NCBI GenBank assembly: GCA_913778275.1
Contig: CAJYWN010000009.1
Span: 129,154-193,153 of the forward strand
Source: an uncultured Chryseobacterium sp.
Lineage (GTDB): Bacteria > Bacteroidota > Bacteroidia > Flavobacteriales > Weeksellaceae
Length of the DNA stretch: 64,000 nt
Direction: 5' to 3'
The stretch's first letter is position 1, and each line of letters begins with the position of its first letter. Of the stretch, positions 1-64,000 are shown one piece after another. The notes under the pieces are model-generated. The model made no database searches, was not told where the DNA came from, and saw nothing but the letters and a program-made list of their open reading frames with translations. Both the position numbers and the translations under genes were made by a program.

Positions 1-320
1 TTAATGAAGTGTTAAATAAAATAATGTTGTTGTTAATCTGAAATCTGTTATATTTCCTAACAGCGTTAATGATGTTTAAAAAAAATATACAGAATTTTTA
101 ATATGAGCTTTAAGCAGGCATTTTCATAATTATTGACTTTAGCTTACATAGAATTAAAGTGTGTTACTTTTACTAACAGTGTTAATTTAAGGTGAAAAAA
201 AATTTACGATAATCTGAAATTTTACATGACGTTTTTAATTTTAATTGTTTTTGAATGAATAATTTACATTAATTCAGTGTTAATATTCCTAACGGTGTTA
301 ATATTTAATTCAAAAAAAAA
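1..320. promoter_or_regulatory. AT-rich regulatory region with three operator-like palindromes
   Basis: No gene is visible here. Three copies of the 14-mer CTAACRGYGTTAAT lie at 57-70, 173-186 and 289-302, exactly 116 bp apart. A close variant, CTAACAGTGTTAGC, lies at 930-943 over the promoter of the adjacent tetR gene. The shared core TAACRGYGTTA is a near-perfect dyad of the size bound by TetR-family dimers. The sequence between the sites is not obviously repeated. The sites could also serve a gene beyond the left edge of the window, transcribed leftward. Operator function is inferred from the match to the tetR promoter. Confidence 0.55.
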
Positions 321-917
321 TTACAAAGACTTAATGAAAGCAGAAACGGTCTCATCTAAAGTCGTTTTATTCATCGTTGAAGGGATATCATCATTACGCA
401 TCATCATGATAGATATTAGCCCATGCACTGCCGAAAACAAGGCGTGAGACATATGACAGGCATTTTCCGTTTTTGATCCGTTTTTCTTAATAATTTCATA
501 CGTGCAGTCATACAGCATATCCTGAAAGGATGAGAATTCTTCTTTCATCATTCCTTTTCCGCTGCACTGCATCCCCAGTCCGAACATCAATTGATAGTAC
601 TCTTTATTTTTAAATGCAAATTTCCAGTAAGCATCCACAATAGCTTTCAACTGATCTTCGGGATTGTCGTGTCCTCTCTGAGCTTTCAGCAATTCGATGT
701 GTAAACAATGGAAGCCATTGAGTGAAATCTCGTATAGTATAGCTTCTTTGTTTTCAAAATGATCGTAAACTACCGGCGCACTGTATTCAATAGCATCGGC
801 AATTTTTCTCATGGAAAGTGAAGCCCAGCCTTCGGTTTTAGCCAAAGAAAAAGCCGCATCCAGGATACTGGCACGTATATTTTCTTTTTCTCTTTGTCGG
901 CGTTCATGTAACCCCAT
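321..917 (-). CDS. TetR/AcrR family transcriptional regulator
   Basis: A 198-residue protein of typical TetR size. The N-terminal helix-turn-helix covers about residues 12-60, with the characteristic run SMRKIADAIEYSAPVVYDHF followed by NKEAILYEI. The rest is a helical ligand-binding and dimerisation domain rich in Met and Cys (for example MQCSGKGMM), so the effector cannot be guessed. The gene is probably autoregulated, because the palindrome CTAACAGTGTTAGC lies 13 bases upstream of its start codon and related palindromes occur at 57, 173 and 289. No efflux gene sits beside it in the window; its targets may lie to the left. Confidence 0.9.
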   Translation of the reverse strand: MGLHERRQREKENIRASILDAAFSLAKTEGWASLSMRKIADAIEYSAPVVYDHFENKEAILYEISLNGFHCLHIELLKAQRGHDNPEDQLKAIVDAYWKFAFKNKEYYQLMFGLGMQCSGKGMMKEEFSSFQDMLYDCTYEIIKKNGSKTENACHMSHALFSAVHGLISIMMMRNDDIPSTMNKTTLDETVSAFIKSL

Positions 918-929
918 GATTTTATATTA

Positions 930-943
930 CTAACAGTGTTAGC
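930..943. promoter_or_regulatory. TetR operator-like palindrome
   Basis: CTAACAGTGTTAGC is a near-perfect inverted repeat just upstream of the tetR start. It matches the three palindromes at 57, 173 and 289, which suggests autorepression. Confidence 0.6.
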
Positions 944-1167
944 AAAACTACAAACTTTTGAACATATCTTCCAAACAATTTTTAGATTTTAACTTTTAAT
1001 TGCTCATTACATGTAATATATTACTGCTGAAAAGTGAGTGCTGAAAGCAATTGAGCAAGGTTTATTTAGTCATTGTAAAAATTAATGAAGTGTATAGTCC
1101 ATTTCAATTAAAGAAATATTAAGCTTTTAACATCCTGCTTCACGCTTCGTTTACTCAGGAAAATCTT

Positions 1168-1175
1168 TATCTTTG
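1168..1175 (+). promoter_or_regulatory. Bacteroidetes -7 promoter box
   Basis: TATCTTTG fits TAnnTTTG exactly and lies 19 nt before the ATG at 1194. A TTG codon inside this box would give a longer reading frame from 1173, but it would begin upstream of the expected transcription start, so the ATG at 1194 is preferred. Confidence 0.7.
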
Positions 1176-1193
1176 TACCTTAAAATAAAAAGT

Positions 1194-1748
1194 ATGAATA
1201 CTCCTTCTAATATGATTGAACTGGGAACTAAGGCCCCTTTTTTTGAGCTGCCGAATCCTTCAAAAAGCAACGAAATTCAGTCACTGGATGATCTGAAAGG
1301 CGAGAAAGGTACTTTGGTGATTTTTATGTGTAACCATTGTCCGTTTGTTCTTCATGTTATTGACAAGTTAAACGAATTGTATGAAGATTATAATGAAAGA
1401 GGGATTGAATTTATCGCCATCAACTCAAACGATGTAGAAAAATATCCCGCGGATTCTCCGGAAAAGATGATTGAATTCCAGATTGAACGAAACTTTGATT
1501 TTCCTTATTTATTTGATGAGAGCCAAGCCATTGCGAAGGCTTATGATGCTGCCTGTACGCCGGATTTCTTTTTCTTTGATGAAAAGCTTGATCTGATCTA
1601 CAGAGGACAAATGGATGATTCAAGACCTGGGAACCATAAAGAGGTAACGGGTGAGGACCTGATTATTGCTTTTGAAAACCTTTTGGCGGGTGAGCCTCAG
1701 GAAGAAATTCAGAGACCAAGCATGGGCTGCAATATCAAATGGAGATAA
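1194..1748 (+). CDS. Thioredoxin-fold (AhpC/TSA/redoxin) family protein
   Basis: A 184-residue protein from the ATG at 1194. It has a peroxiredoxin-like thioredoxin fold: a beta strand (TLVIFMCNHCPFV) carrying a C-x-x-C pair, Cys-Asn-His-Cys, then a later strand and cis-Pro region at ACTPDFFFFDE, then YRGQMDDSRPGN. This is the pattern of the widespread 'thioredoxin family protein' resembling cytosolic redoxins. No signal peptide is visible, so it should be cytoplasmic. The C-terminal Cys in SMGCNIKW is conserved in such proteins and may take part in redox chemistry. The substrate is unknown. It is transcribed alone, from the TATCTTTG box at 1168. Confidence 0.85.
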   Translation: MNTPSNMIELGTKAPFFELPNPSKSNEIQSLDDLKGEKGTLVIFMCNHCPFVLHVIDKLNELYEDYNERGIEFIAINSNDVEKYPADSPEKMIEFQIERNFDFPYLFDESQAIAKAYDAACTPDFFFFDEKLDLIYRGQMDDSRPGNHKEVTGEDLIIAFENLLAGEPQEEIQRPSMGCNIKWR

Positions 1749-1839
1749 TTTCCGCTGACCTTCAAATTAAAATTGTTATAATTCAATAATGATACAAGCT
1801 GTTCCTCTGAACGGCTTTTTTGTTTTTAAAATAAACAAA

Positions 1840-2778
1840 TCAGATTTTTTGCCCTGTGGTAATTTTCTGTAATAATTTTTCTGCAGCTTTTAAACCCATC
1901 TTATGCGCATCATTTTTTACAAATTCATAGTGAGGGTTCAGGTATTTCGGGAAAACGCCTTCGCTTATTGCAATGATTCTGAAATCTTTTGCACTCCGGC
2001 CTTTACGTTTTAATGTATAATTCAGTCCGGCTAAGGTCTCGTCACTCATGGCAAAAATACCGTCAAATTTTTCATGTTCCATGAGCGTATCTAGTTTCTC
2101 CTGTACCATTTCCGGAGAATCACAGAAGATTGACGTGAGCCTAATTTCGGGAAAGTTTTGGAGATAAGATTCAAAAGCATTCCTTCTTTTTTCCGTTATT
2201 TCCAGGTCACTGTTGCCAAAAATTCCCAAAATGTTTTTACAGTGATAGCCTGCCAGTTTTTCTGCACACGCCTCCGCATCTTTTTCGCTGTTAAAGACTA
2301 CCTGTTCGTATCTTCCTGTGGCAAGACTTTTATCAAAAATGACGACGGGAATTCCTAAATCATCCAATTTTCTGAGATGATCGTAATTTTGCGTTTCGGA
2401 ACTGAGGGAAATCAGAACCCCGTCTACACCGGAGTTGGCACAGATATCTATGTTTTCTTTTTCTGTTTCCAGCGATTCTTCCGAAGAAAGTATAAAAAAA
2501 CGGTAGCCGGTACTCCTGAGCTTTGCGGAGATGCCTTCAATAATAGAGGGTATAAAAAACATCGACATCTTAGGAATGATAAGTCCGATGACCTTGGTAG
2601 ATTTTTTTCTGAAATTGATAGCGAAGTCGTTCGGAACATAATGCAGTGCTTCAGCAGCTTCTTTTACTTTTTTCTTAACCGCATCACTGATGTCCGGATG
2701 GTTATTCAGCGCCCGGGAAACCGTTGATACATTGATCTGAAGCAAATCTGCAAGATCCTTTATGGTAATTCTTTTCAT
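1840..2778 (-). CDS. LacI family transcriptional regulator
   Basis: A 312-residue LacI/GalR regulator. The N-terminal helix-turn-helix is clear (TIKDLADLLQINVSTVSRAL at about residues 4-23, then hinge-helix residues to about 60), followed by a periplasmic-binding-protein-like effector domain (VIGLIIPKMSMFF onward). It is cotranscribed with, and 8 bp downstream of, the araC-type gene, and divergent from the sugar genes. It is the obvious candidate to bind the double palindrome at 6565-6587 before the GH65-susCD genes, which has the CG-centred form typical of LacI operators. The effector is probably a sugar from this locus, but which one cannot be read from the sequence. Confidence 0.92.
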   Translation of the reverse strand: MKRITIKDLADLLQINVSTVSRALNNHPDISDAVKKKVKEAAEALHYVPNDFAINFRKKSTKVIGLIIPKMSMFFIPSIIEGISAKLRSTGYRFFILSSEESLETEKENIDICANSGVDGVLISLSSETQNYDHLRKLDDLGIPVVIFDKSLATGRYEQVVFNSEKDAEACAEKLAGYHCKNILGIFGNSDLEITEKRRNAFESYLQNFPEIRLTSIFCDSPEMVQEKLDTLMEHEKFDGIFAMSDETLAGLNYTLKRKGRSAKDFRIIAISEGVFPKYLNPHYEFVKNDAHKMGLKAAEKLLQKITTGQKI

Positions 2779-2786
2779 AATACTGA

Positions 2787-3632
2787 TTATTGAAATATAT
2801 TTTTGTATTCAGTTGGTGTTTTGCCGATATATTTTTTAAACATCCTGCTAAAATAGGACAAACTATTGAATCCTGAATCGTAGCAGCTTTCGGATATGTT
2901 TTTTCCCTGTGCGATAATCTGACAGGCTTTATTAATTCTGAACCGGTTTACAAATTCCGTAAAAGTAATGTGGGTGGTTTTCCTGAAAAAATTACAGAAT
3001 GCAGGCAAAGTGAGGTTGGCTTCGCGGGCAATATCCGTCATAGATATTTCTTCCTGATAATGGCGCTCTACATAAGTAAATATTTTTTGCAGCCTTTCGC
3101 TGTTTTTTGATATCAGCGTGTAAGGCATCACCTCATCATTAAGAAGTGTATAGTGCTCTTCTTCGGAAAGAAGATAAAGGATATGAAGCAGTATAAGATA
3201 ACGGTTATAGCCTTCACTGGTTAAAATTTCCTTCAGGTATGGCATAATCATATATTTTGTATCCTCACTGAAGCAGATCCCGAATTTAGCTTTTTCGATA
3301 AGTTTGATGATTTTATTGGCTTCAGCCATTTTTTCAAGATGGCTTATAATTCCTGCTTTGAACTGTATCACTATTTCTTCATGAGGATCAACAGAATTCA
3401 ATCCGAATCCTGAATGTGGAATGTTTGATCCGATAAGCACCAGATCACCGTCTGTAAAATTACTTTTATGGTAGCCTACGTGCCTTGTTCCTGAACCCGA
3501 AACCACACAAACCAGCTCTATTTCGGGATGATAATGATATTCCCATTTCAGCTCGGAAGTAGGCAGGGTATTGTGAAGTACGCGAAATGAAGAGTTTTTA
3601 TCCGGAGTGATTTTTTCGAAACTTACTTTCAT
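2787..3632 (-). CDS. AraC family regulator with N-terminal cupin
   Basis: A 281-residue protein. The N-terminal half is a cupin-type sensor (EYHYHPEIELVCVVSGSG, then a GDLVLIGSNIPH strand, about residues 28-75). The C-terminal 100 residues are the double helix-turn-helix of the AraC/XylS family, with MTDIAREANLTLPAFCNFFRK and the signature SESCYDSGFNSLSYFSRMFKKYIGKTP spread over residues 200-275. It is the first gene of a leftward pair with the LacI regulator and diverges from the transporter gene at 3757. A role in sugar-responsive activation of the 3.7-18.4 kb locus is inferred from position only. Confidence 0.92.
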   Translation of the reverse strand: MKVSFEKITPDKNSSFRVLHNTLPTSELKWEYHYHPEIELVCVVSGSGTRHVGYHKSNFTDGDLVLIGSNIPHSGFGLNSVDPHEEIVIQFKAGIISHLEKMAEANKIIKLIEKAKFGICFSEDTKYMIMPYLKEILTSEGYNRYLILLHILYLLSEEEHYTLLNDEVMPYTLISKNSERLQKIFTYVERHYQEEISMTDIAREANLTLPAFCNFFRKTTHITFTEFVNRFRINKACQIIAQGKNISESCYDSGFNSLSYFSRMFKKYIGKTPTEYKNIFQ

Positions 3633-3756
3633 TATTTTAATACTTTAAAATGCATATAAATATATAATTAATTAATGAAGTGCAAACATTGGTTTATGGA
3701 GTTAAAAAAACAAGCAGGGCTTCATGATAATTTTGATTCAATGTTAAACACAATCC

Positions 3757-4971
3757 ATGAAATATCTCAATATAAAAATCTCCTTATTTATCAACTATTT
3801 TGTTTTTGCAGCTTTACTGAACAGCGTGGGACTGCTTATTCAGAAATCTCAAAACAGCTATGGTGTATCCGGAGTAAAAGCAAGCTTTCTGGAACCGGCG
3901 AAAGATTTAACAATAGCAATGGTGGCTTTTTTAGTAGGCTCCTTTCTTCCGAAATTAGGATTTAAGACGGGGATGCTTCTTGCGTATGCTGTTGTTTTTA
4001 TAGGATGCCTGCAGATGTATTTTGGGAATTCATTTTCGAATGTGATGATATTATTTGCCTGTACGGGATTTTCATTCGCAATTATTAAAGTATCCGTATT
4101 AACAATGCTTGGAATCATTACTAATACGGAAAGCAGGCACAAGGCATTCATGGGTTATATTGAAAGTGTTTTTATGCTCGGTATTGTATGTGCCTATATT
4201 ATATTTCCCCTGTTTTACAGTGACTCCAATCCCAATGCTTGGCTTAGGGTATATCTAATTTTAGCAGGATTAATAGCCATTGTATTTACATTTTTATTCT
4301 TCTCGGATTTTAATTTTCCTCCTGTTGAAAATACTTCATTAAAAGAAGATCTTGTCAATATGCTGAGAATTTTAGTACAACCGATCATGATGCTCTTTGC
4401 TGTATTTGCATTTATGTATGTCATGACGGAACAGGGAATTATGTCATGGCTGCCGACTTTTAATCAGAATGTGCTTCATCTTAACGAAAGACTTGCCGCA
4501 CAGATGGCGGTTGTTCTGATGCTGAGTATTGCATTCGGAAGGTTTATATCTGGCTTTATTGTAAAGAGGATTCATTGGCATATCTATCTTACCGTTTGCC
4601 TGCTTCTGGCTGCAGCCATTATCTTGATAGTGCTTCCGAGGGCTGAAGGACTCAATATTGCGGAAGTAAATTCCGTTACCGGCATTCCCGTCATCGGATT
4701 TGTATTTCCGCTGATAGGACTGTTTTTAGCGCCTGTTTATCCCATCATCAATTCCACCATTCTCAGCGCTACCAAAAAAGAAGAGCACAGTGCGGTTGCA
4801 GGGATTCTCACTTTCTTTTCAGCTCTTGGCGGTACCAGCGGTTCTCTTATTCTGGGGTATTTATTTCAGGAACTGCAGAGCGGAAAAGCCTTTTACTTCT
4901 CCCTCATTCCACTCACCATACTTATGGCGATCATTTACCTGATAAGAAAACAAACAGAGCGTAAAGGCTGA
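3757..4971 (+). CDS. MFS transporter, probable sugar uptake
   Basis: A 404-residue integral membrane protein with about 12 hydrophobic helices, the size of a Major Facilitator Superfamily permease. It resembles the TsgA/fucose-permease group: a short N-terminus straight into helix 1, paired six-helix halves, and a late helix run VIGFVFPLIGLFLAPVYPIIN. It lies 29 bp before the cytoplasmic trehalase gene and is surely cotranscribed with it, so import of a disaccharide such as trehalose, or of its monosaccharide products, through the inner membrane is likely. The specificity is inferred from the neighbours. Confidence 0.85.
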   Translation: MKYLNIKISLFINYFVFAALLNSVGLLIQKSQNSYGVSGVKASFLEPAKDLTIAMVAFLVGSFLPKLGFKTGMLLAYAVVFIGCLQMYFGNSFSNVMILFACTGFSFAIIKVSVLTMLGIITNTESRHKAFMGYIESVFMLGIVCAYIIFPLFYSDSNPNAWLRVYLILAGLIAIVFTFLFFSDFNFPPVENTSLKEDLVNMLRILVQPIMMLFAVFAFMYVMTEQGIMSWLPTFNQNVLHLNERLAAQMAVVLMLSIAFGRFISGFIVKRIHWHIYLTVCLLLAAAIILIVLPRAEGLNIAEVNSVTGIPVIGFVFPLIGLFLAPVYPIINSTILSATKKEEHSAVAGILTFFSALGGTSGSLILGYLFQELQSGKAFYFSLIPLTILMAIIYLIRKQTERKG

Positions 4972-5000
4972 ATATAGTTGTATCATTTAAACTGAAAACA

Positions 5001-6458
5001 ATGCTATTAGAATTAGAAGACATACAAGAACTTTTTGTACAGGTGCAGGAATCCGGTATTTTTTCCGACCAGAAGAAAATGGCGGATGCCATTCCCAATA
5101 TTCCGGCACAGGAAATAATGCTAAAATATGATCAGGAAAAGAATCAGGAAACATTTAATCTGAAGGACTTTGTGTATGCACATTTTTCTTTTGCGGAATT
5201 TCCGGAATTCAATTCCCCTGATCGGCGTTTAGATATACAGGAACATATAAAAAAATTGTGGAAACATCTTACCGTTTCAAATACCGAAGATAGCGGTACG
5301 TTGATCGGACTTCCAAAACCTTATATCGTTCCGGGGGGAAGATTTAGTGAGTTCTTCTATTGGGACAGCTATTTTGTAATGCTCGGACTGGAGGCTCATC
5401 ATGAAACGGAATTGATGAAAAACATCGTAGAGAATGCTGCTTTCCTGATAGAAAATTATGGAAAAATTCCCAATGGAAACCGTACTTATTTTCTGAGCAG
5501 ATCCCAGCCTCCTTATTTTTTTCTGATGCTGGAGCTGCTGGCAGAAACTACGGGAGAGTTTGATGTATTGCTCAGATATCTTCCGGTGGTAGAAAAGGAA
5601 TATCAGTACTGGATGAATCCTGAAGAAGGAAAATTGTTACAGTTACAGGACGGAACCTTTCTCAACCGTTACTATGACCCAAAAAATGCTCCGAGAGAAG
5701 AAAGCTATTCGATCGATCTAGAAGATAAATCCAAGTCCAAAAACTCAAATTTTTATATCGACATACGAAGTGCCTGTGAATCGGGATGGGATTTTTCTTC
5801 CCGATGGTTTGAAGATCCTGTCGATATTGGTACCATCAGTACTACCCGGATTATTCCAGTAGATCTTAATTCCATGTTATTCCGATTGGAAGAGTTCTTG
5901 GGAAATACTTTTGAGTTATACGCTAAAAATTATGAAAAGGCAGAATTTTACCGTAATGCAGCAGATAAAAGAGCAGCAGCCATCAGCAAATATCTTTGGA
6001 ACAGTACTGAAAACAGGTACGCAGACTATAATTTTTCAAAAGAGAAAAATACCGCCTCTATCAATGCAGGTTTGCTGTATCCTCTTTTTTTTAAGATTGC
6101 CGGTAAAGAACAGGCAGAATATATGGCAGAATTACTGCAAAACGAACTTTTAAAGGATGGAGGAGTGCTCACCACCAACGTACATTCCGGACAGCAGTGG
6201 GATTCTCCCAATTGCTGGGCCCCATTGCAATGGATCTGTTACCAGTCAATGAAAAATTATGGATATGGTGAGCTTGCTCTGAAAATAAAAAACAGCTGGT
6301 GCAGAAATGTTGAAAACATGTATGAAAAAACAGGAAAAATGATGGAAAAATACAATGCGATAAACCCTGATAAAATTGCGGAAGGAGGAGAATATAAAAA
6401 CCAGGATGGCTTTGGGTGGACTAACGGAGTCTATATAAAATTTGTAACAATTGAATAA
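5001..6458 (+). CDS. treF: Cytoplasmic alpha,alpha-trehalase (GH37)
   Basis: A 485-residue (alpha/alpha)6-barrel trehalase that splits trehalose into two glucoses. Both family signatures are present: PGGRFSEFFYWDSY near residue 110 and QWDSPNCWAPLQW near residue 397. The expected acid (Asp in ESGWDFSSRW, about residue 261) and base (Glu in the AEGGEYKNQDGFGWTNG segment, about residue 460) regions are both seen. No signal peptide is present (MLLELEDIQELF start), so it acts in the cytoplasm like E. coli TreF rather than periplasmic TreA. It follows the MFS gene by 29 bp and fits a transport-then-hydrolyse scheme. Confidence 0.93.
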   Translation: MLLELEDIQELFVQVQESGIFSDQKKMADAIPNIPAQEIMLKYDQEKNQETFNLKDFVYAHFSFAEFPEFNSPDRRLDIQEHIKKLWKHLTVSNTEDSGTLIGLPKPYIVPGGRFSEFFYWDSYFVMLGLEAHHETELMKNIVENAAFLIENYGKIPNGNRTYFLSRSQPPYFFLMLELLAETTGEFDVLLRYLPVVEKEYQYWMNPEEGKLLQLQDGTFLNRYYDPKNAPREESYSIDLEDKSKSKNSNFYIDIRSACESGWDFSSRWFEDPVDIGTISTTRIIPVDLNSMLFRLEEFLGNTFELYAKNYEKAEFYRNAADKRAAAISKYLWNSTENRYADYNFSKEKNTASINAGLLYPLFFKIAGKEQAEYMAELLQNELLKDGGVLTTNVHSGQQWDSPNCWAPLQWICYQSMKNYGYGELALKIKNSWCRNVENMYEKTGKMMEKYNAINPDKIAEGGEYKNQDGFGWTNGVYIKFVTIE

Positions 6459-6564
6459 TTACGATAAACACTATATGTTTTAGGGATTTGAATCATCTTA
6501 TTTTATTTAATTAATCATTATAAAAATGTTAAGAAAAAGTTAAATTTTACAGTTTTTATCCACA

Positions 6565-6587
6565 GCAAACGTTTGCACAAACGTTTG
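6565..6587. promoter_or_regulatory. Double LacI-type operator
   Basis: Two overlapping CG-centred palindromes, GCAAACGTTTGC at 6565-6576 and CAAACGTTTG at 6578-6587, have centres 12 bp apart, about one helical turn. AAACGTTT-centred palindromes are typical of LacI/GalR regulators. They lie about 150 bp before the GH65 gene, in the 276-bp gap that should hold the promoter for the GH65-susC-susD genes. The likely ligand is the LacI protein encoded at 1840-2778. Confidence 0.75.
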
Positions 6588-6734
6588 CAATTAACAAAAG
6601 TTTAACATTACTGATGTAAGCGCATTTTCAATCAATTTTTAAGATAGATTTATCCCAATAACAAAGAACAATATAAACTCATACACTGGAAAGAATAATT
6701 TTATAATTACTCATAAGCAAAAACTGACAACTAT

Positions 6735-8741
6735 ATGAAACCTATAATTTTTACCATTTGCATCAATCTTATTTCATGTGTTTGTTTTGCGCAAAAACAT
6801 ACTTCTGATGAATGGCACCTTACAGCCAGTTCCAGAGCAGACTATAATGGGGTTTCTATGGCAAACGGGCAATTCGGAATTGTTACGGATGATACTCCTT
6901 TGCGTCATAAAGAAGTTATTTTGGGAGGAGTATATGAAGCAAGCCCTGAGAACGGAATAAGCAGAGTAGTACGGGGAATAGAATTTTTAAATTTAAAATT
7001 AACAATCAACCAGCAGGAAATAAACGGACAAAACATCAGCAATTGGAAACAGACCATTGATATGAAAAATGGTATTTCTACCACATCTTTTTCTTTTAGG
7101 GACCTTGCTGAGGTCGATTACAGCATTTTTGCCAACAGAGCCAATCCTTTTGCAGCAATGGCTATTGTGGAAATTACACCGGAAAAAGATATTGAAATAT
7201 CGGCATTCAATTATATGCATATTCCGGATGAATTAAAAAATGCCAAAAAAAACTACCGTATCCTGAAAGATAATGAGTACCTCATGCCTGTTTTCGGTAC
7301 AGTAGCCAATACGCTTAACGGCAAATACAAAATAGCGGCCTCCACTACATTTTTATTTGACTCCCAGAAAGAGAATTTAATCTATGCAAACGAAGAGCTG
7401 GGATTTACTAAAAAGCTTTCTAAAGGTATAAAATACAGGTTTGCTGTTGCCGGCGGAATCTGCACATCAAAAGATGTAACCGATCCGTTGAACGAATCTG
7501 AAAGACAGCCCATTTTTGCCTTACAGGAAGGTATTGATAAAATGCTGGAAAGGCATAAAAATGCATGGGCTGAACTCTGGAGTTCCGGAGATATAGAAAT
7601 TGAAGGAGATCTGGATGCACAGCAGAGGATACGTTTTGCACTTTATAATCTGTATTCTTTTATCAGACCCGACTCAAGGCAAAGCATTGCTCCAATGGGC
7701 CTTTCTTCGCAGGGCTATAACGGACATATCTTCTGGGATACCGAACTTTGGATGTATCCTGTTTTTCTGGCGCTGCAGCCGGAGATGGCAAAATCATGTC
7801 TGGATTACAGGGCAGACAGACTTGCAAAAGCAAAGCAGAAAGCATCTATCTATGGGTATAAAGGAGCAATGTTTCCATGGGAGTCAGACGACACCGGAGA
7901 GGAAGCGACACCAACATGGGCGTTAACGGGTATTTTTGAGCAACATATTACTTCAGATGTAGCCATTGCATTCTGGAACTACTATACGGTAACACAAAAT
8001 AAAAACTGGCTGAAGGAAAATTATGCTATTCTGCAGCAGACCGCAGATTTCTGGGTAAGCCGGGTACACAAAAATGATGACGGAAGCTATTCTATTAAAA
8101 ATGTAGTAGGTGCGGATGAATATGCCCAGCATGTGGATGATAATGCCTTCACCAACGGTTCCGCAATAGAAACCCTTAAAAACACCATTAAAGCAGCTGA
8201 AATTCTTGGTGAAAAGGCCAACCCAATGTGGAAAGAAGTTGCCGAAAAGCTTTTAATTCACAGGGAAAATGGAATCACCCAAAACTATAAAGGATACAAA
8301 GGGCAAATGATAAAACAGGCAGATGTCAATCTGCTGGCCTATCCGCTGCATATTATTACAGATAAAAATCAGATAGAAAACGATCTGGCTTATTATGCTG
8401 AGAAAATGGATAAGAATGACGGACCGGCTATGGGATCGGGAGTACTCGCCGTGATCTATGCCAGAATGGGGAATGCTGAAAAAGCCTATGAATATTTTGT
8501 AAAATCTTATCTGCCCAACGCAAGACCTCCTTTCGGCGTTTTTTCTGAATCTGCAAAAAGTAACAATCCGTATTTCGCCACAGGAGCAGGAGCCATGTTA
8601 CAGAGCATTATCTATGGATTCGGAGGTGCGGAGCTTACAGATTCCGGAATCAAGTACAACAAAGGAATTCTTCCTAAAAAGTGGAAATCCCTCAAAATAA
8701 AAGGCATCGGGAATGATGAAAAAACAATACACATCCGATAA
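6735..8741 (+). CDS. Secreted glycoside hydrolase family 65 enzyme
   Basis: A 668-residue protein with a signal peptide (cleavage after ISCVCFA). It shows the GH65 plan: an N-terminal beta-sandwich, then an (alpha/alpha)6 barrel. Key pieces are GHIFWDTELWMYP near residue 334, the catalytic-acid region VGADEYAQHVDDNAFTN near residue 457, and GFGGAELTDSGIKYN near residue 628. That last segment carries a Glu where hydrolases of the family place a base and phosphorylases bind phosphate. GH65 includes phosphorylases for trehalose, maltose and kojibiose, plus hydrolases such as the kojibiose hydrolase of Flavobacterium johnsoniae and fungal acid trehalase. Export and the SusCD context favour a periplasmic hydrolase of an alpha-glucobiose; the exact linkage is not determined. 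Confidence 0.85.
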   Translation: MKPIIFTICINLISCVCFAQKHTSDEWHLTASSRADYNGVSMANGQFGIVTDDTPLRHKEVILGGVYEASPENGISRVVRGIEFLNLKLTINQQEINGQNISNWKQTIDMKNGISTTSFSFRDLAEVDYSIFANRANPFAAMAIVEITPEKDIEISAFNYMHIPDELKNAKKNYRILKDNEYLMPVFGTVANTLNGKYKIAASTTFLFDSQKENLIYANEELGFTKKLSKGIKYRFAVAGGICTSKDVTDPLNESERQPIFALQEGIDKMLERHKNAWAELWSSGDIEIEGDLDAQQRIRFALYNLYSFIRPDSRQSIAPMGLSSQGYNGHIFWDTELWMYPVFLALQPEMAKSCLDYRADRLAKAKQKASIYGYKGAMFPWESDDTGEEATPTWALTGIFEQHITSDVAIAFWNYYTVTQNKNWLKENYAILQQTADFWVSRVHKNDDGSYSIKNVVGADEYAQHVDDNAFTNGSAIETLKNTIKAAEILGEKANPMWKEVAEKLLIHRENGITQNYKGYKGQMIKQADVNLLAYPLHIITDKNQIENDLAYYAEKMDKNDGPAMGSGVLAVIYARMGNAEKAYEYFVKSYLPNARPPFGVFSESAKSNNPYFATGAGAMLQSIIYGFGGAELTDSGIKYNKGILPKKWKSLKIKGIGNDEKTIHIR

Positions 8742-8785
8742 CTTTTAAGAACAGCACAAATTAGAAATCTAAAATTTTTAAACAA

Positions 8786-11602
8786 ATGAAAAAACTCAAA
8801 TTACCTTTGGTTCTTGCAGCCCTTATGGTCAGTGGAATTACTGTGGCACAAAAGCAGGATTCAACCAGAGAAAAAAAAATTGACGAGGTCGTACTCATTG
8901 GTTACGGCTCGACGAAAAAAAAGGATGCAACAGGTGCATTGACATCAGTAAAAGCTGAAGATTTTAATAAAGGAACCAACACCTCTCCTGAACAATTATT
9001 ACAGGGAAAAGCGGCTGGTGTACAAATCACTTCCGCAAGTGGTGATCCAAATGGTAAATCATCGGTCAGAATCAGAGGCTTCAGTTCTATCCGGTCCGGT
9101 ACAGATCCTTTATATGTTATAGACGGTGTGCCAATATCTTCAGGAGATAGTAGTTCCGGAAGAGCAGATATAGGTTTTGGTTCGGGCGGATCCAATAATC
9201 CTATGAATTTTATTAATCCCAGTGATATTGAAAGTATGGATGTGCTAAAAGATGCTTCTGCTACTGCAATATATGGTTCCAGAGGAGCAAACGGAGTTAT
9301 TCTGATTACTACTAAAAAAGGAAAAAAAGGAATAGGACAACTATCATTTGCTACAACAGCAGGTTTCAGTAATGTTTCTAAGAAGTATGATATTTTAACA
9401 GCTTCAGAATATGCAGCTAAAAATCCGAGTAAAAATTTCGGAAGCGATGTAGATGCATTTAAGGAGATTACAAGAGGCGGTTCCAACCAGCAATATGATC
9501 TATCGTATGGAGGAGGAACAGATAATGGCAGTTACAGGATATCGTTAGGGTATCTTGATCAAAAGGGAGTTTTAAAAAATTCGGGTCAAAATAAAACAAA
9601 TATATCATATAATTTAATACAAAATTTCTTTGATAAAAAGTTCCGGCTTGAATCATCCTTTTCTGCAAGCTTTATAAAATCATACTCTCCACCTTTAGCA
9701 GAGGCAGCTGGTGCAGAAGGAGATTTAATCATCAGTGCGTTAAGATGGAATCCTACTCGTGCATTATATGACGCCAATGATCCTTCAGGTTATACTATTG
9801 TAAGTGATAATCCCCGAAACCCGCTTAACTTATTAAATTACTATACAGACTACACCAAAACGTTCAGAACGGTCGGAAATATTACGGGTACATTACGATT
9901 AATTAAAGGACTGGAATACAAGGTTAATTTTGGTGTAGATTACTCTTCTTCTCAAAGAAGTATTGCTGCATCTTATTATATGAATAACAGAATTGTAAGT
10001 GATGCAAAAGGTGCCGCCGGTATTTCTAACATATATAAATATAATCATTTAATTGAACATACATTAAATTATGAATCAAACATTACTAATGATTTAAAAC
10101 TAAACGCCTTGGCAGGATATTCTTATCAGGAGTTTGATAACTACGGACAAAACTTTGCCGCTACAAATTTTGTTTCTGCAGATGGTGTTCCTTTCCGTGA
10201 TCAAAATTATTATCTAGATTATATATCAATCAGTAACACTCAAAATACATCAGATACAGGATATTTCACTCAGGGCAGTTACCATGCACCTAATGATAAA
10301 TTACAATCTATGTTTGGGCGGGCTATTGTAAGCTATAAAAATAAGTATATCCTGAATGCCACTGTTAGAAGAGATGGTTCTTCAAAATTTGGGGATAATC
10401 ACAAATATGGAACTTTTCCGGCAATCTCAGTTGCTTGGAATATTGATAAAGAAGATTTTCTGCCAAAAGTATTCAACTCTTTGAAATTGAGAGGAGGTTG
10501 GGGAATCACTGGAAATCAGGACTTTAATTCAGGAAGGTCACAAGAGAACTGGCAGGCATTTAACGGAACTTGGAGAGGAATCAATGTGAAAAACGAAGAT
10601 TTGAAATGGGAAGAGACCATGCAATACAACGCCGGGGTAGACTTCGGAATTCTTCAGAATAAACTAACAGGTAGTTTAGATTTTTATAATAAAACAACCA
10701 AAGATTTATTATGGCCAAAATATGTAATTCTATATCCAAGTGATACTCCCTATCAATGGAGAAACTTGGACAATACGCGTATTAAATCTAAAGGAATTGA
10801 GTTCTCATTAAATTATAAATTAATTAGCAGCGACAATTTAAATATAGAAATTGGCGGTAATGGTTCTTACAATATTACTAAAGCAACAGGAGTAGCAGCA
10901 GACGGCTTTACAAATCCTTGGGGTATAGAAACGGGTGTTCTTAATGGACAGGGACTTACTGATGAGTTCGTACAGGGCCATATAGATGGTGGAGAACTTT
11001 ATACTTTCTACCTTAGACAATTTGTAGGGTTTGATTCAAACGGGCTTTCAATATACAAAACTGAAGACGGAGGAACAACAACTGATCTTGGAAAAGCCGC
11101 TAAAATGGCTTCTGGTTCAGCACTTCCAAAATATAATGTAGGGCTGTATGTAAAAGGGAACTATAAAGATTTCGATTTTACGATTAATGGATATGGGCAA
11201 TATGGAGGTAAAGTGTACGACAATACGGCTAATGCATTATTTTATAGGGATGCATTTACAGGCGGTACCAATGTGACGATGGAAGTAGCAAATAATAATG
11301 AAGCAAGCAAAGGAAACTCTAATGCTGCATCAACACGTTTTTTACATTCTTCTGACTTCTTTAGACTGGCTAACATGAGCATCGGCTATACATTAAAAGG
11401 TGAGGGCGGAGTTTTTAATTATGTAAAATCAGTCAGAATTAACATCACAGGACAAAATTTATTTGTGATTACAGGATATGATGGATTTGATCCTGAAGTT
11501 AATACCAATAAGGCAATTAATGGAGTACCTTCATATGGGGTTGATTATGCTTCGTACCCTAAAGCAAGAATAATTTCTGCAGGAATTAATGTTAATTTTT
11601 AA
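8786..11602 (+). CDS. SusC-type TonB-dependent outer-membrane transporter
   Basis: A 938-residue SusC/RagA protein. After a signal peptide ending in VAQ it goes almost directly into a TonB box (KIDEVVLIGYGSTKKKDATG), then the plug domain with RIRGFSSIRSGTDPLYVIDG and GSRGANGVILITTKKG, then a 22-strand barrel ending in ISAGINVNF. The carboxypeptidase-like domain of about 80 residues that precedes the TonB box in many SusC proteins is missing. It moves oligosaccharides across the outer membrane with the SusD lid encoded 18 bp downstream. It lies 44 bp after the GH65 gene, in the same operon. Confidence 0.95.
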   Translation: MKKLKLPLVLAALMVSGITVAQKQDSTREKKIDEVVLIGYGSTKKKDATGALTSVKAEDFNKGTNTSPEQLLQGKAAGVQITSASGDPNGKSSVRIRGFSSIRSGTDPLYVIDGVPISSGDSSSGRADIGFGSGGSNNPMNFINPSDIESMDVLKDASATAIYGSRGANGVILITTKKGKKGIGQLSFATTAGFSNVSKKYDILTASEYAAKNPSKNFGSDVDAFKEITRGGSNQQYDLSYGGGTDNGSYRISLGYLDQKGVLKNSGQNKTNISYNLIQNFFDKKFRLESSFSASFIKSYSPPLAEAAGAEGDLIISALRWNPTRALYDANDPSGYTIVSDNPRNPLNLLNYYTDYTKTFRTVGNITGTLRLIKGLEYKVNFGVDYSSSQRSIAASYYMNNRIVSDAKGAAGISNIYKYNHLIEHTLNYESNITNDLKLNALAGYSYQEFDNYGQNFAATNFVSADGVPFRDQNYYLDYISISNTQNTSDTGYFTQGSYHAPNDKLQSMFGRAIVSYKNKYILNATVRRDGSSKFGDNHKYGTFPAISVAWNIDKEDFLPKVFNSLKLRGGWGITGNQDFNSGRSQENWQAFNGTWRGINVKNEDLKWEETMQYNAGVDFGILQNKLTGSLDFYNKTTKDLLWPKYVILYPSDTPYQWRNLDNTRIKSKGIEFSLNYKLISSDNLNIEIGGNGSYNITKATGVAADGFTNPWGIETGVLNGQGLTDEFVQGHIDGGELYTFYLRQFVGFDSNGLSIYKTEDGGTTTDLGKAAKMASGSALPKYNVGLYVKGNYKDFDFTINGYGQYGGKVYDNTANALFYRDAFTGGTNVTMEVANNNEASKGNSNAASTRFLHSSDFFRLANMSIGYTLKGEGGVFNYVKSVRINITGQNLFVITGYDGFDPEVNTNKAINGVPSYGVDYASYPKARIISAGINVNF

Positions 11603-11620
11603 TTTAAAAAATATAAAATA

Positions 11621-13195
11621 ATGAATAAAAAAATATTTGCCATTAGTGTTTTATTACTTGCACTAATGGGTTGTAATCTGGATGAAAATCTGAATGATAC
11701 TTTAAGCGATAAAGATGCTGAAGCAGCAGGCGTTAATACTGCTTCCGGCGTATTAGGTTACTCTTACCAATTACTTGAAGCTGTTGGCAGCCCATGGTCA
11801 GTATGGACTTTAAATGAGGACTCTTCTGATGAGGAAGCTAAACCTACAAGAGGGGGAGATTGGTATGATGGAGGGAAGTGGCAACAAATGCATTTGCATA
11901 CGTGGACTACTGCAAACCCACAAATTGTCAATAGTTATAATGATATTACCAAAGGTATTGCTTATTCTACACAGGTGATGGGTTTTGCAAATGCTACTGC
12001 ACAACAAAAAGCAGAAGGTACTTTTTTACAGACATATTTCTTATGGTTGCTTACAGATCATTTTGGACAGACCATTTTAAGAGAGCCTCGTGAAACAACA
12101 CCGGTACCTTCAATCTATTGGAAAAGAGATGAGGCTATTGATAAAGAAATTGCAAGATTAGAAGCTGTAATAAATGATTTGCCGGTTTATTCTACGAGTA
12201 CCGCATATAGAGCAAGTAAAAATGCAGGATATGCTTTATTAGCAAAAATGTATCTTAATAGAGCGGTTTATAAGGCTACGGATGCAGATGGCAAACCACA
12301 GATTGTTACACCATCTATGTTCCAGTCTGCTGATATGGATAAAGTAATTGAATATGCAGATAAAGCCATGATGGGAACCAGCTTTACAAGTATTTCAGGA
12401 AATACGGCAGGGCAGAACTATTTTCAAAATTTTGCACCGGATAACGGAGAAAAATCTACTGAGATTATTTTTTCCAAACAAAATACAAATTCCATAGGCT
12501 CTGCAATGTTTCAGTTTGCTTATATGACTACCCATTATAACCAGGTTCCTTCAGGATATAATGGTCCGGTAACAACAACAGATTTGTATAATAGATTTAT
12601 TAGCAAAGATCCTAATGATCCCAGATTATCAACAACGTTACCTTATCTCACTGTTAATTCAGGCTTAAAAGCAGGCATTTTGATTGGACAGCAATATGAT
12701 CAGAATGGTACACCGCTTAAAACAAGAAATGGTGCACCGCTGGTTTTTACAACAGATTTTGATATGTTGTCTTCTTCAGAGGAAAAAGGAATGAGGGTAA
12801 TAAAATATTTACCGGATTTTAAAGGTGTTGCCAATCCAAACACTACTGCGAATAACGATTTTGTTTTTCTAAGTCATTCAGAGTGCATGCTCATGAAAGC
12901 TGAAGCGTATGCCAGAAAAGGAAATTTCACAATGGCCAATACGTTAATTAATAGTCTGAGAACAGCAAGAGGTGCTGCAAATGTAAACGTTTCTACATTG
13001 CAGGATATTAATGATGAATATTCCAGAGAGTTATATTGGCAGGGACACAGAAGAACTGTGCAAATCCGTTTTGGGACTTTCCTTCAGCCGTGCCAAGGCA
13101 GACAAACTACATCTGACAGACATGTAATGGTTTTCCCAATTCCATTATTAGCATTAGCAGCTACACCTACAATGCATCAGAATCCCGGATATTAA
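11621..13195 (+). CDS. SusD/RagB-like outer-membrane glycan-binding lipoprotein
   Basis: A 524-residue protein with a lipoprotein signal (LLLALMGCNLDEN, Cys at about residue 18). It has TPR-like helices and the usual SusD ending: RELYWQGHRRTVQIRFGTF, then FPIPLLALAATP and QNPGY. It forms the hinged surface lid over the SusC barrel and delivers sugar to it. The segment after IRFGTF (LQPCQGRQTTSDRH) looks unusual but keeps the normal spacing to the FPIP motif, so no frameshift is needed. It follows susC by 18 bp. Confidence 0.94.
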   Translation: MNKKIFAISVLLLALMGCNLDENLNDTLSDKDAEAAGVNTASGVLGYSYQLLEAVGSPWSVWTLNEDSSDEEAKPTRGGDWYDGGKWQQMHLHTWTTANPQIVNSYNDITKGIAYSTQVMGFANATAQQKAEGTFLQTYFLWLLTDHFGQTILREPRETTPVPSIYWKRDEAIDKEIARLEAVINDLPVYSTSTAYRASKNAGYALLAKMYLNRAVYKATDADGKPQIVTPSMFQSADMDKVIEYADKAMMGTSFTSISGNTAGQNYFQNFAPDNGEKSTEIIFSKQNTNSIGSAMFQFAYMTTHYNQVPSGYNGPVTTTDLYNRFISKDPNDPRLSTTLPYLTVNSGLKAGILIGQQYDQNGTPLKTRNGAPLVFTTDFDMLSSSEEKGMRVIKYLPDFKGVANPNTTANNDFVFLSHSECMLMKAEAYARKGNFTMANTLINSLRTARGAANVNVSTLQDINDEYSRELYWQGHRRTVQIRFGTFLQPCQGRQTTSDRHVMVFPIPLLALAATPTMHQNPGY

Positions 13196-13229
13196 TCTTA
13201 TAAATTAATTTTCATATAGTTTCTCACGG

Positions 13230-13257
13230 AAGGGTAGAGTGTATGCTTTACCCTTCT
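13230..13257 (+). terminator. Probable attenuating terminator after susD
   Basis: The inverted repeat AAGGGTA / TACCCTT with an interior of about 13 nt is followed by a short T-rich stretch. It lies 35 bp after susD and may reduce read-through into the GH13 gene. Confidence 0.5.
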
Positions 13258-13369
13258 TATGAAGAAACACGAATCCGCTCTTCTTAATAGCAGGCAATCA
13301 ACAGATCAGGAATAATTTTTTTATATTTAAATAAACCTGAATCAACTTCAGAATGCACCAAACAAAATT

Positions 13370-15112
13370 ATGCTTATGAAAAAAGGTATTCTCCTATTAT
13401 TGTTTTTACATTATGTATTATTTTTTTCACAGGAAAAAAGCATTCCCGAAAGCCAGCAGAAAAAATGGTGGAAAGAATCCATAGTGTATCAGATTTATCC
13501 CCGCAGTTTTAAAGATTCTGATGGTGACGGAATAGGTGATCTCAAGGGAATTATATCAAAATTAGATTATATCAAAAGCCTTGGTGTAACAGCGGTGTGG
13601 CTCAATCCCATTTATACCTCTCCTAATGATGATAACGGGTATGATGTAAGTGATTATAGGAACATTATGAAAGAGTTTGGTACCATGCAGGATTTTGAAG
13701 AATTGCTGAAAGGAATGCACCGGAGAGACATTAAACTGATCATGGATATGGTGGTAAATCATAGCAGTGATGAACACGAATGGTTTAAGCAGAGCCGCAG
13801 CTCCAGAAAAAATAAATACAGAAATTATTATCACTGGTGGCCAGCCGAAAAAGGCAAGCCTCCATACCGATACAGCCTTTTTGATGTCAACCATGATGCC
13901 TGGATGTATGATCAACCTACTAATTCCTATTACCTGCACTACTTTTCCAGGAAACAGCCGGACCTGAATTGGGAAAATCCCGAAGTCCGAAAAGAAGTGT
14001 ACAGTATTATGAAATTCTGGGCAGAGAAGGGAGTCGACGGATTCCGCTTAGATGCATTTCAGTTTGCTGCAAAAGATCCGGCATACCCTGAGTTCCCGAA
14101 GGGATGGGAAAAAAACTTTATTCAGTATTACGCAATGCAGGAACCCATACACGATTACCTGAAGGAAATGAATGAGCATGTATTCAGTAAATACAATGTC
14201 ATGAGTGTTGCGGAAGGTGCCGGTAGAAATTTTAAAGATGCTCACGACCTGGTAGATGCAGACAGGAAAGAACTGAATATGGCCTATGCTTTCGATGCGG
14301 TGGAAATCGGCAAAAAAAGTGGATACAGCCTTTTGGATTTAAAAAAGACATTTACAAAATGGGACAGTGTATTTGCGGAAAAAGGATGGCTTTCCATATT
14401 TCTTGCCAATCATGATAATGCAAGGCTGGTAAGCCGGTACGGCAATGATGATCCCGCTTTCAGGGCTGTATCTTCCAAAATGATCAGCACCCTGATTATG
14501 ACGCTGCGCGGTACTCCCTATTATTATAACGGAGATGAAATAGGAATGACAAACGGAGATTTTACAAAAAAAGAAGATTTCAATGATGTAGCTGCAGTAA
14601 ACGAATTTAAAAACGCAGAAAATAATGGCGGAGACCTAAAGAAATTATTGGCCTATATGATAGACAACAATAGAGATAATGCCAGAACGCCAATGCAGTG
14701 GGACAGTACCCGAAATGCAGGATTTACTTCAGGTGATCCATGGCTGAAGGTCACTGCCAATTACCCTGTCATCAATGTTTCTGCCGAAGAACAGGACGCT
14801 AACAGCTGCCTGAATTACTTTAGGAAATTGACGGGGCTTAGAAATGACAATAAAGAGATCTGGGTATATGGAACCTATACTCTTCTGGATGAAAAAAACC
14901 CGGATGTTTTTGTCTATATCCGCGAAAATAACGGCAAAAAAATGCTTGTTTTACTCAACTTTTCCAGAGAAAGCAAAACGGCAAACTTAAAAATGAAAAA
15001 TACAATTAAGGAAACTATCCTTAGTAATTACGAAACCACTCCTAAAGACAATATAACAGACAATACAATAAGTCTCAGGCCGTACGAATCCCTTATTTAC
15101 AGCCTTAAATAG
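13370..15112 (+). CDS. Secreted GH13 alpha-glucosidase
   Basis: A 580-residue GH13 enzyme with an N-terminal signal peptide (cleavage near FFSQ). The start WWKESIVYQIYPRSFKDSDG is typical of the oligo-1,6-glucosidase/alpha-glucosidase subgroup. The (beta/alpha)8 barrel motifs are present: DMVVNHSSDEHEWF (region I), GVDGFRLDAF with the nucleophile Asp near residue 225 (region II), MSVAEG with the acid Glu near residue 282 (region III) and LANHDNARL (region IV). It releases glucose from the non-reducing end of short alpha-glucosides. An alternative start lies two codons downstream (13376). It belongs to the sugar locus and probably works in the periplasm on sugars brought in by SusCD. Confidence 0.92.
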   Translation: MLMKKGILLLLFLHYVLFFSQEKSIPESQQKKWWKESIVYQIYPRSFKDSDGDGIGDLKGIISKLDYIKSLGVTAVWLNPIYTSPNDDNGYDVSDYRNIMKEFGTMQDFEELLKGMHRRDIKLIMDMVVNHSSDEHEWFKQSRSSRKNKYRNYYHWWPAEKGKPPYRYSLFDVNHDAWMYDQPTNSYYLHYFSRKQPDLNWENPEVRKEVYSIMKFWAEKGVDGFRLDAFQFAAKDPAYPEFPKGWEKNFIQYYAMQEPIHDYLKEMNEHVFSKYNVMSVAEGAGRNFKDAHDLVDADRKELNMAYAFDAVEIGKKSGYSLLDLKKTFTKWDSVFAEKGWLSIFLANHDNARLVSRYGNDDPAFRAVSSKMISTLIMTLRGTPYYYNGDEIGMTNGDFTKKEDFNDVAAVNEFKNAENNGGDLKKLLAYMIDNNRDNARTPMQWDSTRNAGFTSGDPWLKVTANYPVINVSAEEQDANSCLNYFRKLTGLRNDNKEIWVYGTYTLLDEKNPDVFVYIRENNGKKMLVLLNFSRESKTANLKMKNTIKETILSNYETTPKDNITDNTISLRPYESLIYSLK

Positions 15113-15191
15113 GAAGAATCAACGGAAATCGAATTTAGTACTTTAAATGTGGAACAGTCCTATTTGTTCCGCAGTAACTTAAAATGATAAT

Positions 15192-16322
15192 ATGTTTAGA
15201 CAGAAAGCCATTGAAATTATCAGAAAAGCCATTACAGAAGAGGGGATTCTGGCATCTGCACAGCAAAAAGATAATTATGCAAGAGTTTGGGCAAGAGATG
15301 CTATGATGGCGGGATATGCCGGAATTTTGATCAATGATGACAAAATTATTGCAGGACTGGAAAAATCGATTCATACACTGGCTGCACATCAGGCCGAGAA
15401 CGGGCAGATCCCTTCCAATGTGGCAAATCATAAGGCAAGCTACGGAACGCTCGTCGGAAGAACAGATGCGACAACGTGGTGGATTGTTGTAACATGTGAA
15501 TACATAAAAAAAACACAAAATGATGAGCTTAAAGATGCCCTTAAACACAAAATCTATAAAGCGCTTTCATGCCTTAAAACATGGGAGTATAATCAAAGGG
15601 GACTGGTGTACAGCCCGCTGGGCGGGAACTGGGCAGATGAATATGTAACTTCCGGATATACGCTATATGATAATATTCTAAGATACTGGGCTTTAAAAAA
15701 TGTTTCGGAAACTTATGATGATATGGAACTCATCGATAATGCAGAAAATATAAAAAAGTTGATTCTCGTCAATTTTTATAAAGGCGATGCTCATTCAGCT
15801 AAATATCATGAAACAGCATACAAAAAAGCATCGGGAAAACCTTATCTCTATGCTTCCCTGAACGCCAATGGCTATGACGAACGTTTTGATCTTGCCGGAA
15901 ATGCGCTGGCTCTTCTGTTGGATTTTAATCCTGATATAGACGCCTTTTCAGGATTTTTGCATTCCGTGCATAAAGAGTATAAACACTGGATGCTGCCGGC
16001 TTTTTACCCGGTAATCTTTCCGGGAGATGAAGATTGGCGCCTGCTGGAAAACAATTACAGCTACAGCTTTAAAAATAAGCCTTTTCATTTTCACAACGGC
16101 GGATCATGGCCAATATTCTTAGGATGGCTCTGCCTTGCGCTTAAACAAAAAGGACAGCAGGATATACCGAAAAAAATTCTTACTCAATATGAAACACTGA
16201 TGAACGAAAAAGGAGAACATTTCAGAGAATATTATTCTACAGATCAGCTTTTGCCTCTGGGTACGGAAAAGCTTTGTTTCTCTGCAGCCGGATATCTTTT
16301 GATGACATTTAATAATTTTTAA
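15192..16322 (+). CDS. GH100-like (alpha/alpha)6-barrel glycosidase
   Basis: A 376-residue protein without a signal peptide, so probably cytoplasmic. The early motif NYARVWARDAMMAGYAG resembles the VWxRD motif of GH100 neutral/alkaline invertases and of debranching-type (alpha/alpha)6 glycosidases. Later pieces GRTDATTWWIVVTCEYI and HNGGSWPIFLGWLCLAL also fit that fold. If GH100, it would split sucrose into glucose and fructose, which agrees with the kinase and the sugar:cation symporter gene that follow. An amylo-1,6-glucosidase-like role is the main alternative. The assignment rests on motif memory, not an alignment. Confidence 0.65.
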   Translation: MFRQKAIEIIRKAITEEGILASAQQKDNYARVWARDAMMAGYAGILINDDKIIAGLEKSIHTLAAHQAENGQIPSNVANHKASYGTLVGRTDATTWWIVVTCEYIKKTQNDELKDALKHKIYKALSCLKTWEYNQRGLVYSPLGGNWADEYVTSGYTLYDNILRYWALKNVSETYDDMELIDNAENIKKLILVNFYKGDAHSAKYHETAYKKASGKPYLYASLNANGYDERFDLAGNALALLLDFNPDIDAFSGFLHSVHKEYKHWMLPAFYPVIFPGDEDWRLLENNYSYSFKNKPFHFHNGGSWPIFLGWLCLALKQKGQQDIPKKILTQYETLMNEKGEHFREYYSTDQLLPLGTEKLCFSAAGYLLMTFNNF

Positions 16323-16346
16323 TAATCTTTCTCAAAAAAAATAAAA

Positions 16347-16997
16347 ATGGTTGGTGATATTATAGAATTGCAGGAACAACATCTGGCAACCGCTCAGCAA
16401 ATAACCGCTCTTTTAAAGAAACATTTTTCACTGGATGGTAAACGTAAGATGGCAATAGGAATTGCAGGAGAAAGTGGCAGCGGAAAATCGGTAACCGCAT
16501 TTGCAATACAAAAAATGCTGGAACGGGAATATTGTAAAAGTCTTGTGCTGCAGATGGACGATTACTTCAGGCTTTCCCCGAAAACCAATCACGAGAACCG
16601 TGTGAAATCTCTGGAAAATGTAGGAATGCATGAAGTGGATCTGGATATGCTTTCGCAAAATATAAAAGCATTTAAAAACGGTGTCGCTGAAATAGAAAAA
16701 CCTTTGGTGACCTATAATGAAAATACAATAAGCAGGGAGAAAATTAATGTTGCCGATTGCGGAATCATCATTGTGGAGGGTACTTATATTCTTGCAATAA
16801 AAGAATTTGATTTTACGATTTTTATAGACCGGGATTATAAAGATACCTATGAAAACCGGATAAAAAGAAACCGCGATGTGCAGGGAGGCTTTATAGAAAA
16901 AGTCCTGGAAATAGAACATCATATTATCAGAGATTTTAAAAACAAGGCAGATCTTATTCTCGGTAAAAACTATGAACTTATAAACACAAATGTATGA
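16347..16997 (+). CDS. Uridine kinase-like P-loop kinase
   Basis: A 216-residue P-loop kinase of the phosphoribulokinase/uridine kinase group. The Walker A motif GIAGESGSGKSVTAF lies at about residues 36-50, a DDYFRL motif near residue 74 matches the acceptor-site DxD/Y of uridine kinases, and EGTYIL follows near residue 145. Its place between a glycosidase and a sugar transporter gene, overlapping the latter by 4 bp, suggests it phosphorylates a sugar or sugar acid released by the pathway rather than uridine. That substrate shift is inference. Confidence 0.75.
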   Translation: MVGDIIELQEQHLATAQQITALLKKHFSLDGKRKMAIGIAGESGSGKSVTAFAIQKMLEREYCKSLVLQMDDYFRLSPKTNHENRVKSLENVGMHEVDLDMLSQNIKAFKNGVAEIEKPLVTYNENTISREKINVADCGIIIVEGTYILAIKEFDFTIFIDRDYKDTYENRIKRNRDVQGGFIEKVLEIEHHIIRDFKNKADLILGKNYELINTNV

Positions 16998-18403
16998 ATA
17001 TTAAAAAAGTCGTTCCGCGCCTCAGTTTCTGGCAGATCTGGAATATGAACGTGGGATTTTTCGGAATCCAGTATAGTTTTGGACTTCAGCAGACAGCGGT
17101 AAATCCTATTTATTCTTTTTTGGGAGCACATGCGGAACAGCTTCCGATTCTCAATCTTGCCGGACCCATTACAGGATTACTGATTCAGCCTTTGATAGGA
17201 GCCATCAGTGATAAAACATGGAGCCCGAAATGGGGACGCAGAAAACCTTTTTTTTTGTTGGGTGCCTTATTCTGCAGCATTGCTTTGTTTCTCTTCCCTT
17301 TCAGTTCCTCAATATGGATGGCTGCAGGATTATTATGGATTCTTGATGCAGCCAATAATACAGCGATGGAACCCTACCGCGCATTTATCGGGGATAAACT
17401 CCCTGAAGATCAGCAGACTTTCGGCTTCCAGATGCAGAGCCTCTTTGTGGGTGCAGGTATTACCTTTGCCAATATTTCATTGTTTATTTTTCAAAAATAC
17501 CTTGGAGGAAATGCCTCAGAGGGAGGAATCCCCGTCTGGGTGTATTATTCTTTCTTCCTGGGCTCTTTCTGTTCCATAGCTTCCGTTGCCTGGTCGGTCT
17601 ACAAAACACCCGAAATACCACCTTCGGAAGAAGAAATTGCAGTATTGAAAATTGAAAAAGAAAAAAGTACTTTCTTTACACCCTTTATGGAAATCATTTC
17701 GGCCATTAAAGAAATGCCGAAAATACTCTGGCAGCTGTCGCTGGTATATCTTTTTCAGTGGTACGCACTTTTTGTCTACTGGCAGTTTATTACCCCGATG
17801 CTCAAATGGTCACTGTATGAAATTTCTGAAGCGGACGAATTAAAAGCTGATACATTTCTGAAAAATGCCGCGAACGGTATTTCCGTTGCTGCATCCGATC
17901 TTTCCTGGGCAAAAAGTGTCATGCATCAGGTAGAGGTTGCAGTGGGACAAACCGGGTTAATGAATGGTTCCTATAATATAGTCACAATGGTTTCTGCATT
18001 ACTTCTTGTTCCATTTGCAAGGAAATTCAGCGCTAAAAATACGTATATCATTTGCCTGTTCATTACCGGTTTAGGATTAATGGTGCTGCCCTTTATCAAA
18101 GACGAGTATCTTATCCTGCTTCCAATGGTTGCATTGGGAATTGGCTGGGCATCAATAATGGGACTTCCTTATTCTATGGTGTCTCCGTACATTCCGCCTC
18201 GAAAAAGAGGAGTATACATGGGCGTAATCAATATGATGATCGTCATTCCAATGCTTATTCAGACTTTGTCTTTCGGGTATGTTTTTAAAAGTATTTTAGG
18301 AAGCAATCCGTCACGGGCAATTATCCTTGCAGGTATTTTATTTGTGATGGCAGGTATTTGTGTGATCCCTATGAAAAAGAAACAATATTACGGTCATGAT
18401 TAA
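16994..18403 (+). CDS. GPH/SLC45-type sugar:cation symporter
   Basis: A 469-residue polytopic membrane protein with about 12 helices. It contains the loop GAISDKTWSPKWGRRKPFF, the hallmark of the plant/animal sucrose-transporter (SLC45/SUT) and bacterial maltose/sucrose GPH-like families (DKxxxxWGRRKPF). It should import a disaccharide with protons or cations across the inner membrane. Its start overlaps the end of the kinase gene by 4 bp, so the two are translationally coupled, and it is the last gene of the sugar locus. A second, unrelated MFS gene at 3757 serves the same locus. Confidence 0.88.
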   Translation: MNIKKVVPRLSFWQIWNMNVGFFGIQYSFGLQQTAVNPIYSFLGAHAEQLPILNLAGPITGLLIQPLIGAISDKTWSPKWGRRKPFFLLGALFCSIALFLFPFSSSIWMAAGLLWILDAANNTAMEPYRAFIGDKLPEDQQTFGFQMQSLFVGAGITFANISLFIFQKYLGGNASEGGIPVWVYYSFFLGSFCSIASVAWSVYKTPEIPPSEEEIAVLKIEKEKSTFFTPFMEIISAIKEMPKILWQLSLVYLFQWYALFVYWQFITPMLKWSLYEISEADELKADTFLKNAANGISVAASDLSWAKSVMHQVEVAVGQTGLMNGSYNIVTMVSALLLVPFARKFSAKNTYIICLFITGLGLMVLPFIKDEYLILLPMVALGIGWASIMGLPYSMVSPYIPPRKRGVYMGVINMMIVIPMLIQTLSFGYVFKSILGSNPSRAIILAGILFVMAGICVIPMKKKQYYGHD

Positions 18404-18451
18404 TGATGTGCAAAAGAATATAACACATCATAACTTTTAACATATTTAAGA

Positions 18452-19081
18452 TCAATCTATTGAAAATTTTCTGCTTATTTCTAAAATATCGATCAGATTG
18501 CTGGTTCCCAATTTTTGGAAAATCCGTCTTTTATAAGTGCTGATTGTTGCGGCATGTATTTTCAGTTCATTGGCAATTTCGAGATTCCCATATCCCTTTA
18601 TCAGAAAATCGTAAACCGTTTTTTCCCGTTTTGACAGGTTTTCAAGCGGGTTGCTTTCTTTATCCGCAATGGAGTGCCGAATCAGCATATCCGTAAGTTC
18701 CTTCGGATAATAGGTCCCTTTATTCAAAACTTCCACAACAGCCTGGATAATGTCTTTTTCATGAGACAGTTTATTAAGGAAACCATCTGCACCCTCACTT
18801 ATATGCCTTATGGCCTCAAGCGACTGGTGTGCGGAAAATACCAGTATCTTTAAATGAGGAAATTGAGCTTTAATCTCGGAAATCATCTCTTTTTTACTTC
18901 CCTGGATATTGACGTCTACAATAAGAAGTTCATAATCCCCATTTTGATGCAGCTTTTCTACTATTTCACGGTAACTTTCGGCATATGCTATATCGATTTT
19001 TTTAAAATAATTTTTAAGGATCATTTTTACACCTGTTATAATGACAAAATAATTATCGGCAATAAGTATTTTTTTATTCAT
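18452..19081 (-). CDS. NarL/FixJ-type response regulator
   Basis: A 209-residue two-domain regulator. The receiver domain (1-120) has the acidic start KKILIADNYFVI, the phospho-acceptor strand ELLIVDVNIQ with Asp near residue 57, and the Lys-containing strand near residue 103. The C-terminal LuxR-type helix-turn-helix covers about residues 145-205 (LSKREKTVYDFLIKGYGNLEIANEL, in parts). No histidine kinase is encoded beside it, so it is an orphan in this window. Its target is unknown; the surface-protein genes to the right are candidates by position only. Confidence 0.9.
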   Translation of the reverse strand: MNKKILIADNYFVIITGVKMILKNYFKKIDIAYAESYREIVEKLHQNGDYELLIVDVNIQGSKKEMISEIKAQFPHLKILVFSAHQSLEAIRHISEGADGFLNKLSHEKDIIQAVVEVLNKGTYYPKELTDMLIRHSIADKESNPLENLSKREKTVYDFLIKGYGNLEIANELKIHAATISTYKRRIFQKLGTSNLIDILEISRKFSID

Positions 19082-19749
19082 ATCATTTGTATTTGTAAAG
19101 CCGAACAGGCCGGTATCAGTTTAGCTTTAGGTTATTTGTGTTTTTAATGTACATTTGTGTTTCTCATTTCATTATGCAATACAGGAATTTCCGGAATTTG
19201 CAGCTCTGCTTTTCATTCTTTCTGGTATTTTCCGATACCATCCTGTGCGTCGTGGCTAAATTAAAAAATAAAACTAATAAGAATAAAATATTTTAATTTT
19301 TTTTGCCTTTTACTTTCTTGCATCGTGCCACAAGAAGCGTTCAGTACGATTCTTATGATTCTGGCATAGCCCAAAATTACAAGAAATACTCTGTTTAAAA
19401 ATGTATTTTTTTGTAATTAAAATATTACAAATATATAATTATTTTATTACAGCAATACTATTGTTAATCAATATATTGAACGTAAATTTGTAGAAACAAA
19501 ATAAACGGTTTTTTTAGAGTTATTTTGTTAAATAATAGCATCGCCTTATAATAAGTATGAATAAATCAAAAAAATGAAATTTGAATAAAATAAGCAAGAG
19601 CCTTTTACACTCTAAGGTGAGTTAAGGTATTTGTGAATTAAAATTTCAGATAATGCAATTCAGTTTATAAGTGTATTGTAATAATGCAAAAAACACAAAT
19701 ATTGGATATATTGGAAATAATTCCACTATTTGCTGATAAAATATAAGTG
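19082..19749. other. Intergenic region before the first duplicated gene
   Basis: This 668-bp AT-rich gap has no convincing gene. Its right half, from 19411, is copied at 23182 together with the following gene, so it probably carries that gene's promoter and leader. The best-conserved block between the copies is near 19684-19740, just before the start codon. The left part should hold the promoter of the leftward response regulator. Confidence 0.6.
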
Positions 19750-20395
19750 ATGAAAATACAAATGATGAAATCCGGTACCGTACAGGTCTTTCGTTTTCTC
19801 GGAAGGCTGTCTTGTATTTTTCTCATGATCACTTCAACTCTTCACTTTGGGCAGTCGTTCTCTGCAGAAAATGCGGCGATACATATTCAGGAGGAAACGG
19901 TAATAGCTGCTTCGTATCTGCCGTCAGTAGGCAAGCCGGAAACCGATAACGGAAACATTCCTGAAGCAGCGGTAATCACCGGAAAAGAACACCTTTATAT
20001 TGTAAGCGGTGCGGTAGTTTATGTCGAGAGCAAGAGCAGCGGGAGTCCTGTTAAAAAGGCAAAAAGACAACGTTCCGTTTCCGCACCGCAAAAGGCTATT
20101 TCCAAAAAGAAGGAGCGCAAAGATACCCACAGAAATTATCCTGCAGCCCAGACCCGTTTTTGTACTGCGTTTCCGGAAGGCAGCAATGTGCAGCATGTTT
20201 CATTGTCAGGCCAGATAGCATGTACCGGACCGGGCAGCTATGACCGGAATTTCATATTCCTTCAGGAAATAAGATATCTTTCAACAGCACAGTATGACGA
20301 ATATATTCGCCAGAATTATACCTTTCATTTTTCTTTATTTTCGGCTAATAATATAAACGGCGGAGGAATACGTCCGCCCCCTTTTCATTGTTAAA
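19411..20395 (+). repeat. ~1 kb direct duplication, copy 1
   Basis: The leader and coding sequence from 19411 to 20395 match 23182-24160 closely. Shared blocks include the start TTGTAATTAAAATATTACA, the segment before the start codon, and most of the coding sequence, with small indels. The copies are about 3.77 kb apart and share orientation. Confidence 0.9.
19750..20394 (+). CDS. Hypothetical protein, paralogue 1
   Basis: A 214-residue protein from the ATG at 19750 (a GTG just before it is possible). The N-terminal 40 residues look like a signal or membrane segment (GRLSCIFLMITSTLHFGQSF). The middle is a basic, low-complexity stretch (KKAKRQRSVSAPQKAISKKK) and the C-terminus contains RFCTAFPEGSNVQHVSL and ends in GGIRPPPFHC. 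A near-identical paralogue lies at 23521-24159. Differences cluster in the region around residues 40-100, while the C-terminal 90 residues are almost unchanged. I do not recognise the family. Both copies sit before secreted, adhesin-like genes, so a role tied to those proteins is possible. Confidence 0.6.
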   Translation: MKIQMMKSGTVQVFRFLGRLSCIFLMITSTLHFGQSFSAENAAIHIQEETVIAASYLPSVGKPETDNGNIPEAAVITGKEHLYIVSGAVVYVESKSSGSPVKKAKRQRSVSAPQKAISKKKERKDTHRNYPAAQTRFCTAFPEGSNVQHVSLSGQIACTGPGSYDRNFIFLQEIRYLSTAQYDEYIRQNYTFHFSLFSANNINGGGIRPPPFHC

Positions 20396-20412
20396 AGAAC
20401 TTTTACCGGAAT

Positions 20413-20880
20413 TCATAACATAATGGATTTATCGTATCATGAAAACAATTAGTATTATTTAAGCAGAAGCTCTTGCTGTTCCTTCATAAGCAGCTTTTGA
20501 AAGACGATACTGAATTAGTCAGATCAGGATAGTCTTCATGATAAATTTTTTTAACACATAAATACAAACAAAATGAAAAATATTATTACCCTGGCTGTTT
20601 CCTTACTCAGCCTCACATTGTATGCGCAGGTGGGCATTAATAACAATGCTCCAAAAGCAACGCTCGACATTACAGCCAAAACGACAGACGGCAGCAAACC
20701 GGAAGGGCTCATTGCGCCAAGATTAACCGGAGACCAGATCCAGGCAGGCGACGCCCAGTACGGGACTGCACAAAAAGGCTCCATTGTTTATGCAACAGCT
20801 GCAGCAACAGCACCGAGCACCAAAACGGCCAATATTACAGCAGAAGGCTATTACTTTTTTGATGGAAGCGCATGGCAGAA
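20413..20880 (+). repeat. Leader plus N-terminal coding repeat, copy 1
   Basis: This block (about 160 bp of leader and about 300 bp of coding sequence) is nearly identical to about 21900-22370. Identity stops abruptly inside the coding sequence, after the codons for YYFFDGS/YYFFDGT, and the two proteins then diverge completely. Confidence 0.85.
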
Positions 20881-21640
20881 AATAACCGGAGCTTCGGCGG
20901 GGGATACTACCAATGATGCATGGATCAATGATACAACCAATGCAATGGTGAAACTGGGAACTAATGCGGATGGAACGCCCAGAACGGCAGGAACCGATTT
21001 TGTAGTCCGGGACAATGGACAGGTGGGAATAGGAACATCTTCTCCGAGTGCAAAATTAGAAATAAATTCCTCCTCATCAGGTGTTTTGAAATTAGTTGAT
21101 GGCACACAAGGGGCCAATAAAGTACTAATGTCTGACGCTAATGGTCTCGCAACATGGCAGGATTTTAATCAATCTCAAAATATCGGACAAGTTATAACCG
21201 GCAGTTTTATTATTCCTAATTATGGAGTTAGTGATCCGTTACAGGTTGTAAATACTGCAAATGCCTGGAAAGCTATTGCATCCGTAAATTTACCCAGTGC
21301 AGGAACGTATATTGTTTCATCTCAGTATGAAATCTTTCTTCCGACAGGAGCTTATTTTGCTCACCAATTGTCTGATAAAAATCTGAATTATTTAACTACC
21401 GGCGGTACTTCCAGTGATGTAATTCCAGGAACTTATAATTACAGAAGAAATGGAACAGGAATTACTGTTCCCACTTATGTAAATGCAAATAACTTAATTA
21501 CGATTACTGGTCCAAAAACAATTTATATAGTATATAAATCAGATGCTACCTCTGCGAATATGGTATCGTATGATGGAGATCCTTGGGATGGCTTACCTCT
21601 CTACAAGAATTCATTCTATGCTTACAAAATAAGTAACTGA
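20573..21640 (+). CDS. Secreted modular surface protein (constant N-terminus, C1q/jelly-roll-like C-terminus)
   Basis: A 355-residue protein with a signal peptide (SLLSLTLYAQ, cleavage before VGINN). Residues 1-100 are almost identical to the protein at 22067 and contain the VGINNNAPKATLDITAKT motif common in Bacteroidetes surface and tail-fibre-like proteins. Residues 150-195 hold the matching GIGTSSPSAKLEINSSSSG repeat. The unique C-terminal 150 residues are strand-rich and end in YKNSFYAYKIS, which suggests a jelly-roll, C1q-like head, though I cannot prove the fold. It is probably exported to the surface; there is no lipobox. Confidence 0.65.
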   Translation: MKNIITLAVSLLSLTLYAQVGINNNAPKATLDITAKTTDGSKPEGLIAPRLTGDQIQAGDAQYGTAQKGSIVYATAAATAPSTKTANITAEGYYFFDGSAWQKITGASAGDTTNDAWINDTTNAMVKLGTNADGTPRTAGTDFVVRDNGQVGIGTSSPSAKLEINSSSSGVLKLVDGTQGANKVLMSDANGLATWQDFNQSQNIGQVITGSFIIPNYGVSDPLQVVNTANAWKAIASVNLPSAGTYIVSSQYEIFLPTGAYFAHQLSDKNLNYLTTGGTSSDVIPGTYNYRRNGTGITVPTYVNANNLITITGPKTIYIVYKSDATSANMVSYDGDPWDGLPLYKNSFYAYKISN

Positions 21641-22066
21641 AGATTGTCAGCCATTTGAAAAGCAGTGTCATATTATTTAACTCATGATAGACTTACAGCA
21701 TGCGATGTATGATGAGGAATCCTGACTGCTGAAATTGTACTAATGATAGTTAAATACTTGAGCTTCCGACCTGCCACTGATAAGAAGGATCATACCTCTC
21801 ATATATTTTAATTTGATATCGAATATAAAAGCAGCAGTATTTCTATAAATCCGAATTTGATTAATATTAAATTCATTATTAAAAGCCTTTTATCATAATT
21901 CATTAAATAATGGATTTATTGTATCATGAAAATAATTAGTATTATTTCGGCAGAAACTCTTACTGCTCCCTCAGGCATTAGCAGATTTTTAAAAGACTAT
22001 GCTGAATCAGTCAGAACAGGATGGTTTTCATGATAAAATTTTTTTTAACACATAAATACAAACAAA
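21641..22066. other. Intergenic region with duplicated leader
   Basis: There is no gene in this 426-bp gap. From about 21900 it repeats the leader of the gene at 20573, including AACACATAAATACAAACAAA immediately before the ATG. It therefore probably contains a copy of the same promoter. Confidence 0.6.
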
Positions 22067-22370
22067 ATGAAAAATAGTATTACCCTGGCTGTTTCCTTAC
22101 TTAGCCTCACATTGTATGCGCAGGTGGGCATTAATAACAATGCTCCAAAAGCAACGCTCGACATCACAGCCAAAACGACAGACGGCAGCAAACCGGAAGG
22201 GCTCATTGCGCCCAGATTAACCGGAGACCAGATCCAGGCAGGCGACGCCCAGTACGGGGCTGCACAAAAAGGCTCCATTGTTTATGCAACGGCGGCAGCA
22301 ACATCACCGAGCACCAAAACCGCCAATATTACGACACAAGGCTATTATTTCTTTGATGGTACGGTTTGGA
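21900..22370 (+). repeat. Leader plus N-terminal coding repeat, copy 2
   Basis: Copy of 20413-20880 covering the 5' leader and the codons for the first ~100 residues of the next protein. Confidence 0.85.
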
Positions 22371-22972
22371 ATCCATTTACGAGTAGCATTACTAATACAA
22401 TAAGTGGTGGTTTTAATACATCCATCTTAGGTTATACTCCTGTGCCATATGCCCAAAAGGTAACTGTTACAACGGCACCAGGAGGTGCAACGGTAACAGA
22501 ATTGGGCTGTAAAACAAATCCGGCAAACGGACATGTATATTGTGCTTATCAGCTCTCTGCTGAAATTAATTATGCGAATGCTTATGCGTTGGCAAAGCAA
22601 ATAGGCGGTTATCTGGTAACGATGACCAGTAATGCTGAGCGGATATGGGTAAATACAAATTTGGTCAATAGCGGTACGGGGTATAATTTGGCTAATAGTA
22701 TTTGGATTGGATATGCCAAAATAGCAACTCCCGGTAATAATTTTGAATTTAAATGGATTACAGGGGAGGAATTTACCGTGAATTGGGGAATAAACCCTAC
22801 TCTTGCAACAGTTGAAAATTGGTTTAACTCCGGCGAACCTAATAATAGTGGTGGAAGTGAAGGTTATTGCCATATTATTAGTCAGGTATTCGATCCACAA
22901 AGAAGATGGAATGATCGTCCGGGAGATATTACGACTGGTATTAATCAGCTGATCATAGAGTTTAATGAATAA
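22067..22972 (+). CDS. Secreted protein with C-type lectin-like domain
   Basis: A 301-residue exported protein. Residues 1-100 are the constant N-terminus shared with the protein at 20573. Residues 165-300 are unique and fit a C-type lectin-like fold: NGHVYCAYQLSAEINYANAYALAKQIGGYLVTM (in parts) matches the paired strand and helix with the first Cys. The ending has WIGYAKI, FKWITGEEF, NWFNSGEPNNSGGSEGYCHI and WNDRPGD, which correspond to the WIGL, EPNN and WND motifs of C-type lectins. EPNN and WND are the calcium and sugar-contact positions, so carbohydrate or protein binding at the surface is plausible. Confidence 0.82.
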   Translation: MKNSITLAVSLLSLTLYAQVGINNNAPKATLDITAKTTDGSKPEGLIAPRLTGDQIQAGDAQYGAAQKGSIVYATAAATSPSTKTANITTQGYYFFDGTVWNPFTSSITNTISGGFNTSILGYTPVPYAQKVTVTTAPGGATVTELGCKTNPANGHVYCAYQLSAEINYANAYALAKQIGGYLVTMTSNAERIWVNTNLVNSGTGYNLANSIWIGYAKIATPGNNFEFKWITGEEFTVNWGINPTLATVENWFNSGEPNNSGGSEGYCHIISQVFDPQRRWNDRPGDITTGINQLIIEFNE

Positions 22973-23520
22973 ACAAATAAATGACGTTCATGTTGTAAAA
23001 TAAGTATAATCCGTAAAGGTTGCTGCTCAATCATTGTGGCAGCCTTTTTTTAGTATCTTTTTGCTGATCTTATGGGAACTAATTCCTAAAAAATCATCAT
23101 CAGGTTTTATTCTGGGTATTTTCTTCTCTTTTTCAATTTTATTTTCGAAATAAGCTGGCCAGGTTATGCTTACAATTGATTTTGTAATTAAAATATTACA
23201 GAATTGTAATTATTTTATTACATGAAAAATATTGTTAATCAGTATCCTGAACGTAGATTTGTAAAAACAAAATAAACGTATTTTTTAGAGTTATTTCGTT
23301 AAATTATGACCTTGCTTCACAATAAGTATGAATAAGTCAAAAAAATGAAATTTGAGAAAAATAAGCAAGATCCTTTTCCACTCTAAGGTGAATTAAGGTT
23401 AGTGTGAATTAAAATTTCAGATGATACAACTCAGGTTGTAAGGATGTTGTAGTTATGCAAAAAACACAAATATTGGATATATTGGAAATAATTCCACTAT
23501 TTGCTGATAAAAAATAAGTG
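22973..23520. other. Intergenic region with terminator and duplicated leader
   Basis: No gene is seen. The left end holds a terminator (23016-23053). From 23182 the sequence repeats the leader found at 19411, so the promoter of the second duplicated gene should lie here. Confidence 0.6.
23016..23053 (+). terminator. Rho-independent terminator
   Basis: AAGGTTGCTGC and GCAGCCTTTTTTT form a stem-loop with a 12-nt interior and a T run, about 45 bp after the lectin-domain gene. Confidence 0.8.
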
Positions 23521-24160
23521 ATGAAAATACAAATGATGAAATCCGGTACCGTGCAGGTCTTTCGTTTTCTCGGAAGGCTGTTTTGTATTTTTCTCATGAT
23601 CACTTCAACTATTCACTTCGGGCAGTCGTTCTCTCCAGAAAATGCGGCGATACATATTCAGGAGGAACCGGAAATAGCTGCATCTCATCAGTTGTCAGTA
23701 AGCAGGCCTGAAACGGATAAGGAAAACATTCCGGAAGCAGCGGTAATCGCCGGAAAAGAACACCTCTATATTGCCAACGGTACGATCGTTTACGGATGGA
23801 GCATCGGAAGCCCGATCAAAGCCGCAAAAAGACAACGTTCCGTTTCCGCACCACATAAACCCATTGCCAAAAAGAAAGAGCGCAAAGATACCCACAGAAA
23901 TTATCCTGCAGCCCAGGCCCGTTTCTGTACTGCGTTTCCGGAGGGCAGTAATGTGCAGCATGTTTCATTGCCGGGCCAGATAGCATGTACCGCACCGGGC
24001 AGCTATGACCGGAATTTTATATTCCTTCAGGAAATAAGATATCTTTCAACAGCACAGTATGACGAATATATCCGTCAGAATTATACCTTTTACTTTTTTT
24101 TACATTCAAATAATAATACAAACGGCGGCGGAATACGCCCGCCCCCTTTTCATTGTTAAA
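23182..24160 (+). repeat. ~1 kb direct duplication, copy 2
   Basis: Second copy of 19411-20395, including about 340 bp of leader and the whole gene. Small indels and substitutions show the copies have diverged somewhat. Confidence 0.9.
23521..24159 (+). CDS. Hypothetical protein, paralogue 2
   Basis: A 212-residue paralogue of the protein at 19750, with the same N-terminal hydrophobic segment, basic middle (KAAKRQRSVSAPHKPIAKKK) and C-terminus (RFCTAFPEGSNVQHVSLPG, ending GGIRPPPFHC). It precedes the 2092-residue surface protein gene by 179 bp, as its twin precedes the protein at 20573. The repeated pairing of this small exported or membrane protein with a large surface protein suggests a functional link. 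No family is recognised. Confidence 0.6.
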   Translation: MKIQMMKSGTVQVFRFLGRLFCIFLMITSTIHFGQSFSPENAAIHIQEEPEIAASHQLSVSRPETDKENIPEAAVIAGKEHLYIANGTIVYGWSIGSPIKAAKRQRSVSAPHKPIAKKKERKDTHRNYPAAQARFCTAFPEGSNVQHVSLPGQIACTAPGSYDRNFIFLQEIRYLSTAQYDEYIRQNYTFYFFLHSNNNTNGGGIRPPPFHC

Positions 24161-24338
24161 GCCTTTATCTTAATTCGACTGATGGTCTCTTTCTGCTTTT
24201 AACATGATGAAACTTACGTATTGTATGTTTTGCAGATTTTGCTCTTCCGTTGGTCTCGTATAGTTTCGTTATGAGATGCTCTCTCATTCCCCGATAAAGG
24301 TATTGTAAAAGAAAATTCTTACTATATACACAAAAACA

Positions 24339-27300
24339 ATGAAAAAATATATTTATTTAATTGTAATGCTTTTGCTTTGTGTAAAAGCATTAGCGCAAGG
24401 ACATATTCCGGGCACGGTCTTACCGGCTGTACCTACTACAGCGCCCTGGAATGTCTATACTGCGGCACCGGATCAAAGGCAGAATGCAGCTGTAACCAAT
24501 GCACAGTCCCTTGCCCTTGTTCCCACAGGAACAAATGGAACCGATATCTTTGTTACCTACAACGTAAATACCACAGGTTATAACTTCTATTTAGTCTATA
24601 CCACAAATGGATCTGTTCCTACCAAGACCAATGGAACGGTTGTCAATATGTCATTTGCAGTATTCAGTGCTTCCAACAGAATCTGGGCGGGAAAAATACC
24701 GCAGCAGCCTGCAGGTACCGTAGTTAATTATGTAATTTATGTAAATACCACAGGCGGTACATTGGCTGCCGCCAACAATCGTGTTTCTTCTGCTGTTTTC
24801 GGGATAGAAAGCTCTTGGACCGAAGGAAACAGATATTATACATTTATTGCCTCGGGAGGAGTACCGGGACCTAGCCTTTGGCTGAAAGCCGATGCAGGAA
24901 CCAATACAACTATAAACGGAAATGCCGTCACCACCTGGAATGACCAGAGTGGTAATTTACGAAATGTTTCCAGCTCATCACCGGGCAACGGCGTGGTGAA
25001 TTACAATACTGCCTCAGGTAATTCTGAATTTAATTTTAACCCTTCGATTAATTTTGATAATACTAATGATGCTTTAGGAACTTCTACTGCATTATTCCCA
25101 CCTGTCGGTGGACCCAATGCAACTTTTTTTGGGGTTTCCAATAAAGATGGCGCAGCCCTTCTTCAGGTTAATATATCAGGATCCGGAGGAAGCGGTGCAC
25201 AGTCTTATGACTGGCCGCAGTTTGATTCCAATGGTATTTTTGCGAGGTATGACACCTTTAATGGCTGGTCAGCAGGTTATAGCAGTACAGGTACTCGGGT
25301 GGCAAACGGCTATATTAATGCCGGAACCGGTGCCGGAGTGGGAAGAGGATTTTCGAGCAATGGGGGAAGCTTTGTCACTGACGGCAATTGGTGCTTCCTC
25401 GGTGAATTAGGGTTTGTAATCGGTTCAGACCAAGTATCGGGGGATAATGCTACTGCAGTAAATAATACATCGGAGGTGATCGCATATCAGAGACAGTTGT
25501 CAGCTTTAGAGAAACGAAGAATAGACAGCTACCTGGCCATAAAGTATGGTGTTACACTTAGCCAGACTACCCCTCAAAATTATCTAAGCAGTGCTGGAAG
25601 CACGATATGGGATGCTACTACTGTACCCAATCCTTCTTACAGTAATAATATTGCCGGTATAGCAAGAGATGACGCATCAGGATTAAACCAGTATCAATCT
25701 CAAAGTATGAATGCAGGCATTCAGCCGGTAATAGCGCTTGGAAATATCTTTGCAACCAACCAGGCGAATACAAACACATTCTCTACAGACCTTTCTGCTT
25801 TAGTTTGGGGTTCCGATACGGGAAGCACTTCATTTGCAACATCTTTTGCTTTCGGAGGATTGAATAACCGTATGGTAAGAATTTGGAAAGTACAGGAAAC
25901 AGGAACGGTAGGAACGGTAAAAGTAGCGTTGCGTGCTTCTGATATATCTTCAAATATAACTTTACCTTCTTTAGTGGTGAGTTCAGATGCAACATTTGAC
26001 GGATCAGATGCAAAAACTTCCATGACGTTGGAAACCTTAGGGGGTGTATCATACTACACAGCTACAGTAGACTTTACTACAGGTCAGTTCTTTACCTTTG
26101 CAGCTTTAGTAACCGCTCCGGGAGGGGTTTTGGGAACTACTTTATGGCTTAAAGCGGATGCCGGAACCAGCACTATAACAAATGGGGCAGGAGTAGCACA
26201 GTGGAACGATCAAAGTGCTAATGGTAACAATATGGTTCAGGCTACTGGTGCCAGCCAGCCTAGATTTGCTGATACGCCTGTGAGTAATATCAACTTCAAT
26301 CCATCAGTAGACTTTAATGGTACTAACCAAAATATGGTAGACAGTAATGGTATTTTCGGCACAGGAACTTATTCTAACTCAGCTTCTTTCGCTATTGCGA
26401 ATACAGATGCTGTACAAAATGGTGTTTTATATGTAGAATCTTTGGGAGTAGGCAGTTGGTTTGCACAAAATATACCTTGGGGTGATGGTAATTTTTATTG
26501 GCAAGGGCCTCAAAGTGCGGCCCTATCCGCATCATGGGGAGGTACGATCGGTGTTCCTTATTTATGGACAGGATGGAATAATAACAGCCTTTCACCAAGA
26601 AATGTACTTCGCCGAAACGGATTAACATTAGGAAGCAATAATACGGCTGTGAGTTACACGGGTAATAACTCCCAATTTGTACTCGGAAGTAATAATGGTA
26701 ACATTAATTATTTTGATGGGCGACTTGGAGAACTTATTATATATACAAATCCGTTTACTGCAGTTGATAGGCAAAAAGTAGAATCTTATTTGGCTGTAAA
26801 GTATGGCGTTACGCTAAATCAGACCAGCGCCCAGAATTATGTAAACAGTTCTGGTAGTACAATTTGGGACGCTACTACTTTACCTAACCCTTCCTATAGC
26901 AACAATATTGCCGGTATTGCAAGAGATGATGCTTCTGCATTAAACCAGAAACAGTCTTCCTCCGTAAACACAGGTTTACAGCCGGTGATAGCACTCGGGA
27001 ATATTTTTGCAACCAACCAGGCGAATACAAACACATTTGCAGCAGACCTTTCTGCTTTGGTTTGGGGTTCCGATACGGGAAGCACCTCTTTTGCTACTCC
27101 TTTTGCTTTCGGAGGATTGAATAACCGAATGGCAAGAATCTGGAGAGTGCAGGAAACCGGAACGGTAGGAACGGTTAAAGTAGCCTTGCGTGTTTCTGAT
27201 CTTCCTCTCAATGTAACTATACCTGCCTTAGTAGTGAGTTCAGATGCAACATTTGACGGAACAGATTCCAGAACCGCCATGACGTTGGAAACCTTAGGCG

Positions 27301-30300
27301 GGGTACAGTATTATACGGCAACGGTAGACTTTACCACAGGACAGTTCTTTACTTTCGCGGCTTTGGTAACCGCTCCGGGAGGGGTGTCTGCGGGGTTGAC
27401 GATATGGCATAAAGCGGATGCGGGTGTTACGGCTTCTTCCAACCTTGTAACTGCATGGACCAATCTGCCGAATGGACGTCAGGTGATCAATACAGGTGGC
27501 TCACAGAGTCCTACCTTAACGAATGGAACAACAGGAGCTTTGTTTAACTTTAATCCGTACCTAAATTTTACGGCAACTCCAAATGCCTTGTATGATTCTG
27601 GTGCAACTCCTTTCACACAGGGTGGCAGCGGTACATTCTTTTTTACTGCAAACAACCTGTCTTCAGGAGGCCAAATGTTCGGTGTAAATGCTACCGGCGG
27701 TACAGGTGTAAATATTTATGACAATCCGGTTTTTGAAACGGATAGGATGTTTACCAGCCCCAGCAGTTTTGCTTATTCTCCTTCAACCAGTTTGCTTCCA
27801 ACCAGTATTCAGCGGTTAACCTTTACACCGTCAAATGTTACGGGTCAGTTAAACATGAGTGGAACCAACTTCTTAAATGTTGCCCCTACGAGTGTACTTG
27901 GTGGTGGCGGGTATATTTTTGGAGCTGATAATTCTGGTTTAGGAGGTGATGATAACGGTTTTACGGGGCTGATATCTGAAACAGTAGCCTACAATACAAC
28001 GCTTTCAGCGACAGATATTAATAAGGTTAATTCTTATTTAGCAATTAAATATGGTGTGACATTAGGGACAAGTTCTAGTGTTGTTAATTATCTTGCCTCA
28101 AACGGTGCAAGCATCTGGACCGGTGATACTACCTACCAGAATAATATTGCCGGTATTATGAGAGATGATGCATCAGGATTAAACCAGGATCAATCCCAAA
28201 GTGCAAACAGCGGCATTCAGCCAGTAATAGCGCTTGGTAATATCTTTGCAACCAACCAGGCGAATACAAACACATTTGCAGCAGACCTTTCTGCTTTGGT
28301 TTGGGGTTCCGATGCGGGAAGCACTTCTTTTGCTACTCCTTTCGTATTCGGAGGATCAACAGTCAGAATGGCAAGAATCTGGAAAGTACAGGAAACGGGA
28401 ACAGTAGGAACTGTGAAAGTAGCCTTACGTGCTTCAGATATTTCGGGTGGTGCAAGTGCTCCTGCTTTACTAGTAAGTTCTGATGCTGTTTTTGACGGAA
28501 CAGATTCCAGAACCGCCATGACGTTGGAAACCTTAGGCGGGGTACAGTATTACACCGCAACGGTAGACTTTACCACAGGACAGTTCTTTACTTTCGCGGC
28601 TTTGGTAACCGCTCCGGGAGGGGTATCAGGAGCATCGCTTTGGGTGAAAGCTGATGCGGGAGTAGGCAACACAACTTACTTTAATGTTCCTTCCGGTAAC
28701 AGAACGGCAAGCAGCAGTTTTTCAGGGCTGGGTCCTGCAAATTCAACTTTAAGTTCTGGAACTTCATGGTCAGCTGCTACAGCAACAACAGGTGACTTCC
28801 TGACACTGGATTTGGGGTCTTCTCAAACCGTACGGGGAGTGGTTACTAAAGGTAGAGGAGATTCTTTTGCGCAATGGGTAACGAGCTATATAGTAGGTTA
28901 TTCAACAGATAATGTAAATTATGTTTCTTTAGGAAGTTTTAATGGAAATGTGGACCAGGTTACTGAAGTTGTTAGTTTATTCCCATCTGCAGTTACTGCC
29001 CGCTATATTCGATTTACAGTAGCCGGTTATTCAGGTTTCCCTTCGATGCGTGCCGATGTTGTTTCAACATTAACTAATGCAACTGCTGATAACACGGCTA
29101 TCAATTTTTGGAATGATCAGAGTGGCAATGGTAGAAACTTCGTTAATGTTACAGCCAATCCGGTTTTATACCAGACTACTGCATCTAATAGCAGTTTCAA
29201 TTTTAATCCTTCATTAAATTTTGGAGCTACTACTGCTGCGTTAGGTTCTGGAAGTACATTGTTTCCTGCTTCACCGGTATCGAGTGCTACATTCTTTGGA
29301 GTAACTAATGTTGGAGGCTTTTTATTTTTGGGTGTCAATAATAACTTGGAAACCGTCAATACAGCAAAATACGATTATCCTCTTTTTGGAAATGGTTACG
29401 TATATGCTCGAATTAACTCCGGCGCAGCTGTAAACCCAACTGTAACACCCGCTAGCGGTACAAGTATATCTACAGGTTATCTATCCAATGGAACATCTGC
29501 AGGTATCGCTTCAAATGGAGGAAATTTCTCTGTTTTATCGGGTTCTTATGGTACCTATACCGGTGCAATGAGTATTGGCTCAAACCAATGGGCCAATGGT
29601 GATAATGCGAACCCTGCAGTTGGAAATATTCCGGAATTAATTGCTTTTAACCAACAGCTCACGGCGCCACAGCGTCTGCAGGTTGAAAGTTATCTGGCCA
29701 CTAAATATGGTATTACACTCAACCAAACCACGGCCCAAAACTATCTGGCTTCAGACGGCAGTACAATAACTTGGAATGCAACTGCCAACAGCAGCTATAA
29801 GAACAATATCGCAGGGATAGGAAGAGATGATCTGACGGCATTATATCAGAAGCAGTCTCAGAGTATAAACAGCGGTTCTCAGGTGGTTATGGCTTTAGGA
29901 ACTGTTGCAGCAAGCAACCAGGCCAATGCCAATACCATTCCAGTAAATAATCAATTCTTTATCTGGGGAGATGACAATGGCTCGCTAAGCACCTTTGTTT
30001 CAACAGGTAATATTACTTATCCAAGCCGATTTACAAGGATCTGGAAAACACAGAACACAGGAGGCTTTGCCCAAAATATGACTGTGTATTATCCGGTAAG
30101 TGCATTTGGAACCAGCGTAGCTTCCTCTGTTGGCATTCTGTATGGTAATACTGCTGCATCGCTAAGTGATGGATCGGCATCAATAATCCTGCAAAGTGGC
30201 ACAACAACAATTAACGGAGTAAGCCATTACGCCTTCACCGTTCCGGCTGCGCAGGTTGCCAATATGCAGTTCTTCTCATTCAGCGGTAGCATCGTATGTT

Positions 30301-30617
30301 ACAAGCCGGCGGTTACCGTAGGGACAACGCTGGATACGAAACATGGAATCACGGCATTGGGCAGAGCGGGATCAGGAGATCCGGATAACTGGCCTATGGT
30401 GCGTAAAGGAGCATGGACTGTCCTGGAAGCCAAAACAAAAGGATTTGTCATCAACAGGCTTACCGCCGCGCAAATTGCTGCGATACCTCCTGCCAACCTT
30501 GTAGAAGGAATGATGATCTATGATACTACGAACAATTGTATGAAAGTGTACACCAGTACAGACGGAGGCACCACATTCAATTGGCAGTGCATCAGCACAC
30601 AAACATGTCCGGACTAA
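24339..30617 (+). CDS. Giant secreted repeat protein with LamG-like and F5/8 type C domains
   Basis: A 2092-residue exported protein (signal peptide ending in KALAQG). About four repeats of 400 residues begin near residues 175, 595, 1012 and 1424 with the motif SLWLKADAGT or a variant. Each has a LamG/ConA-like sandwich (WNDQSGN, FNPSINF), then YLAVKYGVTL, then NNIAGIARDDASGLNQ, ALGNIFATNQANTNTF and RIWKVQETGTVGTVKVALR. In the fourth repeat an F5/8 type C (discoidin-like) domain is inserted at about residues 1450-1580 (DFLTLDLGSSQTVRGVVTKG, then ARYIRFTVAGY). The last 100 residues (residue 1987 on) are a different tail with MVRKGAWTVLEAKTKGFVI and EGMMIYDTTNNCMKV, related to the end of the next protein. 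It is likely a cell-surface adhesin binding glycans; no type IX sorting tail is clear. Confidence 0.8.
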   Translation: MKKYIYLIVMLLLCVKALAQGHIPGTVLPAVPTTAPWNVYTAAPDQRQNAAVTNAQSLALVPTGTNGTDIFVTYNVNTTGYNFYLVYTTNGSVPTKTNGTVVNMSFAVFSASNRIWAGKIPQQPAGTVVNYVIYVNTTGGTLAAANNRVSSAVFGIESSWTEGNRYYTFIASGGVPGPSLWLKADAGTNTTINGNAVTTWNDQSGNLRNVSSSSPGNGVVNYNTASGNSEFNFNPSINFDNTNDALGTSTALFPPVGGPNATFFGVSNKDGAALLQVNISGSGGSGAQSYDWPQFDSNGIFARYDTFNGWSAGYSSTGTRVANGYINAGTGAGVGRGFSSNGGSFVTDGNWCFLGELGFVIGSDQVSGDNATAVNNTSEVIAYQRQLSALEKRRIDSYLAIKYGVTLSQTTPQNYLSSAGSTIWDATTVPNPSYSNNIAGIARDDASGLNQYQSQSMNAGIQPVIALGNIFATNQANTNTFSTDLSALVWGSDTGSTSFATSFAFGGLNNRMVRIWKVQETGTVGTVKVALRASDISSNITLPSLVVSSDATFDGSDAKTSMTLETLGGVSYYTATVDFTTGQFFTFAALVTAPGGVLGTTLWLKADAGTSTITNGAGVAQWNDQSANGNNMVQATGASQPRFADTPVSNINFNPSVDFNGTNQNMVDSNGIFGTGTYSNSASFAIANTDAVQNGVLYVESLGVGSWFAQNIPWGDGNFYWQGPQSAALSASWGGTIGVPYLWTGWNNNSLSPRNVLRRNGLTLGSNNTAVSYTGNNSQFVLGSNNGNINYFDGRLGELIIYTNPFTAVDRQKVESYLAVKYGVTLNQTSAQNYVNSSGSTIWDATTLPNPSYSNNIAGIARDDASALNQKQSSSVNTGLQPVIALGNIFATNQANTNTFAADLSALVWGSDTGSTSFATPFAFGGLNNRMARIWRVQETGTVGTVKVALRVSDLPLNVTIPALVVSSDATFDGTDSRTAMTLETLGGVQYYTATVDFTTGQFFTFAALVTAPGGVSAGLTIWHKADAGVTASSNLVTAWTNLPNGRQVINTGGSQSPTLTNGTTGALFNFNPYLNFTATPNALYDSGATPFTQGGSGTFFFTANNLSSGGQMFGVNATGGTGVNIYDNPVFETDRMFTSPSSFAYSPSTSLLPTSIQRLTFTPSNVTGQLNMSGTNFLNVAPTSVLGGGGYIFGADNSGLGGDDNGFTGLISETVAYNTTLSATDINKVNSYLAIKYGVTLGTSSSVVNYLASNGASIWTGDTTYQNNIAGIMRDDASGLNQDQSQSANSGIQPVIALGNIFATNQANTNTFAADLSALVWGSDAGSTSFATPFVFGGSTVRMARIWKVQETGTVGTVKVALRASDISGGASAPALLVSSDAVFDGTDSRTAMTLETLGGVQYYTATVDFTTGQFFTFAALVTAPGGVSGASLWVKADAGVGNTTYFNVPSGNRTASSSFSGLGPANSTLSSGTSWSAATATTGDFLTLDLGSSQTVRGVVTKGRGDSFAQWVTSYIVGYSTDNVNYVSLGSFNGNVDQVTEVVSLFPSAVTARYIRFTVAGYSGFPSMRADVVSTLTNATADNTAINFWNDQSGNGRNFVNVTANPVLYQTTASNSSFNFNPSLNFGATTAALGSGSTLFPASPVSSATFFGVTNVGGFLFLGVNNNLETVNTAKYDYPLFGNGYVYARINSGAAVNPTVTPASGTSISTGYLSNGTSAGIASNGGNFSVLSGSYGTYTGAMSIGSNQWANGDNANPAVGNIPELIAFNQQLTAPQRLQVESYLATKYGITLNQTTAQNYLASDGSTITWNATANSSYKNNIAGIGRDDLTALYQKQSQSINSGSQVVMALGTVAASNQANANTIPVNNQFFIWGDDNGSLSTFVSTGNITYPSRFTRIWKTQNTGGFAQNMTVYYPVSAFGTSVASSVGILYGNTAASLSDGSASIILQSGTTTINGVSHYAFTVPAAQVANMQFFSFSGSIVCYKPAVTVGTTLDTKHGITALGRAGSGDPDNWPMVRKGAWTVLEAKTKGFVINRLTAAQIAAIPPANLVEGMMIYDTTNNCMKVYTSTDGGTTFNWQCISTQTCPD

Positions 30618-30695
30618 ATTAATGTTAATTGTTAACTGAACTAAGGGAGCTGATAGTAAAGCTCCCACAGTTCAGATACTATCAAAAATTTTATT

Positions 30696-31214
30696 ATGAA
30701 AAAGTTGATAATACTTTATTCTTTGATTACCACAGCGCTGATCCCGGCGCAGGTAGCAATAGGGAAGACCTCCGTCTCCAATTCTTCCGTCTCCCTGGAG
30801 TTCGGAAATGACAACAGGGGAATTGTTCTCCCGTGGGTTACTTCTGCAGCGGCCGTTACCGGTGCTGTAAACGGAACTTTCATTTACGACATTTCAGATA
30901 AAAAAGTGAAATTCAGAAATAACGGTACTTGGGTAGACCTGAGTGTTGATACAACGGGAGTGGTAGATACATCGTTACAAAATACCAAAACGGAGCAATC
31001 CGGTGCAAAGGTAGTGATCGGTGCCAATGCGGCAACGGATACTACACCCGGTATTCTTGTGCTTACGGACACCGATAAAGTGTTTGTGCTGCCCAAAGTG
31101 GCAAGTCCGCACCTTAATATTGTTAATCCTGCAGCAGGAATGATGGCTTATGATACGGTAAAAAAACAAATTGCCGTTTTTAACGGTACGGTCTGGTCAT
31201 TCTGGAAACCTTAA
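30696..31214 (+). CDS. Secreted hypothetical protein with tail-like C-terminus
   Basis: A 172-residue exported protein (signal peptide ending in ALIPAQ, then VAIGKTSVSNSSVSLEFG). The C-terminus NPAAGMMAYDTVKKQIAVFNGTVWSFW parallels the ending of the preceding giant protein (EGMMIYDTTNNCMKVYTS), so the two share a terminal module. It follows the giant gene by 78 bp and is probably cotranscribed. Its function is unknown; a surface partner of the giant protein is a reasonable guess. Confidence 0.6.
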   Translation: MKKLIILYSLITTALIPAQVAIGKTSVSNSSVSLEFGNDNRGIVLPWVTSAAAVTGAVNGTFIYDISDKKVKFRNNGTWVDLSVDTTGVVDTSLQNTKTEQSGAKVVIGANAATDTTPGILVLTDTDKVFVLPKVASPHLNIVNPAAGMMAYDTVKKQIAVFNGTVWSFWKP

Positions 31215-31719
31215 ACTGATATTTATTTATATTTTGCCACGGCTTCTCTGAGAAGTCGTGGCAAATTTTAATGATTTTCCACATATTAAAAATATATCTT
31301 ATAAAAAAAATTATGGACGGTATGTTACAAAAGCATATTTGTTATACAGTTTGAGCCAAAGCTCAGCGTAATGTATTACATAAATTATTGAAGGATATCG
31401 GACTTTAGAGTTTATACGCTAAGATCACGGGGCTAATATTACTATCTGAATAGTAATTTGTTATAAAATGATTTAAAAAAGATCGCGTAATTCTTTTTTT
31501 ACTATTTTTAAGCCAAATAATATAAAGTTCGAATCGATAAAAATTTTAATAATATTTAAAACATGAAAAAAACGCACAGGTTGTGATAGGAATATTTTTT
31601 ACAAAATGTTATGAAACAGTATAATTATCAGCAAAATTGAATTAAAACTTAAAAAATAAATTTTAGTTAATCTATAAATAAATATAATTATTATAATAAA
31701 CCTTAAAAATTCATCAATA
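31215..31719. other. Intergenic gap
   Basis: Apart from the terminator at 31233-31270, this 505-bp AT-rich gap shows no gene or clear repeat. The promoter of the barrel gene at 31720 must lie in its right part, but I see no strong -7 box. Confidence 0.5.
31233..31270 (+). terminator. Rho-independent terminator
   Basis: TTTGCCACG and CGTGGCAAA pair around an inner TTCT/AGAA stem, followed by TTTT. It ends the surface-protein operon. Confidence 0.8.
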
Positions 31720-32406
31720 ATGAAAAAAAAATTATTTTTAATAGTATTATGTGCAGTATGTATTAATTTTAATGCTCAAATACGAACTTTTGGCATAAAG
31801 TCTGGTTTGAATATTTCTTCAATTTCAAAAGAAGGTTATGATAAAGTAAATGCAAAGGCAGGATTTTCCGGTGGTTTCTTTATGAATTCAAAATTGAACG
31901 AAAATCTAAATTTACAGACTGAGATTATCTACAATCAAACAGGTGCTAAAGTATCGAAGAGTACTTACTACATTACAAATAATACCACAACAATCCAAAG
32001 ACTTTCAGATCTGAGGTTAAATTATCTTTCATTACCTTTACTATTACAGTATAATGTGACACCAAAATTCTTTGCTGAAGCTGGTCCTGAGGTTGGCTTC
32101 CTGCTAAATGCAAGAGCGGCAGGATCCACAGATAAAATCATACTTCTTACAGACGGTGTAACAACCTATCAAACTAATTACAGTTCCTCCAATGTGAAAA
32201 AATATTTTTGCAACGTCAACGTCAGTATTGATTTAGGACTGGGCTACTTTATTACAGATAAGCTCAGTGTAAACGCGCGATATGTTGCAGGAATTTCCAA
32301 CATTAATAAAAAAAATAATGGTACGGCAGAGCAGGATTTTGTGGACAACTATAAAAATAAAAATAGAAATAATACTGCTCAGGTTGGGATCGCTTATAAA
32401 TTTTAA
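31720..32406 (+). CDS. PorT-family outer-membrane beta-barrel protein
   Basis: A 228-residue protein with a signal peptide (VCINFNAQ). It has alternating strands typical of small outer-membrane barrels of the PorT/OMP_b-brl_2 type: GIKSGLNISSISKEG, FSGGFFMNSKL, LNYLSLPLLLQYNV, FAEAGPEVGFLLNAR, and a terminal strand AQVGIAYKF ending in Phe. The YLSLPLLL motif is characteristic of this family. Its function is unknown. It stands alone, with 157 bp to the next barrel gene. Confidence 0.85.
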   Translation: MKKKLFLIVLCAVCINFNAQIRTFGIKSGLNISSISKEGYDKVNAKAGFSGGFFMNSKLNENLNLQTEIIYNQTGAKVSKSTYYITNNTTTIQRLSDLRLNYLSLPLLLQYNVTPKFFAEAGPEVGFLLNARAAGSTDKIILLTDGVTTYQTNYSSSNVKKYFCNVNVSIDLGLGYFITDKLSVNARYVAGISNINKKNNGTAEQDFVDNYKNKNRNNTAQVGIAYKF

Positions 32407-32562
32407 TATTTATAAATTACTATTAGATTTAATTGCCTGAAACCAATTGAAACAGAAGGGAATTTATTGAGTACATGAGAATTTTTATAAATCTCAAGGC
32501 TGAAAGCGGCCTGACCATTTAGTCATTAATAAAAACAATTAATAACATTTAAATCATTAGCT

Positions 32563-33279
32563 ATGAAAAACTTAGTCTGTTCTATTTTCATTTTATTTTC
32601 AATTGCGATCAACGCACAAGTTGGGAAAGAGAAAAATGATCTGTTTCGAAATAATGTCTCGATAGATCCATTTGGATTATTTTTTGGCAGCATTCAGGGT
32701 ACGTATGAGAGGAGCATTAACTCCTCAATGAGTGTTGGGTTAAACGTAGGCTATAAATACAATTCCGGTATTTTCAGTGTCGATGGTATTGATATAGACA
32801 AAATTTCCACCAAAAAGTTTGAGTTTTCCGGTATTAAGATTATACCGGAATTTAGATGGTATCTCGAAAAAGGAGGAATGACAGGCTTCTATATCGGTGG
32901 ATATCTGAAATATCAAAACTACAAAACTCCAATCGAGGGTATTTATACGGATAATAACAATCAAACAAGTTCGATAGACCTTTTGGCACGGGTAGAAACT
33001 ACAGCTGTTGGATTGCAGGTAGGCTATAAACTTGTTATTAAGAAAAGGTTTTTTGCCGATTTTTTAATTGCAGGACCGGGCTTTGGCTCAAATACTTTCG
33101 AGATAAAAGAAAACAAGCCTGTACCGCAGGGTTTTTATAACGATTTTAATGATGCTTTGGAAGTATACAATTTGTATGATAACTATAAGCTGGATATAAA
33201 GCTTGATGCCAATCAAAAAAGTGATAAAGTTAACCTGCCAGCCTTCAGATACGGAATAAAAGTGGGTTACATGTTTTAG
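32563..33279 (+). CDS. Outer-membrane beta-barrel protein, DUF3575-like
   Basis: A 238-residue exported protein (signal peptide ending IAINAQ). The pattern VSIDPFGLFFGSIQGTYERS followed by VGLNVGYKY, then RWYLEKGGMTGFYIGGYLKY and the final strand YGIKVGYMF, suggests a small barrel like those annotated DUF3575. It has no known ligand. It may be cotranscribed with the PorT-type gene upstream. Confidence 0.75.
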   Translation: MKNLVCSIFILFSIAINAQVGKEKNDLFRNNVSIDPFGLFFGSIQGTYERSINSSMSVGLNVGYKYNSGIFSVDGIDIDKISTKKFEFSGIKIIPEFRWYLEKGGMTGFYIGGYLKYQNYKTPIEGIYTDNNNQTSSIDLLARVETTAVGLQVGYKLVIKKRFFADFLIAGPGFGSNTFEIKENKPVPQGFYNDFNDALEVYNLYDNYKLDIKLDANQKSDKVNLPAFRYGIKVGYMF

Positions 33280-33445
33280 CAGATTCTCCTTTTGTTTTAG
33301 AAACAAAAATATCAGGATACTAATAATTAATTCATGTCAATCACATGCAATTCATTAAAAATGAATACTGTAAATAAATAAGTAATTTTTTAAACCAGGT
33401 ATGTGAATTGAAAACGCATAACAACAAAAAAAATATTTTTACACT

Positions 33446-35167
33446 ATGATTAAAAATCAATTATTAAGCCTTTTAGCATCAATAATGCTGCTGGTAGGAT
33501 GTACGGGAAAAAAATCAGCGGACTTAGTGCTGATCAACGGAAACATATATACCGAAGACGAAAAACATCCGCATGCGGAGGCAATAGCAGTTAAAGATGG
33601 TAAAATTGTATTTATCGGAAACAGTAAAGATGCTAATGATTATGTAGGAGATAAAACCGAAGTAACAGATTTGCAGGGCAAAACAGTAATGCCTTCTTTC
33701 ATTGATAGCCATACACATCCGGGATTAATAGCCTTTTCCGAGCCGCCTTCAGGAAAGATGCCGGCAATGGAGCTTCCACTTGGCTCAAAAGAAGAGATGT
33801 TTGTTTATTTAAGAAATATCGCTCAAAAGTATCCCGAACTGCCGTTCCTTATGATTGGTGACTGGAATGAAACGTGGTATGTTCCGAAGGGGCCTCACAA
33901 AAAAGATCTCGATAAAATCTTTCCGAAAACTCCTGTGATTCTTTTAGGGAGGAGCGGACACAGTTTCTGGCTAAATACGGCAGCCATGAATATGCTGGGG
34001 ATTACAGAAAATACACCGGATCTCAAGAAAGATCTGTCGTTTTTTGAAAGAGATGAAAATGGAAAGATGACAGGGTGGGTAAAGGAATTTGCATTATTTC
34101 CGTATTTGGATAAATTCGTAAAAAAAGATAACATCTATCTGGAAAAAGGTCTTACTAAATATCTTAATTATGTGGCCTCAACAGGAGTTACCACCGTTTT
34201 GGATGCAGGTAATTTTCAGTTTGAAGAAATGGTTTATAAAGTAGTGCAGAAAATGGAAAAGGAAGGAAAATTACCATTGAGATATGAAGCTACACATCAT
34301 ATATACAGGCCCGACCAGCTAAAAAATGCGGTTCAGGTGGTTTTGGAATTGCGCAAGAAATATCAAGGTGATTTATTGAAGATCAATACAATTAAAATAC
34401 ACCTTGATGGGGTAAATGAAATTAATACGGCCGGTGTTCTTGAAGACTTTTCAAACGAAAAGGGAAATAAGGGCGGCGTTTTGTTCAATGAAGATGAACT
34501 AAAAACACTGCTGTTTGATTGCGCAAAAAATAAAGTTCATCTCCATCTCCATACAAACAGTGACCGGAGCATTAGGATCAGTTTAAACGCATTGGAAAAA
34601 GCAAAAAAGGAATACGGAGGACAATTGCCGATACAGCTAACCCTGAGTCATCTGGAAGTAGTTCATCCAGATGATATGAAAAGATTTAAGCAACCGGGAG
34701 TATATGCCAATTTTACCCCACAGTGGGTTTCAGGTGCATTGAGTGATGGAGGTTTGGTGGCATTAGGTAAAGAGCGCTATGCCCATAGCTGGCCGATTAA
34801 CAGCTTAATAAAAGCGGGAGCAACGGTTACCATCTCAAGCGACGTCATTAATTCCAGAACATACACTCGTTCCAATCCTTTCTTCGGAATTCAGGTTGGC
34901 GCTACTCGCCAGGAACCGGAATTAGGAAGTAAGACCCCTGTGTTCGGGCAGGAAGAAGACCGCGCTCCTGTAAAAGATCTCATAAAAGGATATACTATTA
35001 ATAATGCTAAACAAATGGGAATTGCAGATGAAACAGGTTCGCTGGAGATTGGCAAATCTGCCGATTTTATCATTTTGCCGTCAGATATTTTCAGGATGAA
35101 TAGATATGAGATTTCTAAAATAATTCCTACAGCAGTTTATTTTAAAGGAAATAAAATTAAAAAATAA
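33446..35167 (+). CDS. YtcJ-like metal-dependent amidohydrolase, lipoprotein
   Basis: A 573-residue amidohydrolase. The N-terminus has a lipobox (LLVGCTGKK), so it is anchored in a membrane facing the periplasm. It begins with the beta-sandwich ADLVLINGNIYTEDEKHPHA and has the metal-binding strand SFIDSHTHPG (HxH). A later TLSHLEVVHPDD segment supplies another His, and ISSDVINSRTYTRSNPF near residue 470 supplies the Asp. The C-terminal MGIADETGSLEIGKSADFIIL returns to the composite sandwich. This is the YtcJ/imidazolonepropionase-like group, hydrolysing amide or related C-N bonds; the substrate is unknown. The following serine hydrolase gene is 37 bp away. Confidence 0.9.
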   Translation: MIKNQLLSLLASIMLLVGCTGKKSADLVLINGNIYTEDEKHPHAEAIAVKDGKIVFIGNSKDANDYVGDKTEVTDLQGKTVMPSFIDSHTHPGLIAFSEPPSGKMPAMELPLGSKEEMFVYLRNIAQKYPELPFLMIGDWNETWYVPKGPHKKDLDKIFPKTPVILLGRSGHSFWLNTAAMNMLGITENTPDLKKDLSFFERDENGKMTGWVKEFALFPYLDKFVKKDNIYLEKGLTKYLNYVASTGVTTVLDAGNFQFEEMVYKVVQKMEKEGKLPLRYEATHHIYRPDQLKNAVQVVLELRKKYQGDLLKINTIKIHLDGVNEINTAGVLEDFSNEKGNKGGVLFNEDELKTLLFDCAKNKVHLHLHTNSDRSIRISLNALEKAKKEYGGQLPIQLTLSHLEVVHPDDMKRFKQPGVYANFTPQWVSGALSDGGLVALGKERYAHSWPINSLIKAGATVTISSDVINSRTYTRSNPFFGIQVGATRQEPELGSKTPVFGQEEDRAPVKDLIKGYTINNAKQMGIADETGSLEIGKSADFIILPSDIFRMNRYEISKIIPTAVYFKGNKIKK

Positions 35168-35204
35168 TACAAAAGAAATATATAGAATTAACATAAATAG
35201 TTGA

Positions 35205-36428
35205 ATGAAAAAGAAAATACTTTTAATATTAATTGCAGTAATAGGATCTTTAGCGTTTATTTTTAGAAAAAAAATAAAAAATATTTATGCATTATACAAT
35301 TATAATAAAATATTTGAGCCGGAATCAATAGCAGAAAACTTTAGAACCATGCATCTGAAATATCCTTCAATAGGTATCCCTCGGGGAGATAATGCATACC
35401 AAATTCCTTTATCCTTTAAAGAAAATATTTTACCAAACGATTTTATTTTTGAGGGTGCCAAATATAACATTGATAAAGAAATTAAAAAAAGAAATTTAAC
35501 TTCATTATTAATTATTAAAGATGGCAGTTTAGTATATGAAAAATACTATCATGGTAACACACAACATACGCCTGTTATCATTTTTTCATGTACCAAATCT
35601 ATAATGGGCTTACTTACAGGGATAGCATATGAAAAAGGCTTTATCCAAAATTTATCTGATCCTGTTGACAAGTATGTTCCGGCATTAAAGGGCACCGCTT
35701 ATGAAGGCGTGACTATCCAGAATGCCTTAAATATGTCTTCAGGAGTAAAATGGGCTGAAGAATATGATAACCTTGATTCAGAAATTGTACAGTCATTTTT
35801 AGCATCTGTTAATGGATCTCTTAATGAATACACAAAGGAAATGAAACGCAAAAGGCCTCAAGGAATCTTTAATCAGTATACAAGTATGGATACTCAGGTA
35901 TTGGGAATGGTGATCAGCGGGGCAACGAAGATGCCACTTAATCAATTCTTCACTCAAAATCTCTGGAACAAAATATATCCGGAAAACAAAGCTTATTTTC
36001 TTACTGATGCGAATGGTTTTCCTTTAGCTTATGGGGGTCTCATTGTAACTCCCCGTGATTTAGCTAAAATAGGCTTACTGATGCTTAACAAAGGTAAAAA
36101 TAATAAAGGTGAAAAGGTAATTTCAGAAAAGTGGATTGAAACGTCAATAACTCCTACTGAATCTCATCTAATGCCAGGGAAAAGAGCAAATGCTGATGCT
36201 CGAGAGGGATACAAAAACCAATGGTGGTTTCCGATGGAGCGTGATGGAAAGGACTTTTCTGCCATTGGTATTTATGGACAAACACTTTATATAAACCCTG
36301 ACAAGAATATCATCATAGCATCAAATTCTGCTTACTCTGATTATACAAATGATGAAATGGGGGATACAAGAAGGCTAAAAATGTTTCAAAGTATCGCTAA
36401 ATACATTTCAGAGTCTAATAAGCATTAA
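35205..36428 (+). CDS. Serine hydrolase (class C beta-lactamase-like)
   Basis: A 407-residue protein with an N-terminal membrane anchor (KKILLILIAVIGSLAFIF). The serine-hydrolase motif SxxK appears as FSCTKSIMGLLTG near residue 130. A YxS/N-type motif is seen as FNQYTSMDTQVLG near residue 223. The C-terminal KTG-like position is probably IGIYGQTLYINP near residue 360. The family includes esterases, D-aminopeptidases and class C beta-lactamases; the fold is clear, the substrate is not. It lies 37 bp after the amidohydrolase gene, so the two may process the same peptide or amide. Confidence 0.88.
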   Translation: MKKKILLILIAVIGSLAFIFRKKIKNIYALYNYNKIFEPESIAENFRTMHLKYPSIGIPRGDNAYQIPLSFKENILPNDFIFEGAKYNIDKEIKKRNLTSLLIIKDGSLVYEKYYHGNTQHTPVIIFSCTKSIMGLLTGIAYEKGFIQNLSDPVDKYVPALKGTAYEGVTIQNALNMSSGVKWAEEYDNLDSEIVQSFLASVNGSLNEYTKEMKRKRPQGIFNQYTSMDTQVLGMVISGATKMPLNQFFTQNLWNKIYPENKAYFLTDANGFPLAYGGLIVTPRDLAKIGLLMLNKGKNNKGEKVISEKWIETSITPTESHLMPGKRANADAREGYKNQWWFPMERDGKDFSAIGIYGQTLYINPDKNIIIASNSAYSDYTNDEMGDTRRLKMFQSIAKYISESNKH

Positions 36429-36595
36429 AACATATTATTTTATATCGATCCCAGAATTTAATTAGAGAAATACTTTCTTTAATATAACATTGTTATTTAT
36501 AAATATTTGGAAGTTATAACTATATAATAAAAACAAAGGGAGAATTGTCCCTTGTTAAATTATAATATATAATTCCATAGCATATTGATTTACTA

Positions 36596-36976
36596 ATGAG
36601 TAAAAAAATAATAGAAAATACATTATGGGGAGAAAAGACCGAAATAACTCCTGAGCTTTTGGAGTATTACAGGCATAATCCCAAGGAGCTTGATTTAATT
36701 GTAGATAAGGAATATTTTTACGGAAGATTCATAAGATTCTTTTTTATTATAGGAATAATCATCACTGTGGCAAGTCGCATATTGATGCTTCTCTTTCAGG
36801 ATACAGATGCAGACTTCATCAATGATCTCATTCTGGATATTTTTTCAGAATTGGGGATTGCTATTTTTGGCGGTGCAATAGCTGCTTATATTTTAGAAAA
36901 AATGAAGTTAAAACAATATGAAGATAACATAACTCTGAGAAATGAAATCATCGAAAAACTAAATGAAAAAAAATAA
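36596..36976 (+). CDS. Small membrane protein of unknown function
   Basis: A 126-residue protein with two predicted transmembrane helices (FFIIGIIITVASRILMLLF and ELGIAIFGGAIAAYILEKM). The N-terminal 40 residues are soluble (TPELLEYYRHNPKELDLIVD) and the C-terminus is a short charged helix. I do not recognise a family. Its end overlaps the next gene by 14 bp, so the pair is cotranscribed and probably coupled. Confidence 0.7.
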   Translation: MSKKIIENTLWGEKTEITPELLEYYRHNPKELDLIVDKEYFYGRFIRFFFIIGIIITVASRILMLLFQDTDADFINDLILDIFSELGIAIFGGAIAAYILEKMKLKQYEDNITLRNEIIEKLNEKK

Positions 36977-37724
36977 CTGTTTAAATTGCGAACATGCATT
37001 CGAAGGAAATTACTGTCCAAATTGCGGGCAAAATGTGAAGACAGGACGGGTTAGTTGGAGTTGTATAAAACACGACATACAATACTTTTTTCATTTTGAA
37101 GAAACCCTTAACTTCACTATGGCACAACTGCTGGTTCGGCCGCAAAAAGTTATTCATGAGTTTTTAGCCGGGAAACATCAAAAGTACTTCGGTCCCTTTT
37201 CTACCGCACTTTCAGCTGCTGGATTATATGTTCTTATTTATCAGATAACGAAAATTGATTCTCTTAGTATCCTAAACCAAATGATTTATTTTTTGGACAG
37301 TGTGATATACAGCGGGAAACTCACTTTTCCTGATTGGATAACAGATTATTACGCATTTACAGAGCTTATTATATTTATTCCCATTTTCTCAATAGCAAGT
37401 TTCATCGCGTTTAAAAATGCATCATTAACTTTTACTGAGCATATTGCTGCTAATGCATTTTTCTCCGCACAGAGAATATTAGTGGGAATTCTGACTTTTC
37501 CGTTTCTGCTACTTGTTCAGCAAGAGGTATTAGCTGGTTTTATCAATATTATAATCGGATTTTTAGAAGGTGGGATTACTATATGGGCTTATGTGATGTT
37601 TTTCAGAAAATATAATCTGATTCAATGTTTTCTGCGTATATCACTAATGCTGATTTTGGTGTTTTTGCAATTGGCAGGTGTGGTATCATTTTATAATTTT
37701 ACGATCCATCATATTGCCAGGTAA
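36963..37724 (+). CDS. DUF3667 family membrane protein with zinc ribbon
   Basis: A 253-residue protein. The N-terminus is a zinc ribbon (NCLNCEHAFEGNYCPNCGQ, four Cys in two CxxC pairs), followed by WSCIKHDIQYFFHFEETLNF and then about five transmembrane helices. This matches the DUF3667 family found widely in Bacteroidetes, whose function is unknown. It overlaps the preceding small membrane protein gene by 14 bp. Confidence 0.85.
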   Translation: MKKNNCLNCEHAFEGNYCPNCGQNVKTGRVSWSCIKHDIQYFFHFEETLNFTMAQLLVRPQKVIHEFLAGKHQKYFGPFSTALSAAGLYVLIYQITKIDSLSILNQMIYFLDSVIYSGKLTFPDWITDYYAFTELIIFIPIFSIASFIAFKNASLTFTEHIAANAFFSAQRILVGILTFPFLLLVQQEVLAGFINIIIGFLEGGITIWAYVMFFRKYNLIQCFLRISLMLILVFLQLAGVVSFYNFTIHHIAR

Positions 37725-38370
37725 AAGTTTTTATAGTCAAAATTCAATAATATAAGGATACTAACAAAATTTTATATTTTTTATCTTCCTTGTGTAAGCA
37801 GTTTGCTATGATGGTTCTATTAAAAACTCCCCTTATGAAAGGAGAGCTCTCAAAATAAAATAAGTTGCAAAAAGTGAATGATACTTCAAAGGTAAATACT
37901 GCTGCTTTTTTGTTTTATGATATCACTCATAATTTTTTGATTAATTTATTATAAAAAGATATGATAGATAATTTTATCATTTATCAGCCGTAGATTTGGC
38001 GGATAAAATTCTGTTCTAAGAACAAATAGTAAAGATGAAGTTTCAAGCGATTTAAAGTTTAAACGCCAATGCCTTTTTCGTCTTTGTTGATATAGTAATT
38101 AGAAGCAACAAGCTTCATAATTTAGAATTACTTTCCTGCCTTTTTTATTTTGTAAAATACTGCAACATTCAGAATTATATGCAGGTACTGCTAACCGTAA
38201 TTATTAAAATATCAGCCTGAACACAATAAATTAAAGGTGAAAATGTTACTATAATGAATCAATGTGTAATGAAGAAGTTTGAGTTGAAGCGCCTGCAGCA
38301 TTGCGGCGCTTTTATTTTGAACTAAACATTTTTATTCTCTTAAAAAAGATTTGTAGATTCGCAGCATTGA
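37725..38370. other. Long gap with possible small transcripts
   Basis: No convincing protein gene is seen in 646 bp. A GC-rich stem-loop with a T-rich tail lies at 38287-38312. Since the next gene starts after it, it may end a short untranslated transcript beginning within this gap. The rest is AT-rich and featureless to me. Confidence 0.4.
38287..38312 (+). terminator. Rho-independent terminator-like hairpin
   Basis: AGCGCC and GGCGCT pair around a loop of about 11 nt, followed by TTTATTTT. No gene ends just upstream, which hints at a small RNA or a long 3' end. Confidence 0.6.
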
Positions 38371-38985
38371 ATGTTTTTCAAAATTATGAAGCTCAATTTT
38401 AAAAATAATATCGTCAAAAGAATGGTAATTTCGTTGGTTGTTATCGCCGCATTGATCCTTGCATTTATATTTTATCAAAAAAAAGTACGTTATAATCTGG
38501 TAACGATTTCAGAAAATAAAGTCTATAATTCAGGGGCTGTTCCTCCGGAAAAGCTGGCAGATTTCGTAAGTGACCATAAAATAAAAACCATCGTCGATTT
38601 ACGTGACGGGTTGGTTCGGACGGCCTTAAACCCGGAAACAAAAAAACAGGTAAATGCTGAAGAATTTGCCGCCGATAAAATTGCAGGTCTTCATTATTTT
38701 AATTTGCCAACCGACCAGATTCCTCAGGATAGCACGGTGCAGAAATTTTTGAAAATTATGGATGATCCCAAAAATTATCCTGTTCTTATCCATTGTCACC
38801 ACGGTGTCGGACGTTCCCGCTTGTTCAGTTCCATTTACAGGATTGAATACGAAAACTTTACCAACGAAAAAGCCAGGGAAAATGCCCGACTGTTCTGGGA
38901 ATTCGGGACCAATTTTTCAAAAAATTCAGAGAAAGGAATTTATCTTAACAATTATAAGAAAAGAGAAGTACAAAATCATCAATAA
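38371..38985 (+). CDS. Membrane-anchored dual-specificity/tyrosine phosphatase-like protein
   Basis: A 204-residue protein with one N-terminal transmembrane helix (MVISLVVIAALILAFIFY) and a phosphatase domain. The P-loop IHCHHGVGRSR near residue 142 is the C-x5-R motif, with Cys as nucleophile and Arg binding phosphate. The general-acid Asp is probably in NLPTDQIPQD near residue 113, and KIKTIVDLRDGLVRTALNP upstream is typical of DSP/MTMR-like folds. The catalytic domain should lie in the periplasm or on the outer face. ATG at 38386 is an alternative start. The substrate is unknown. Confidence 0.85.
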   Translation: MFFKIMKLNFKNNIVKRMVISLVVIAALILAFIFYQKKVRYNLVTISENKVYNSGAVPPEKLADFVSDHKIKTIVDLRDGLVRTALNPETKKQVNAEEFAADKIAGLHYFNLPTDQIPQDSTVQKFLKIMDDPKNYPVLIHCHHGVGRSRLFSSIYRIEYENFTNEKARENARLFWEFGTNFSKNSEKGIYLNNYKKREVQNHQ

Positions 38986-39048
38986 GAATGAGCTTTTCCA
39001 AAGTATCATTCTGAATAAAGTCAAATAATTGTTATAAGGGAGTAAGCA

Positions 39049-39498
39049 TTATTTTTTTGTCCAGTATTTTCTTTTTAAATGTTCTGTTTTTAAAATGTCA
39101 CAACCTAAAACAAATACTCTGTAAACCGGTCTCTCGATTCCGTAGTAAGGTATTTTGTCTTCAAAATATTCAACACTCATCTTGTCTAATGTGTTTTTCA
39201 GATCAGTCATTTTATTAAGATCAGCCGAAAAACCGATACAATGCGTCTTTGCCCATTTATCAGATTTAATCTGATTGAAAGCGTGGGCTGTGATTTCCGC
39301 TTCTGTATTGAAAGTCTCTAAAATCTGCTTTTGCCCGCGTTCCGTATAATACCAGATAAAACGACCGTCTGATTGGTCAATTCCCAACCCTTCATAAATA
39401 GGGTTTCCGTTGATGGAATAACTGTTGAAATTGAAACAATGTTGTTTCATCCATTGTTCAAGTTCAGGGATGGTCTTTGGTAAGTCGAAGGTATCCAT
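39049..39498 (-). CDS. Conserved hypothetical protein
   Basis: A 149-residue soluble protein, no signal peptide. Aromatic-rich segments (RFIWYYTERGQKQILETF) and a C-terminal DKIPYYGIERPVYRVFVLG are notable. The alternating strands and helices suggest a compact alpha/beta fold of the kind seen in small immunity-like proteins, but I do not recognise a family and no toxin gene is adjacent. It is transcribed leftward, alone. Confidence 0.55.
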   Translation of the reverse strand: MDTFDLPKTIPELEQWMKQHCFNFNSYSINGNPIYEGLGIDQSDGRFIWYYTERGQKQILETFNTEAEITAHAFNQIKSDKWAKTHCIGFSADLNKMTDLKNTLDKMSVEYFEDKIPYYGIERPVYRVFVLGCDILKTEHLKRKYWTKK

Positions 39499-39584
39499 TG
39501 TCTGTTTTTTTAATATACATCGCGCTGCTGCGAGTGATGCAAATATAATAGTTAGGTTATCAATTTTATAAAGCTAAGAAAACA

Positions 39585-39718
39585 AACCACCCCGTCAAAA
39601 AATTCTTTCGAATTTTCGCCATCCCTCTAAGGGGGAATGTCTTGCACGTGAACGTAAGGGAATTCCCCTCCTCTGGAGGGGTGGATTAATTTTCAGGGAA
39701 AATTAAGACGGGGTGGTT
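39585..39718. repeat. 134-bp element with 12-bp terminal inverted repeats
   Basis: The element starts AACCACCCCGTC and ends GACGGGGTGGTT, an exact inverted pair. Inside are shorter inverted stretches (CCCTCTAAGGGGGAAT and ATTCCCCTCCTCTGGAGGGG). It encodes no protein. It looks like a small MITE- or REP-type intergenic element; related GACGGGGTGGTT-ended sequences are familiar from flavobacterial genomes. It sits in the gap before the nucleoside phosphorylase gene. Confidence 0.8.
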
Positions 39719-39764
39719 AGCTGGAACCATCAAATATTTCAGCCTAAAATCAATCACGGATTTG

Positions 39765-39772
39765 TATCTTTG
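39765..39772 (+). promoter_or_regulatory. Bacteroidetes -7 promoter box
   Basis: TATCTTTG lies 20 nt before the ATG at 39792. It shows that the gene starts at 39792 and not at the upstream TTG at 39762, which precedes the box. Confidence 0.75.
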
Positions 39773-39791
39773 CTTCATTGAAAATAAAAGT

Positions 39792-40502
39792 ATGAGTATT
39801 CACATCAGTGCCAAAAAAGGACAAATAGCCAAAGTTGTATTGCAGCCGGGAGATCCGCTCCGTGCACAGTTTATTGCCGAAAAATACCTTGAAAATGCAG
39901 AATTGGTAAGCAAAACAAGAGGCATATTTTATTATACAGGTTTATACAAAGGAAAAGAAATCACCGTTGGAGCCAGTGGAATGGGATTTCCGAGCATAGG
40001 GATCTATTCTTTTGAACTATTCACGGAATATGAAGTAGATACCATTATCCGAATTGGAACCTGTGGTGCATACAGCACCGATCTTCAGCTTTTTGATATT
40101 TTAAATGTGGATAATGCGGCAAGTGAAAGTACCTACGCCAAATACGCCTGGGAAATAGAAGATGAAATTCTTCCGCATCAGGGTACGATTTACAATACCA
40201 TTAATCAGACGGCAGAAGCACTTTCCCTCAAAACAAAATCCATCAACGTACACAGCAGCGATATTTTTTACAGAAAAGATCCTGCGGTACCTGCAATTGC
40301 TACGAAATACAACTGTCCAGCCGTGGAAATGGAAGCATTCGGTTTATTTGCCAACGCCAGATATTTAGGAAAAAATGCAGCAACCATTCTTACGGTGACA
40401 GACATCATTCCGACCCACGAACAAATTTCTGCCGACGAAAGAGAAAGAGCACTGAAACCCATGATGGAACTCGCTTTGGAATCTGCATTGAAGAGCTTGT
40501 AA
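39792..40502 (+). CDS. deoD: Purine nucleoside phosphorylase, DeoD type
   Basis: A 236-residue protein starting MSIHISAKKGQIAKVVLQPG. The hexameric nucleoside phosphorylase pattern is clear: QPGDPLRAQFIAE (phosphate-binding Asp-Pro-Leu-Arg), TVGASGMGFPSIGIYSFEL, IIRIGTCGAY, VEMEAFGLF (ribose-binding Glu) and TVTDIIPTHE (purine-binding Asp). It splits purine nucleosides with phosphate to give the base and ribose-1-phosphate, in the cytoplasm. It is a single gene with its own promoter (TATCTTTG at 39765). A uridine phosphorylase is the alternative, but length and motifs favour DeoD. Confidence 0.92.
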   Translation: MSIHISAKKGQIAKVVLQPGDPLRAQFIAEKYLENAELVSKTRGIFYYTGLYKGKEITVGASGMGFPSIGIYSFELFTEYEVDTIIRIGTCGAYSTDLQLFDILNVDNAASESTYAKYAWEIEDEILPHQGTIYNTINQTAEALSLKTKSINVHSSDIFYRKDPAVPAIATKYNCPAVEMEAFGLFANARYLGKNAATILTVTDIIPTHEQISADERERALKPMMELALESALKSL

Positions 40503-40579
40503 AAAAGGGGAGCAGACAATATTCTGATAAATGCTTAGAATTATGGAAGCTGTCCCAAGAGTTAAAAAAAATTGAATTT

Positions 40580-40646
40580 TGTCATTCTGAGGAACGAAGA
40601 ATCTTTAAACTCATTTTTGATATTCTTCATTTTGTTCAGAATGACA
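40580..40646. repeat. Imperfect palindromic intergenic repeat
   Basis: TGTCATTCTGAGGAACGAAG pairs with a downstream ATTCTTC...TCAGAATGACA. This 67-bp palindrome belongs to a repeat type common between genes in Bacteroidetes. It lies between the convergent deoD and DUF434 genes and may also act as a bidirectional terminator. Confidence 0.75.
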
Positions 40647-40654
40647 TTTTTACG

Positions 40655-41374
40655 TTAAAGAAAGCTGATGATATTGGCATCAAGAGCTTCGTTGTCAATC
40701 AAAAATCGGATCATGTTAAACCATTTTTTGCAGTGATCAAGAATCCACGCATCGGAAGAGATAATAATTTCACCATGTTCAGCTAAAAACTGATCGGGGT
40801 TGAACTCCAATGAGGTTTCCCATGCTAGCTGTCGTTCCTGTGCAAATTCAGCAATAAACTGACTGATTCGCCCGCTGTTGGAAACCGGCCTGTCAAAAAT
40901 CCAGCAAAGTTTACCTATACTGCAATTTTGGAAGAAAGAAGCAGCCAGCTCTAAAGAAGGCAAAGTTTGATTTACTCTTTTATACGTCCCGTGAACACCG
41001 GAAAGATCCCGAAAACATCCATCCAGCCCTTCAAAAATATAAGCACCCGAAAGCAGGCTTTCCAATAGGATCAGTACATTGAAGCCATCGATGTAAATGG
41101 TTTGGCCTTTTAAAATTTCTACTCCGGTTTCTTTAGATTTTCTGTTCTGGATCTGATTGTGTGATGCAGAAGCAGCTCTGATGGTCTGAATCTGTCTTGT
41201 TTTCAGTCTGTATCGGTTTCCCGCCAGTTCAGCCGAGGCTTTTTCCGGATACTCCCGCGAAAGCAAATAATGCATATCCTGAACAGCCATTTTAAGCCTG
41301 CCAACCTGTTTTTCCGATCCGAATAAACTGTCGTCGGAAGTGTTTTTCCCTCGGTTTCTGTTGTTCATATTCAA
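40655..41374 (-). CDS. DUF434 family protein
   Basis: A 239-residue soluble protein. The N-terminal region (AVQDMHYLLSREYPEKASAELAGNRYRL) and the central segment GQTIYIDGFNVLILLESLLSGAYIFEGLDGCFRD match the DUF434/DUF5616 proteins found in bacteria and archaea. The C-terminal half contains WIFDRPVSNSGRIS and IISSDAWILDHC, a Rossmann-like pattern with Asp residues that could coordinate metal as in PIN or PRTase-like enzymes. The function is not established. It is transcribed leftward, divergent from the ternary-system operon at 41563. Confidence 0.8.
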   Translation of the reverse strand: MNMNNRNRGKNTSDDSLFGSEKQVGRLKMAVQDMHYLLSREYPEKASAELAGNRYRLKTRQIQTIRAASASHNQIQNRKSKETGVEILKGQTIYIDGFNVLILLESLLSGAYIFEGLDGCFRDLSGVHGTYKRVNQTLPSLELAASFFQNCSIGKLCWIFDRPVSNSGRISQFIAEFAQERQLAWETSLEFNPDQFLAEHGEIIISSDAWILDHCKKWFNMIRFLIDNEALDANIISFL

Positions 41375-41562
41375 ATGTAATATAAAAAGCCTGGATTTCC
41401 TTTCAGATCAACATAATTTGATTAAATTTACGTTAATAAGACACTGTTGAACTTTGATTTTTTCCAATCGTACGAATGGATGTAAGCAACTTTTGGCGGA
41501 TCAGAAAAATGCTTCGGGGAATAAACTTCAATCTTTTTCTCGAAATTGTTAAAATTATTTAG

Positions 41563-42204
41563 ATGATAGCATCCAAATCCTCTTTTTTAGATACTTTGTT
41601 CCTTCTTCGGAAAGATGAATGCATAACGATTTTTACCGATATTCCTGAAATATCTGCAAAAGAAATCGAGGATACAGCAGATTATTTAGAATCTGAATTC
41701 GAAAAAGAAAGGCTTGAATTCTTATCCTTGGACATACATTTCGACAAAGAAGCTTCGGTGTGGGCTGCCAAAGTTTTGTATCACAGTGCACAATTATACC
41801 TTATCAGGAAAGACACTTCCAAAGATCTCTACAAGCTGATCCCCGAATATAAAGGTAGAAGAGACATTTCTTCCCTATTATCTGCCGATTTATCCTTGCG
41901 GTTTTTACCCCAGATTGTTTCGGCATTACAGAACGCAGATCCGGAAGATTTATTGATTAAAATCCTGGAAAATATCCTCCGGCAGTTTCATTACTCAGCG
42001 GTAGGATCAGATACAACGTTAGGAAATATCAATTGGGAAGAAGAACTGAAAGACAAAACATACCGAAAATTATATCTTGAAAGAATTGTAGAAAAAAGAG
42101 CGTATCAGCTTGCAGAAATTCCTTACATTAATCAATTGCTGATTGCCGAATTTGGCATTTATAAAGATATTTATTGGAAAGAATTAAAAATAATAGAAAA
42201 CTAA
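41563..42204 (+). CDS. Helical component of the MoxR-vWA ternary system
   Basis: A 213-residue, mainly helical soluble protein without recognisable catalytic residues (FLLRKDECITIFTDIPEIS, then DTADYLESEFEKERLEF, and a C-terminal NQLLIAEFGIYKDIYWKEL). It precedes the MoxR gene by 189 bp in the same direction. MoxR-vWA-beta-propeller ternary systems contain several 'bpX' partner domains of this kind, so it is probably one of these; I cannot say which without a profile search. Confidence 0.55.
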   Translation: MIASKSSFLDTLFLLRKDECITIFTDIPEISAKEIEDTADYLESEFEKERLEFLSLDIHFDKEASVWAAKVLYHSAQLYLIRKDTSKDLYKLIPEYKGRRDISSLLSADLSLRFLPQIVSALQNADPEDLLIKILENILRQFHYSAVGSDTTLGNINWEEELKDKTYRKLYLERIVEKRAYQLAEIPYINQLLIAEFGIYKDIYWKELKIIEN

Positions 42205-42393
42205 CTTCTGTATTGTTTTACCAGGTACAACACCTTTGCTTCACTTTATAATTGATTCATCGGAATCGGCGAAACTTTGTTTTGCAAACTTAAAAAAAGG
42301 TAGTAGTTAAAATAAACTTTGCAGGCTTTGCGTTAAAAAAAGCAGTTTAAAAAATATTAATTTTCATCAAAAAGAAAAATAACACAAAAACAA

Positions 42394-43527
42394 ATGACCC
42401 AAAACATAGAAAAATTAAACCATATTCTTAGTTACGTAAAAAATACATTTGTAGGAAAAGATGACGTCGTAGATTTGTTGGGAATTTGCTTACTCGCAAA
42501 AGAGAATGCCTTTTTATACGGACCTCCCGGAACAGCCAAGTCTGCCATTGTAAGAACGATGGCCCAGACCGTAAAAGACGGGAAGAATTTCGAATACCTC
42601 TTAACCCGTTTTACCGAACCAAACGAAATTTTCGGACCCTTTGATATCAGAAAATTAAAAGAAGGAGAATTATTAACCAACACCGAAGGCATGATGCCTG
42701 AAGCATCTATGGTTTTTCTGGATGAAATTTTCAATGCCAATTCCGCCATCCTGAACTCGCTCCTGATGGCTCTTAATGAAAAAATCTTTAAAAGAGGAAA
42801 GGAAACAAAACATCTTCCTGCACTCATGTTTGTTGGCGCAAGTAATGTGCTTCCCGAAGATGAAGCGCTAAATGCATTGTTTGACCGTTTCCTGATCCGG
42901 ATTAATGTAGATTACGTAAATCCGGACCTTCTTCATCAGGTACTTTTAGCCGGAAGAAAACTGGAAAATAATATGGAAACGGAATCGCCTGAAATTCTTT
43001 CCCACGAAATAAAAGAACTTCAGGATCTATGTAAAAAAGTTGATTTAAAACCCATCTACGAAGTATACCTCAACACCATCATCAGCCTCAGAAATACAGG
43101 AATTGCCATATCGGACCGAAGAGCCGTGAAGATGCAGAATCTTATTGCTGCAAGCGCTCTTATCTGCGGAAGAAACGAAGCCATTCTTTCAGACCTTTGG
43201 ATATTGAAACACATCTGGGATACCGAAGAACAGATCGAAATTCTGGAAGGTATTATCAACAGGACCATCGAAAAAGATGAAAACCCCAAATCTCATCCGC
43301 AGGCCCTTCAAAACAAAACACCGGATCCGGAAGAAGTGATGAAAGATGTAAACATCCTGATTGAAAAATGGAACAGCGGTACCCTGAGCTTTGAAGAACA
43401 GAATGTGGTTAAAGATAAGCTGAGATACCTTCAGAGCCGTTGCGACTGGATCAGAAATCCGGAACAGAAACAGTATATCCAACAGGAAATTGAAAGTCTA
43501 TGGCAAAAGATCCTTCAGAGTATATAA
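42394..43527 (+). CDS. MoxR-type AAA+ ATPase
   Basis: A 377-residue MoxR/RavA-type AAA+ ATPase. The Walker A motif is GPPGTAKSAIVR (about residues 49-60) and Walker B is SMVFLDEIFNAN (about residues 106-117). Sensor 1 is in FVGASNVLPEDE, and the arginine-finger region is ALFDRFLIRI. The last 70 residues are a charged helical extension. MoxR ATPases remodel or load vWA partner proteins, and here the vWA gene is two genes downstream. The 3' end overlaps the next gene by 28 bp. With the neighbouring genes it forms the described MoxR-vWA-beta-propeller ternary system, predicted to act in NTP-dependent conflict or stress responses. Confidence 0.93.
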   Translation: MTQNIEKLNHILSYVKNTFVGKDDVVDLLGICLLAKENAFLYGPPGTAKSAIVRTMAQTVKDGKNFEYLLTRFTEPNEIFGPFDIRKLKEGELLTNTEGMMPEASMVFLDEIFNANSAILNSLLMALNEKIFKRGKETKHLPALMFVGASNVLPEDEALNALFDRFLIRINVDYVNPDLLHQVLLAGRKLENNMETESPEILSHEIKELQDLCKKVDLKPIYEVYLNTIISLRNTGIAISDRRAVKMQNLIAASALICGRNEAILSDLWILKHIWDTEEQIEILEGIINRTIEKDENPKSHPQALQNKTPDPEEVMKDVNILIEKWNSGTLSFEEQNVVKDKLRYLQSRCDWIRNPEQKQYIQQEIESLWQKILQSI

Positions 43528-44243
43528 TAGAATTCTGGGCAGAAATTCCAAGAAGGGATGAAGAATATTTAGGCTCCATCCGCGATTGGAAAAATGTTCT
43601 GGTAGCATTGGAAGAAGATGTTATCTGGCTGAAAGGATTCACCGGAGAGCAGGCTGTTTCGGCAGAAATACAGCAGTTGCCGAATTTTGTGCTGTATGAA
43701 TTGAGGGACGGACTTTTGTTCAGTAAAGATGCACTGGTTCCGAGTAAAAAAGTAAGAACAGCCCTGCTTTGGACACCTATTCATAAAGCATTACGATTAA
43801 CATTTCCTCCTTCCAACAATAATTTCTTCGGAATCGATGAAAAAATTGATATTAAACTAAAAGCCTGTGAGCAAGAACATCATGTGATTGCTTTATTAGC
43901 TCCTATTGCGCAGATTAGTAAATCCATTATCGTCCAGCCGAAATTCAGGCTTGAAAAAATAAGCTGGACAGTTATTGATGATAAAGCATTATTCTTAGGA
44001 AATCCATTATTAAGCTTTCCCGGGAAAACGTTTTGGGAAAAAGACGGACATCTGTTACCGGCCGGTTTTGATTTTGAATTTAAAAACATGAGCGTTTTAT
44101 TGCAGAAAAAATACAATACAGAATTGGGTCAATGGCTTCTGTGGAATGAAGATGGAAGCGTTTTACCAATTAATAAAAGTGATTTCCGGAAAATGTCCGT
44201 AAGCTCATTTCGTCTGACTGAAAAAGCAAAAGAATGGAACTGA
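43500..44243 (+). CDS. bpX-type component of the MoxR-vWA ternary system
   Basis: A 247-residue protein (MAKDPSEYIIEFWAEIPRRD start). The order of strands and motifs such as WLKGFTGEQAVSAEIQQLP and LRDGLLFSKDALVPSKKVR fits the bpX2-like family described in these ternary systems, which always sits between MoxR and the vWA gene. No catalytic motif is visible; a recognition or adaptor role is likely. It overlaps the MoxR gene by 28 bp and the next gene by 10 bp, so all three are translationally coupled. Confidence 0.65.
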   Translation: MAKDPSEYIIEFWAEIPRRDEEYLGSIRDWKNVLVALEEDVIWLKGFTGEQAVSAEIQQLPNFVLYELRDGLLFSKDALVPSKKVRTALLWTPIHKALRLTFPPSNNNFFGIDEKIDIKLKACEQEHHVIALLAPIAQISKSIIVQPKFRLEKISWTVIDDKALFLGNPLLSFPGKTFWEKDGHLLPAGFDFEFKNMSVLLQKKYNTELGQWLLWNEDGSVLPINKSDFRKMSVSSFRLTEKAKEWN

Positions 44244-46621
44244 ACGAATACTTCCAGTCATACGAAAACTATTTCTGGGAATGGGCTACCGATGAAGACG
44301 TACCGGATCCGTCAGGCTATGATGAATATAACCTTATTTCCATCCCGAATGTAGGTGCAATCGCTTACAGACCTTACGTTATTGAAGTCCTGAAGGAACT
44401 GCAGCCGTACGGTTTTCCGCCTTTCGGATCACTGCTTCTGGTGCTGTATGCTTCTCAGGACAGTTATCTGAATTTAAACGGTATTTCGTATTATTTAAAA
44501 AAGATAGAAAAAAATTCACTGCTCAGAAATACAGATCAGATTGTGGAGCTTTTAGAAAACATCAACAGGCTACCGCGAATTTACAAAACAGGCCAGAACA
44601 AAATCAATCTTCTTCAGACACTTTTTAAAAACTCCCATAACCGAACTTCTTCCGGAAGTGCAGAACTTATATTAAAAAGATTCGCCAAAAGACCCTATAA
44701 AATTGCGGAATGTGCCCAAAAAATATCTTTTCGCTCAATGCTTTTTGCAGCGGATGATATCGGCAACTTACTAAATGTGAAAGGAAAGTTTCCAACCACA
44801 GCGTCCATTATTCATGCAATGAAAGGTATAGCGGAAATTCCGGATCTGGAGGATGAAGTGGTAGAAGAAGAAACGACCGCAGAAAGCGGAAAAGATTTTA
44901 TTCAGGAATTAATTGATGAGCCGAAGACCTTTCAGGTTGGAAGTTTAATTAAAAGAATCTGGAGCGGACTGAAAATTCCGATGCGCCACCTTTCTCCCGG
45001 TGAACAGCCCATTGGAGGGATTTCGGATATGAGCAATAAAGGTGATTTTAACAGAATGCTTCTATCCGAATTTGCCAACGAAGATGAGGTGTTTATGAAT
45101 CGTGTGGCTAATAATGAAGCTCTTTATATTCAGCGTGAAATTCCGCCTGAAGAAAATGTTTTTGAAAGAATCATTCTCATTGATACTTCCCTGAAAAATT
45201 GGGGAACTCCTAAAGTGCTGGCTTTTGCATCTGCCATTGCCATCATCAAACATCCTAAAGCACATTCGGAATGTAAGGTTTTGACATTGGGACATATCGG
45301 TCAGGAAATTTCCCTTAATAAAGCAGAACATGTTATCGAAAACCTCAACCAGGTAAGTCCGGTGCTGGAGGTTTCCCAGGCATTGCAAAAATTTTTTGAA
45401 GAGGATCACAGGGAAAAAGATCTTGAAGTTTTTTTCATTACCCACCAGGAAAATGCGGCAGATCAGAAATTGCAGAAAGTCATTCATGAAAACAGGGATC
45501 GCCTGAAATTTCTCGTGACCACTTCAGCCGCCGGAGAACTGAACTTCTACAAGCATCATAAAGGAACAAGAAAGCATATACAGAAGATCATACTTCCGCT
45601 GCACGAATTGTGGGCAAATCCTCCGAAGGGAAAAAGAAACGGAGAAAATAATTTCTCATCAAACGGAAAAAAGGCTGCTGTTCCGTTAAATTATCCGATT
45701 CTGTTTCCTACACCGGTCCATAAGATTGCAACCTTTCTGTATGAAGGAGAGTTCTATATATTAAGCAACAAAAAGCAGCTGTTAAGAACTTATCTGTCTG
45801 ATAATTATTATAATAAAAGCCATTATGATTACTATAAAATCCAGCACGGATCTGAAGTTCTGATTGAAGATATTTCCGTAAAACCGAAAGGCCAGTTTGC
45901 TTTAGCAAAAAATAAACAGCAGGAATTTATTTTATGCCAGTACCAGCCGGATAAAAGACTGATTTCTAAATTAAATTTAAATACAAAAGAGTATTCCGAG
46001 CTGAATATCACCGGAAAAATAGTTCCACCGGATTTTAATCTCATTTATTTTAATAAAAACTTTTACCTGCATCATGAAAAGCCGGTATGGATCTATCAGA
46101 TAAATCTTGAAGGAAATATCTCAATTGAACAGGTAAAGAACGATACGGAAATTGCTAAAAACTATGCAAAAGCGGAAGCTGAGGTATCTAAGCTTGCCAA
46201 TAGGGGAATTAAGATCTTCAACAATTTCAGTAAAATAGGAATAAATACAGATGAAGAATTGGTGATCTCAAAATATATAATGACAAGTCACGGCGACAGC
46301 CTTTATGCCTTTGCAAAAAACAGCACCGATATCAAAGTAATGGCCACTCAGAATAAAAATGTATTCAGCTTTGAAGACGGAAGTGAAATTATTACAGATT
46401 CCCGCGGAATGCTCACTTTCAAAAGCAGCAATAAAAATATACCTGTTTTTTATATGCCTTCCGCCGAATATGGATATCTGGCATTAGGAACGGAAAATTA
46501 TTTTGGCGGATCAGAATATTACCTTCCGAAAGAAAATAAATTGAAAATAAAGGAAATGGACGAAATGTACGATCAATACATGGACGCTTTTATTAAACAT
46601 GTTTTGAAATATGGAACTTAG
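44234..46621 (+). CDS. vWA domain and beta-propeller-like protein of the ternary system
   Basis: A 795-residue protein. Residues 1-300 are a helical bpX-like region. A von Willebrand A-type domain begins near residue 310 with RIILIDTSLKNWGTPKVLAF, but the MIDAS motif DxSxS is only partly kept (D-T-S-L-K), so classical metal coordination may be weak. Residues after about 480 form repeated strand-rich units (FYEGEFYILSNKKQLL, KFYLHHEKPVWIYQI-like, DSLYAFAKNSTDI, AEYGYLALGTENYFGG), consistent with the beta-propeller that names these systems. It is coupled by overlaps of 10 and 11 bp to both neighbours. It should be the MoxR client and sensor or scaffold. Confidence 0.8.
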   Translation: MELNEYFQSYENYFWEWATDEDVPDPSGYDEYNLISIPNVGAIAYRPYVIEVLKELQPYGFPPFGSLLLVLYASQDSYLNLNGISYYLKKIEKNSLLRNTDQIVELLENINRLPRIYKTGQNKINLLQTLFKNSHNRTSSGSAELILKRFAKRPYKIAECAQKISFRSMLFAADDIGNLLNVKGKFPTTASIIHAMKGIAEIPDLEDEVVEEETTAESGKDFIQELIDEPKTFQVGSLIKRIWSGLKIPMRHLSPGEQPIGGISDMSNKGDFNRMLLSEFANEDEVFMNRVANNEALYIQREIPPEENVFERIILIDTSLKNWGTPKVLAFASAIAIIKHPKAHSECKVLTLGHIGQEISLNKAEHVIENLNQVSPVLEVSQALQKFFEEDHREKDLEVFFITHQENAADQKLQKVIHENRDRLKFLVTTSAAGELNFYKHHKGTRKHIQKIILPLHELWANPPKGKRNGENNFSSNGKKAAVPLNYPILFPTPVHKIATFLYEGEFYILSNKKQLLRTYLSDNYYNKSHYDYYKIQHGSEVLIEDISVKPKGQFALAKNKQQEFILCQYQPDKRLISKLNLNTKEYSELNITGKIVPPDFNLIYFNKNFYLHHEKPVWIYQINLEGNISIEQVKNDTEIAKNYAKAEAEVSKLANRGIKIFNNFSKIGINTDEELVISKYIMTSHGDSLYAFAKNSTDIKVMATQNKNVFSFEDGSEIITDSRGMLTFKSSNKNIPVFYMPSAEYGYLALGTENYFGGSEYYLPKENKLKIKEMDEMYDQYMDAFIKHVLKYGT

Positions 46622-48311
46622 AATAAAACCTTTTCCGAAAAATAATCATCCTAAAAAAGGGCTTCTCATTAAAGGTTCTTCACCAAGGACATGGCTGTAT
46701 GAAATGGAGATGTTAGGGATTGACTTAAATGAGGTCCGGTCTTTTCCCATTCCTGCCGATGAACCGAATGTACTGTACGGATGTTTTTTGATTTTTCAGC
46801 ATACTGCTCCGGTTGAAATTGGCAGAAATTCCTATTTCCAATGTGTTGATCGTAAACTTTTCATTCCTGAAAATACAGACTTTTATCCCAAAATAATTTC
46901 CGAAGACTTGCAGAATACCGATGCGGAATTTCTGATCATGCATCCCGAATTCGGTCTGGTAAAACTGAATGAAGAAATCGACTGGATCTCGATCATCAAA
47001 ACTCCAAAACCATCCTCCTACAAAATACGTAAGCCATCGAGTGGGGTGAAAATCCCGCAGAAGATTGAGAGTTATACCGTGGAAATGGATGATGAACAAA
47101 TTCTCAAATCCCTTCAGAAGCCGCAAACCGAAGAAGCATGGATGAAAGAGCTGCCTTTCGATCTTCAGAAGGTAATGAAAGGGAATAAAAAAGAAGTTGA
47201 AAAATATTTAAAATATATTGAAAAATATCCTGACAGAGCAGTAGATCTCGGTGTTCCGCTGGATGTTATGGGAACTTCCAGAGGTGATGGTTTTGCAAAA
47301 TTTAAATTTGGAAATTCCTGGCTTGGAAAGTTGTTTGGCGGTGGAAATTCTGCATATTCTCAAAATTACCGCTGGGTATTTTGGGTTGTCCTTATTATAA
47401 TGGGTCTGGTAAGGCTTTTTGTGCATCTTAATAAGAAAGAATCTGCAGAAAACCATTCTACGATATCCTCAGGAAAAATTTCTGAGGTGAATAAAGATTT
47501 AATGAAGCCTATGGTAGCCTATCAGTCCGGTGTAACGGATATTGATATGAAAATTGATTCCATGTATGGTAAAGAAAGGCGTAAACTGATGGATGAGCAT
47601 ATGAAGGCGATGCTTAGTTATAATGATCCAAAAAACAAAAACAGCTACAAAGAATATCTGAAAAATGGCGGAAAACCGATTAATGAAATTTATAAGGAGA
47701 TTACAGATCATCAAAACAAGGTTAAAACTTCGGAAGATTCCCTGAAAAAGGTGTACAGCAAAAAAATTGTAAAATATTTAGCCCAAAACGAAGAAAAATA
47801 TAAAAATAAAATTAGGGACTCGTTGAAAAAAATCACTTCAGGAAAGCCCGCAGAACAGGGAATTATAAAAAAAATCTGGAAAAAGAAACAGATACTGATT
47901 GAAGATTCACTGGGCAGATTGTACGGAACAAAAGACTATCCTGAACCGCCTGCAATTCAGGATGCAGGTCAAAAAGCTACAGCTTATGAAAAGGAAGAAC
48001 CTTACGTGAAAAATGACACCTCTTTTTCAGAAATTATCTGGCTGATCATCTTTATGACCGGTGTTGTAGGACTGTATAATTTTATAGTTAAAAAAAGATC
48101 CTTAAATGCAGGAGGGCAAAATGTTCCCGGTAGTATTAAAATTTTTCTCATCATTGTGCTGGTCGGTATGTTGGCCTATATTTTCTACCCGTTAATTGAA
48201 ATGTTCGGCTACAACTGGTTTGTGTGGATTCTCATTGTAGGTGTCGTATTATTGCTTTACAGGCTGTTCAGTGAAGATAAAACCATTTTAAAATCAGACA
48301 AAGATGAATAG
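46611..48311 (+). CDS. Membrane component of the ternary system with N-terminal bpX-like domain
   Basis: A 566-residue protein. Residues 1-125 are a strand-rich domain (MELRIKPFPKNNHPKKGLLI, then RTWLYEMEMLGIDLNEVRSF) resembling the bpX6-type domain of MoxR-vWA systems. A charged linker leads to a transmembrane helix at about residue 253-272 (WVFWVVLIIMGLVRLFVHL). A long Lys/Glu-rich helical or coiled segment (280-460) follows, then three more hydrophobic segments near residues 472, 512 and 535. It may anchor the complex to the inner membrane. It overlaps the upstream gene by 11 bp and the downstream gene by 8 bp. Confidence 0.7.
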   Translation: MELRIKPFPKNNHPKKGLLIKGSSPRTWLYEMEMLGIDLNEVRSFPIPADEPNVLYGCFLIFQHTAPVEIGRNSYFQCVDRKLFIPENTDFYPKIISEDLQNTDAEFLIMHPEFGLVKLNEEIDWISIIKTPKPSSYKIRKPSSGVKIPQKIESYTVEMDDEQILKSLQKPQTEEAWMKELPFDLQKVMKGNKKEVEKYLKYIEKYPDRAVDLGVPLDVMGTSRGDGFAKFKFGNSWLGKLFGGGNSAYSQNYRWVFWVVLIIMGLVRLFVHLNKKESAENHSTISSGKISEVNKDLMKPMVAYQSGVTDIDMKIDSMYGKERRKLMDEHMKAMLSYNDPKNKNSYKEYLKNGGKPINEIYKEITDHQNKVKTSEDSLKKVYSKKIVKYLAQNEEKYKNKIRDSLKKITSGKPAEQGIIKKIWKKKQILIEDSLGRLYGTKDYPEPPAIQDAGQKATAYEKEEPYVKNDTSFSEIIWLIIFMTGVVGLYNFIVKKRSLNAGGQNVPGSIKIFLIIVLVGMLAYIFYPLIEMFGYNWFVWILIVGVVLLLYRLFSEDKTILKSDKDE

Positions 48312-49320
48312 GCAGAAGTTTATAGACAAATTCAGCGCAGCCTTTTTTATTTTGGTGATCATTAAGGTCATCGCTCTGTTAGCACAGTTGTTTCATCAGA
48401 GTTTTTGGAGCGTTGTAGGAACCCTTGTGATTTTTATTATTGTTGCTTTTATTATTTTTATTGTCATTACCCGTCTGGAAGACAAGGAAAAAGACATACA
48501 GGGAAGAAGAGGTGCTGCTTCCGGTGGAAATTTTTATGTGGAAAGTTCTCTTTTTGATAAAATCAGGAATAAATACGAGGAACTTGCTAAAAGTTATATC
48601 CGTGAAAAGGATTATAAAAAAGCAGCCAAAGTGTATATCAATCTTCTTCAGGATCATTACCGCGGAGCCAAAACACTGGAGGAAGGAGGGTTTTACAATG
48701 AGGCAGCAGTGATTTACCTGAAAAAACTGAAAAATAAATCTGAAGCTGCGAATTGTTATGAAAAAGCAAAGCAATACCGGAAAGCAATAGAACTGTATAA
48801 AGATCTTGAACAGAAAGAAAAGGTGGGTGATTTGTATAAAGAAATCAATGATTATAAAAATGCCAATATCTATTATCAAATGGTGGTTGACGATTACGTA
48901 AATTATAATCAGATGGTAAAAGGTTCATTGGTTTATCGTAAAAAAATGGAGATGCCTGAAGAGGCCCAGAAAATTTTGCTGATAGGATGGGAAGAAGATA
49001 AAGATGCCTTCAACTGCCTGAATAATTATTTTGTCAATATCTTTGATGCTAAAAACCTCGAACACGAAATCGGGGAACTATATCAAAAAACACCTTCTGA
49101 AAAAAAGATCATCTTTCTCGAAGCAATGAAACATGAATTTAAAAGAGATCTTTCACTTCATACCATAATCAGGAATATCGCCTATGAAATTATCGCAGAA
49201 AAAGTGATTACTCATTCGGAAATTGTTAATGAATTAAAATATTTCAATCCGGATGATGAGGTTATTTTAAAAGATATTTCGAGATATAAAACGGGCCGGA
49301 ATAAAATGTTCAGGAGCTAA
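48304..49320 (+). CDS. Membrane protein with TPR-like repeats, ternary-system component
   Basis: A 338-residue protein. Two N-terminal transmembrane helices (FFILVIIKVIALLAQLF and LVIFIIVAFIIFIVI) are followed by tetratricopeptide-like helices at about residues 85-210. Repeated YxxAAxxY units are visible (KKAAKVYINLL, YNEAAVIYLKKL, SEAANCYEKAK, RKAIELYKDL, KNANIYYQMV). The C-terminus is helical. TPRs mediate protein contacts, so it is probably a membrane scaffold for the MoxR-vWA complex. It is the last gene of the overlapping operon (8-bp overlap with the previous one). Confidence 0.75.
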   Translation: MNRQKFIDKFSAAFFILVIIKVIALLAQLFHQSFWSVVGTLVIFIIVAFIIFIVITRLEDKEKDIQGRRGAASGGNFYVESSLFDKIRNKYEELAKSYIREKDYKKAAKVYINLLQDHYRGAKTLEEGGFYNEAAVIYLKKLKNKSEAANCYEKAKQYRKAIELYKDLEQKEKVGDLYKEINDYKNANIYYQMVVDDYVNYNQMVKGSLVYRKKMEMPEEAQKILLIGWEEDKDAFNCLNNYFVNIFDAKNLEHEIGELYQKTPSEKKIIFLEAMKHEFKRDLSLHTIIRNIAYEIIAEKVITHSEIVNELKYFNPDDEVILKDISRYKTGRNKMFRS

Positions 49321-49337
49321 ACTTTTCAAAAAACAAT

Positions 49338-49546
49338 TATCTTTGCACCAATAAAATTATGACAATACAAAGAGCACATATCAGTTTAAATCTATGCGAT
49401 CGCCCTATGCTAAAGGGATCGTTTGGATATGAATGGATGATATTGAATGAGGCAGAATGTGCTTGCTTTGAAAATAATTTACTGTAAACCCGTAAAAATT
49501 TTATCAAAATAGTGCAGAAACGCCTCGATTTTCGAGGCGTTTTTTG
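49338..49546 (+). ncRNA. Short promoter-to-terminator transcript, possible small RNA or micro-ORF
   Basis: A perfect -7 box TATCTTTG at 49338-49345 is followed by a 42-codon ORF (49359-49487, start MTIQRAHISLNL) and a strong terminator at 49518-49546. Within it the segment at about 49396-49422 forms a hairpin (CGATC...GGATCG around CCCTATGCTAAAGGG), so the transcript may be a structured RNA rather than an mRNA. No ribosome-binding sequence is expected in Bacteroidetes, so translation cannot be judged. It sits just before the tRNA-like array. Confidence 0.45.
49518..49546 (+). terminator. Rho-independent terminator
   Basis: AAACGCCTCGA and TCGAGGCGTTTTTT form an almost perfect stem-loop with a T run. 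Confidence 0.9.
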
Positions 49547-49800
49547 TGTTTTTAAGAGAGAAATTATTTAGAATGAAAAAAAATAACTATAAAAGTGAAA
49601 ATTTTTTAATCAGCAATGAACAATTAATAAGAAAATAAAGCGTGATCAATAACCCGATGAGAGACAGTCATTTAGGTAAGGATAAATCTGCAATCCGTTG
49701 CGGACAGGAATTTCTTATCTTAAAATTAAAGATTAAATATCTGATAATCAGTTTTTTATAGTAAAAATAAATTTGCAGGTTAAAAAAAATCATATTTACT
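49547..49800. other. Intergenic stretch
   Basis: About 250 bp with no gene. It contains a short dyad near 49694-49706 (TCCGTTGCGGA) but nothing I can assign. Its right end leads into a probable promoter (near 49796-49806, ATTTACTTTGCAA). Confidence 0.4.
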
Positions 49801-49804
49801 TTGC

Positions 49805-50053
49805 AACCGAAAATTGAAAGCAACAGGTTTTCAGCTTTTCAAAATGTTAAACAAAAATAAAAAATGAAACAATTACATAACATATCAGATTTACATTCAG
49901 GACAACGCGGTGCAGAACCGATGGGGCAGCAATATGCTTGTATAAATCTGCTTGATAGTGAATTTGTGGGAAAATGGTGCTTATATATATGGGTCAGCTA
50001 ATGAACTGACACGTCCAAAATATAAAGCGCCTCCCGAAAAGAGGCGCTTTTTT
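49805..50053 (+). ncRNA. Second short transcript with 45-codon ORF and terminator
   Basis: A -7-like TTACTTTG near 49797-49804 precedes an ORF of 45 codons at 49864-50001 (start MKQLHNISDLHSG, end WCLYIWVS). A small hairpin (GTCAG...CTGAC) spans the stop codon, followed by a terminator at 50024-50053. Like the element at 49338, it is a self-contained promoter-ORF-terminator unit that resembles no protein I know. It could be a micro-protein or a small RNA. It ends 10 bp before the first tRNA-like sequence. Confidence 0.45.
50024..50053 (+). terminator. Rho-independent terminator
   Basis: AAAGCGCCTC and GAGGCGCTTTTTT flank the short loop CCGAAAA. Confidence 0.9.
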
Positions 50054-50062
50054 ATGATGTAT

Positions 50063-50134
50063 GGTTTCTCTAGCTTATTTGGTAAAGCACCGGTTTGTGG
50101 CACCGGAGAATAGGGTTCGATCCCCGGAGATACC
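50063..50134 (+). tRNA. Degenerate tRNA-His(GTG)-like sequence
   Basis: The acceptor stem GGTTTCT/AGATACC has six of seven pairs. The anticodon stem CCGGT/ACCGG is perfect, with loop TTGTGGC, hence anticodon GTG (His). The D arm is AGCT...AGC-like. The T loop is TTCGATC, but its stem (TAGGG/CCCGG) has only three Watson-Crick pairs plus a wobble, so it is degenerate. The extra G at position -1 required by histidyl-tRNA synthetase is not evident. It starts an array of at least five such sequences. Confidence 0.6.
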
Positions 50135-50143
50135 CCAAAATGT

Positions 50144-50169
50144 GAATGGTCAATAGTGAATTTACTTCA
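50144..50169. repeat. Short interspersed repeat between tRNA-like sequences
   Basis: The motif AATGGTCAATAGTGAATTT followed by ACTTC recurs as AATGATCAATGCTGAATTT plus GCTTC at 50861-50884. Similar AATTGA/ATGAAT-rich stretches fill the other spacers of the array (for example 50594-50690). Confidence 0.5.
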
Positions 50170-50226
50170 TAATTGAATTAAAATTGATAGCAGAGCGAAT
50201 TTGCAATTCACAATTCACCCGAAAAA

Positions 50227-50297
50227 GGTCTATTGAGGTAATGGTAACCTTCCCGACTGTCTCTCGGGTACTGCGAGTTCGATTCTCGCATAGACCG
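50227..50297 (+). tRNA. tRNA-Asp(GTC)-like, compact
   Basis: Acceptor stem GGTCTAT/ATAGACC, anticodon stem CCCGA/TCGGG and T stem GCGAG/CTCGC are all perfect. The anticodon loop CTGTCTC gives GTC (Asp) but has U at position 37, where bacterial tRNAs carry a purine. The D arm is short (3-bp stem). CCA is not encoded, and the discriminator is G. It folds well but is not a standard aspartate tRNA. Confidence 0.7.
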
Positions 50298-50515
50298 CAA
50301 AATGAGAAAGGAAAAGTTTGTCGAGCGCAGACGATCTTTAAGCCAAAAGCACATAACCTATAGACATGCTTTTTCTTAACTCAACTAAAACTAGTGAAAT
50401 AAAGTCTGTCAAAGCGCAGAAGTTCTTACATCAAACTAAAAATTAAGACAGGTTTTATTTTCTTCAAATAATAAGCTGCTGGTGAATTACTCATTACCGG
50501 TTGCTTATAAAAGCC

Positions 50516-50589
50516 GCGGGAGTGGTGGAAATGGCAGACACACTTGATTTAGGCTCAGGATTTTGGGGGTTCGAATCCCTCTTCCCGTA
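50516..50589 (+). tRNA. tRNA-Leu(TAG)-like lacking the long variable arm
   Basis: Acceptor stem GCGGGAG/TTCCCGT (two G-U pairs), anticodon stem CTTGA/TCAGG, loop TTTAGGC with anticodon TAG (Leu), and T stem GGGGG/CCCTC around TTCGAAT. The variable region is only five bases (ATTTT), whereas all bacterial leucine tRNAs have a long variable arm. It would therefore be a poor leucine tRNA. Confidence 0.7.
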
Positions 50590-50593
50590 CAAA

Positions 50594-50690
50594 ATATGAG
50601 TGATGAAATATGAATGATAATTGATAAATCATCAATAATAAATGAATAATCCGGAAATAGAATCAATTATCAATCATCACTTATCAATAC
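50594..50690. repeat. AT-rich ATGAT/ATCAAT spacer repeat
   Basis: Variants of ATGATAATTGATAAATCATC and its complement recur in this spacer. Such low-complexity repeats are frequent between genes in flavobacteria. Here they separate the tRNA-like sequences. Confidence 0.4.
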
Positions 50691-50699
50691 TAATTAAAC

Positions 50700-50771
50700 T
50701 GATTCATGGTGTAATTGGCAGCACACAAGACTTTGACTCTTGTTGTTCAGGTTCAAACCCTGATGAATCAA
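50700..50771 (+). tRNA. tRNA-Gln(TTG)-like
   Basis: Acceptor stem TGATTCA/TGAATCA, anticodon stem CAAGA/TCTTG with loop CTTTGAC (anticodon TTG, Gln) and T stem TCAGG/CCTGA are all perfect. The D arm GGTGTAATTGGCAGCAC resembles ordinary Gln tRNAs. The discriminator is A. Of the array members this one looks most like a working tRNA. Confidence 0.75.
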
Positions 50772-50779
50772 CAAAAACT

Positions 50780-50850
50780 ACTCCGATGATGTAATGGCAG
50801 CATCTCAGTCTCCAAAACTGACGGTACTGGTTCGAATCCGGTTCGGAGTG
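50780..50850 (+). tRNA. tRNA-Trp(CCA)-like with Gln-type D arm
   Basis: Acceptor stem ACTCCGA/TCGGAGT, anticodon stem TCAGT/ACTGA with loop CTCCAAA (anticodon CCA, Trp) and T stem ACTGG/CCGGT are perfect; the discriminator is G. The D arm (GATGTAATGGCAGCATC) is the short kind seen in the neighbouring Gln- and Asp-like sequences rather than that of a usual Trp tRNA. Confidence 0.7.
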
Positions 50851-50979
50851 CAAGAATGTTAATGATCAATGCTGAATTTGCTTCGCAAGTGAATTTGAAA
50901 TTGACAATACAATGGATTAACGATTTACAATTGATGACATAATTATTAAAATTTAAACAAAAAAAAATATGTAGAAAAA

Positions 50980-51465
50980 ATGGAAACGCAACAACAAACA
51001 TGGCAAAACATGACCGGAAAAATCTTTCGGAACTCTATCACAGAGCTGGTAGAAGAAGCCGTCATCCGCGAACAGGCTAATGGACACCGACTGAAAGTAT
51101 GTGTGGGATCAGATTCCCATGTGTATGGGGATGCCATTAATTATGCTACGGCAGTAGTCTTTATTCGGGAGGGAAAAGGAGCGTTTACCTTTATCAGAAA
51201 AGAAAGGGAAATACAGACAATCAGTATCAAAGAGCGAATGCTGAATGAGGTAAACAAATCCGTAGAAATCGCCTATGCCATCTGTGCTGTTCTGGATGCT
51301 TACGGAGTAGAAATGGAAGTACACGCAGACATTAATACCGACCCGGATTTCAAATCCAACGCAGCATTAAAAGATGCAATGGGATACATTCTCGGAATGG
51401 GCTATGTATTTAAAGCAAAGCCTTATGCGTTCGCAAGCTCCAATTGTGCGGATATGATGGTATAA
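50980..51465 (+). CDS. YkuK-type RNase H-like protein (DUF458)
   Basis: A 161-residue soluble protein. KVCVGSDSHVYGDAINYATAVVF near residues 43-65 is the first strand of an RNase H-like fold with acidic Asp and His, and EVHADINTDPDFKSN near residue 112 supplies further Asp residues. This matches the YkuK/DUF458 family. Such proteins are reported in predicted RNA-repair gene neighbourhoods, where they may process RNA ends. It lies 130 bp after the Trp-like tRNA sequence. Nuclease activity is inferred from the fold. Confidence 0.82.
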   Translation: METQQQTWQNMTGKIFRNSITELVEEAVIREQANGHRLKVCVGSDSHVYGDAINYATAVVFIREGKGAFTFIRKEREIQTISIKERMLNEVNKSVEIAYAICAVLDAYGVEMEVHADINTDPDFKSNAALKDAMGYILGMGYVFKAKPYAFASSNCADMMV

Positions 51466-51520
51466 TAAACTAAAAGCAGCGCAAATACTATTATAAATTT
51501 AAACTTCCGTTTTAGAACGA

Positions 51521-51553
51521 AAACCTCACAGGTTTTTAAAAACTGTGAGGTTT
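51521..51553. repeat. Perfect-stem inverted repeat (ACCTCACAG)
   Basis: AAACCTCACAG pairs with CTGTGAGGTTT around a short AT loop. The same hairpin recurs at 52528-52558. It may act as a terminator or processing site between genes of this cluster. Confidence 0.7.
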
Positions 51554-51578
51554 AAATAAAAGAATAAAATTTAAAAAA

Positions 51579-51950
51579 ATGGAATTGACAAAAAGATTAT
51601 TGTTTCTGGACGATATACGATATCCTATTGAAGTTTATCATTATGCAAAACAGGATATTTTCCTGAGAAGCGATTGGTTTATCGTTCGGAATTACAAGCA
51701 GTTTATCGATAGAATTTTGGAAAACGGCTTACCGGAAATGATTTCTTTTGACCACGATCTTGCAGACGAACATTATTTAAAAGCAGATTCTCAGCAATTT
51801 GTCGAAAGAACAGGGTATGACTGCGCGAAGTGGCTTGTAGAATACTGCATGGATAATGGTGCCGATTTACCGGAATTTTACTGTCATTCCATGAATCCTG
51901 TAGGAAAGGAAAATATTGAAAGCCTTTTAAAAAACTTTAAAAAATTATAA
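51579..51950 (+). CDS. Cyclic-phosphate-processing receiver-domain protein (cpREC)
   Basis: A 123-residue single-domain protein. It opens RLLFLDDIRYPIEVYHYA (paired Asp), has MISFDHDLADEHYL near residue 56, and TGYDCAKWLVEYC, then LPEFYCHSMNPVGKENIESL. This is the receiver-like domain family described by comparative genomics of RNA-repair systems, predicted to act on 2',3'-cyclic phosphates of broken RNA. It is followed directly (TAA/ATG contact) by the DinB-like gene. Confidence 0.8.
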   Translation: MELTKRLLFLDDIRYPIEVYHYAKQDIFLRSDWFIVRNYKQFIDRILENGLPEMISFDHDLADEHYLKADSQQFVERTGYDCAKWLVEYCMDNGADLPEFYCHSMNPVGKENIESLLKNFKKL

Positions 51951-52507
51951 TGGACATATTTAGATGTATACAATTTATACAAACGCATTTGAAACTCACT
52001 TTTGATCAGGTTGACCGATGGTTTGGAAAAGATAATAAAACGTTGAATTATCAGCCTGCGAACGGTGGCTGGACAGTTCAGCAGATTTTAGAACATATTT
52101 ATCTCACGAACTTTTATCTGTTGATACTTATTGAAAAAGGATCAAAAAAAGCAATGCGGAATTATCTGAATCTTGATTTGAATCTGGAGATAAAAAATTA
52201 CAGTTTCAATCAGGAAAAGTTCGAAAAAGTAGGAGAATATGGCGCTTTTGAGTGGATAAGACCGGAACACATGGATCCGAAAGAAAACTTAAATTCAGAT
52301 GAAATCAGACGATTAATTGCTCAGCAATATCAGCAATGTTTACATTATTTGGATTTAATGGAAAATGGTGAAGGTCTTCTCTGCAAAACAACAATGACAG
52401 TGAATGAATTGGGAAAGATTAATGTGTACGAATATATTTACTTCCTTTCACTTCATGCTCAGAGACATCTTACTCAGATGAAAAATAATGAATTACAAAT
52501 AATTTAA
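51950..52507 (+). CDS. DinB-like metal-binding protein
   Basis: A 185-residue four-helix-bundle protein of the DinB/YfiT superfamily. Typical pieces are NYQPANGGWTVQQILEHIYLTNFYLLILIEKG (His in the first helix pair) and YEYIYFLSLHAQRHLTQMKN at the C-terminus (paired His). The metal-binding His triad seems present. DinB-like proteins may be thiol-dependent transferases; in this RNA-repair-like setting the role is unknown. Its start overlaps the last base of the cpREC gene stop, so it is coupled to it. Confidence 0.82.
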   Translation: MDIFRCIQFIQTHLKLTFDQVDRWFGKDNKTLNYQPANGGWTVQQILEHIYLTNFYLLILIEKGSKKAMRNYLNLDLNLEIKNYSFNQEKFEKVGEYGAFEWIRPEHMDPKENLNSDEIRRLIAQQYQQCLHYLDLMENGEGLLCKTTMTVNELGKINVYEYIYFLSLHAQRHLTQMKNNELQII

Positions 52508-52527
52508 TCCCTTCATGTAGGTAAGGA

Positions 52528-52558
52528 AACCTCACAGGTTTTCAAAACCTGTGAGGTT
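52528..52558. repeat. Inverted repeat (ACCTCACAGG), second copy
   Basis: AACCTCACAGG and CCTGTGAGGTT flank a short TTTTCAAAA loop. It is nearly identical to the element at 51521-51553. Confidence 0.75.
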
Positions 52559-52586
52559 AAATAAAAACAATTAAAAATTTAAAACA

Positions 52587-53150
52587 ATGAAACAAAATAT
52601 ATTTTTTACGGCAGACCATCATTTCGGTCATGCCAATATTATAAAATTCTCCGAAAGGCCTTTCGAGTCGTTGGAGCATATGAATGAAGAACTTATTAAA
52701 CGGTGGAACGAGAAAATAGGTAAAGAGGATACTGTTTACCATTTAGGAGACTTAAGTTTAGGCAAACCGGATTTTACGAAAGAAACTCTGGACCGATTAA
52801 ACGGAACCATCCATCTGATAAAAGGAAATCACGAGGGTGCGGCGTTAACGTATCCCAAACGATTTGCATCCATCAGGGATTACCATGAGTTAAGAATTGA
52901 TGAGGCCGAAAACAGTAACGGCAAACAAAAAATCATTCTTTTTCATTACTCCCTTCGAACATGGAACGGCTCCCATCGCGGAACCTGGCAGTTATACGGC
53001 CATTCGCACGGAACATTGCCGGATGATGAAATGGCATTAAGTTTCGATGTAGGGGTGGACTGTCATGATTTCTATCCTGTTTCCTACGAAGAAGTAAAGG
53101 AACTTATGAAGAAGAAAAAATGGACACCGCCTTTTGCGCCAAGGAATTAA
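52587..53150 (+). CDS. Calcineurin-like metallophosphoesterase
   Basis: A 187-residue enzyme with all metal-binding motifs of the fold: FFTADHHFGHANI (DxH), TVYHLGDLSLG (GDxx), LIKGNHE (GNHE), FHYSLRTW (first His pair) and LYGHSHGTLP (GHxH). It should hydrolyse a phosphomonoester or diester. In the RNA-repair context it may remove phosphates or cyclic phosphates from RNA ends, but this is inference. It is complete, starts at the ATG after the AACCTCACAGG hairpin, and is followed by an RNA-rich gap. Confidence 0.9.
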   Translation: MKQNIFFTADHHFGHANIIKFSERPFESLEHMNEELIKRWNEKIGKEDTVYHLGDLSLGKPDFTKETLDRLNGTIHLIKGNHEGAALTYPKRFASIRDYHELRIDEAENSNGKQKIILFHYSLRTWNGSHRGTWQLYGHSHGTLPDDEMALSFDVGVDCHDFYPVSYEEVKELMKKKKWTPPFAPRN

Positions 53151-53337
53151 AGGGATGGAAAAGGATGGTGAAAACGTGAAGTAAGACCTGTCTTAAAGCT
53201 TTTCTTCCTTAAGTTTTAAAAATAATTTTTTTCTGCGCAAAAACACTGCGCAATCAGTATTTTATTTTGCTTCATCAAAATGGCAACAACTAAATTGTGA
53301 AAAACAGATTTTAGTCAAAATATCAGGCGGGTCTAGT

Positions 53338-53485
53338 TGGGTGTTTCGGTATATCACCATTGCAGAATGATTTGTTGAGAAACATGATTTTGTTCTGTTC
53401 AGCTTGACCTGAAGGTTTCAGGAGTTTCCAAAAACTTCCGGACATTTTCTATGTATGGAGGTTCGAGTCCTCCCTGTGATCGACA
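53338..53485 (+). ncRNA. Candidate tRNA-like RNA with D and T arms split by a ~100-nt structured insert
   Basis: A D-like arm (GGTG, 11-nt loop TTTCGGTATAT, CACC) at 53340-53358 is followed by about 100 nt with several hairpins (CAGAA/TTCTG; CCTGAA/TTCAGG; GGAGTTT/AAACTTCC). Then comes a perfect T arm (GGAGG, TTCGAGT, CCTCC) at 53458-53474. There is no ordinary anticodon arm. Downstream CTGTG...CACAG can fold as a hairpin. The layout recalls bacterial Y RNAs (YrlA-like), in which a tRNA-like module is joined to other stems, but no Ro-type protein gene is in the window. The boundaries are approximate. Confidence 0.45.
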
Positions 53486-53488
53486 CAG

Positions 53489-53547
53489 TAGCTAAATGGT
53501 ATAGCAATGGAATCTTAGGATCGCGTGGGTTCGAATCCCACTCTCGT
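53489..53547 (+). ncRNA. Degenerate tRNA-like fragment
   Basis: A D-like arm (GCT, AAATGGTAT, AGC) and a perfect T arm (GTGGG, TTCGAAT, CCCAC at 53525-53541) remain. The middle segment (ATGGAATCTTAGGATCG) forms no standard anticodon stem, and the presumed acceptor ends do not pair. It looks like a decayed or non-translational tRNA. Confidence 0.45.
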
Positions 53548-53550
53548 TTT

Positions 53551-53604
53551 CACGGGATAGCTCAGTCTGGTCAGAGCACTACATTACGGTTGTAGGTTAA
53601 TATC
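53551..53604 (+). ncRNA. Truncated tRNA-Arg(ACG)-like sequence
   Basis: The 5' half is tRNA-like: a D stem GCTC/GAGC with loop AGTCTGGTCA, and an anticodon stem CTACA/TGTAG with loop TTACGGT, anticodon ACG (Arg). After the variable region the T arm is absent and a terminator-like hairpin begins at 53605. The 5' acceptor strand (CACGGGA) finds no partner. Confidence 0.55.
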
Positions 53605-53632
53605 AAAAATAGACTCAAAATCTATTTTTTTT
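53605..53632 (+). terminator. Rho-independent terminator in place of the T arm
   Basis: AAAAATAGA and TCTATTTTTTTT flank a 7-nt loop. It ends a transcript that would begin in or before the split tRNA-like RNA. Confidence 0.75.
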
Positions 53633-53807
53633 CGCGAGTTTCCGGGTATTCTCAACAAAAATATCCGCACTGGAAAATCCGGGATGTTTTCGGTTGTTGA
53701 ATCAACACTCTGAAAAAGCCTGCAAGAAAAGAGGTTTTCTAAAATGAAACGGTATGGAAGAGCTTATTATCTTCAGACAAATGCTGAAAAGACGGTTTTC
53801 CGCGTGA

Positions 53808-53905
53808 GCGATGGAAACGGATATCCTTTTTTGCTTGCAAAAAAGATAGAAGTGAACGTAGCGACCCGGGCTGCAGGCAATGCGGCAGCGAGGGACACGC
53901 CCAAG
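53808..53905. repeat. Flavobacterial intergenic repeat
   Basis: This contains the motifs GATATCCTTTTTTG, CAAAAAAGATAGAAGTGAA and GACACGCCC. I associate this series with a repeat that occurs widely between flavobacterial genes. A related element, in reverse orientation, begins near 63937 at the right edge (GGAGCTATTTCGTGCTTTCG). Confidence 0.4.
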
Positions 53906-54043
53906 ATCTGAAATTCAGGATAAATCTGAAAACTGAGTGTAAACATCAGTGAATTTTTTGTAAAACACTTTACTTCCGCATTTTTCGGAAGAAGAGATCA
54001 CGGATTTCCTTTTATAAATAATAACGGTTAAAAAATAAAAATC

Positions 54044-55141
54044 ATGATAAAAAATGTACATATTAAAGCATATGAGAGAGGTCTTGTTTTCAAAAATGGA
54101 AACCTGGTCGATATCCTGAAAGAAGGAAGCTTCTGGGTTTTTGGGAATAAATCTGTAGAGATCTACGATATGAAATATTCTTTTAAAAGCAATACTGAAC
54201 TTACTCTTTTGCTGAAGAATGAGAGGCTGAAAACCATGCTGGATGTGGTTGAAGTGAAAGACGGTGAAATCGTTCTTGTTTACGAAAACGGGATTTTCAA
54301 AGAAGTATTGAATGTAGGGCAGTACGCTTTCTGGAAAGGTGTTTTTAACAGAGAATTTCAAAAAATCGATGTCACAAAAGTAGAGATTACCGAAAATATT
54401 TCCAGGAATATTATGGAAAATGCAAAGCTTAAAAGTTTTGTAAGAAAATTTACCATCACCAACCAGTATAAAGGTCTTTTGCTGGTTGACGGAAAGCTGG
54501 ACCGCGTTTTAGATGCCGGAACATACTATTTCTGGAACAATGAAACTTCTATAGAGGTGAAAGCCATTGATACCAGAATGCAGCAAATGGAAATTGCAGG
54601 GCAGGAATTGCTTACAAAGGATAAAGCAATGCTCAGAATTAATTTTTATGTCCGTTTCCAGGTGGAAAATATCGTGAAAGCGCTTATGGAGAATAAAGAA
54701 TATGACAAGCAATTGTACATTCTGATGCATCTGGCGTTGAGAGAATTCGTAGGCGCTTTAACCCTTGATGAACTGCTGGTGAAAAAAGATTCCGTAGGAA
54801 AAGAAATCCTGGAGAATCTGGGAAATAAGGCTGAAGATTTAGGTCTGAAAGCTGCTGATGCAGGAATTCGGGATGTCATTTTAACAGGCGAAATGAAAGA
54901 AATCATGAACCAGGTTCTCATTGCCGAAAAGAAAGCCCAGGCCAACACCATCATGAGACGTGAAGAAACGGCTTCCACAAGAAGTTTGTTGAACACTGCG
55001 AAACTCATGGAAGAAAACGAAGTGCTCTGGAAGCTGAAAGAAATGGAATACATGGAGAAAATTGCCGATAAGATCGGAGATATTACCGTGTCCGGGAACC
55101 ATAATATTGTTGCTCAGCTGAAAGAGATCTTTACCAAATAA
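54044..55141 (+). CDS. Slipin (SPFH/Band 7) family protein
   Basis: A 365-residue protein with a C-terminal SPFH/Band 7 domain (IDTRMQQMEIAGQELLTKDK near residue 177, then FYVRFQVENIVKALM and REFVGALTLDELLVKKD) and a helical tail (LIAEKKAQANTIMRREETA). The N-terminus contains about three copies of a short slipin motif with the pattern GLVxxNGxLxxVLxxGxYxFW (near residues 13, 80 and 144). The hydrophobic membrane helix common in slipins is not evident, so it may be cytosolic. Slipins are recurrent partners in predicted RNA-repair loci. It follows the tRNA-like region directly and ends at a hairpin terminator. Confidence 0.85.
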   Translation: MIKNVHIKAYERGLVFKNGNLVDILKEGSFWVFGNKSVEIYDMKYSFKSNTELTLLLKNERLKTMLDVVEVKDGEIVLVYENGIFKEVLNVGQYAFWKGVFNREFQKIDVTKVEITENISRNIMENAKLKSFVRKFTITNQYKGLLLVDGKLDRVLDAGTYYFWNNETSIEVKAIDTRMQQMEIAGQELLTKDKAMLRINFYVRFQVENIVKALMENKEYDKQLYILMHLALREFVGALTLDELLVKKDSVGKEILENLGNKAEDLGLKAADAGIRDVILTGEMKEIMNQVLIAEKKAQANTIMRREETASTRSLLNTAKLMEENEVLWKLKEMEYMEKIADKIGDITVSGNHNIVAQLKEIFTK

Positions 55142-55160
55142 ACTAATACCTGTCTTCATA

Positions 55161-55192
55161 GATTCCGGCTTTGCGAAAGCAAAGCCGGAATC
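55161..55192. terminator. Bidirectional terminator
   Basis: GATTCCGGCTTTGC and GCAAAGCCGGAATC form a perfect 14-bp stem with a GAAA loop, between the convergent slipin and VOC genes. Confidence 0.9.
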
Positions 55193-55198
55193 GTTTTG

Positions 55199-55648
55199 TC
55201 ACGAAGTCTTCTCCAGCCATTCTTCATAAGAAAGAATTCCCAGCTCTGGTTTCCCTTCACCTTCCAGAATGCAGATCAGCTCCAGCTGATTTCCGTCGGG
55301 ATCGTTAAAATAAACTGCCAAAGCCGGCATCCAGGCAAAAACCATCGGTTTTTCATTTCCGTTTCTAAGGAAATTATAGGGAAGTAAATCTCAATTCTTC
55401 AAAAACTCAACAGACTTATTCAGAATGTCGTCTTTATCAGCCGTGAAAGCAAAATGACGGGTTTGAAGGTTTTCTTTTTGTTCCCAAAGGCCCAACATGA
55501 ATTCTTTATCCTTTCCCACCCATAAAAAAGCAATCCGGCGGTTTTCATCCTGATGTGCCAGCTTCAACCCCAATATTTCCGTATAAAATGTGACGGAATT
55601 TTCCAGATTGCTTACCTGGACATGGGTTTCATATAATCCTTTAATCAT
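55199..55648 (-). pseudogene. VOC/glyoxalase-family protein, interrupted by in-frame TGA
   Basis: Read leftward from ATG at 55648, the frame encodes a typical VOC protein (IKGLYETHVQVSNLENSVTF, then AFLWVGKDKEFMLGLWEQ). It hits TGA at 55391-55393 after SVEFLKN, codon 86. The same frame then continues without a shift as DLLPYNFLRNGNEKPMVF, AVYFNDPDGNQLELICILEG and ILSYEEWLEKTS to a TGA at 55199. The second half contains the expected metal-ligand Glu in the DPDGNQLELI motif, so one codon, possibly an ancestral Trp TGG, became a stop. It is either a nonsense pseudogene or a sequencing error. Confidence 0.85.
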
Positions 55649-55794
55649 GATTTAATTTGCTGGAGCAAAGCTATGAAACAAAGGTCCGAACTTATAAGAT
55701 TATTCATTTCTAAAACAAAAACTGCTGATAGATAAAATTTAATGCTTGTCCAAATCAGCGATAGCACAATATTGGATAATGACTTTCTTGTGTA

Positions 55795-55802
55795 TACCTT
55801 TG
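55795..55802 (+). promoter_or_regulatory. Bacteroidetes promoter for sulP
   Basis: TACCTTTG fits TAnnTTTG, with a TTG at 55772-55774 about 20 bp upstream. The ATG at 55809 lies only 6 nt after the box, so the mRNA should be leaderless or nearly so. The upstream in-frame start at 55746 would precede the transcript. Confidence 0.7.
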
Positions 55803-55808
55803 CTGCAG

Positions 55809-57347
55809 ATGAAAACAACAACCGCTTTATTCGATTTCTCAAAAAAAATAAATTATAAAAACGAATTGCTCGCCGGCTTTACGGTCGCCATGACCATGAT
55901 TCCCGAGTCTCTTTCTTTTGCGATTCTTGCAGGACTTTCGCCACTTACAGGCCTCTATGCCGCATTTATGATGGGGCTGGTTACCGCTGTTTTCGGCGGC
56001 CGTCCGGGAATGGTTTCCGGGGGAGCTGGTGCTACCATTGTTGTCCTTATTGCTTTAATAAAAACTCATGGTGTAGAATATCTTTTTGCTACCGTAATTC
56101 TGGCGGGGATATTTCAGATGCTGGTGGGAATTTTCAAATTGGGGAAATTTGTAAGGCTGATTCCGCAACCCGTAATGTACGGCTTTTTAAATGGTCTCGC
56201 TGTTATCATTTTTATGGCTCAGGTAGAGCAGTTTAAAATTGTAAGTGAAAACGGAGCAACCAGCTGGCTTCAGGGAACAGCATTATACGTCATGTTGGGT
56301 CTTACCTTACTTACCATCGCAATTGTTTATTTTTTTCCGAAAATTACAAAAGTGGTACCGGCTTCTCTTGTAGCAATCCTCGTTGTTTTCGGAATTGTGG
56401 CGGGTTTGGGAATTCATACAAAAACTGTTGCCGATATCGCAAGTATCAGCGGAACTCTGCCTGCTTTTCATATTCCGGATCTTCCTTTTTCAATGGAAAC
56501 CTTACAGATTATTTTCCCTTACGCTCTTGTCATGGCGGGAGTAGGATTGATCGAATCTCTTCTTACCTTATCCATGGTAGATGAAATTACCAATACAAAA
56601 GGAAATACAAATAAAGAATCGGTTGCACAGGGAATGGCTAATATGACTAACGGATTTTTCGGAGGGATGGGTGGCTGTGCCATGGTTGCCCAGACTTTGG
56701 TCAACCTAAATGCAGGTTCCCGGGCAAGGCTTTCAGGAATTATAGCATCAATCACTATTTTAATTATCATTCTTGTGGGTGCCCCGTTTATCGAAAAAAT
56801 TCCGATGGCCGCTTTGGTGGGAGTCATGATGATGGTGGCTATCAGTACTTTTCAGTGGGTTTCCATACGAATTGTCAACAAAATGCCGAAATCCGATATT
56901 TTTGTCGGGATTACAGTCGCTTTAATTACCATTATATTACACAACCTGGCTTTGGCTGTTCTTGTCGGGGTAATCATTTCAGCATTGGTTTTTGCGTGGG
57001 ACAATGCCAGAAGAATCCGTGCCAGAAAATATACGGATGAAAACGGAGTGAAATATTATCAGATTTCCGGACCGCTGTTTTTCGGATCGGTTACTACTTT
57101 TACTGATAAATTCGATCCTGTTAATGATCCCAATCAGGTGGTGATTGATTTCAGAGAAAGCAGAATTGTGGATATGAGCGCCATTGATGCTTTAGACAAA
57201 TTATCTAAAAAATACGCACAGCAAAATAAAAAGCTGCACTTAAAACACCTAAGCGAAGACTGCCGTAAAATGTTGAAGAATGCTGAAGCAGTGATCGAGG
57301 TAAACGTTCAGGATGATCCTACGTACAAGGTGATGCCGGAGAAATAG
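55809..57347 (+). CDS. SulP family inorganic anion transporter
   Basis: A 512-residue membrane protein from ATG 55809. It has the SulP pattern: a first segment AGFTVAMTMIPESLSFAILAGLSPLTGLYAAFM (read in pieces), then GRPGMVSGGAGAT and about 12 helices, ending with a soluble STAS domain (YQISGPLFFGSVTTFTDKF, then VVIDFRESRIVDMSAIDALD). It moves sulfate, bicarbonate or other small anions across the inner membrane; the substrate is unknown. It stands alone, after the broken VOC gene. Confidence 0.93.
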   Translation: MKTTTALFDFSKKINYKNELLAGFTVAMTMIPESLSFAILAGLSPLTGLYAAFMMGLVTAVFGGRPGMVSGGAGATIVVLIALIKTHGVEYLFATVILAGIFQMLVGIFKLGKFVRLIPQPVMYGFLNGLAVIIFMAQVEQFKIVSENGATSWLQGTALYVMLGLTLLTIAIVYFFPKITKVVPASLVAILVVFGIVAGLGIHTKTVADIASISGTLPAFHIPDLPFSMETLQIIFPYALVMAGVGLIESLLTLSMVDEITNTKGNTNKESVAQGMANMTNGFFGGMGGCAMVAQTLVNLNAGSRARLSGIIASITILIIILVGAPFIEKIPMAALVGVMMMVAISTFQWVSIRIVNKMPKSDIFVGITVALITIILHNLALAVLVGVIISALVFAWDNARRIRARKYTDENGVKYYQISGPLFFGSVTTFTDKFDPVNDPNQVVIDFRESRIVDMSAIDALDKLSKKYAQQNKKLHLKHLSEDCRKMLKNAEAVIEVNVQDDPTYKVMPEK

Positions 57348-57743
57348 GAGGATTTTTGAGTTTTGGAGCTTTAAAGTTATAAATTGAGTGTTTGAGAAGA
57401 TTGTGTGGCGGGAAGTTGGAAGATGGAAATTGGAAGAGCAATGATGAAAGTTTATAAATACTCCGCAAAAATCTGAGAAATCATTGGGAAAGTAAGTCTG
57501 ATAAAAATCCGTGCAATCTGTGGTAAATAAAAACATTTGATATTATTAAGAATTTTTAAAAATTAACCCTTATTATAAATCATAAAAATTTCTTAAAACA
57601 CCGCTCAACATTTATCCATTAATTTAAAAATTTTATCTTTGGGTTAAATTGACATCAGAAGAAGCATTGATGATAAGAATTATTGAAACTTACTGAACAT
57701 CTTTTTCAAGAAAATAAGCTAAATAACTTTTAACTAAACCGTT
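57348..57743. other. Intergenic gap before the Ter operon
   Basis: No gene is seen. A short tandem repeat GGAAGTTGGAAGATGGAAAT, plus TGGAAG, lies at 57411-57436, and a TCCGTGCAATCTGTGG motif typical of Bacteroidetes spacers lies near 57510. The -7 box TATCTTTG at 57634-57641 probably drives the Ter operon, giving a leader of about 95 nt. Confidence 0.6.
57634..57641 (+). promoter_or_regulatory. -7 box of the Ter operon
   Basis: TATCTTTG matches the consensus and is the only such box between sulP and the HAD gene. Confidence 0.65.
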
Positions 57744-58418
57744 TTGAAAACAGATATTGACATCCATAATCATTCACATTTTTCCTTTGATCTGTGGCTT
57801 ACCCTAATAAAATCTCACCCCGAATTTAAAGCTAAAAGAGTTGAGCTGTTCTCTTCATTTTTTGAAGTTAACAAGCGGGTTGATGAAGTGGCAAAAATTG
57901 TAAAATATTACGATGACCTGTGCAATTCCATCAATGAAATAATTGGCGGAAATGTAGATACATTTGAAATTTACTTACTGATCCTGCATGCTTTGGAAGT
58001 TGATCTGAAACAAATCAATAAAGATCAGCTGAATGAATTCTATCAAAAAAGTGAAGACTTGTTTCTGGAATATAAGCCTGTTGTGATTTTCGAAAACCTT
58101 CATGAATTTTTTGATGAAATTAAAAATCAGGGAAAGACGATTAATATTCTCAGCAACACTGGTTTTATCAAAGGAAAGACCATGCGGAAATTTCTGATTA
58201 ATGAAAACCTTGATCAGTATATTGATTTCCATATTTATTCTGACGAAACCAATTGCTCAAAGCCAGATCCGAAAATATTTCAGGAAGTGAAAAACCTGCT
58301 TAAAAATCAGGATCTGAATCACTCACAGATATTACACATCGGAGACAATCCTATTGCAGACTACAAGGGCGCAAAGGATTTCGGTTTTAGTGCACACTTA
58401 CTCACACACAAAATATAA
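57744..58418 (+). CDS. HAD-superfamily hydrolase of the Ter operon
   Basis: A 224-residue haloacid dehalogenase-like phosphatase. Motif I is HFSFDLWLTLIKS (nucleophile Asp), motif II INILSNTGF, motif III KPDPKIF and motif IV HIGDNPIADYKGAKDFG. No in-frame ATG is suitably placed, so a TTG start at 57744 is likely. HAD phosphatases recur in Ter-associated operons with a phosphoribosyltransferase, where they are thought to build or process a nucleoside-like metabolite. It is the first gene of the seven-gene Ter cluster and is followed 3 bp later by the PRTase gene. Confidence 0.8.
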   Translation: MKTDIDIHNHSHFSFDLWLTLIKSHPEFKAKRVELFSSFFEVNKRVDEVAKIVKYYDDLCNSINEIIGGNVDTFEIYLLILHALEVDLKQINKDQLNEFYQKSEDLFLEYKPVVIFENLHEFFDEIKNQGKTINILSNTGFIKGKTMRKFLINENLDQYIDFHIYSDETNCSKPDPKIFQEVKNLLKNQDLNHSQILHIGDNPIADYKGAKDFGFSAHLLTHKI

Positions 58419-58421
58419 ATT

Positions 58422-59246
58422 ATGAACAAACGATACAGCTTACACCATATCCGTTCTGCAGACGAGTTCACTTTTTCACCCGCGGAATACAGCTATTTCA
58501 AGTATGGAGACAAATCGTATGCTGCAAAATTTGCCAGAGAATTATTCGAAGGATTTATTTCTGCACACGAAAATATTCTTGATACAGATAAAGACATTGT
58601 GGTTCTGCCGAGTCCATATATGGCAATTCCTACGGCTTCCAATTTTTTATGTTTTTACTTTAAAAAACATCTGGATTTTTATTTGTTTCAGAAAGGAAAA
58701 AAATCAAGTATTCTTTCAAAAATCAACAGAAATCACACATACACGACGGATTACGGGAATTTAAGCTTTGAAGACCGTAAAAATCTGATTGCCAACGATA
58801 CTTATTATCTTGATAAAGATTTTCTTAGAGGAAAACTTTGTATTTTTATAGACGATATCAAAATAACCGGAAGTCATGAGTTTACCGTGAATAAAATTCT
58901 TAACGAATATCAGGTAGAAGCAGATTTTCTGTTCATGTACTATGCAGAGCTGATAAATCTTGAGCTTGATCCGAAAATTGAAAATTATTTCAATTACTAT
59001 GCGGTAAAAAACGTAGAGCATATCGCAGAAGTAATGCTGAAACCAAGTTTCCAATTCAATACAAGAATTGTAAAATACATTTTAGGACTGGATTCAGGTA
59101 ATTTTGACTATCTTTCGTCTAAAGTAAAAAAAGAACAGATGGATCACCTGTTGGAACTGGCGATCAGCAACAACTATCATTTAATAAAAGAATACGAAAA
59201 CAATATTAATACATTAACACAAACTGAACTATATTATGGCTATTAA
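58422..59246 (+). CDS. Ter-associated phosphoribosyltransferase
   Basis: A 274-residue protein. DIVVLPSPYMAIPTASNF near residue 60 and the segment KLCIFIDDIKITGSHEFTVNKIL near residue 144 correspond to strands of the phosphoribosyltransferase (PRTase) fold, with IDDIKITGS as the PRPP-binding motif. PRTases are standard partners in Ter operons, where they may make a specialised nucleoside. It follows the HAD gene by 3 bp and overlaps the terD gene by 11 bp. Confidence 0.82.
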   Translation: MNKRYSLHHIRSADEFTFSPAEYSYFKYGDKSYAAKFARELFEGFISAHENILDTDKDIVVLPSPYMAIPTASNFLCFYFKKHLDFYLFQKGKKSSILSKINRNHTYTTDYGNLSFEDRKNLIANDTYYLDKDFLRGKLCIFIDDIKITGSHEFTVNKILNEYQVEADFLFMYYAELINLELDPKIENYFNYYAVKNVEHIAEVMLKPSFQFNTRIVKYILGLDSGNFDYLSSKVKKEQMDHLLELAISNNYHLIKEYENNINTLTQTELYYGY

Positions 59247-59790
59247 CTTACAGAAAGGACAAAGAGAAAATATAAACGCACCAAAATTTACCGTAGGTTT
59301 AGGATGGGACATCAACAATACCTCTACAGGAACGGCTTTTGATCTTGATGCTTCTTTATTTTTATTGGGAGAAGATAAAAAATTGATTTCCGATAATCAC
59401 TTTATTTTTTACAACAACCTTGAATCTCCGGATAAAGCAGTGATCCATTCCGGTGATAATTTAACCGGTGACGGAGCAGGAGACGATGAGCAGATTAAAA
59501 TCGATTTAACCAAAATTGATGCTGCCGTAAAAGAAATCATTGTTGTGGTGACGATTCACGAAGCAGATTCCAGAAGACAGAACTTCGGACAGGTAAGAAA
59601 CTCTTTCATCAGAATTTTTAATACAGATACCAACGAAGAATTATTAAAGTACGAACTGGACGAAGATTTCTCCATCGAAACAGCAGTAGAATTCGGAAGA
59701 ATATACAACAGAAACGGCGAATGGAAGTTTGAAGCCGCAGGAAGCGGACAGCGAGAAGGTCTTGAAAAATTTGTAGCAATGTATCAATAA
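59236..59790 (+). CDS. terD: TerD family protein (1)
   Basis: A 184-residue TerD protein. It contains the calcium-binding pattern GLGWDINNTSTGTAFDLDAS (near residue 22) and IHSGDNLTGDGAGDDEQIKIDL (near residue 70), with the Asp/Glu-rich loops of the family, and ends IYNRNGEWKFEAAGSG. TerD proteins bind calcium and act in tellurite and stress responses with TerC and TelA. It overlaps the PRTase gene by 11 bp; another TerD gene is at 62058. Confidence 0.94.
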   Translation: MAINLQKGQRENINAPKFTVGLGWDINNTSTGTAFDLDASLFLLGEDKKLISDNHFIFYNNLESPDKAVIHSGDNLTGDGAGDDEQIKIDLTKIDAAVKEIIVVVTIHEADSRRQNFGQVRNSFIRIFNTDTNEELLKYELDEDFSIETAVEFGRIYNRNGEWKFEAAGSGQREGLEKFVAMYQ

Positions 59791-59797
59791 TCTTATC

Positions 59798-60967
59798 ATG
59801 GATAACCAACCTAATCAACCCATAGATCCGCTGGGATCAATCGAACCGTTAAAAACATTTGAGCCGACTCCCCTGGATCCTCCACCGGGACAGGTACAAA
59901 GTACACCTCCCGCTCCGCTTGTGGACAGGGAAGGAAATGTAAACCTTACCCAATTGCCATCGGAAGAACGCCAGAAATACGAAGTTCTCGCAGATTCTAT
60001 TGATGAAACCAATCCGGGATCTATTGTAAACTTCGGGGCAGATCTTCAGAGAACTTTGTCTAATCAGAGTGACAGTTTCTTAGGGAATGTGAGAAGATCC
60101 AACTCAGGAGAAGTGGGAGAACTCATCAATAATTTATTGGTTGAGCTGAATTACGTTGATGTAGAAGAGCTGAATCAGAATAAATTCAAAAGCTTTTTAA
60201 GCAAATTACCTTTCATGAAAAGCGTAATGACGCAGATTGAAAATTTATTTGCCAAATACGATAAGATCATCAACAATATCGACCAGATTTCCTACAAAGT
60301 AAATGCAGGAATTATTACTTCTACAAAAGATAATGCAGTCTTGCAGACCATTTTTGAAAGCAATGTCAACGCAATAAAGCAGATCGAAGAACTGGTAATT
60401 GCCGGTAACCTGAGAATGGAAAAAGCAGCGACTGAACTTGCTGCCATGGAAGCTGCGCCGCAGAACTATCAGGATTATCAGATTGCTGATAAAAGAGATT
60501 TTATAGCAAGATTGGACCGAAGACTGGCTGATCTTAAAGTGGTGCGCTTGATCATGATGCAGTCGCTTCCACAGATCAGACTTGTTCAGAACAACAATGT
60601 ATCGATTGCCGAAAAAGCGCAGACTATTCTCACAACAACGCTTCCGCTTTGGAAAAATCAGCTTTCTTTAGCAGTAGCTATGTACAGACAGCAGCAGAAT
60701 ATTGAAATTCAGCAGAAAGTTTCTTCTACTACAGAAGAGATTTTAAGAAAAAATGCAGAACGTCTCGGCCAGAACTCAATCAATGTAGCTAGAGCCAACG
60801 AACAGACTGTGGTTTCCATCGAAACATTGAGAGAGACAACGTCGAAATTAATCAATACACTGAACGAGGTAAAACAGATTCAGAAACAGGGAGCCGAAGG
60901 AAGAAGAAAGCTGGATCAGGATCTGATGACGCTGGAACACGAACTGAAAGCGAACGTAAGAGGATAA
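59798..60967 (+). CDS. telA: TelA/toxic anion resistance protein
   Basis: A 389-residue protein of the TelA (KlaA) family. After a Pro-rich N-terminus (residues 1-45) it is mostly helical coiled-coil (FMKSVMTQIENLFAKYDKI, AKYDKIINNIDQISYKVNAG region, LPLWKNQLSLAVAMYRQQQN and the NARRIIN-like tail). Family members are linked to resistance to tellurite and other toxic anions and to colicins. It is probably cytoplasmic or membrane-associated. It sits between the TerD gene (7-bp gap) and the unknown gene at 60983. Confidence 0.92.
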   Translation: MDNQPNQPIDPLGSIEPLKTFEPTPLDPPPGQVQSTPPAPLVDREGNVNLTQLPSEERQKYEVLADSIDETNPGSIVNFGADLQRTLSNQSDSFLGNVRRSNSGEVGELINNLLVELNYVDVEELNQNKFKSFLSKLPFMKSVMTQIENLFAKYDKIINNIDQISYKVNAGIITSTKDNAVLQTIFESNVNAIKQIEELVIAGNLRMEKAATELAAMEAAPQNYQDYQIADKRDFIARLDRRLADLKVVRLIMMQSLPQIRLVQNNNVSIAEKAQTILTTTLPLWKNQLSLAVAMYRQQQNIEIQQKVSSTTEEILRKNAERLGQNSINVARANEQTVVSIETLRETTSKLINTLNEVKQIQKQGAEGRRKLDQDLMTLEHELKANVRG

Positions 60968-60982
60968 TAGCATTGTAAAAAG

Positions 60983-61930
60983 GTGAATGATGAAGCCGTA
61001 AACATACTGTCCCAAAGCAAAAGAAGATTAACGAAACTTAAACTTCTTGCTGATTTTTTTGAAAATGTTGATATCATCTCCATCTACATTAAGACGGATA
61101 GTATCCATACTCTTTTTCTGGAAAATAAGGCGTTGGATTACAGTAACCTGGAACTGTTTCACCTGCAGTACACCGACAGTCTCATTGAGCTTCTGACGAA
61201 AATAAAAAGGCAGAAGGAAAATGATATGCTGGCGATGATCAATGAGATAGATGTCAACAGGAAATACATTTCCGGATTTGAGGAAAAACAATCATACGGC
61301 TTTGAGACAGACCGGAAAATGTACAGCGGAAATTTTTCGCATCACCTGAAAAGGCTCTATCAGGATCTTACGGAAAACAAATTTACGGTCAACTGGGATG
61401 ATGTGCTGTATTTCCATAAAAAATACGCTGCGGAATTCTACAGATCGGAAGTCGATGAAGAGCTGCTGAAACCGGGCGCTTTTCCGGCTTACCGCTATCA
61501 GGATTACCAGATAGAAAGAAAACTGCTGGGAAGGCTTAACATTCAGAACTTTAAAGTTCGTTTCGTGTGCGGGTATGCTGTTTCGGGTAATGAATATGAG
61601 CTGTTTAAAATTTTCCAGTCAGAAGATTTTTTCATCTTCGATATTGAAGGACAAAAAATGTATTTAACGGATCCTGAAAAAATGGAAAAACTGAATACAG
61701 CTCCCAATGAATCGAACCGCGGCATCATCATCAGCCAGCTGAAAAAGAAAAATGAAGAGCTTGAAGAAGCAATGGCCGAAAGAAAAAGAACATTGCCAGA
61801 ACAGGTGGCAGCTGTCCTGAAAGATTATATTAAAAATTTGGAAAATACAGATATCATCAGCAAAATATTTGATATCAACGAAGAAACAAACATCCTTCGG
61901 GCAATGCTGAATTTAAATTTAAATAATTAA
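60983..61930 (+). CDS. Unknown protein of the Ter operon
   Basis: A 315-residue protein starting at a GTG 15 bp after telA. It is rich in charged residues, with a helical N-terminus (ILSQSKRRLTKLKLLADFFE) and a predicted coiled coil near residues 248-285 (QLKKKNEELEEAMAERKR). The central region includes RKYISGFEEKQSYGFETDRK and FHKKYAAEFYRSEVDEELL. It resembles no family I recognise. Position inside a Ter operon suggests a partner of TelA or TerD, but no function can be assigned. Confidence 0.6.
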   Translation: MNDEAVNILSQSKRRLTKLKLLADFFENVDIISIYIKTDSIHTLFLENKALDYSNLELFHLQYTDSLIELLTKIKRQKENDMLAMINEIDVNRKYISGFEEKQSYGFETDRKMYSGNFSHHLKRLYQDLTENKFTVNWDDVLYFHKKYAAEFYRSEVDEELLKPGAFPAYRYQDYQIERKLLGRLNIQNFKVRFVCGYAVSGNEYELFKIFQSEDFFIFDIEGQKMYLTDPEKMEKLNTAPNESNRGIIISQLKKKNEELEEAMAERKRTLPEQVAAVLKDYIKNLENTDIISKIFDINEETNILRAMLNLNLNN

Positions 61931-62057
61931 TAAGTACAATCATAAAACCGAAGTAATCATAATCGTAGTATTGTAAAACTAAAAATAGATAAATGTACAG
62001 GTAATGATTCTTCGCTGTTACAATTCGTAAAATACAAACAAAAATAAACATAAAAAG

Positions 62058-62669
62058 ATGGCTATCAACTTACAAAAAGGTCAACGGATAAACCTTACCA
62101 AGGAAAACGGAACAACACTTACTCAGGCTTGCGTAGGGATAAACTGGGGTGCAATTGAGAAAAAAGGATTCTTCGGGGGAATTACCCGTGAAGCGGTGGA
62201 TCTCGATGGAAGCTGTATTTTATACGATTCCAATAAAAATGCTGCGGAAGTTATTTATTTCGGGAACCTTAAATCTAAAAACGGTGCGGTACGACACAGC
62301 GGAGACGATCTTACAGGAGATGTTAATGGTGATGACGGACTGGATAATGAAGTGATAACCATAGACTTCAGTAATCTTGACGCCAATGTAGAGCATGTTG
62401 CTCTTGTTCTGAACAGCTACAAAGGTCAGGACTTTGGGACAATTCCATTTGCATCCATCAGAATTTACGAAGGAACTCCTACCAATGTAAGAGAAGTTTT
62501 TGCAAAATATGACATCGCCAATGATGCTTCCTTTAAAGGTCACGTTGCCATGGTGATGGGCGTTTTCTACAGAAGAAACAACGAATGGAAATTCAATGCG
62601 ATCGGTGATCCTACCAAAGACCGGAAATTGCAGGAAACCATTGAAACGGTAAAACAAAAATATTTGTAA
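62058..62669 (+). CDS. TerD family protein (2)
   Basis: A 203-residue TerD paralogue. It keeps the acidic calcium-binding segments (REAVDLDGSCILYDSNKN, VRHSGDDLTGDVNGDDGLDN) and the ending FYRRNNEWKFNAIGDP. It is about 20 residues longer than the TerD at 59236, with an insertion near residue 34 (AIEKKGFFGGITREA). It is followed by a hairpin repeat and then terC. Confidence 0.93.
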   Translation: MAINLQKGQRINLTKENGTTLTQACVGINWGAIEKKGFFGGITREAVDLDGSCILYDSNKNAAEVIYFGNLKSKNGAVRHSGDDLTGDVNGDDGLDNEVITIDFSNLDANVEHVALVLNSYKGQDFGTIPFASIRIYEGTPTNVREVFAKYDIANDASFKGHVAMVMGVFYRRNNEWKFNAIGDPTKDRKLQETIETVKQKYL

Positions 62670-62684
62670 TGTACATTCAATAGG

Positions 62685-62743
62685 AGTGGGCTTCAGCCCA
62701 CTTTATAAAACAGGATTCAATTCGGCTTTAGCCAAAACCTGTT
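62685..62743. repeat. Two adjacent hairpins (possible terminator)
   Basis: AGTGGGCT and AGCCCACT form one hairpin at 62685-62702. AACAGG and CCTGTT enclose GGCTTTAGCC at 62709-62743. Such paired hairpins with GGCTTCAGCC/GGCTTTAGCC cores are common between flavobacterial genes. They may end transcription after terD. Confidence 0.6.
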
Positions 62744-62835
62744 GGAATGTAAATTTGAAAAATAAAATAAAATTAAACAGCAATATTTGTATTCGTACAG
62801 CTATTGCTTTTATCATTTAACAACACACATTAAAA

Positions 62836-63876
62836 GTGGGACAAAATACTAGCATTTTAGATCTTCATCCCGGACTGGTTTGGGGATTTGCGGTAACGGT
62901 GGTTATCATGTTGCTCCTGGATTTAGGAGTTTTCAACAAAAAAAGTCATGAGGTTTCTTCCAAAGAAGCGACAATCTGGTCAATTGTCTGGATCTCACTG
63001 TCAATGGTTTTCTCGGGAGTCGTATACTGGGTGTACAATTCAGACTTAGGCCCCGGAAGCCATGAGCTTGCCATAGAAAAATTCACGCAGTATCAGGCAG
63101 CCTACTGGATTGAAAAGGCCCTCTCGGTGGACAATTTATTTGTATTCATACTGGTTTTCGGGTTTTTTAAAGTTCCGAAGTACCTTCACCACAAAGTATT
63201 GTTCTGGGGAATTATCGGGGCGCTCATCTTCAGGGCGATCTTCATTTTTGCCGGAGTAGGATTGATCAATCTTACCTACCTTCCGGAAATGAATATTTTT
63301 GGACATCCGGTGAAAATCAATATTGTGATGACCTTGTTCGGGCTGTTTCTTGTCTATGCGGGAATCAAATCCTGGGGTGACGGAGACGACGATGATGAGG
63401 AAGATTACAGCAATACGGCAGGAGCAAGGCTAATCAAAAGATTCTGGAAAGTTTCCGATAATTATGTGGGCGATAAATTCTTTACCGTTCAGAACGGTGT
63501 GAAAATGGCGACTCCGCTTTTGGTAGTGGTAGCTGTAATCGAATTTACCGATGTGCTTTTCGCAGTAGATTCCATTCCGGCAATCTTTGCCATTTCCAAT
63601 GATCCGTTTATCCTGTATACCTCAAATATTTTTGCGATTTTAGGATTGCGTTCATTGTACTTCCTGTTGGCGAACTTTATTCATATGTTCAGCAAATTAC
63701 CTTACGGACTGGCAGTGATTCTGTCCTTCATTGGCGTAAAAATGCTGATTGCACCGTGGATTCATATTCCGTCTCCGGTTTCTTTAGGAATTGTGGGAGG
63801 GGTTTTGGTAATCTCCGTTATTTTATCCATTATTTTCCCGGATAAAAAAGAGGAAAAAGAAAATATTGAGGAATAA
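62836..63876 (+). CDS. terC: TerC family integral membrane protein
   Basis: A 346-residue polytopic protein (about 9 helices) starting at GTG 62836. The family motif YWIEKALSVDNLFVFILVF lies near residue 94 and EFTDVLFAVDSIPAIFAIS near residue 236, both with acidic residues inside the membrane. A highly acidic loop (GDGDDDDEEDYSN) joins helices near residue 180. TerC proteins are thought to move metal ions (for example Mn) or assist secreted proteins, and to work with TerD. It ends the Ter operon. Confidence 0.94.
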   Translation: MGQNTSILDLHPGLVWGFAVTVVIMLLLDLGVFNKKSHEVSSKEATIWSIVWISLSMVFSGVVYWVYNSDLGPGSHELAIEKFTQYQAAYWIEKALSVDNLFVFILVFGFFKVPKYLHHKVLFWGIIGALIFRAIFIFAGVGLINLTYLPEMNIFGHPVKINIVMTLFGLFLVYAGIKSWGDGDDDDEEDYSNTAGARLIKRFWKVSDNYVGDKFFTVQNGVKMATPLLVVVAVIEFTDVLFAVDSIPAIFAISNDPFILYTSNIFAILGLRSLYFLLANFIHMFSKLPYGLAVILSFIGVKMLIAPWIHIPSPVSLGIVGGVLVISVILSIIFPDKKEEKENIEE

Positions 63877-63897
63877 TCTGATATACCTTAAAAGCAG

Positions 63898-63929
63898 AAA
63901 GGCTTTACATGATGTAGAGCCTTTTTTTT
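63898..63929 (+). terminator. Rho-independent terminator
   Basis: AAAGGCTTTACAT and ATGTAGAGCCTTTTTTTT form a stem of about 10 pairs with a T run after terC. Confidence 0.9.
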
Positions 63930-63936
63930 GTTTGAT

Positions 63937-64000
63937 TTTTAGGAGCTATTTCGTGCTTTCGCTACTCGCTTTTTTATGGTTTCGGCGGCGCGGCAAAGCC
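63937..64000. repeat. Flavobacterial intergenic repeat, cut by the window edge
   Basis: GGAGCTATTTCGTGCTTTCG followed by CTACTCGCTTTTTTATGG and a G+C-rich dyad near GGCGGCGCGGC. This is the start of a repeat related, in reverse orientation, to the one at 53808-53905. It is incomplete at the right edge. Confidence 0.45.

Follow-up and report, generated by a model that had tools for sequence, protein, structure and literature searches.

Attenuators of the trp, his and leu amino acid operons have leaders enriched in a single regulatory codon or in a small number of them, and some attenuators respond to antibiotics. Bacteria often use tRNA cleavage as a weapon, both when competing with each other and when defending themselves against phages. 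RNA-repair neighbourhoods, as surveyed by Burroughs and Aravind in 2016, reportedly link YkuK, cpREC, slipin, RNA ligases and RtcB; we know of no leader peptides or attenuators described in them. Three further systems are close to the locus considered here. The trn operon of Anabaena is described as an additional set of 26 tRNAs, which is silent until translational stress induces it and which aids survival, and rtcB and a slipin gene are reported to share its regulon (PMC10272220). In the Salmonella rsr-yrlBA-rtcBA operon, RtcR is described as a sensor of tRNA fragments with a 2',3'-cyclic phosphate (PMC7790460), and certain phage tRNAs are predicted to be resistant to anticodon nucleases (PMC10264068).

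Here we analysed a 64,000-nucleotide stretch of DNA from an uncultured Chryseobacterium sp. (the window), which carries a tRNA array followed by RNA-repair-type genes. As in the trp, his and leu attenuators, there is a short leader ORF, a terminator and a competing antiterminator, with the position of the ribosome as the likely switch; unlike them, the leaders sample nearly all amino acids, form a tandem pair and lie 5' of tRNA and RNA-repair-type genes. The Anabaena operon likewise has an extra tRNA set associated with a slipin, but, as far as its description goes, that operon is on a plasmid and is controlled by the protein repressor TrcR, whereas here there are two putative cis attenuators and the array is chromosomal in relatives (PMC10272220). 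With the Salmonella operon, as described, the locus shares a Y RNA with a tRNA-like part and the theme of tRNA damage, and TROVE and RtcB are found in the loci of some relatives; in contrast to it, no ligase or Ro gene was found among the ORFs scanned here, and a tRNA array and leaders are present (PMC7790460). Similar to the phage tRNAs mentioned above, the array tRNAs are additional ones with altered anticodon loops, and all Ser tRNAs of Chryseobacterium arrays (5/5) are Ser(gct), as reported for mycobacteriophages, but these arrays are bacterial, chromosomal and apparently under their own control (PMC10264068). A search of open-licence PubMed Central found no report of a tRNA array preceded by a leader peptide that contains nearly all amino acids, a weak result since this collection mostly excludes the subscription literature.

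Results

Organisation of the locus

The features described below are all on the forward strand. Using ARAGORN, exactly five tRNAs were found in the window, at 50063-50851, in agreement with a preceding sequence-only reading of this DNA: tRNA-His(gtg) (50063..50136, with G-1 and C73 and one acceptor mismatch), tRNA-Asp(gtc) (50227..50298, with U at position 37), tRNA-Leu(tag) (50516..50590, 75 nt, without a long variable arm), tRNA-Gln(ttg) (50700..50772) and tRNA-Trp(cca) (50780..50851). They scored 45.9-63.1 bits with the Rfam tRNA model, the gathering score of which is 29. The protein assignments of that reading were borne out by Pfam, which gave a YkuK-type RNase H-like protein (50980..51465; RNaseH_like, PF04308, E=3.2e-31), a cyclic-phosphate processing receiver-like protein, cpREC (51579..51950; cREC_REC, PF20274, E=1.8e-23), a DinB-like protein (51950..52507; DinB_2, PF12867), a calcineurin-like phosphoesterase (52587..53150; Metallophos_2, PF12850) and a slipin/Band-7 protein (54044..55141; Band_7, PF01145). 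Relatives of YkuK also occur in 63 phage records, at less than 60% identity, and slipin matches in 50 plasmid records. The terminator scan found no G+C-rich terminator from terminator 2, which precedes the array, to the end of the slipin gene; the next one found lies 3' of slipin, at 55161..55197.

The proposed tie between the array and RNA-repair-type genes is borne out by comparison, since the same slipin is located downstream of large, order-sharing tRNA arrays in many relatives. Array order and linkage are common to relatives from Chryseobacterium to Aquimarina and Kordia, which supports the view that the array and its link with RNA-repair-type genes are conserved. No RtcB, archease or TROVE, and no RNA ligase gene of the kind that marks RtcB-type repair loci, was found among the 48 window ORFs scanned with Pfam, a set from which a 2092-aa ORF at 24339-30617 and smaller or overlapping ORFs were left out. 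The earlier description of a ligase-free variant is thus true of the locus as far as it was scanned, but not of the organisms, as RtcB was present in 9/9 related genomes searched; TROVE was present in 3/9. Among 80 loci, the islands of relatives contained clusters of Rnl2-type ligase (30/80), TROVE/Ro60 (21/80) and RtcB (13/80), one member of each cluster having been identified by Pfam.

Leader ORFs, terminators and antiterminators

The segment 49359-50053 contains two leader ORFs, each followed by an intrinsic terminator, which the sequence-only reading had missed. A putative -7 promoter box of the TAnnTTTG type, the Bacteroidota promoter consensus, is located just 5' of the first leader (49338..49345). 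Leader ORF 1 (49359..49487) has 42 codons for 19 of the 20 amino acid types, Val being absent, and its first 30 codons already hold all 19; leader ORF 2 (49864..50001) has 45 codons and also 19 types, with Thr absent. The ORFs end 33 nt and 25 nt, respectively, before terminator 1 (49521..49545) and terminator 2 (50027..50053), and the latter ends 9 nt 5' of the first tRNA; a short leader ORF closely 5' of an intrinsic terminator is what an attenuator calls for. The segment between the two leaders gave no consensus structure in 12 sequences. Phe_leader and STnc100 were weak Rfam matches near terminator 1, probably owing to terminator resemblance, and were set aside.

Relatives of leader 1 were found in 157 of the 296 genomes of the family. 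At least one leader with at least 17 amino acid types directly 5' of a terminator was present in 41/49 scannable sequences, and two in 31/49; the 49 come from 81 sequences, of which 21 were left out because the slipin strand carried at most one array tRNA, and a further 11 because the array started at the locus edge. In a separate scan, at least one such leader was found in four of the remaining eight (L049, L051, L076 and L021); L052 and L055 each contain a related ORF that reaches 16 types, and in L016 and L035 just 267 and 364 bases, respectively, are present upstream. For comparison, windows of 36-42 residues from real proteins have a mean of 15.0-15.7 types. The leaders of Kordia and Hanstruepera reach 20 types within 29-30 codons, although the peptides are very different. 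Among 13 other loci from the phylum, a leader was present in 5/6 with at least four tRNAs, the exception being L171 with four tRNAs, and in 1/7 with fewer. No convincing leader-like ORF was found beside RtcB, TROVE or ligase genes in 25 short loci (L081-L105).

The diversity of amino acids is concentrated 5' of the antiterminator arm (p=5e-19, 15 groups, 70/78 leader-terminator pairs used) and not in the remainder (p=0.79); as in the shuffle and protein-window tests, the groups are in part related by descent and were counted as independent, hence the p-values are too small. The residues most often absent from 70 leaders are Val (22), Trp (18), Thr (16) and Ala (13). Val, Thr and Ala are also rare or absent in the arrays; on the other hand, Gly is absent from 571 array tRNAs yet occurs in every leader, and Trp tRNAs are present in arrays. 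The rank correlation between leader gaps and array content is not significant (p=0.11), while a test of Ala, Gly, Val and Thr versus all other residues gives p=0.015, so that there is only a hint that what the leaders contain is tied to what the arrays contain.

An alternative, antiterminator pairing overlaps each leader ORF. For the arm at 49449..49453 in leader ORF 1, the predicted partner is the 5' arm of terminator 1; for that at 49976..49988 in leader ORF 2, it is the 5' arm of terminator 2 together with the bases preceding it. In relatives, 95.5% of alignment cells are paired for antiterminator 1 and 100% for terminator 1 (22 distinct rows), compared with 88.0% for antiterminator 2 (26 relatives) and 100% for terminator 2 (26 rows). 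In minimum-energy folds, the terminator 5' arm folds on the ORF 12-39 nt 5' of its stop codon in 75/78 pairs; L056 and L068 leader 1 gave no antiterminator fold. Complementarity between ORF and terminator exceeds that of shuffled tails (p=1.7e-8 over 19 groups, again too small for the reason given above), with a shuffle p of at least 0.15 in 5/19 groups. Genus-level covariation is modest, the observed score being reached by 39/500 shuffles for antiterminator 1 and 13/500 for antiterminator 2. Judged from sequence, the competition between terminator and ORF-end pairing is the geometry of ribosome-mediated attenuation, in a new form in which nearly all amino acids make up the regulatory set, and only 5' of the arm.

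Array tRNAs

Arrays in relatives have up to 17 tRNAs, with Ala, Gly and Val hardly present. For the comparison, 541/571 array tRNAs were parsed, together with the 88/100 housekeeping tRNAs that have a parsable structure string; overall identity between the two sets is 0.49-0.72. The array tRNAs do not appear to be sole copies for their codons: C. taichungense, whose genome is the closest one compared, has a housekeeping tRNA for each of the five anticodons. The discriminator base matches the amino acid of the anticodon in Asp (39/39), Asn (25/26), Trp (25/25), Cys (41/41) and Leu (61/61), as expected of spare tRNAs, and deviates in Gln (A in 28/47) and Phe (A in 34/43), where the agreement is weaker. 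Divergent sequences with mostly matching discriminators argue for an array of spare, chargeable tRNAs rather than anticodon decoys. Array Leu tRNAs are without the long variable arm and U33 is absent in 14/540 array tRNAs, hence some of them may not translate.

The RNA upstream of the slipin gene

The three degenerate tRNAs previously placed at 53338-53604 do consist of tRNA-like modules, but are better read as parts of one Y RNA-like RNA (53330..53632, ends approximate) than as three separate tRNAs. The modules are a T-arm, a closed acceptor-like hairpin, a D-arm and an anticodon-like arm, and alignments of the window, L001 and L060 show the permuted tRNA-like modules of a YrlA-type Y RNA. 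Against the Rfam YrlA model (RF02553, gathering score 69), the region scored 33.0 bits (E=2e-4), and the same region scored 47.7 bits (E=3.9e-9) in L060 and 26.0 bits in L001, all under the gathering score; we therefore named it Y RNA-like and did not assign it to RF02553. The tRNA model gave 23.3 bits at 53557-53626, also under its gathering score. A fully paired T-arm motif is present 5' of slipin in 75/77 sequences, and at least two in 59/77, as opposed to 32/317 and 20/317 random 1-kb windows, respectively. The region thus looks like a Y RNA-like RNA built from permuted tRNA modules.

Discussion

From these results, a hypothesis regarding the regulation of the locus may be put forward: it is probably a stress operon in which two tandem ribosome-mediated transcription attenuators control reserve tRNAs and RNA-repair-type genes. 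Each leader peptide would sample nearly every amino acid before the point at which the antiterminator can form. With all charged tRNAs available, the ribosome would reach the end of the leader and cover the antiterminator arm, the terminator would fold and transcription would halt. If almost any single tRNA became scarce, whether through tRNase cleavage or for lack of charging, the ribosome would stall earlier, the antiterminator arm would bind the 5' arm of the terminator, and RNA polymerase would read through into the reserve tRNAs, divergent yet chargeable, and then into YkuK, cpREC, the DinB-like protein, the phosphoesterase, the Y RNA-like RNA and slipin, which may process damaged RNA or repair it. 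The DNA itself shows the leaders, how diverse they are and where that diversity lies, both alternative pairings, the array, the discriminators and the linkage; from these we infer that ribosomes stall, that the polymerase reads through, that the spare tRNAs are charged and withstand tRNases, and what the proteins do. An earlier suggestion that the locus contains a sensor pointed in the right direction, although that part is probably played by the two leader peptides rather than by the tRNA-like RNAs.

The same attenuators could instead release decoys, with the array tRNAs acting as sacrificial substrates of tRNA-cutting toxins and not as working spares. Array anticodons equal the housekeeping ones, the anticodon loops of Lys, Asn and Trp are identical to housekeeping loops, and the few tRNAs without U33 and the Leu tRNAs noted above would fit such a role, as would the function of competitive inhibitor proposed for the tRNA-like part of YrlA (PMC7790460). 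However, the anticodon arms, compared without the anticodon, do not mimic the housekeeping isoacceptor: in the Chryseobacterium group they are as similar to same-anticodon housekeeping tRNAs (0.473) as to those of other amino acids (0.475), and outside it the values are 0.454 and 0.450, which speaks against the idea, raised in the sequence-only reading, of baits for cutting toxins. The acceptor stems of the Chryseobacterium group, in contrast, are closer to same-anticodon housekeeping tRNAs (0.389) than to others (0.312); a decoy needs neither this likeness nor the mostly suitable discriminators, both of which count against it, and we consider decoys unlikely.

The leaders might also sense ribosome stalling in general, for instance by translation antibiotics, their mixed amino acid content being incidental. 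Antibiotic-responsive attenuators are known, as stated above, and translation antibiotics are reported to induce the Anabaena trn operon (PMC10272220). General stalling needs no set composition, though, and yet unrelated peptides keep 17-20 types packed 5' of the antiterminator arm, so this explanation seems quite improbable to us. It is harder still to believe that the array tRNAs are leftovers of phages or mobile elements next to repair genes by chance. They do differ from host tRNAs, and a related array has short matches in 565 phage records, and a plasmid search with an array gave short matches in 4 records, but the best-ranked phage match spans 11% of the query array, no confirmed relative of leader 1 was found in viral contigs, and a phage origin of the array was rejected; moreover, the order and linkage shared from Chryseobacterium to Aquimarina and Kordia make leftovers unlikely.

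We therefore retain tandem attenuation, and lean towards a general alarm for any tRNA, in which serial attenuators would release reserve tRNAs whose divergence would let them escape tRNA-cutting toxins while keeping their synthetase identity, along with a tandem Y RNA and proteins of the RNA-repair type. To our knowledge, no earlier attenuator senses the whole charged tRNA pool and no earlier chromosomal backup tRNA set carries its own cis sensor; if true, the locus would be the first example of both. Testing for nearly every amino acid within one leader would be a simple way for a cell to notice, outside RtcR-type systems, the loss of any one tRNA. Large chromosomal tRNA arrays would then be explained as regulated spares, and the leaders would offer a ready-made sensor for the entire charged-tRNA pool.

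Conservation of the tRNA array and the island

The five tRNA genes claimed by the sequence-only reading are called by ARAGORN at 50063-50851, Rfam concurs, and each of the five protein families that it had named was confirmed by Pfam. We compared the window with 80 loci of relatives (81 sequences in total); among these loci, the slipin closest to that of the window (54044-55141) belongs to Chryseobacterium taichungense (90% identity). In 60 of the 81 sequences, two or more tRNAs share the strand of slipin and lie in the 6.5 kb preceding YkuK or slipin. Chryseobacterium arrays share a common tRNA order, with His first and Leu, Phe, Gln and Trp last, followed 3' by YkuK and then, where present, by cpREC, DinB, phosphoesterase and slipin. 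The biggest array, that of L042, holds 17 tRNAs; the five-tRNA array of the window is a thinned form, its ends being the same as in its Chryseobacterium relatives. Arrays reach as far as Aquimarina, Kordia, Hanstruepera and Tenacibaculum, and lie on the opposite strand in two Chryseolinea loci (L050 and L053).

Counted by protein cluster, with one member per cluster identified, the 80 islands contain an RNase_T-family exonuclease (38), an Rnl2-type RNA ligase (30), TROVE (21) and RtcB (13). Among nine related genomes searched, RtcB was found in all nine, TROVE in three and RNA_ligase over the cut-off in four, three of these matches being strong. Directly upstream, at 41563-48311, lies a MoxR-vWA-beta-propeller ternary system (bpX4, bpMoxR, bpX2, bpX0/bpX1, bpX3), portions of which likewise precede the array in several relatives; downstream, at 57744-63876, is a Ter-type stress cluster (HAD hydrolase, ComF-like PRTase, two TerD, TelA, TerC). 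A Chryseobacterium subgroup (L029-L036 and L038-L042) carries, from 10001, an extra slipin match (residues 1-177) just before the full one, a repeated N-terminal part.

Leader ORFs sampling nearly all amino acids

Two tiny ORFs, leader 1 (49359-49487) and leader 2 (49864-50001), were found in 49320-50063, each followed by a hairpin with a T-run and each using 19 of the 20 amino acids. A scan anchored on terminators and blind to composition recovered the same ORFs as direct reading. Leaders of relatives recur at roughly these two sites, which in Chryseobacterium are close to -700 and -190 relative to the first tRNA. At least one leader with at least 17 amino acid types was present in 41 of 49 scannable sequences, and two in 31. 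The 78 ORF-terminator pairs included 54 with at least 19 types and 22 with all 20, whereas in windows of real proteins 36-42 residues long the mean is 15.0-15.7 types, and 0.8-2.6% of such windows have at least 19. The 76 distinct peptides (19 groups at 50% identity) contain Cys in 73, His in 75 and Pro in 72, as against null frequencies of 0.22, 0.47 and 0.62, respectively. The L057 and L078 groups fit 20 types into 30 and 29 codons, which none of 60,000 null windows did at either length.

Scanning both strands of the 81 sequences for terminators (624) returned 74 rows of the known leader set and 56 others. Nine of the latter were judged by position to be further leaders (two each in L005, L021 and L076, one each in L049, L050 and L051), that of L050 being on the minus strand and adjoining its minus-strand array. 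The remaining 47 rows included nine with at least 18 types and three, 52-56 codons long, with at least 19.

Of 296 genomes in the family, 157 carry leader 1, each in a single copy. In a sample of 296 genomes from the phylum, 14 encode a slipin matching at an E-value of 1e-30 or better; in 13 of these (the remaining one being L001), leaders accompany five of six loci with at least four tRNAs, and candidate leaders one of seven loci with fewer.

Evidence for the proposed attenuation

Once the 3' arm of the terminator is removed, its 5' arm pairs in the predicted fold with a putative antiterminator arm inside the ORF, 12-39 nt ahead of the stop codon, in 75 of 78 pairs. This complementarity exceeds that of shuffled tails (Fisher p = 1.7e-8 across 19 groups, several single groups not exceeding them), and amino acid diversity sits in the ORF part preceding the arm (p = 5e-19; 15 groups, 70 leaders), both combined p-values being too small because the groups share descent. 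From the arm onward the same leaders show no excess of diversity (p = 0.79), and this contrast is the best internal control. Diversity placed before the arm is what a predicted ribosome-stall sensor for almost any tRNA would require.

In structure alignments of 23 (leader 1) and 26 (leader 2) relatives, the antiterminator is paired in 95.5% and 88.0% of cells, respectively, and the terminator in 100% of both; within-genus covariation is modest. The arm RNA of leader 2 is conserved even where the frame downstream of it stops early.

Possible single transcript and probable Y RNA-like RNA

A scan for G+C-rich terminators, which misses A+T-rich ones, found none between terminator 2 (50027-50053) and 55161, so that a single transcript may run from the leaders through the tRNAs, the protein genes and the Y RNA to slipin. 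A conserved box resembling the -7 element of the Bacteroidota promoter consensus suggests a second promoter upstream of leader 2. Between terminator 1 and leader 2, a short conserved element (49657-49720) with a common core containing AGACAG is conserved between Chryseobacterium and genera as distant as Kordia; structure prediction on 12 sequences gave no consensus fold for it. A 32-nt palindromic hairpin occurs before cpREC (51522-51553) and before the phosphoesterase gene (52527-52558), the copies being 94% alike.

Upstream of slipin, a fully paired T-arm motif was present at least once in 75 of 77 sequences and at least twice in 59, compared with 32 and 20 of 317 windows of 1 kb placed at random in these loci. 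YrlA matches score under the gathering score, and the region (around 53330-53632) is best read as a Y RNA-like RNA that contains two or three modules resembling tRNA. As six of the nine related genomes gave no TROVE match, this RNA may have another partner there. Flavo-1 RNA-like matches below the gathering score of 42 bits lie between this region and slipin in the window (53794-53870, 34.7 bits) and at 9761-9834 of L001 (32.1 bits).

Nature of the array tRNAs

The reference set for 571 array tRNAs (541 parsed) comprised 100 housekeeping tRNAs from two genomes, 88 of them parsed. Array stems are well paired, with mismatches of 0.5-3.7% per stem versus 1.3-2.7% in housekeeping tRNAs. In the Chryseobacterium group, mean best identity to housekeeping tRNAs is 0.49-0.72 per anticodon; the best match often belongs to another amino acid, and anticodon arms are no more like that of the same housekeeping tRNA than those of others. 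The discriminator base mostly suits the anticodon: G in Asp (39/39), Asn (25/26) and Trp (25/25), U in Cys (41/41), and A in Lys (35/35), Leu (tag, taa; 61/61), Pro (28/28), Tyr (gta; 21/21) and Glu (42/46), with a weaker fit in Phe (gaa; A in 34/43) and Gln (A in 28/47). The tRNA-His of the window has G-1 and C73 in the Rfam alignment.

U37 occurs in 57 of 540 array tRNAs, chiefly Asp and Glu, and U33 is absent from 14 of 540, versus 0 of 88 housekeeping tRNAs in both cases. In array members called as tRNA-Thr in L002, L008, L014, L020, L035, L040 and L042, anticodon-loop position 33 is A rather than U, and these members may not decode. Array Leu tRNAs (tag or taa) measure 74-77 nt versus 81-85 nt for housekeeping Leu. 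Ala, Gly and Val tRNAs are absent from the Chryseobacterium set (0/349), and the other set (n = 222) has three Val, one Ala and no Gly; outside these two sets, a Gly tRNA is present in the array of L050 and in that of L173.

Attenuation, tRNA arrays, Y RNAs and RNA-repair islands are already known individually. In the literature searched we found neither a leader sampling nearly all amino acids nor such a leader ahead of a tRNA array. Of working systems, the Anabaena trn operon comes closest, being described in PMC10272220 as a silent extra tRNA set that translational stress induces through a repressor. We read the array, from its sequence features, as spare tRNAs that would be usable by translation and that, by analogy with the phage tRNAs of PMC10264068, may escape tRNases.
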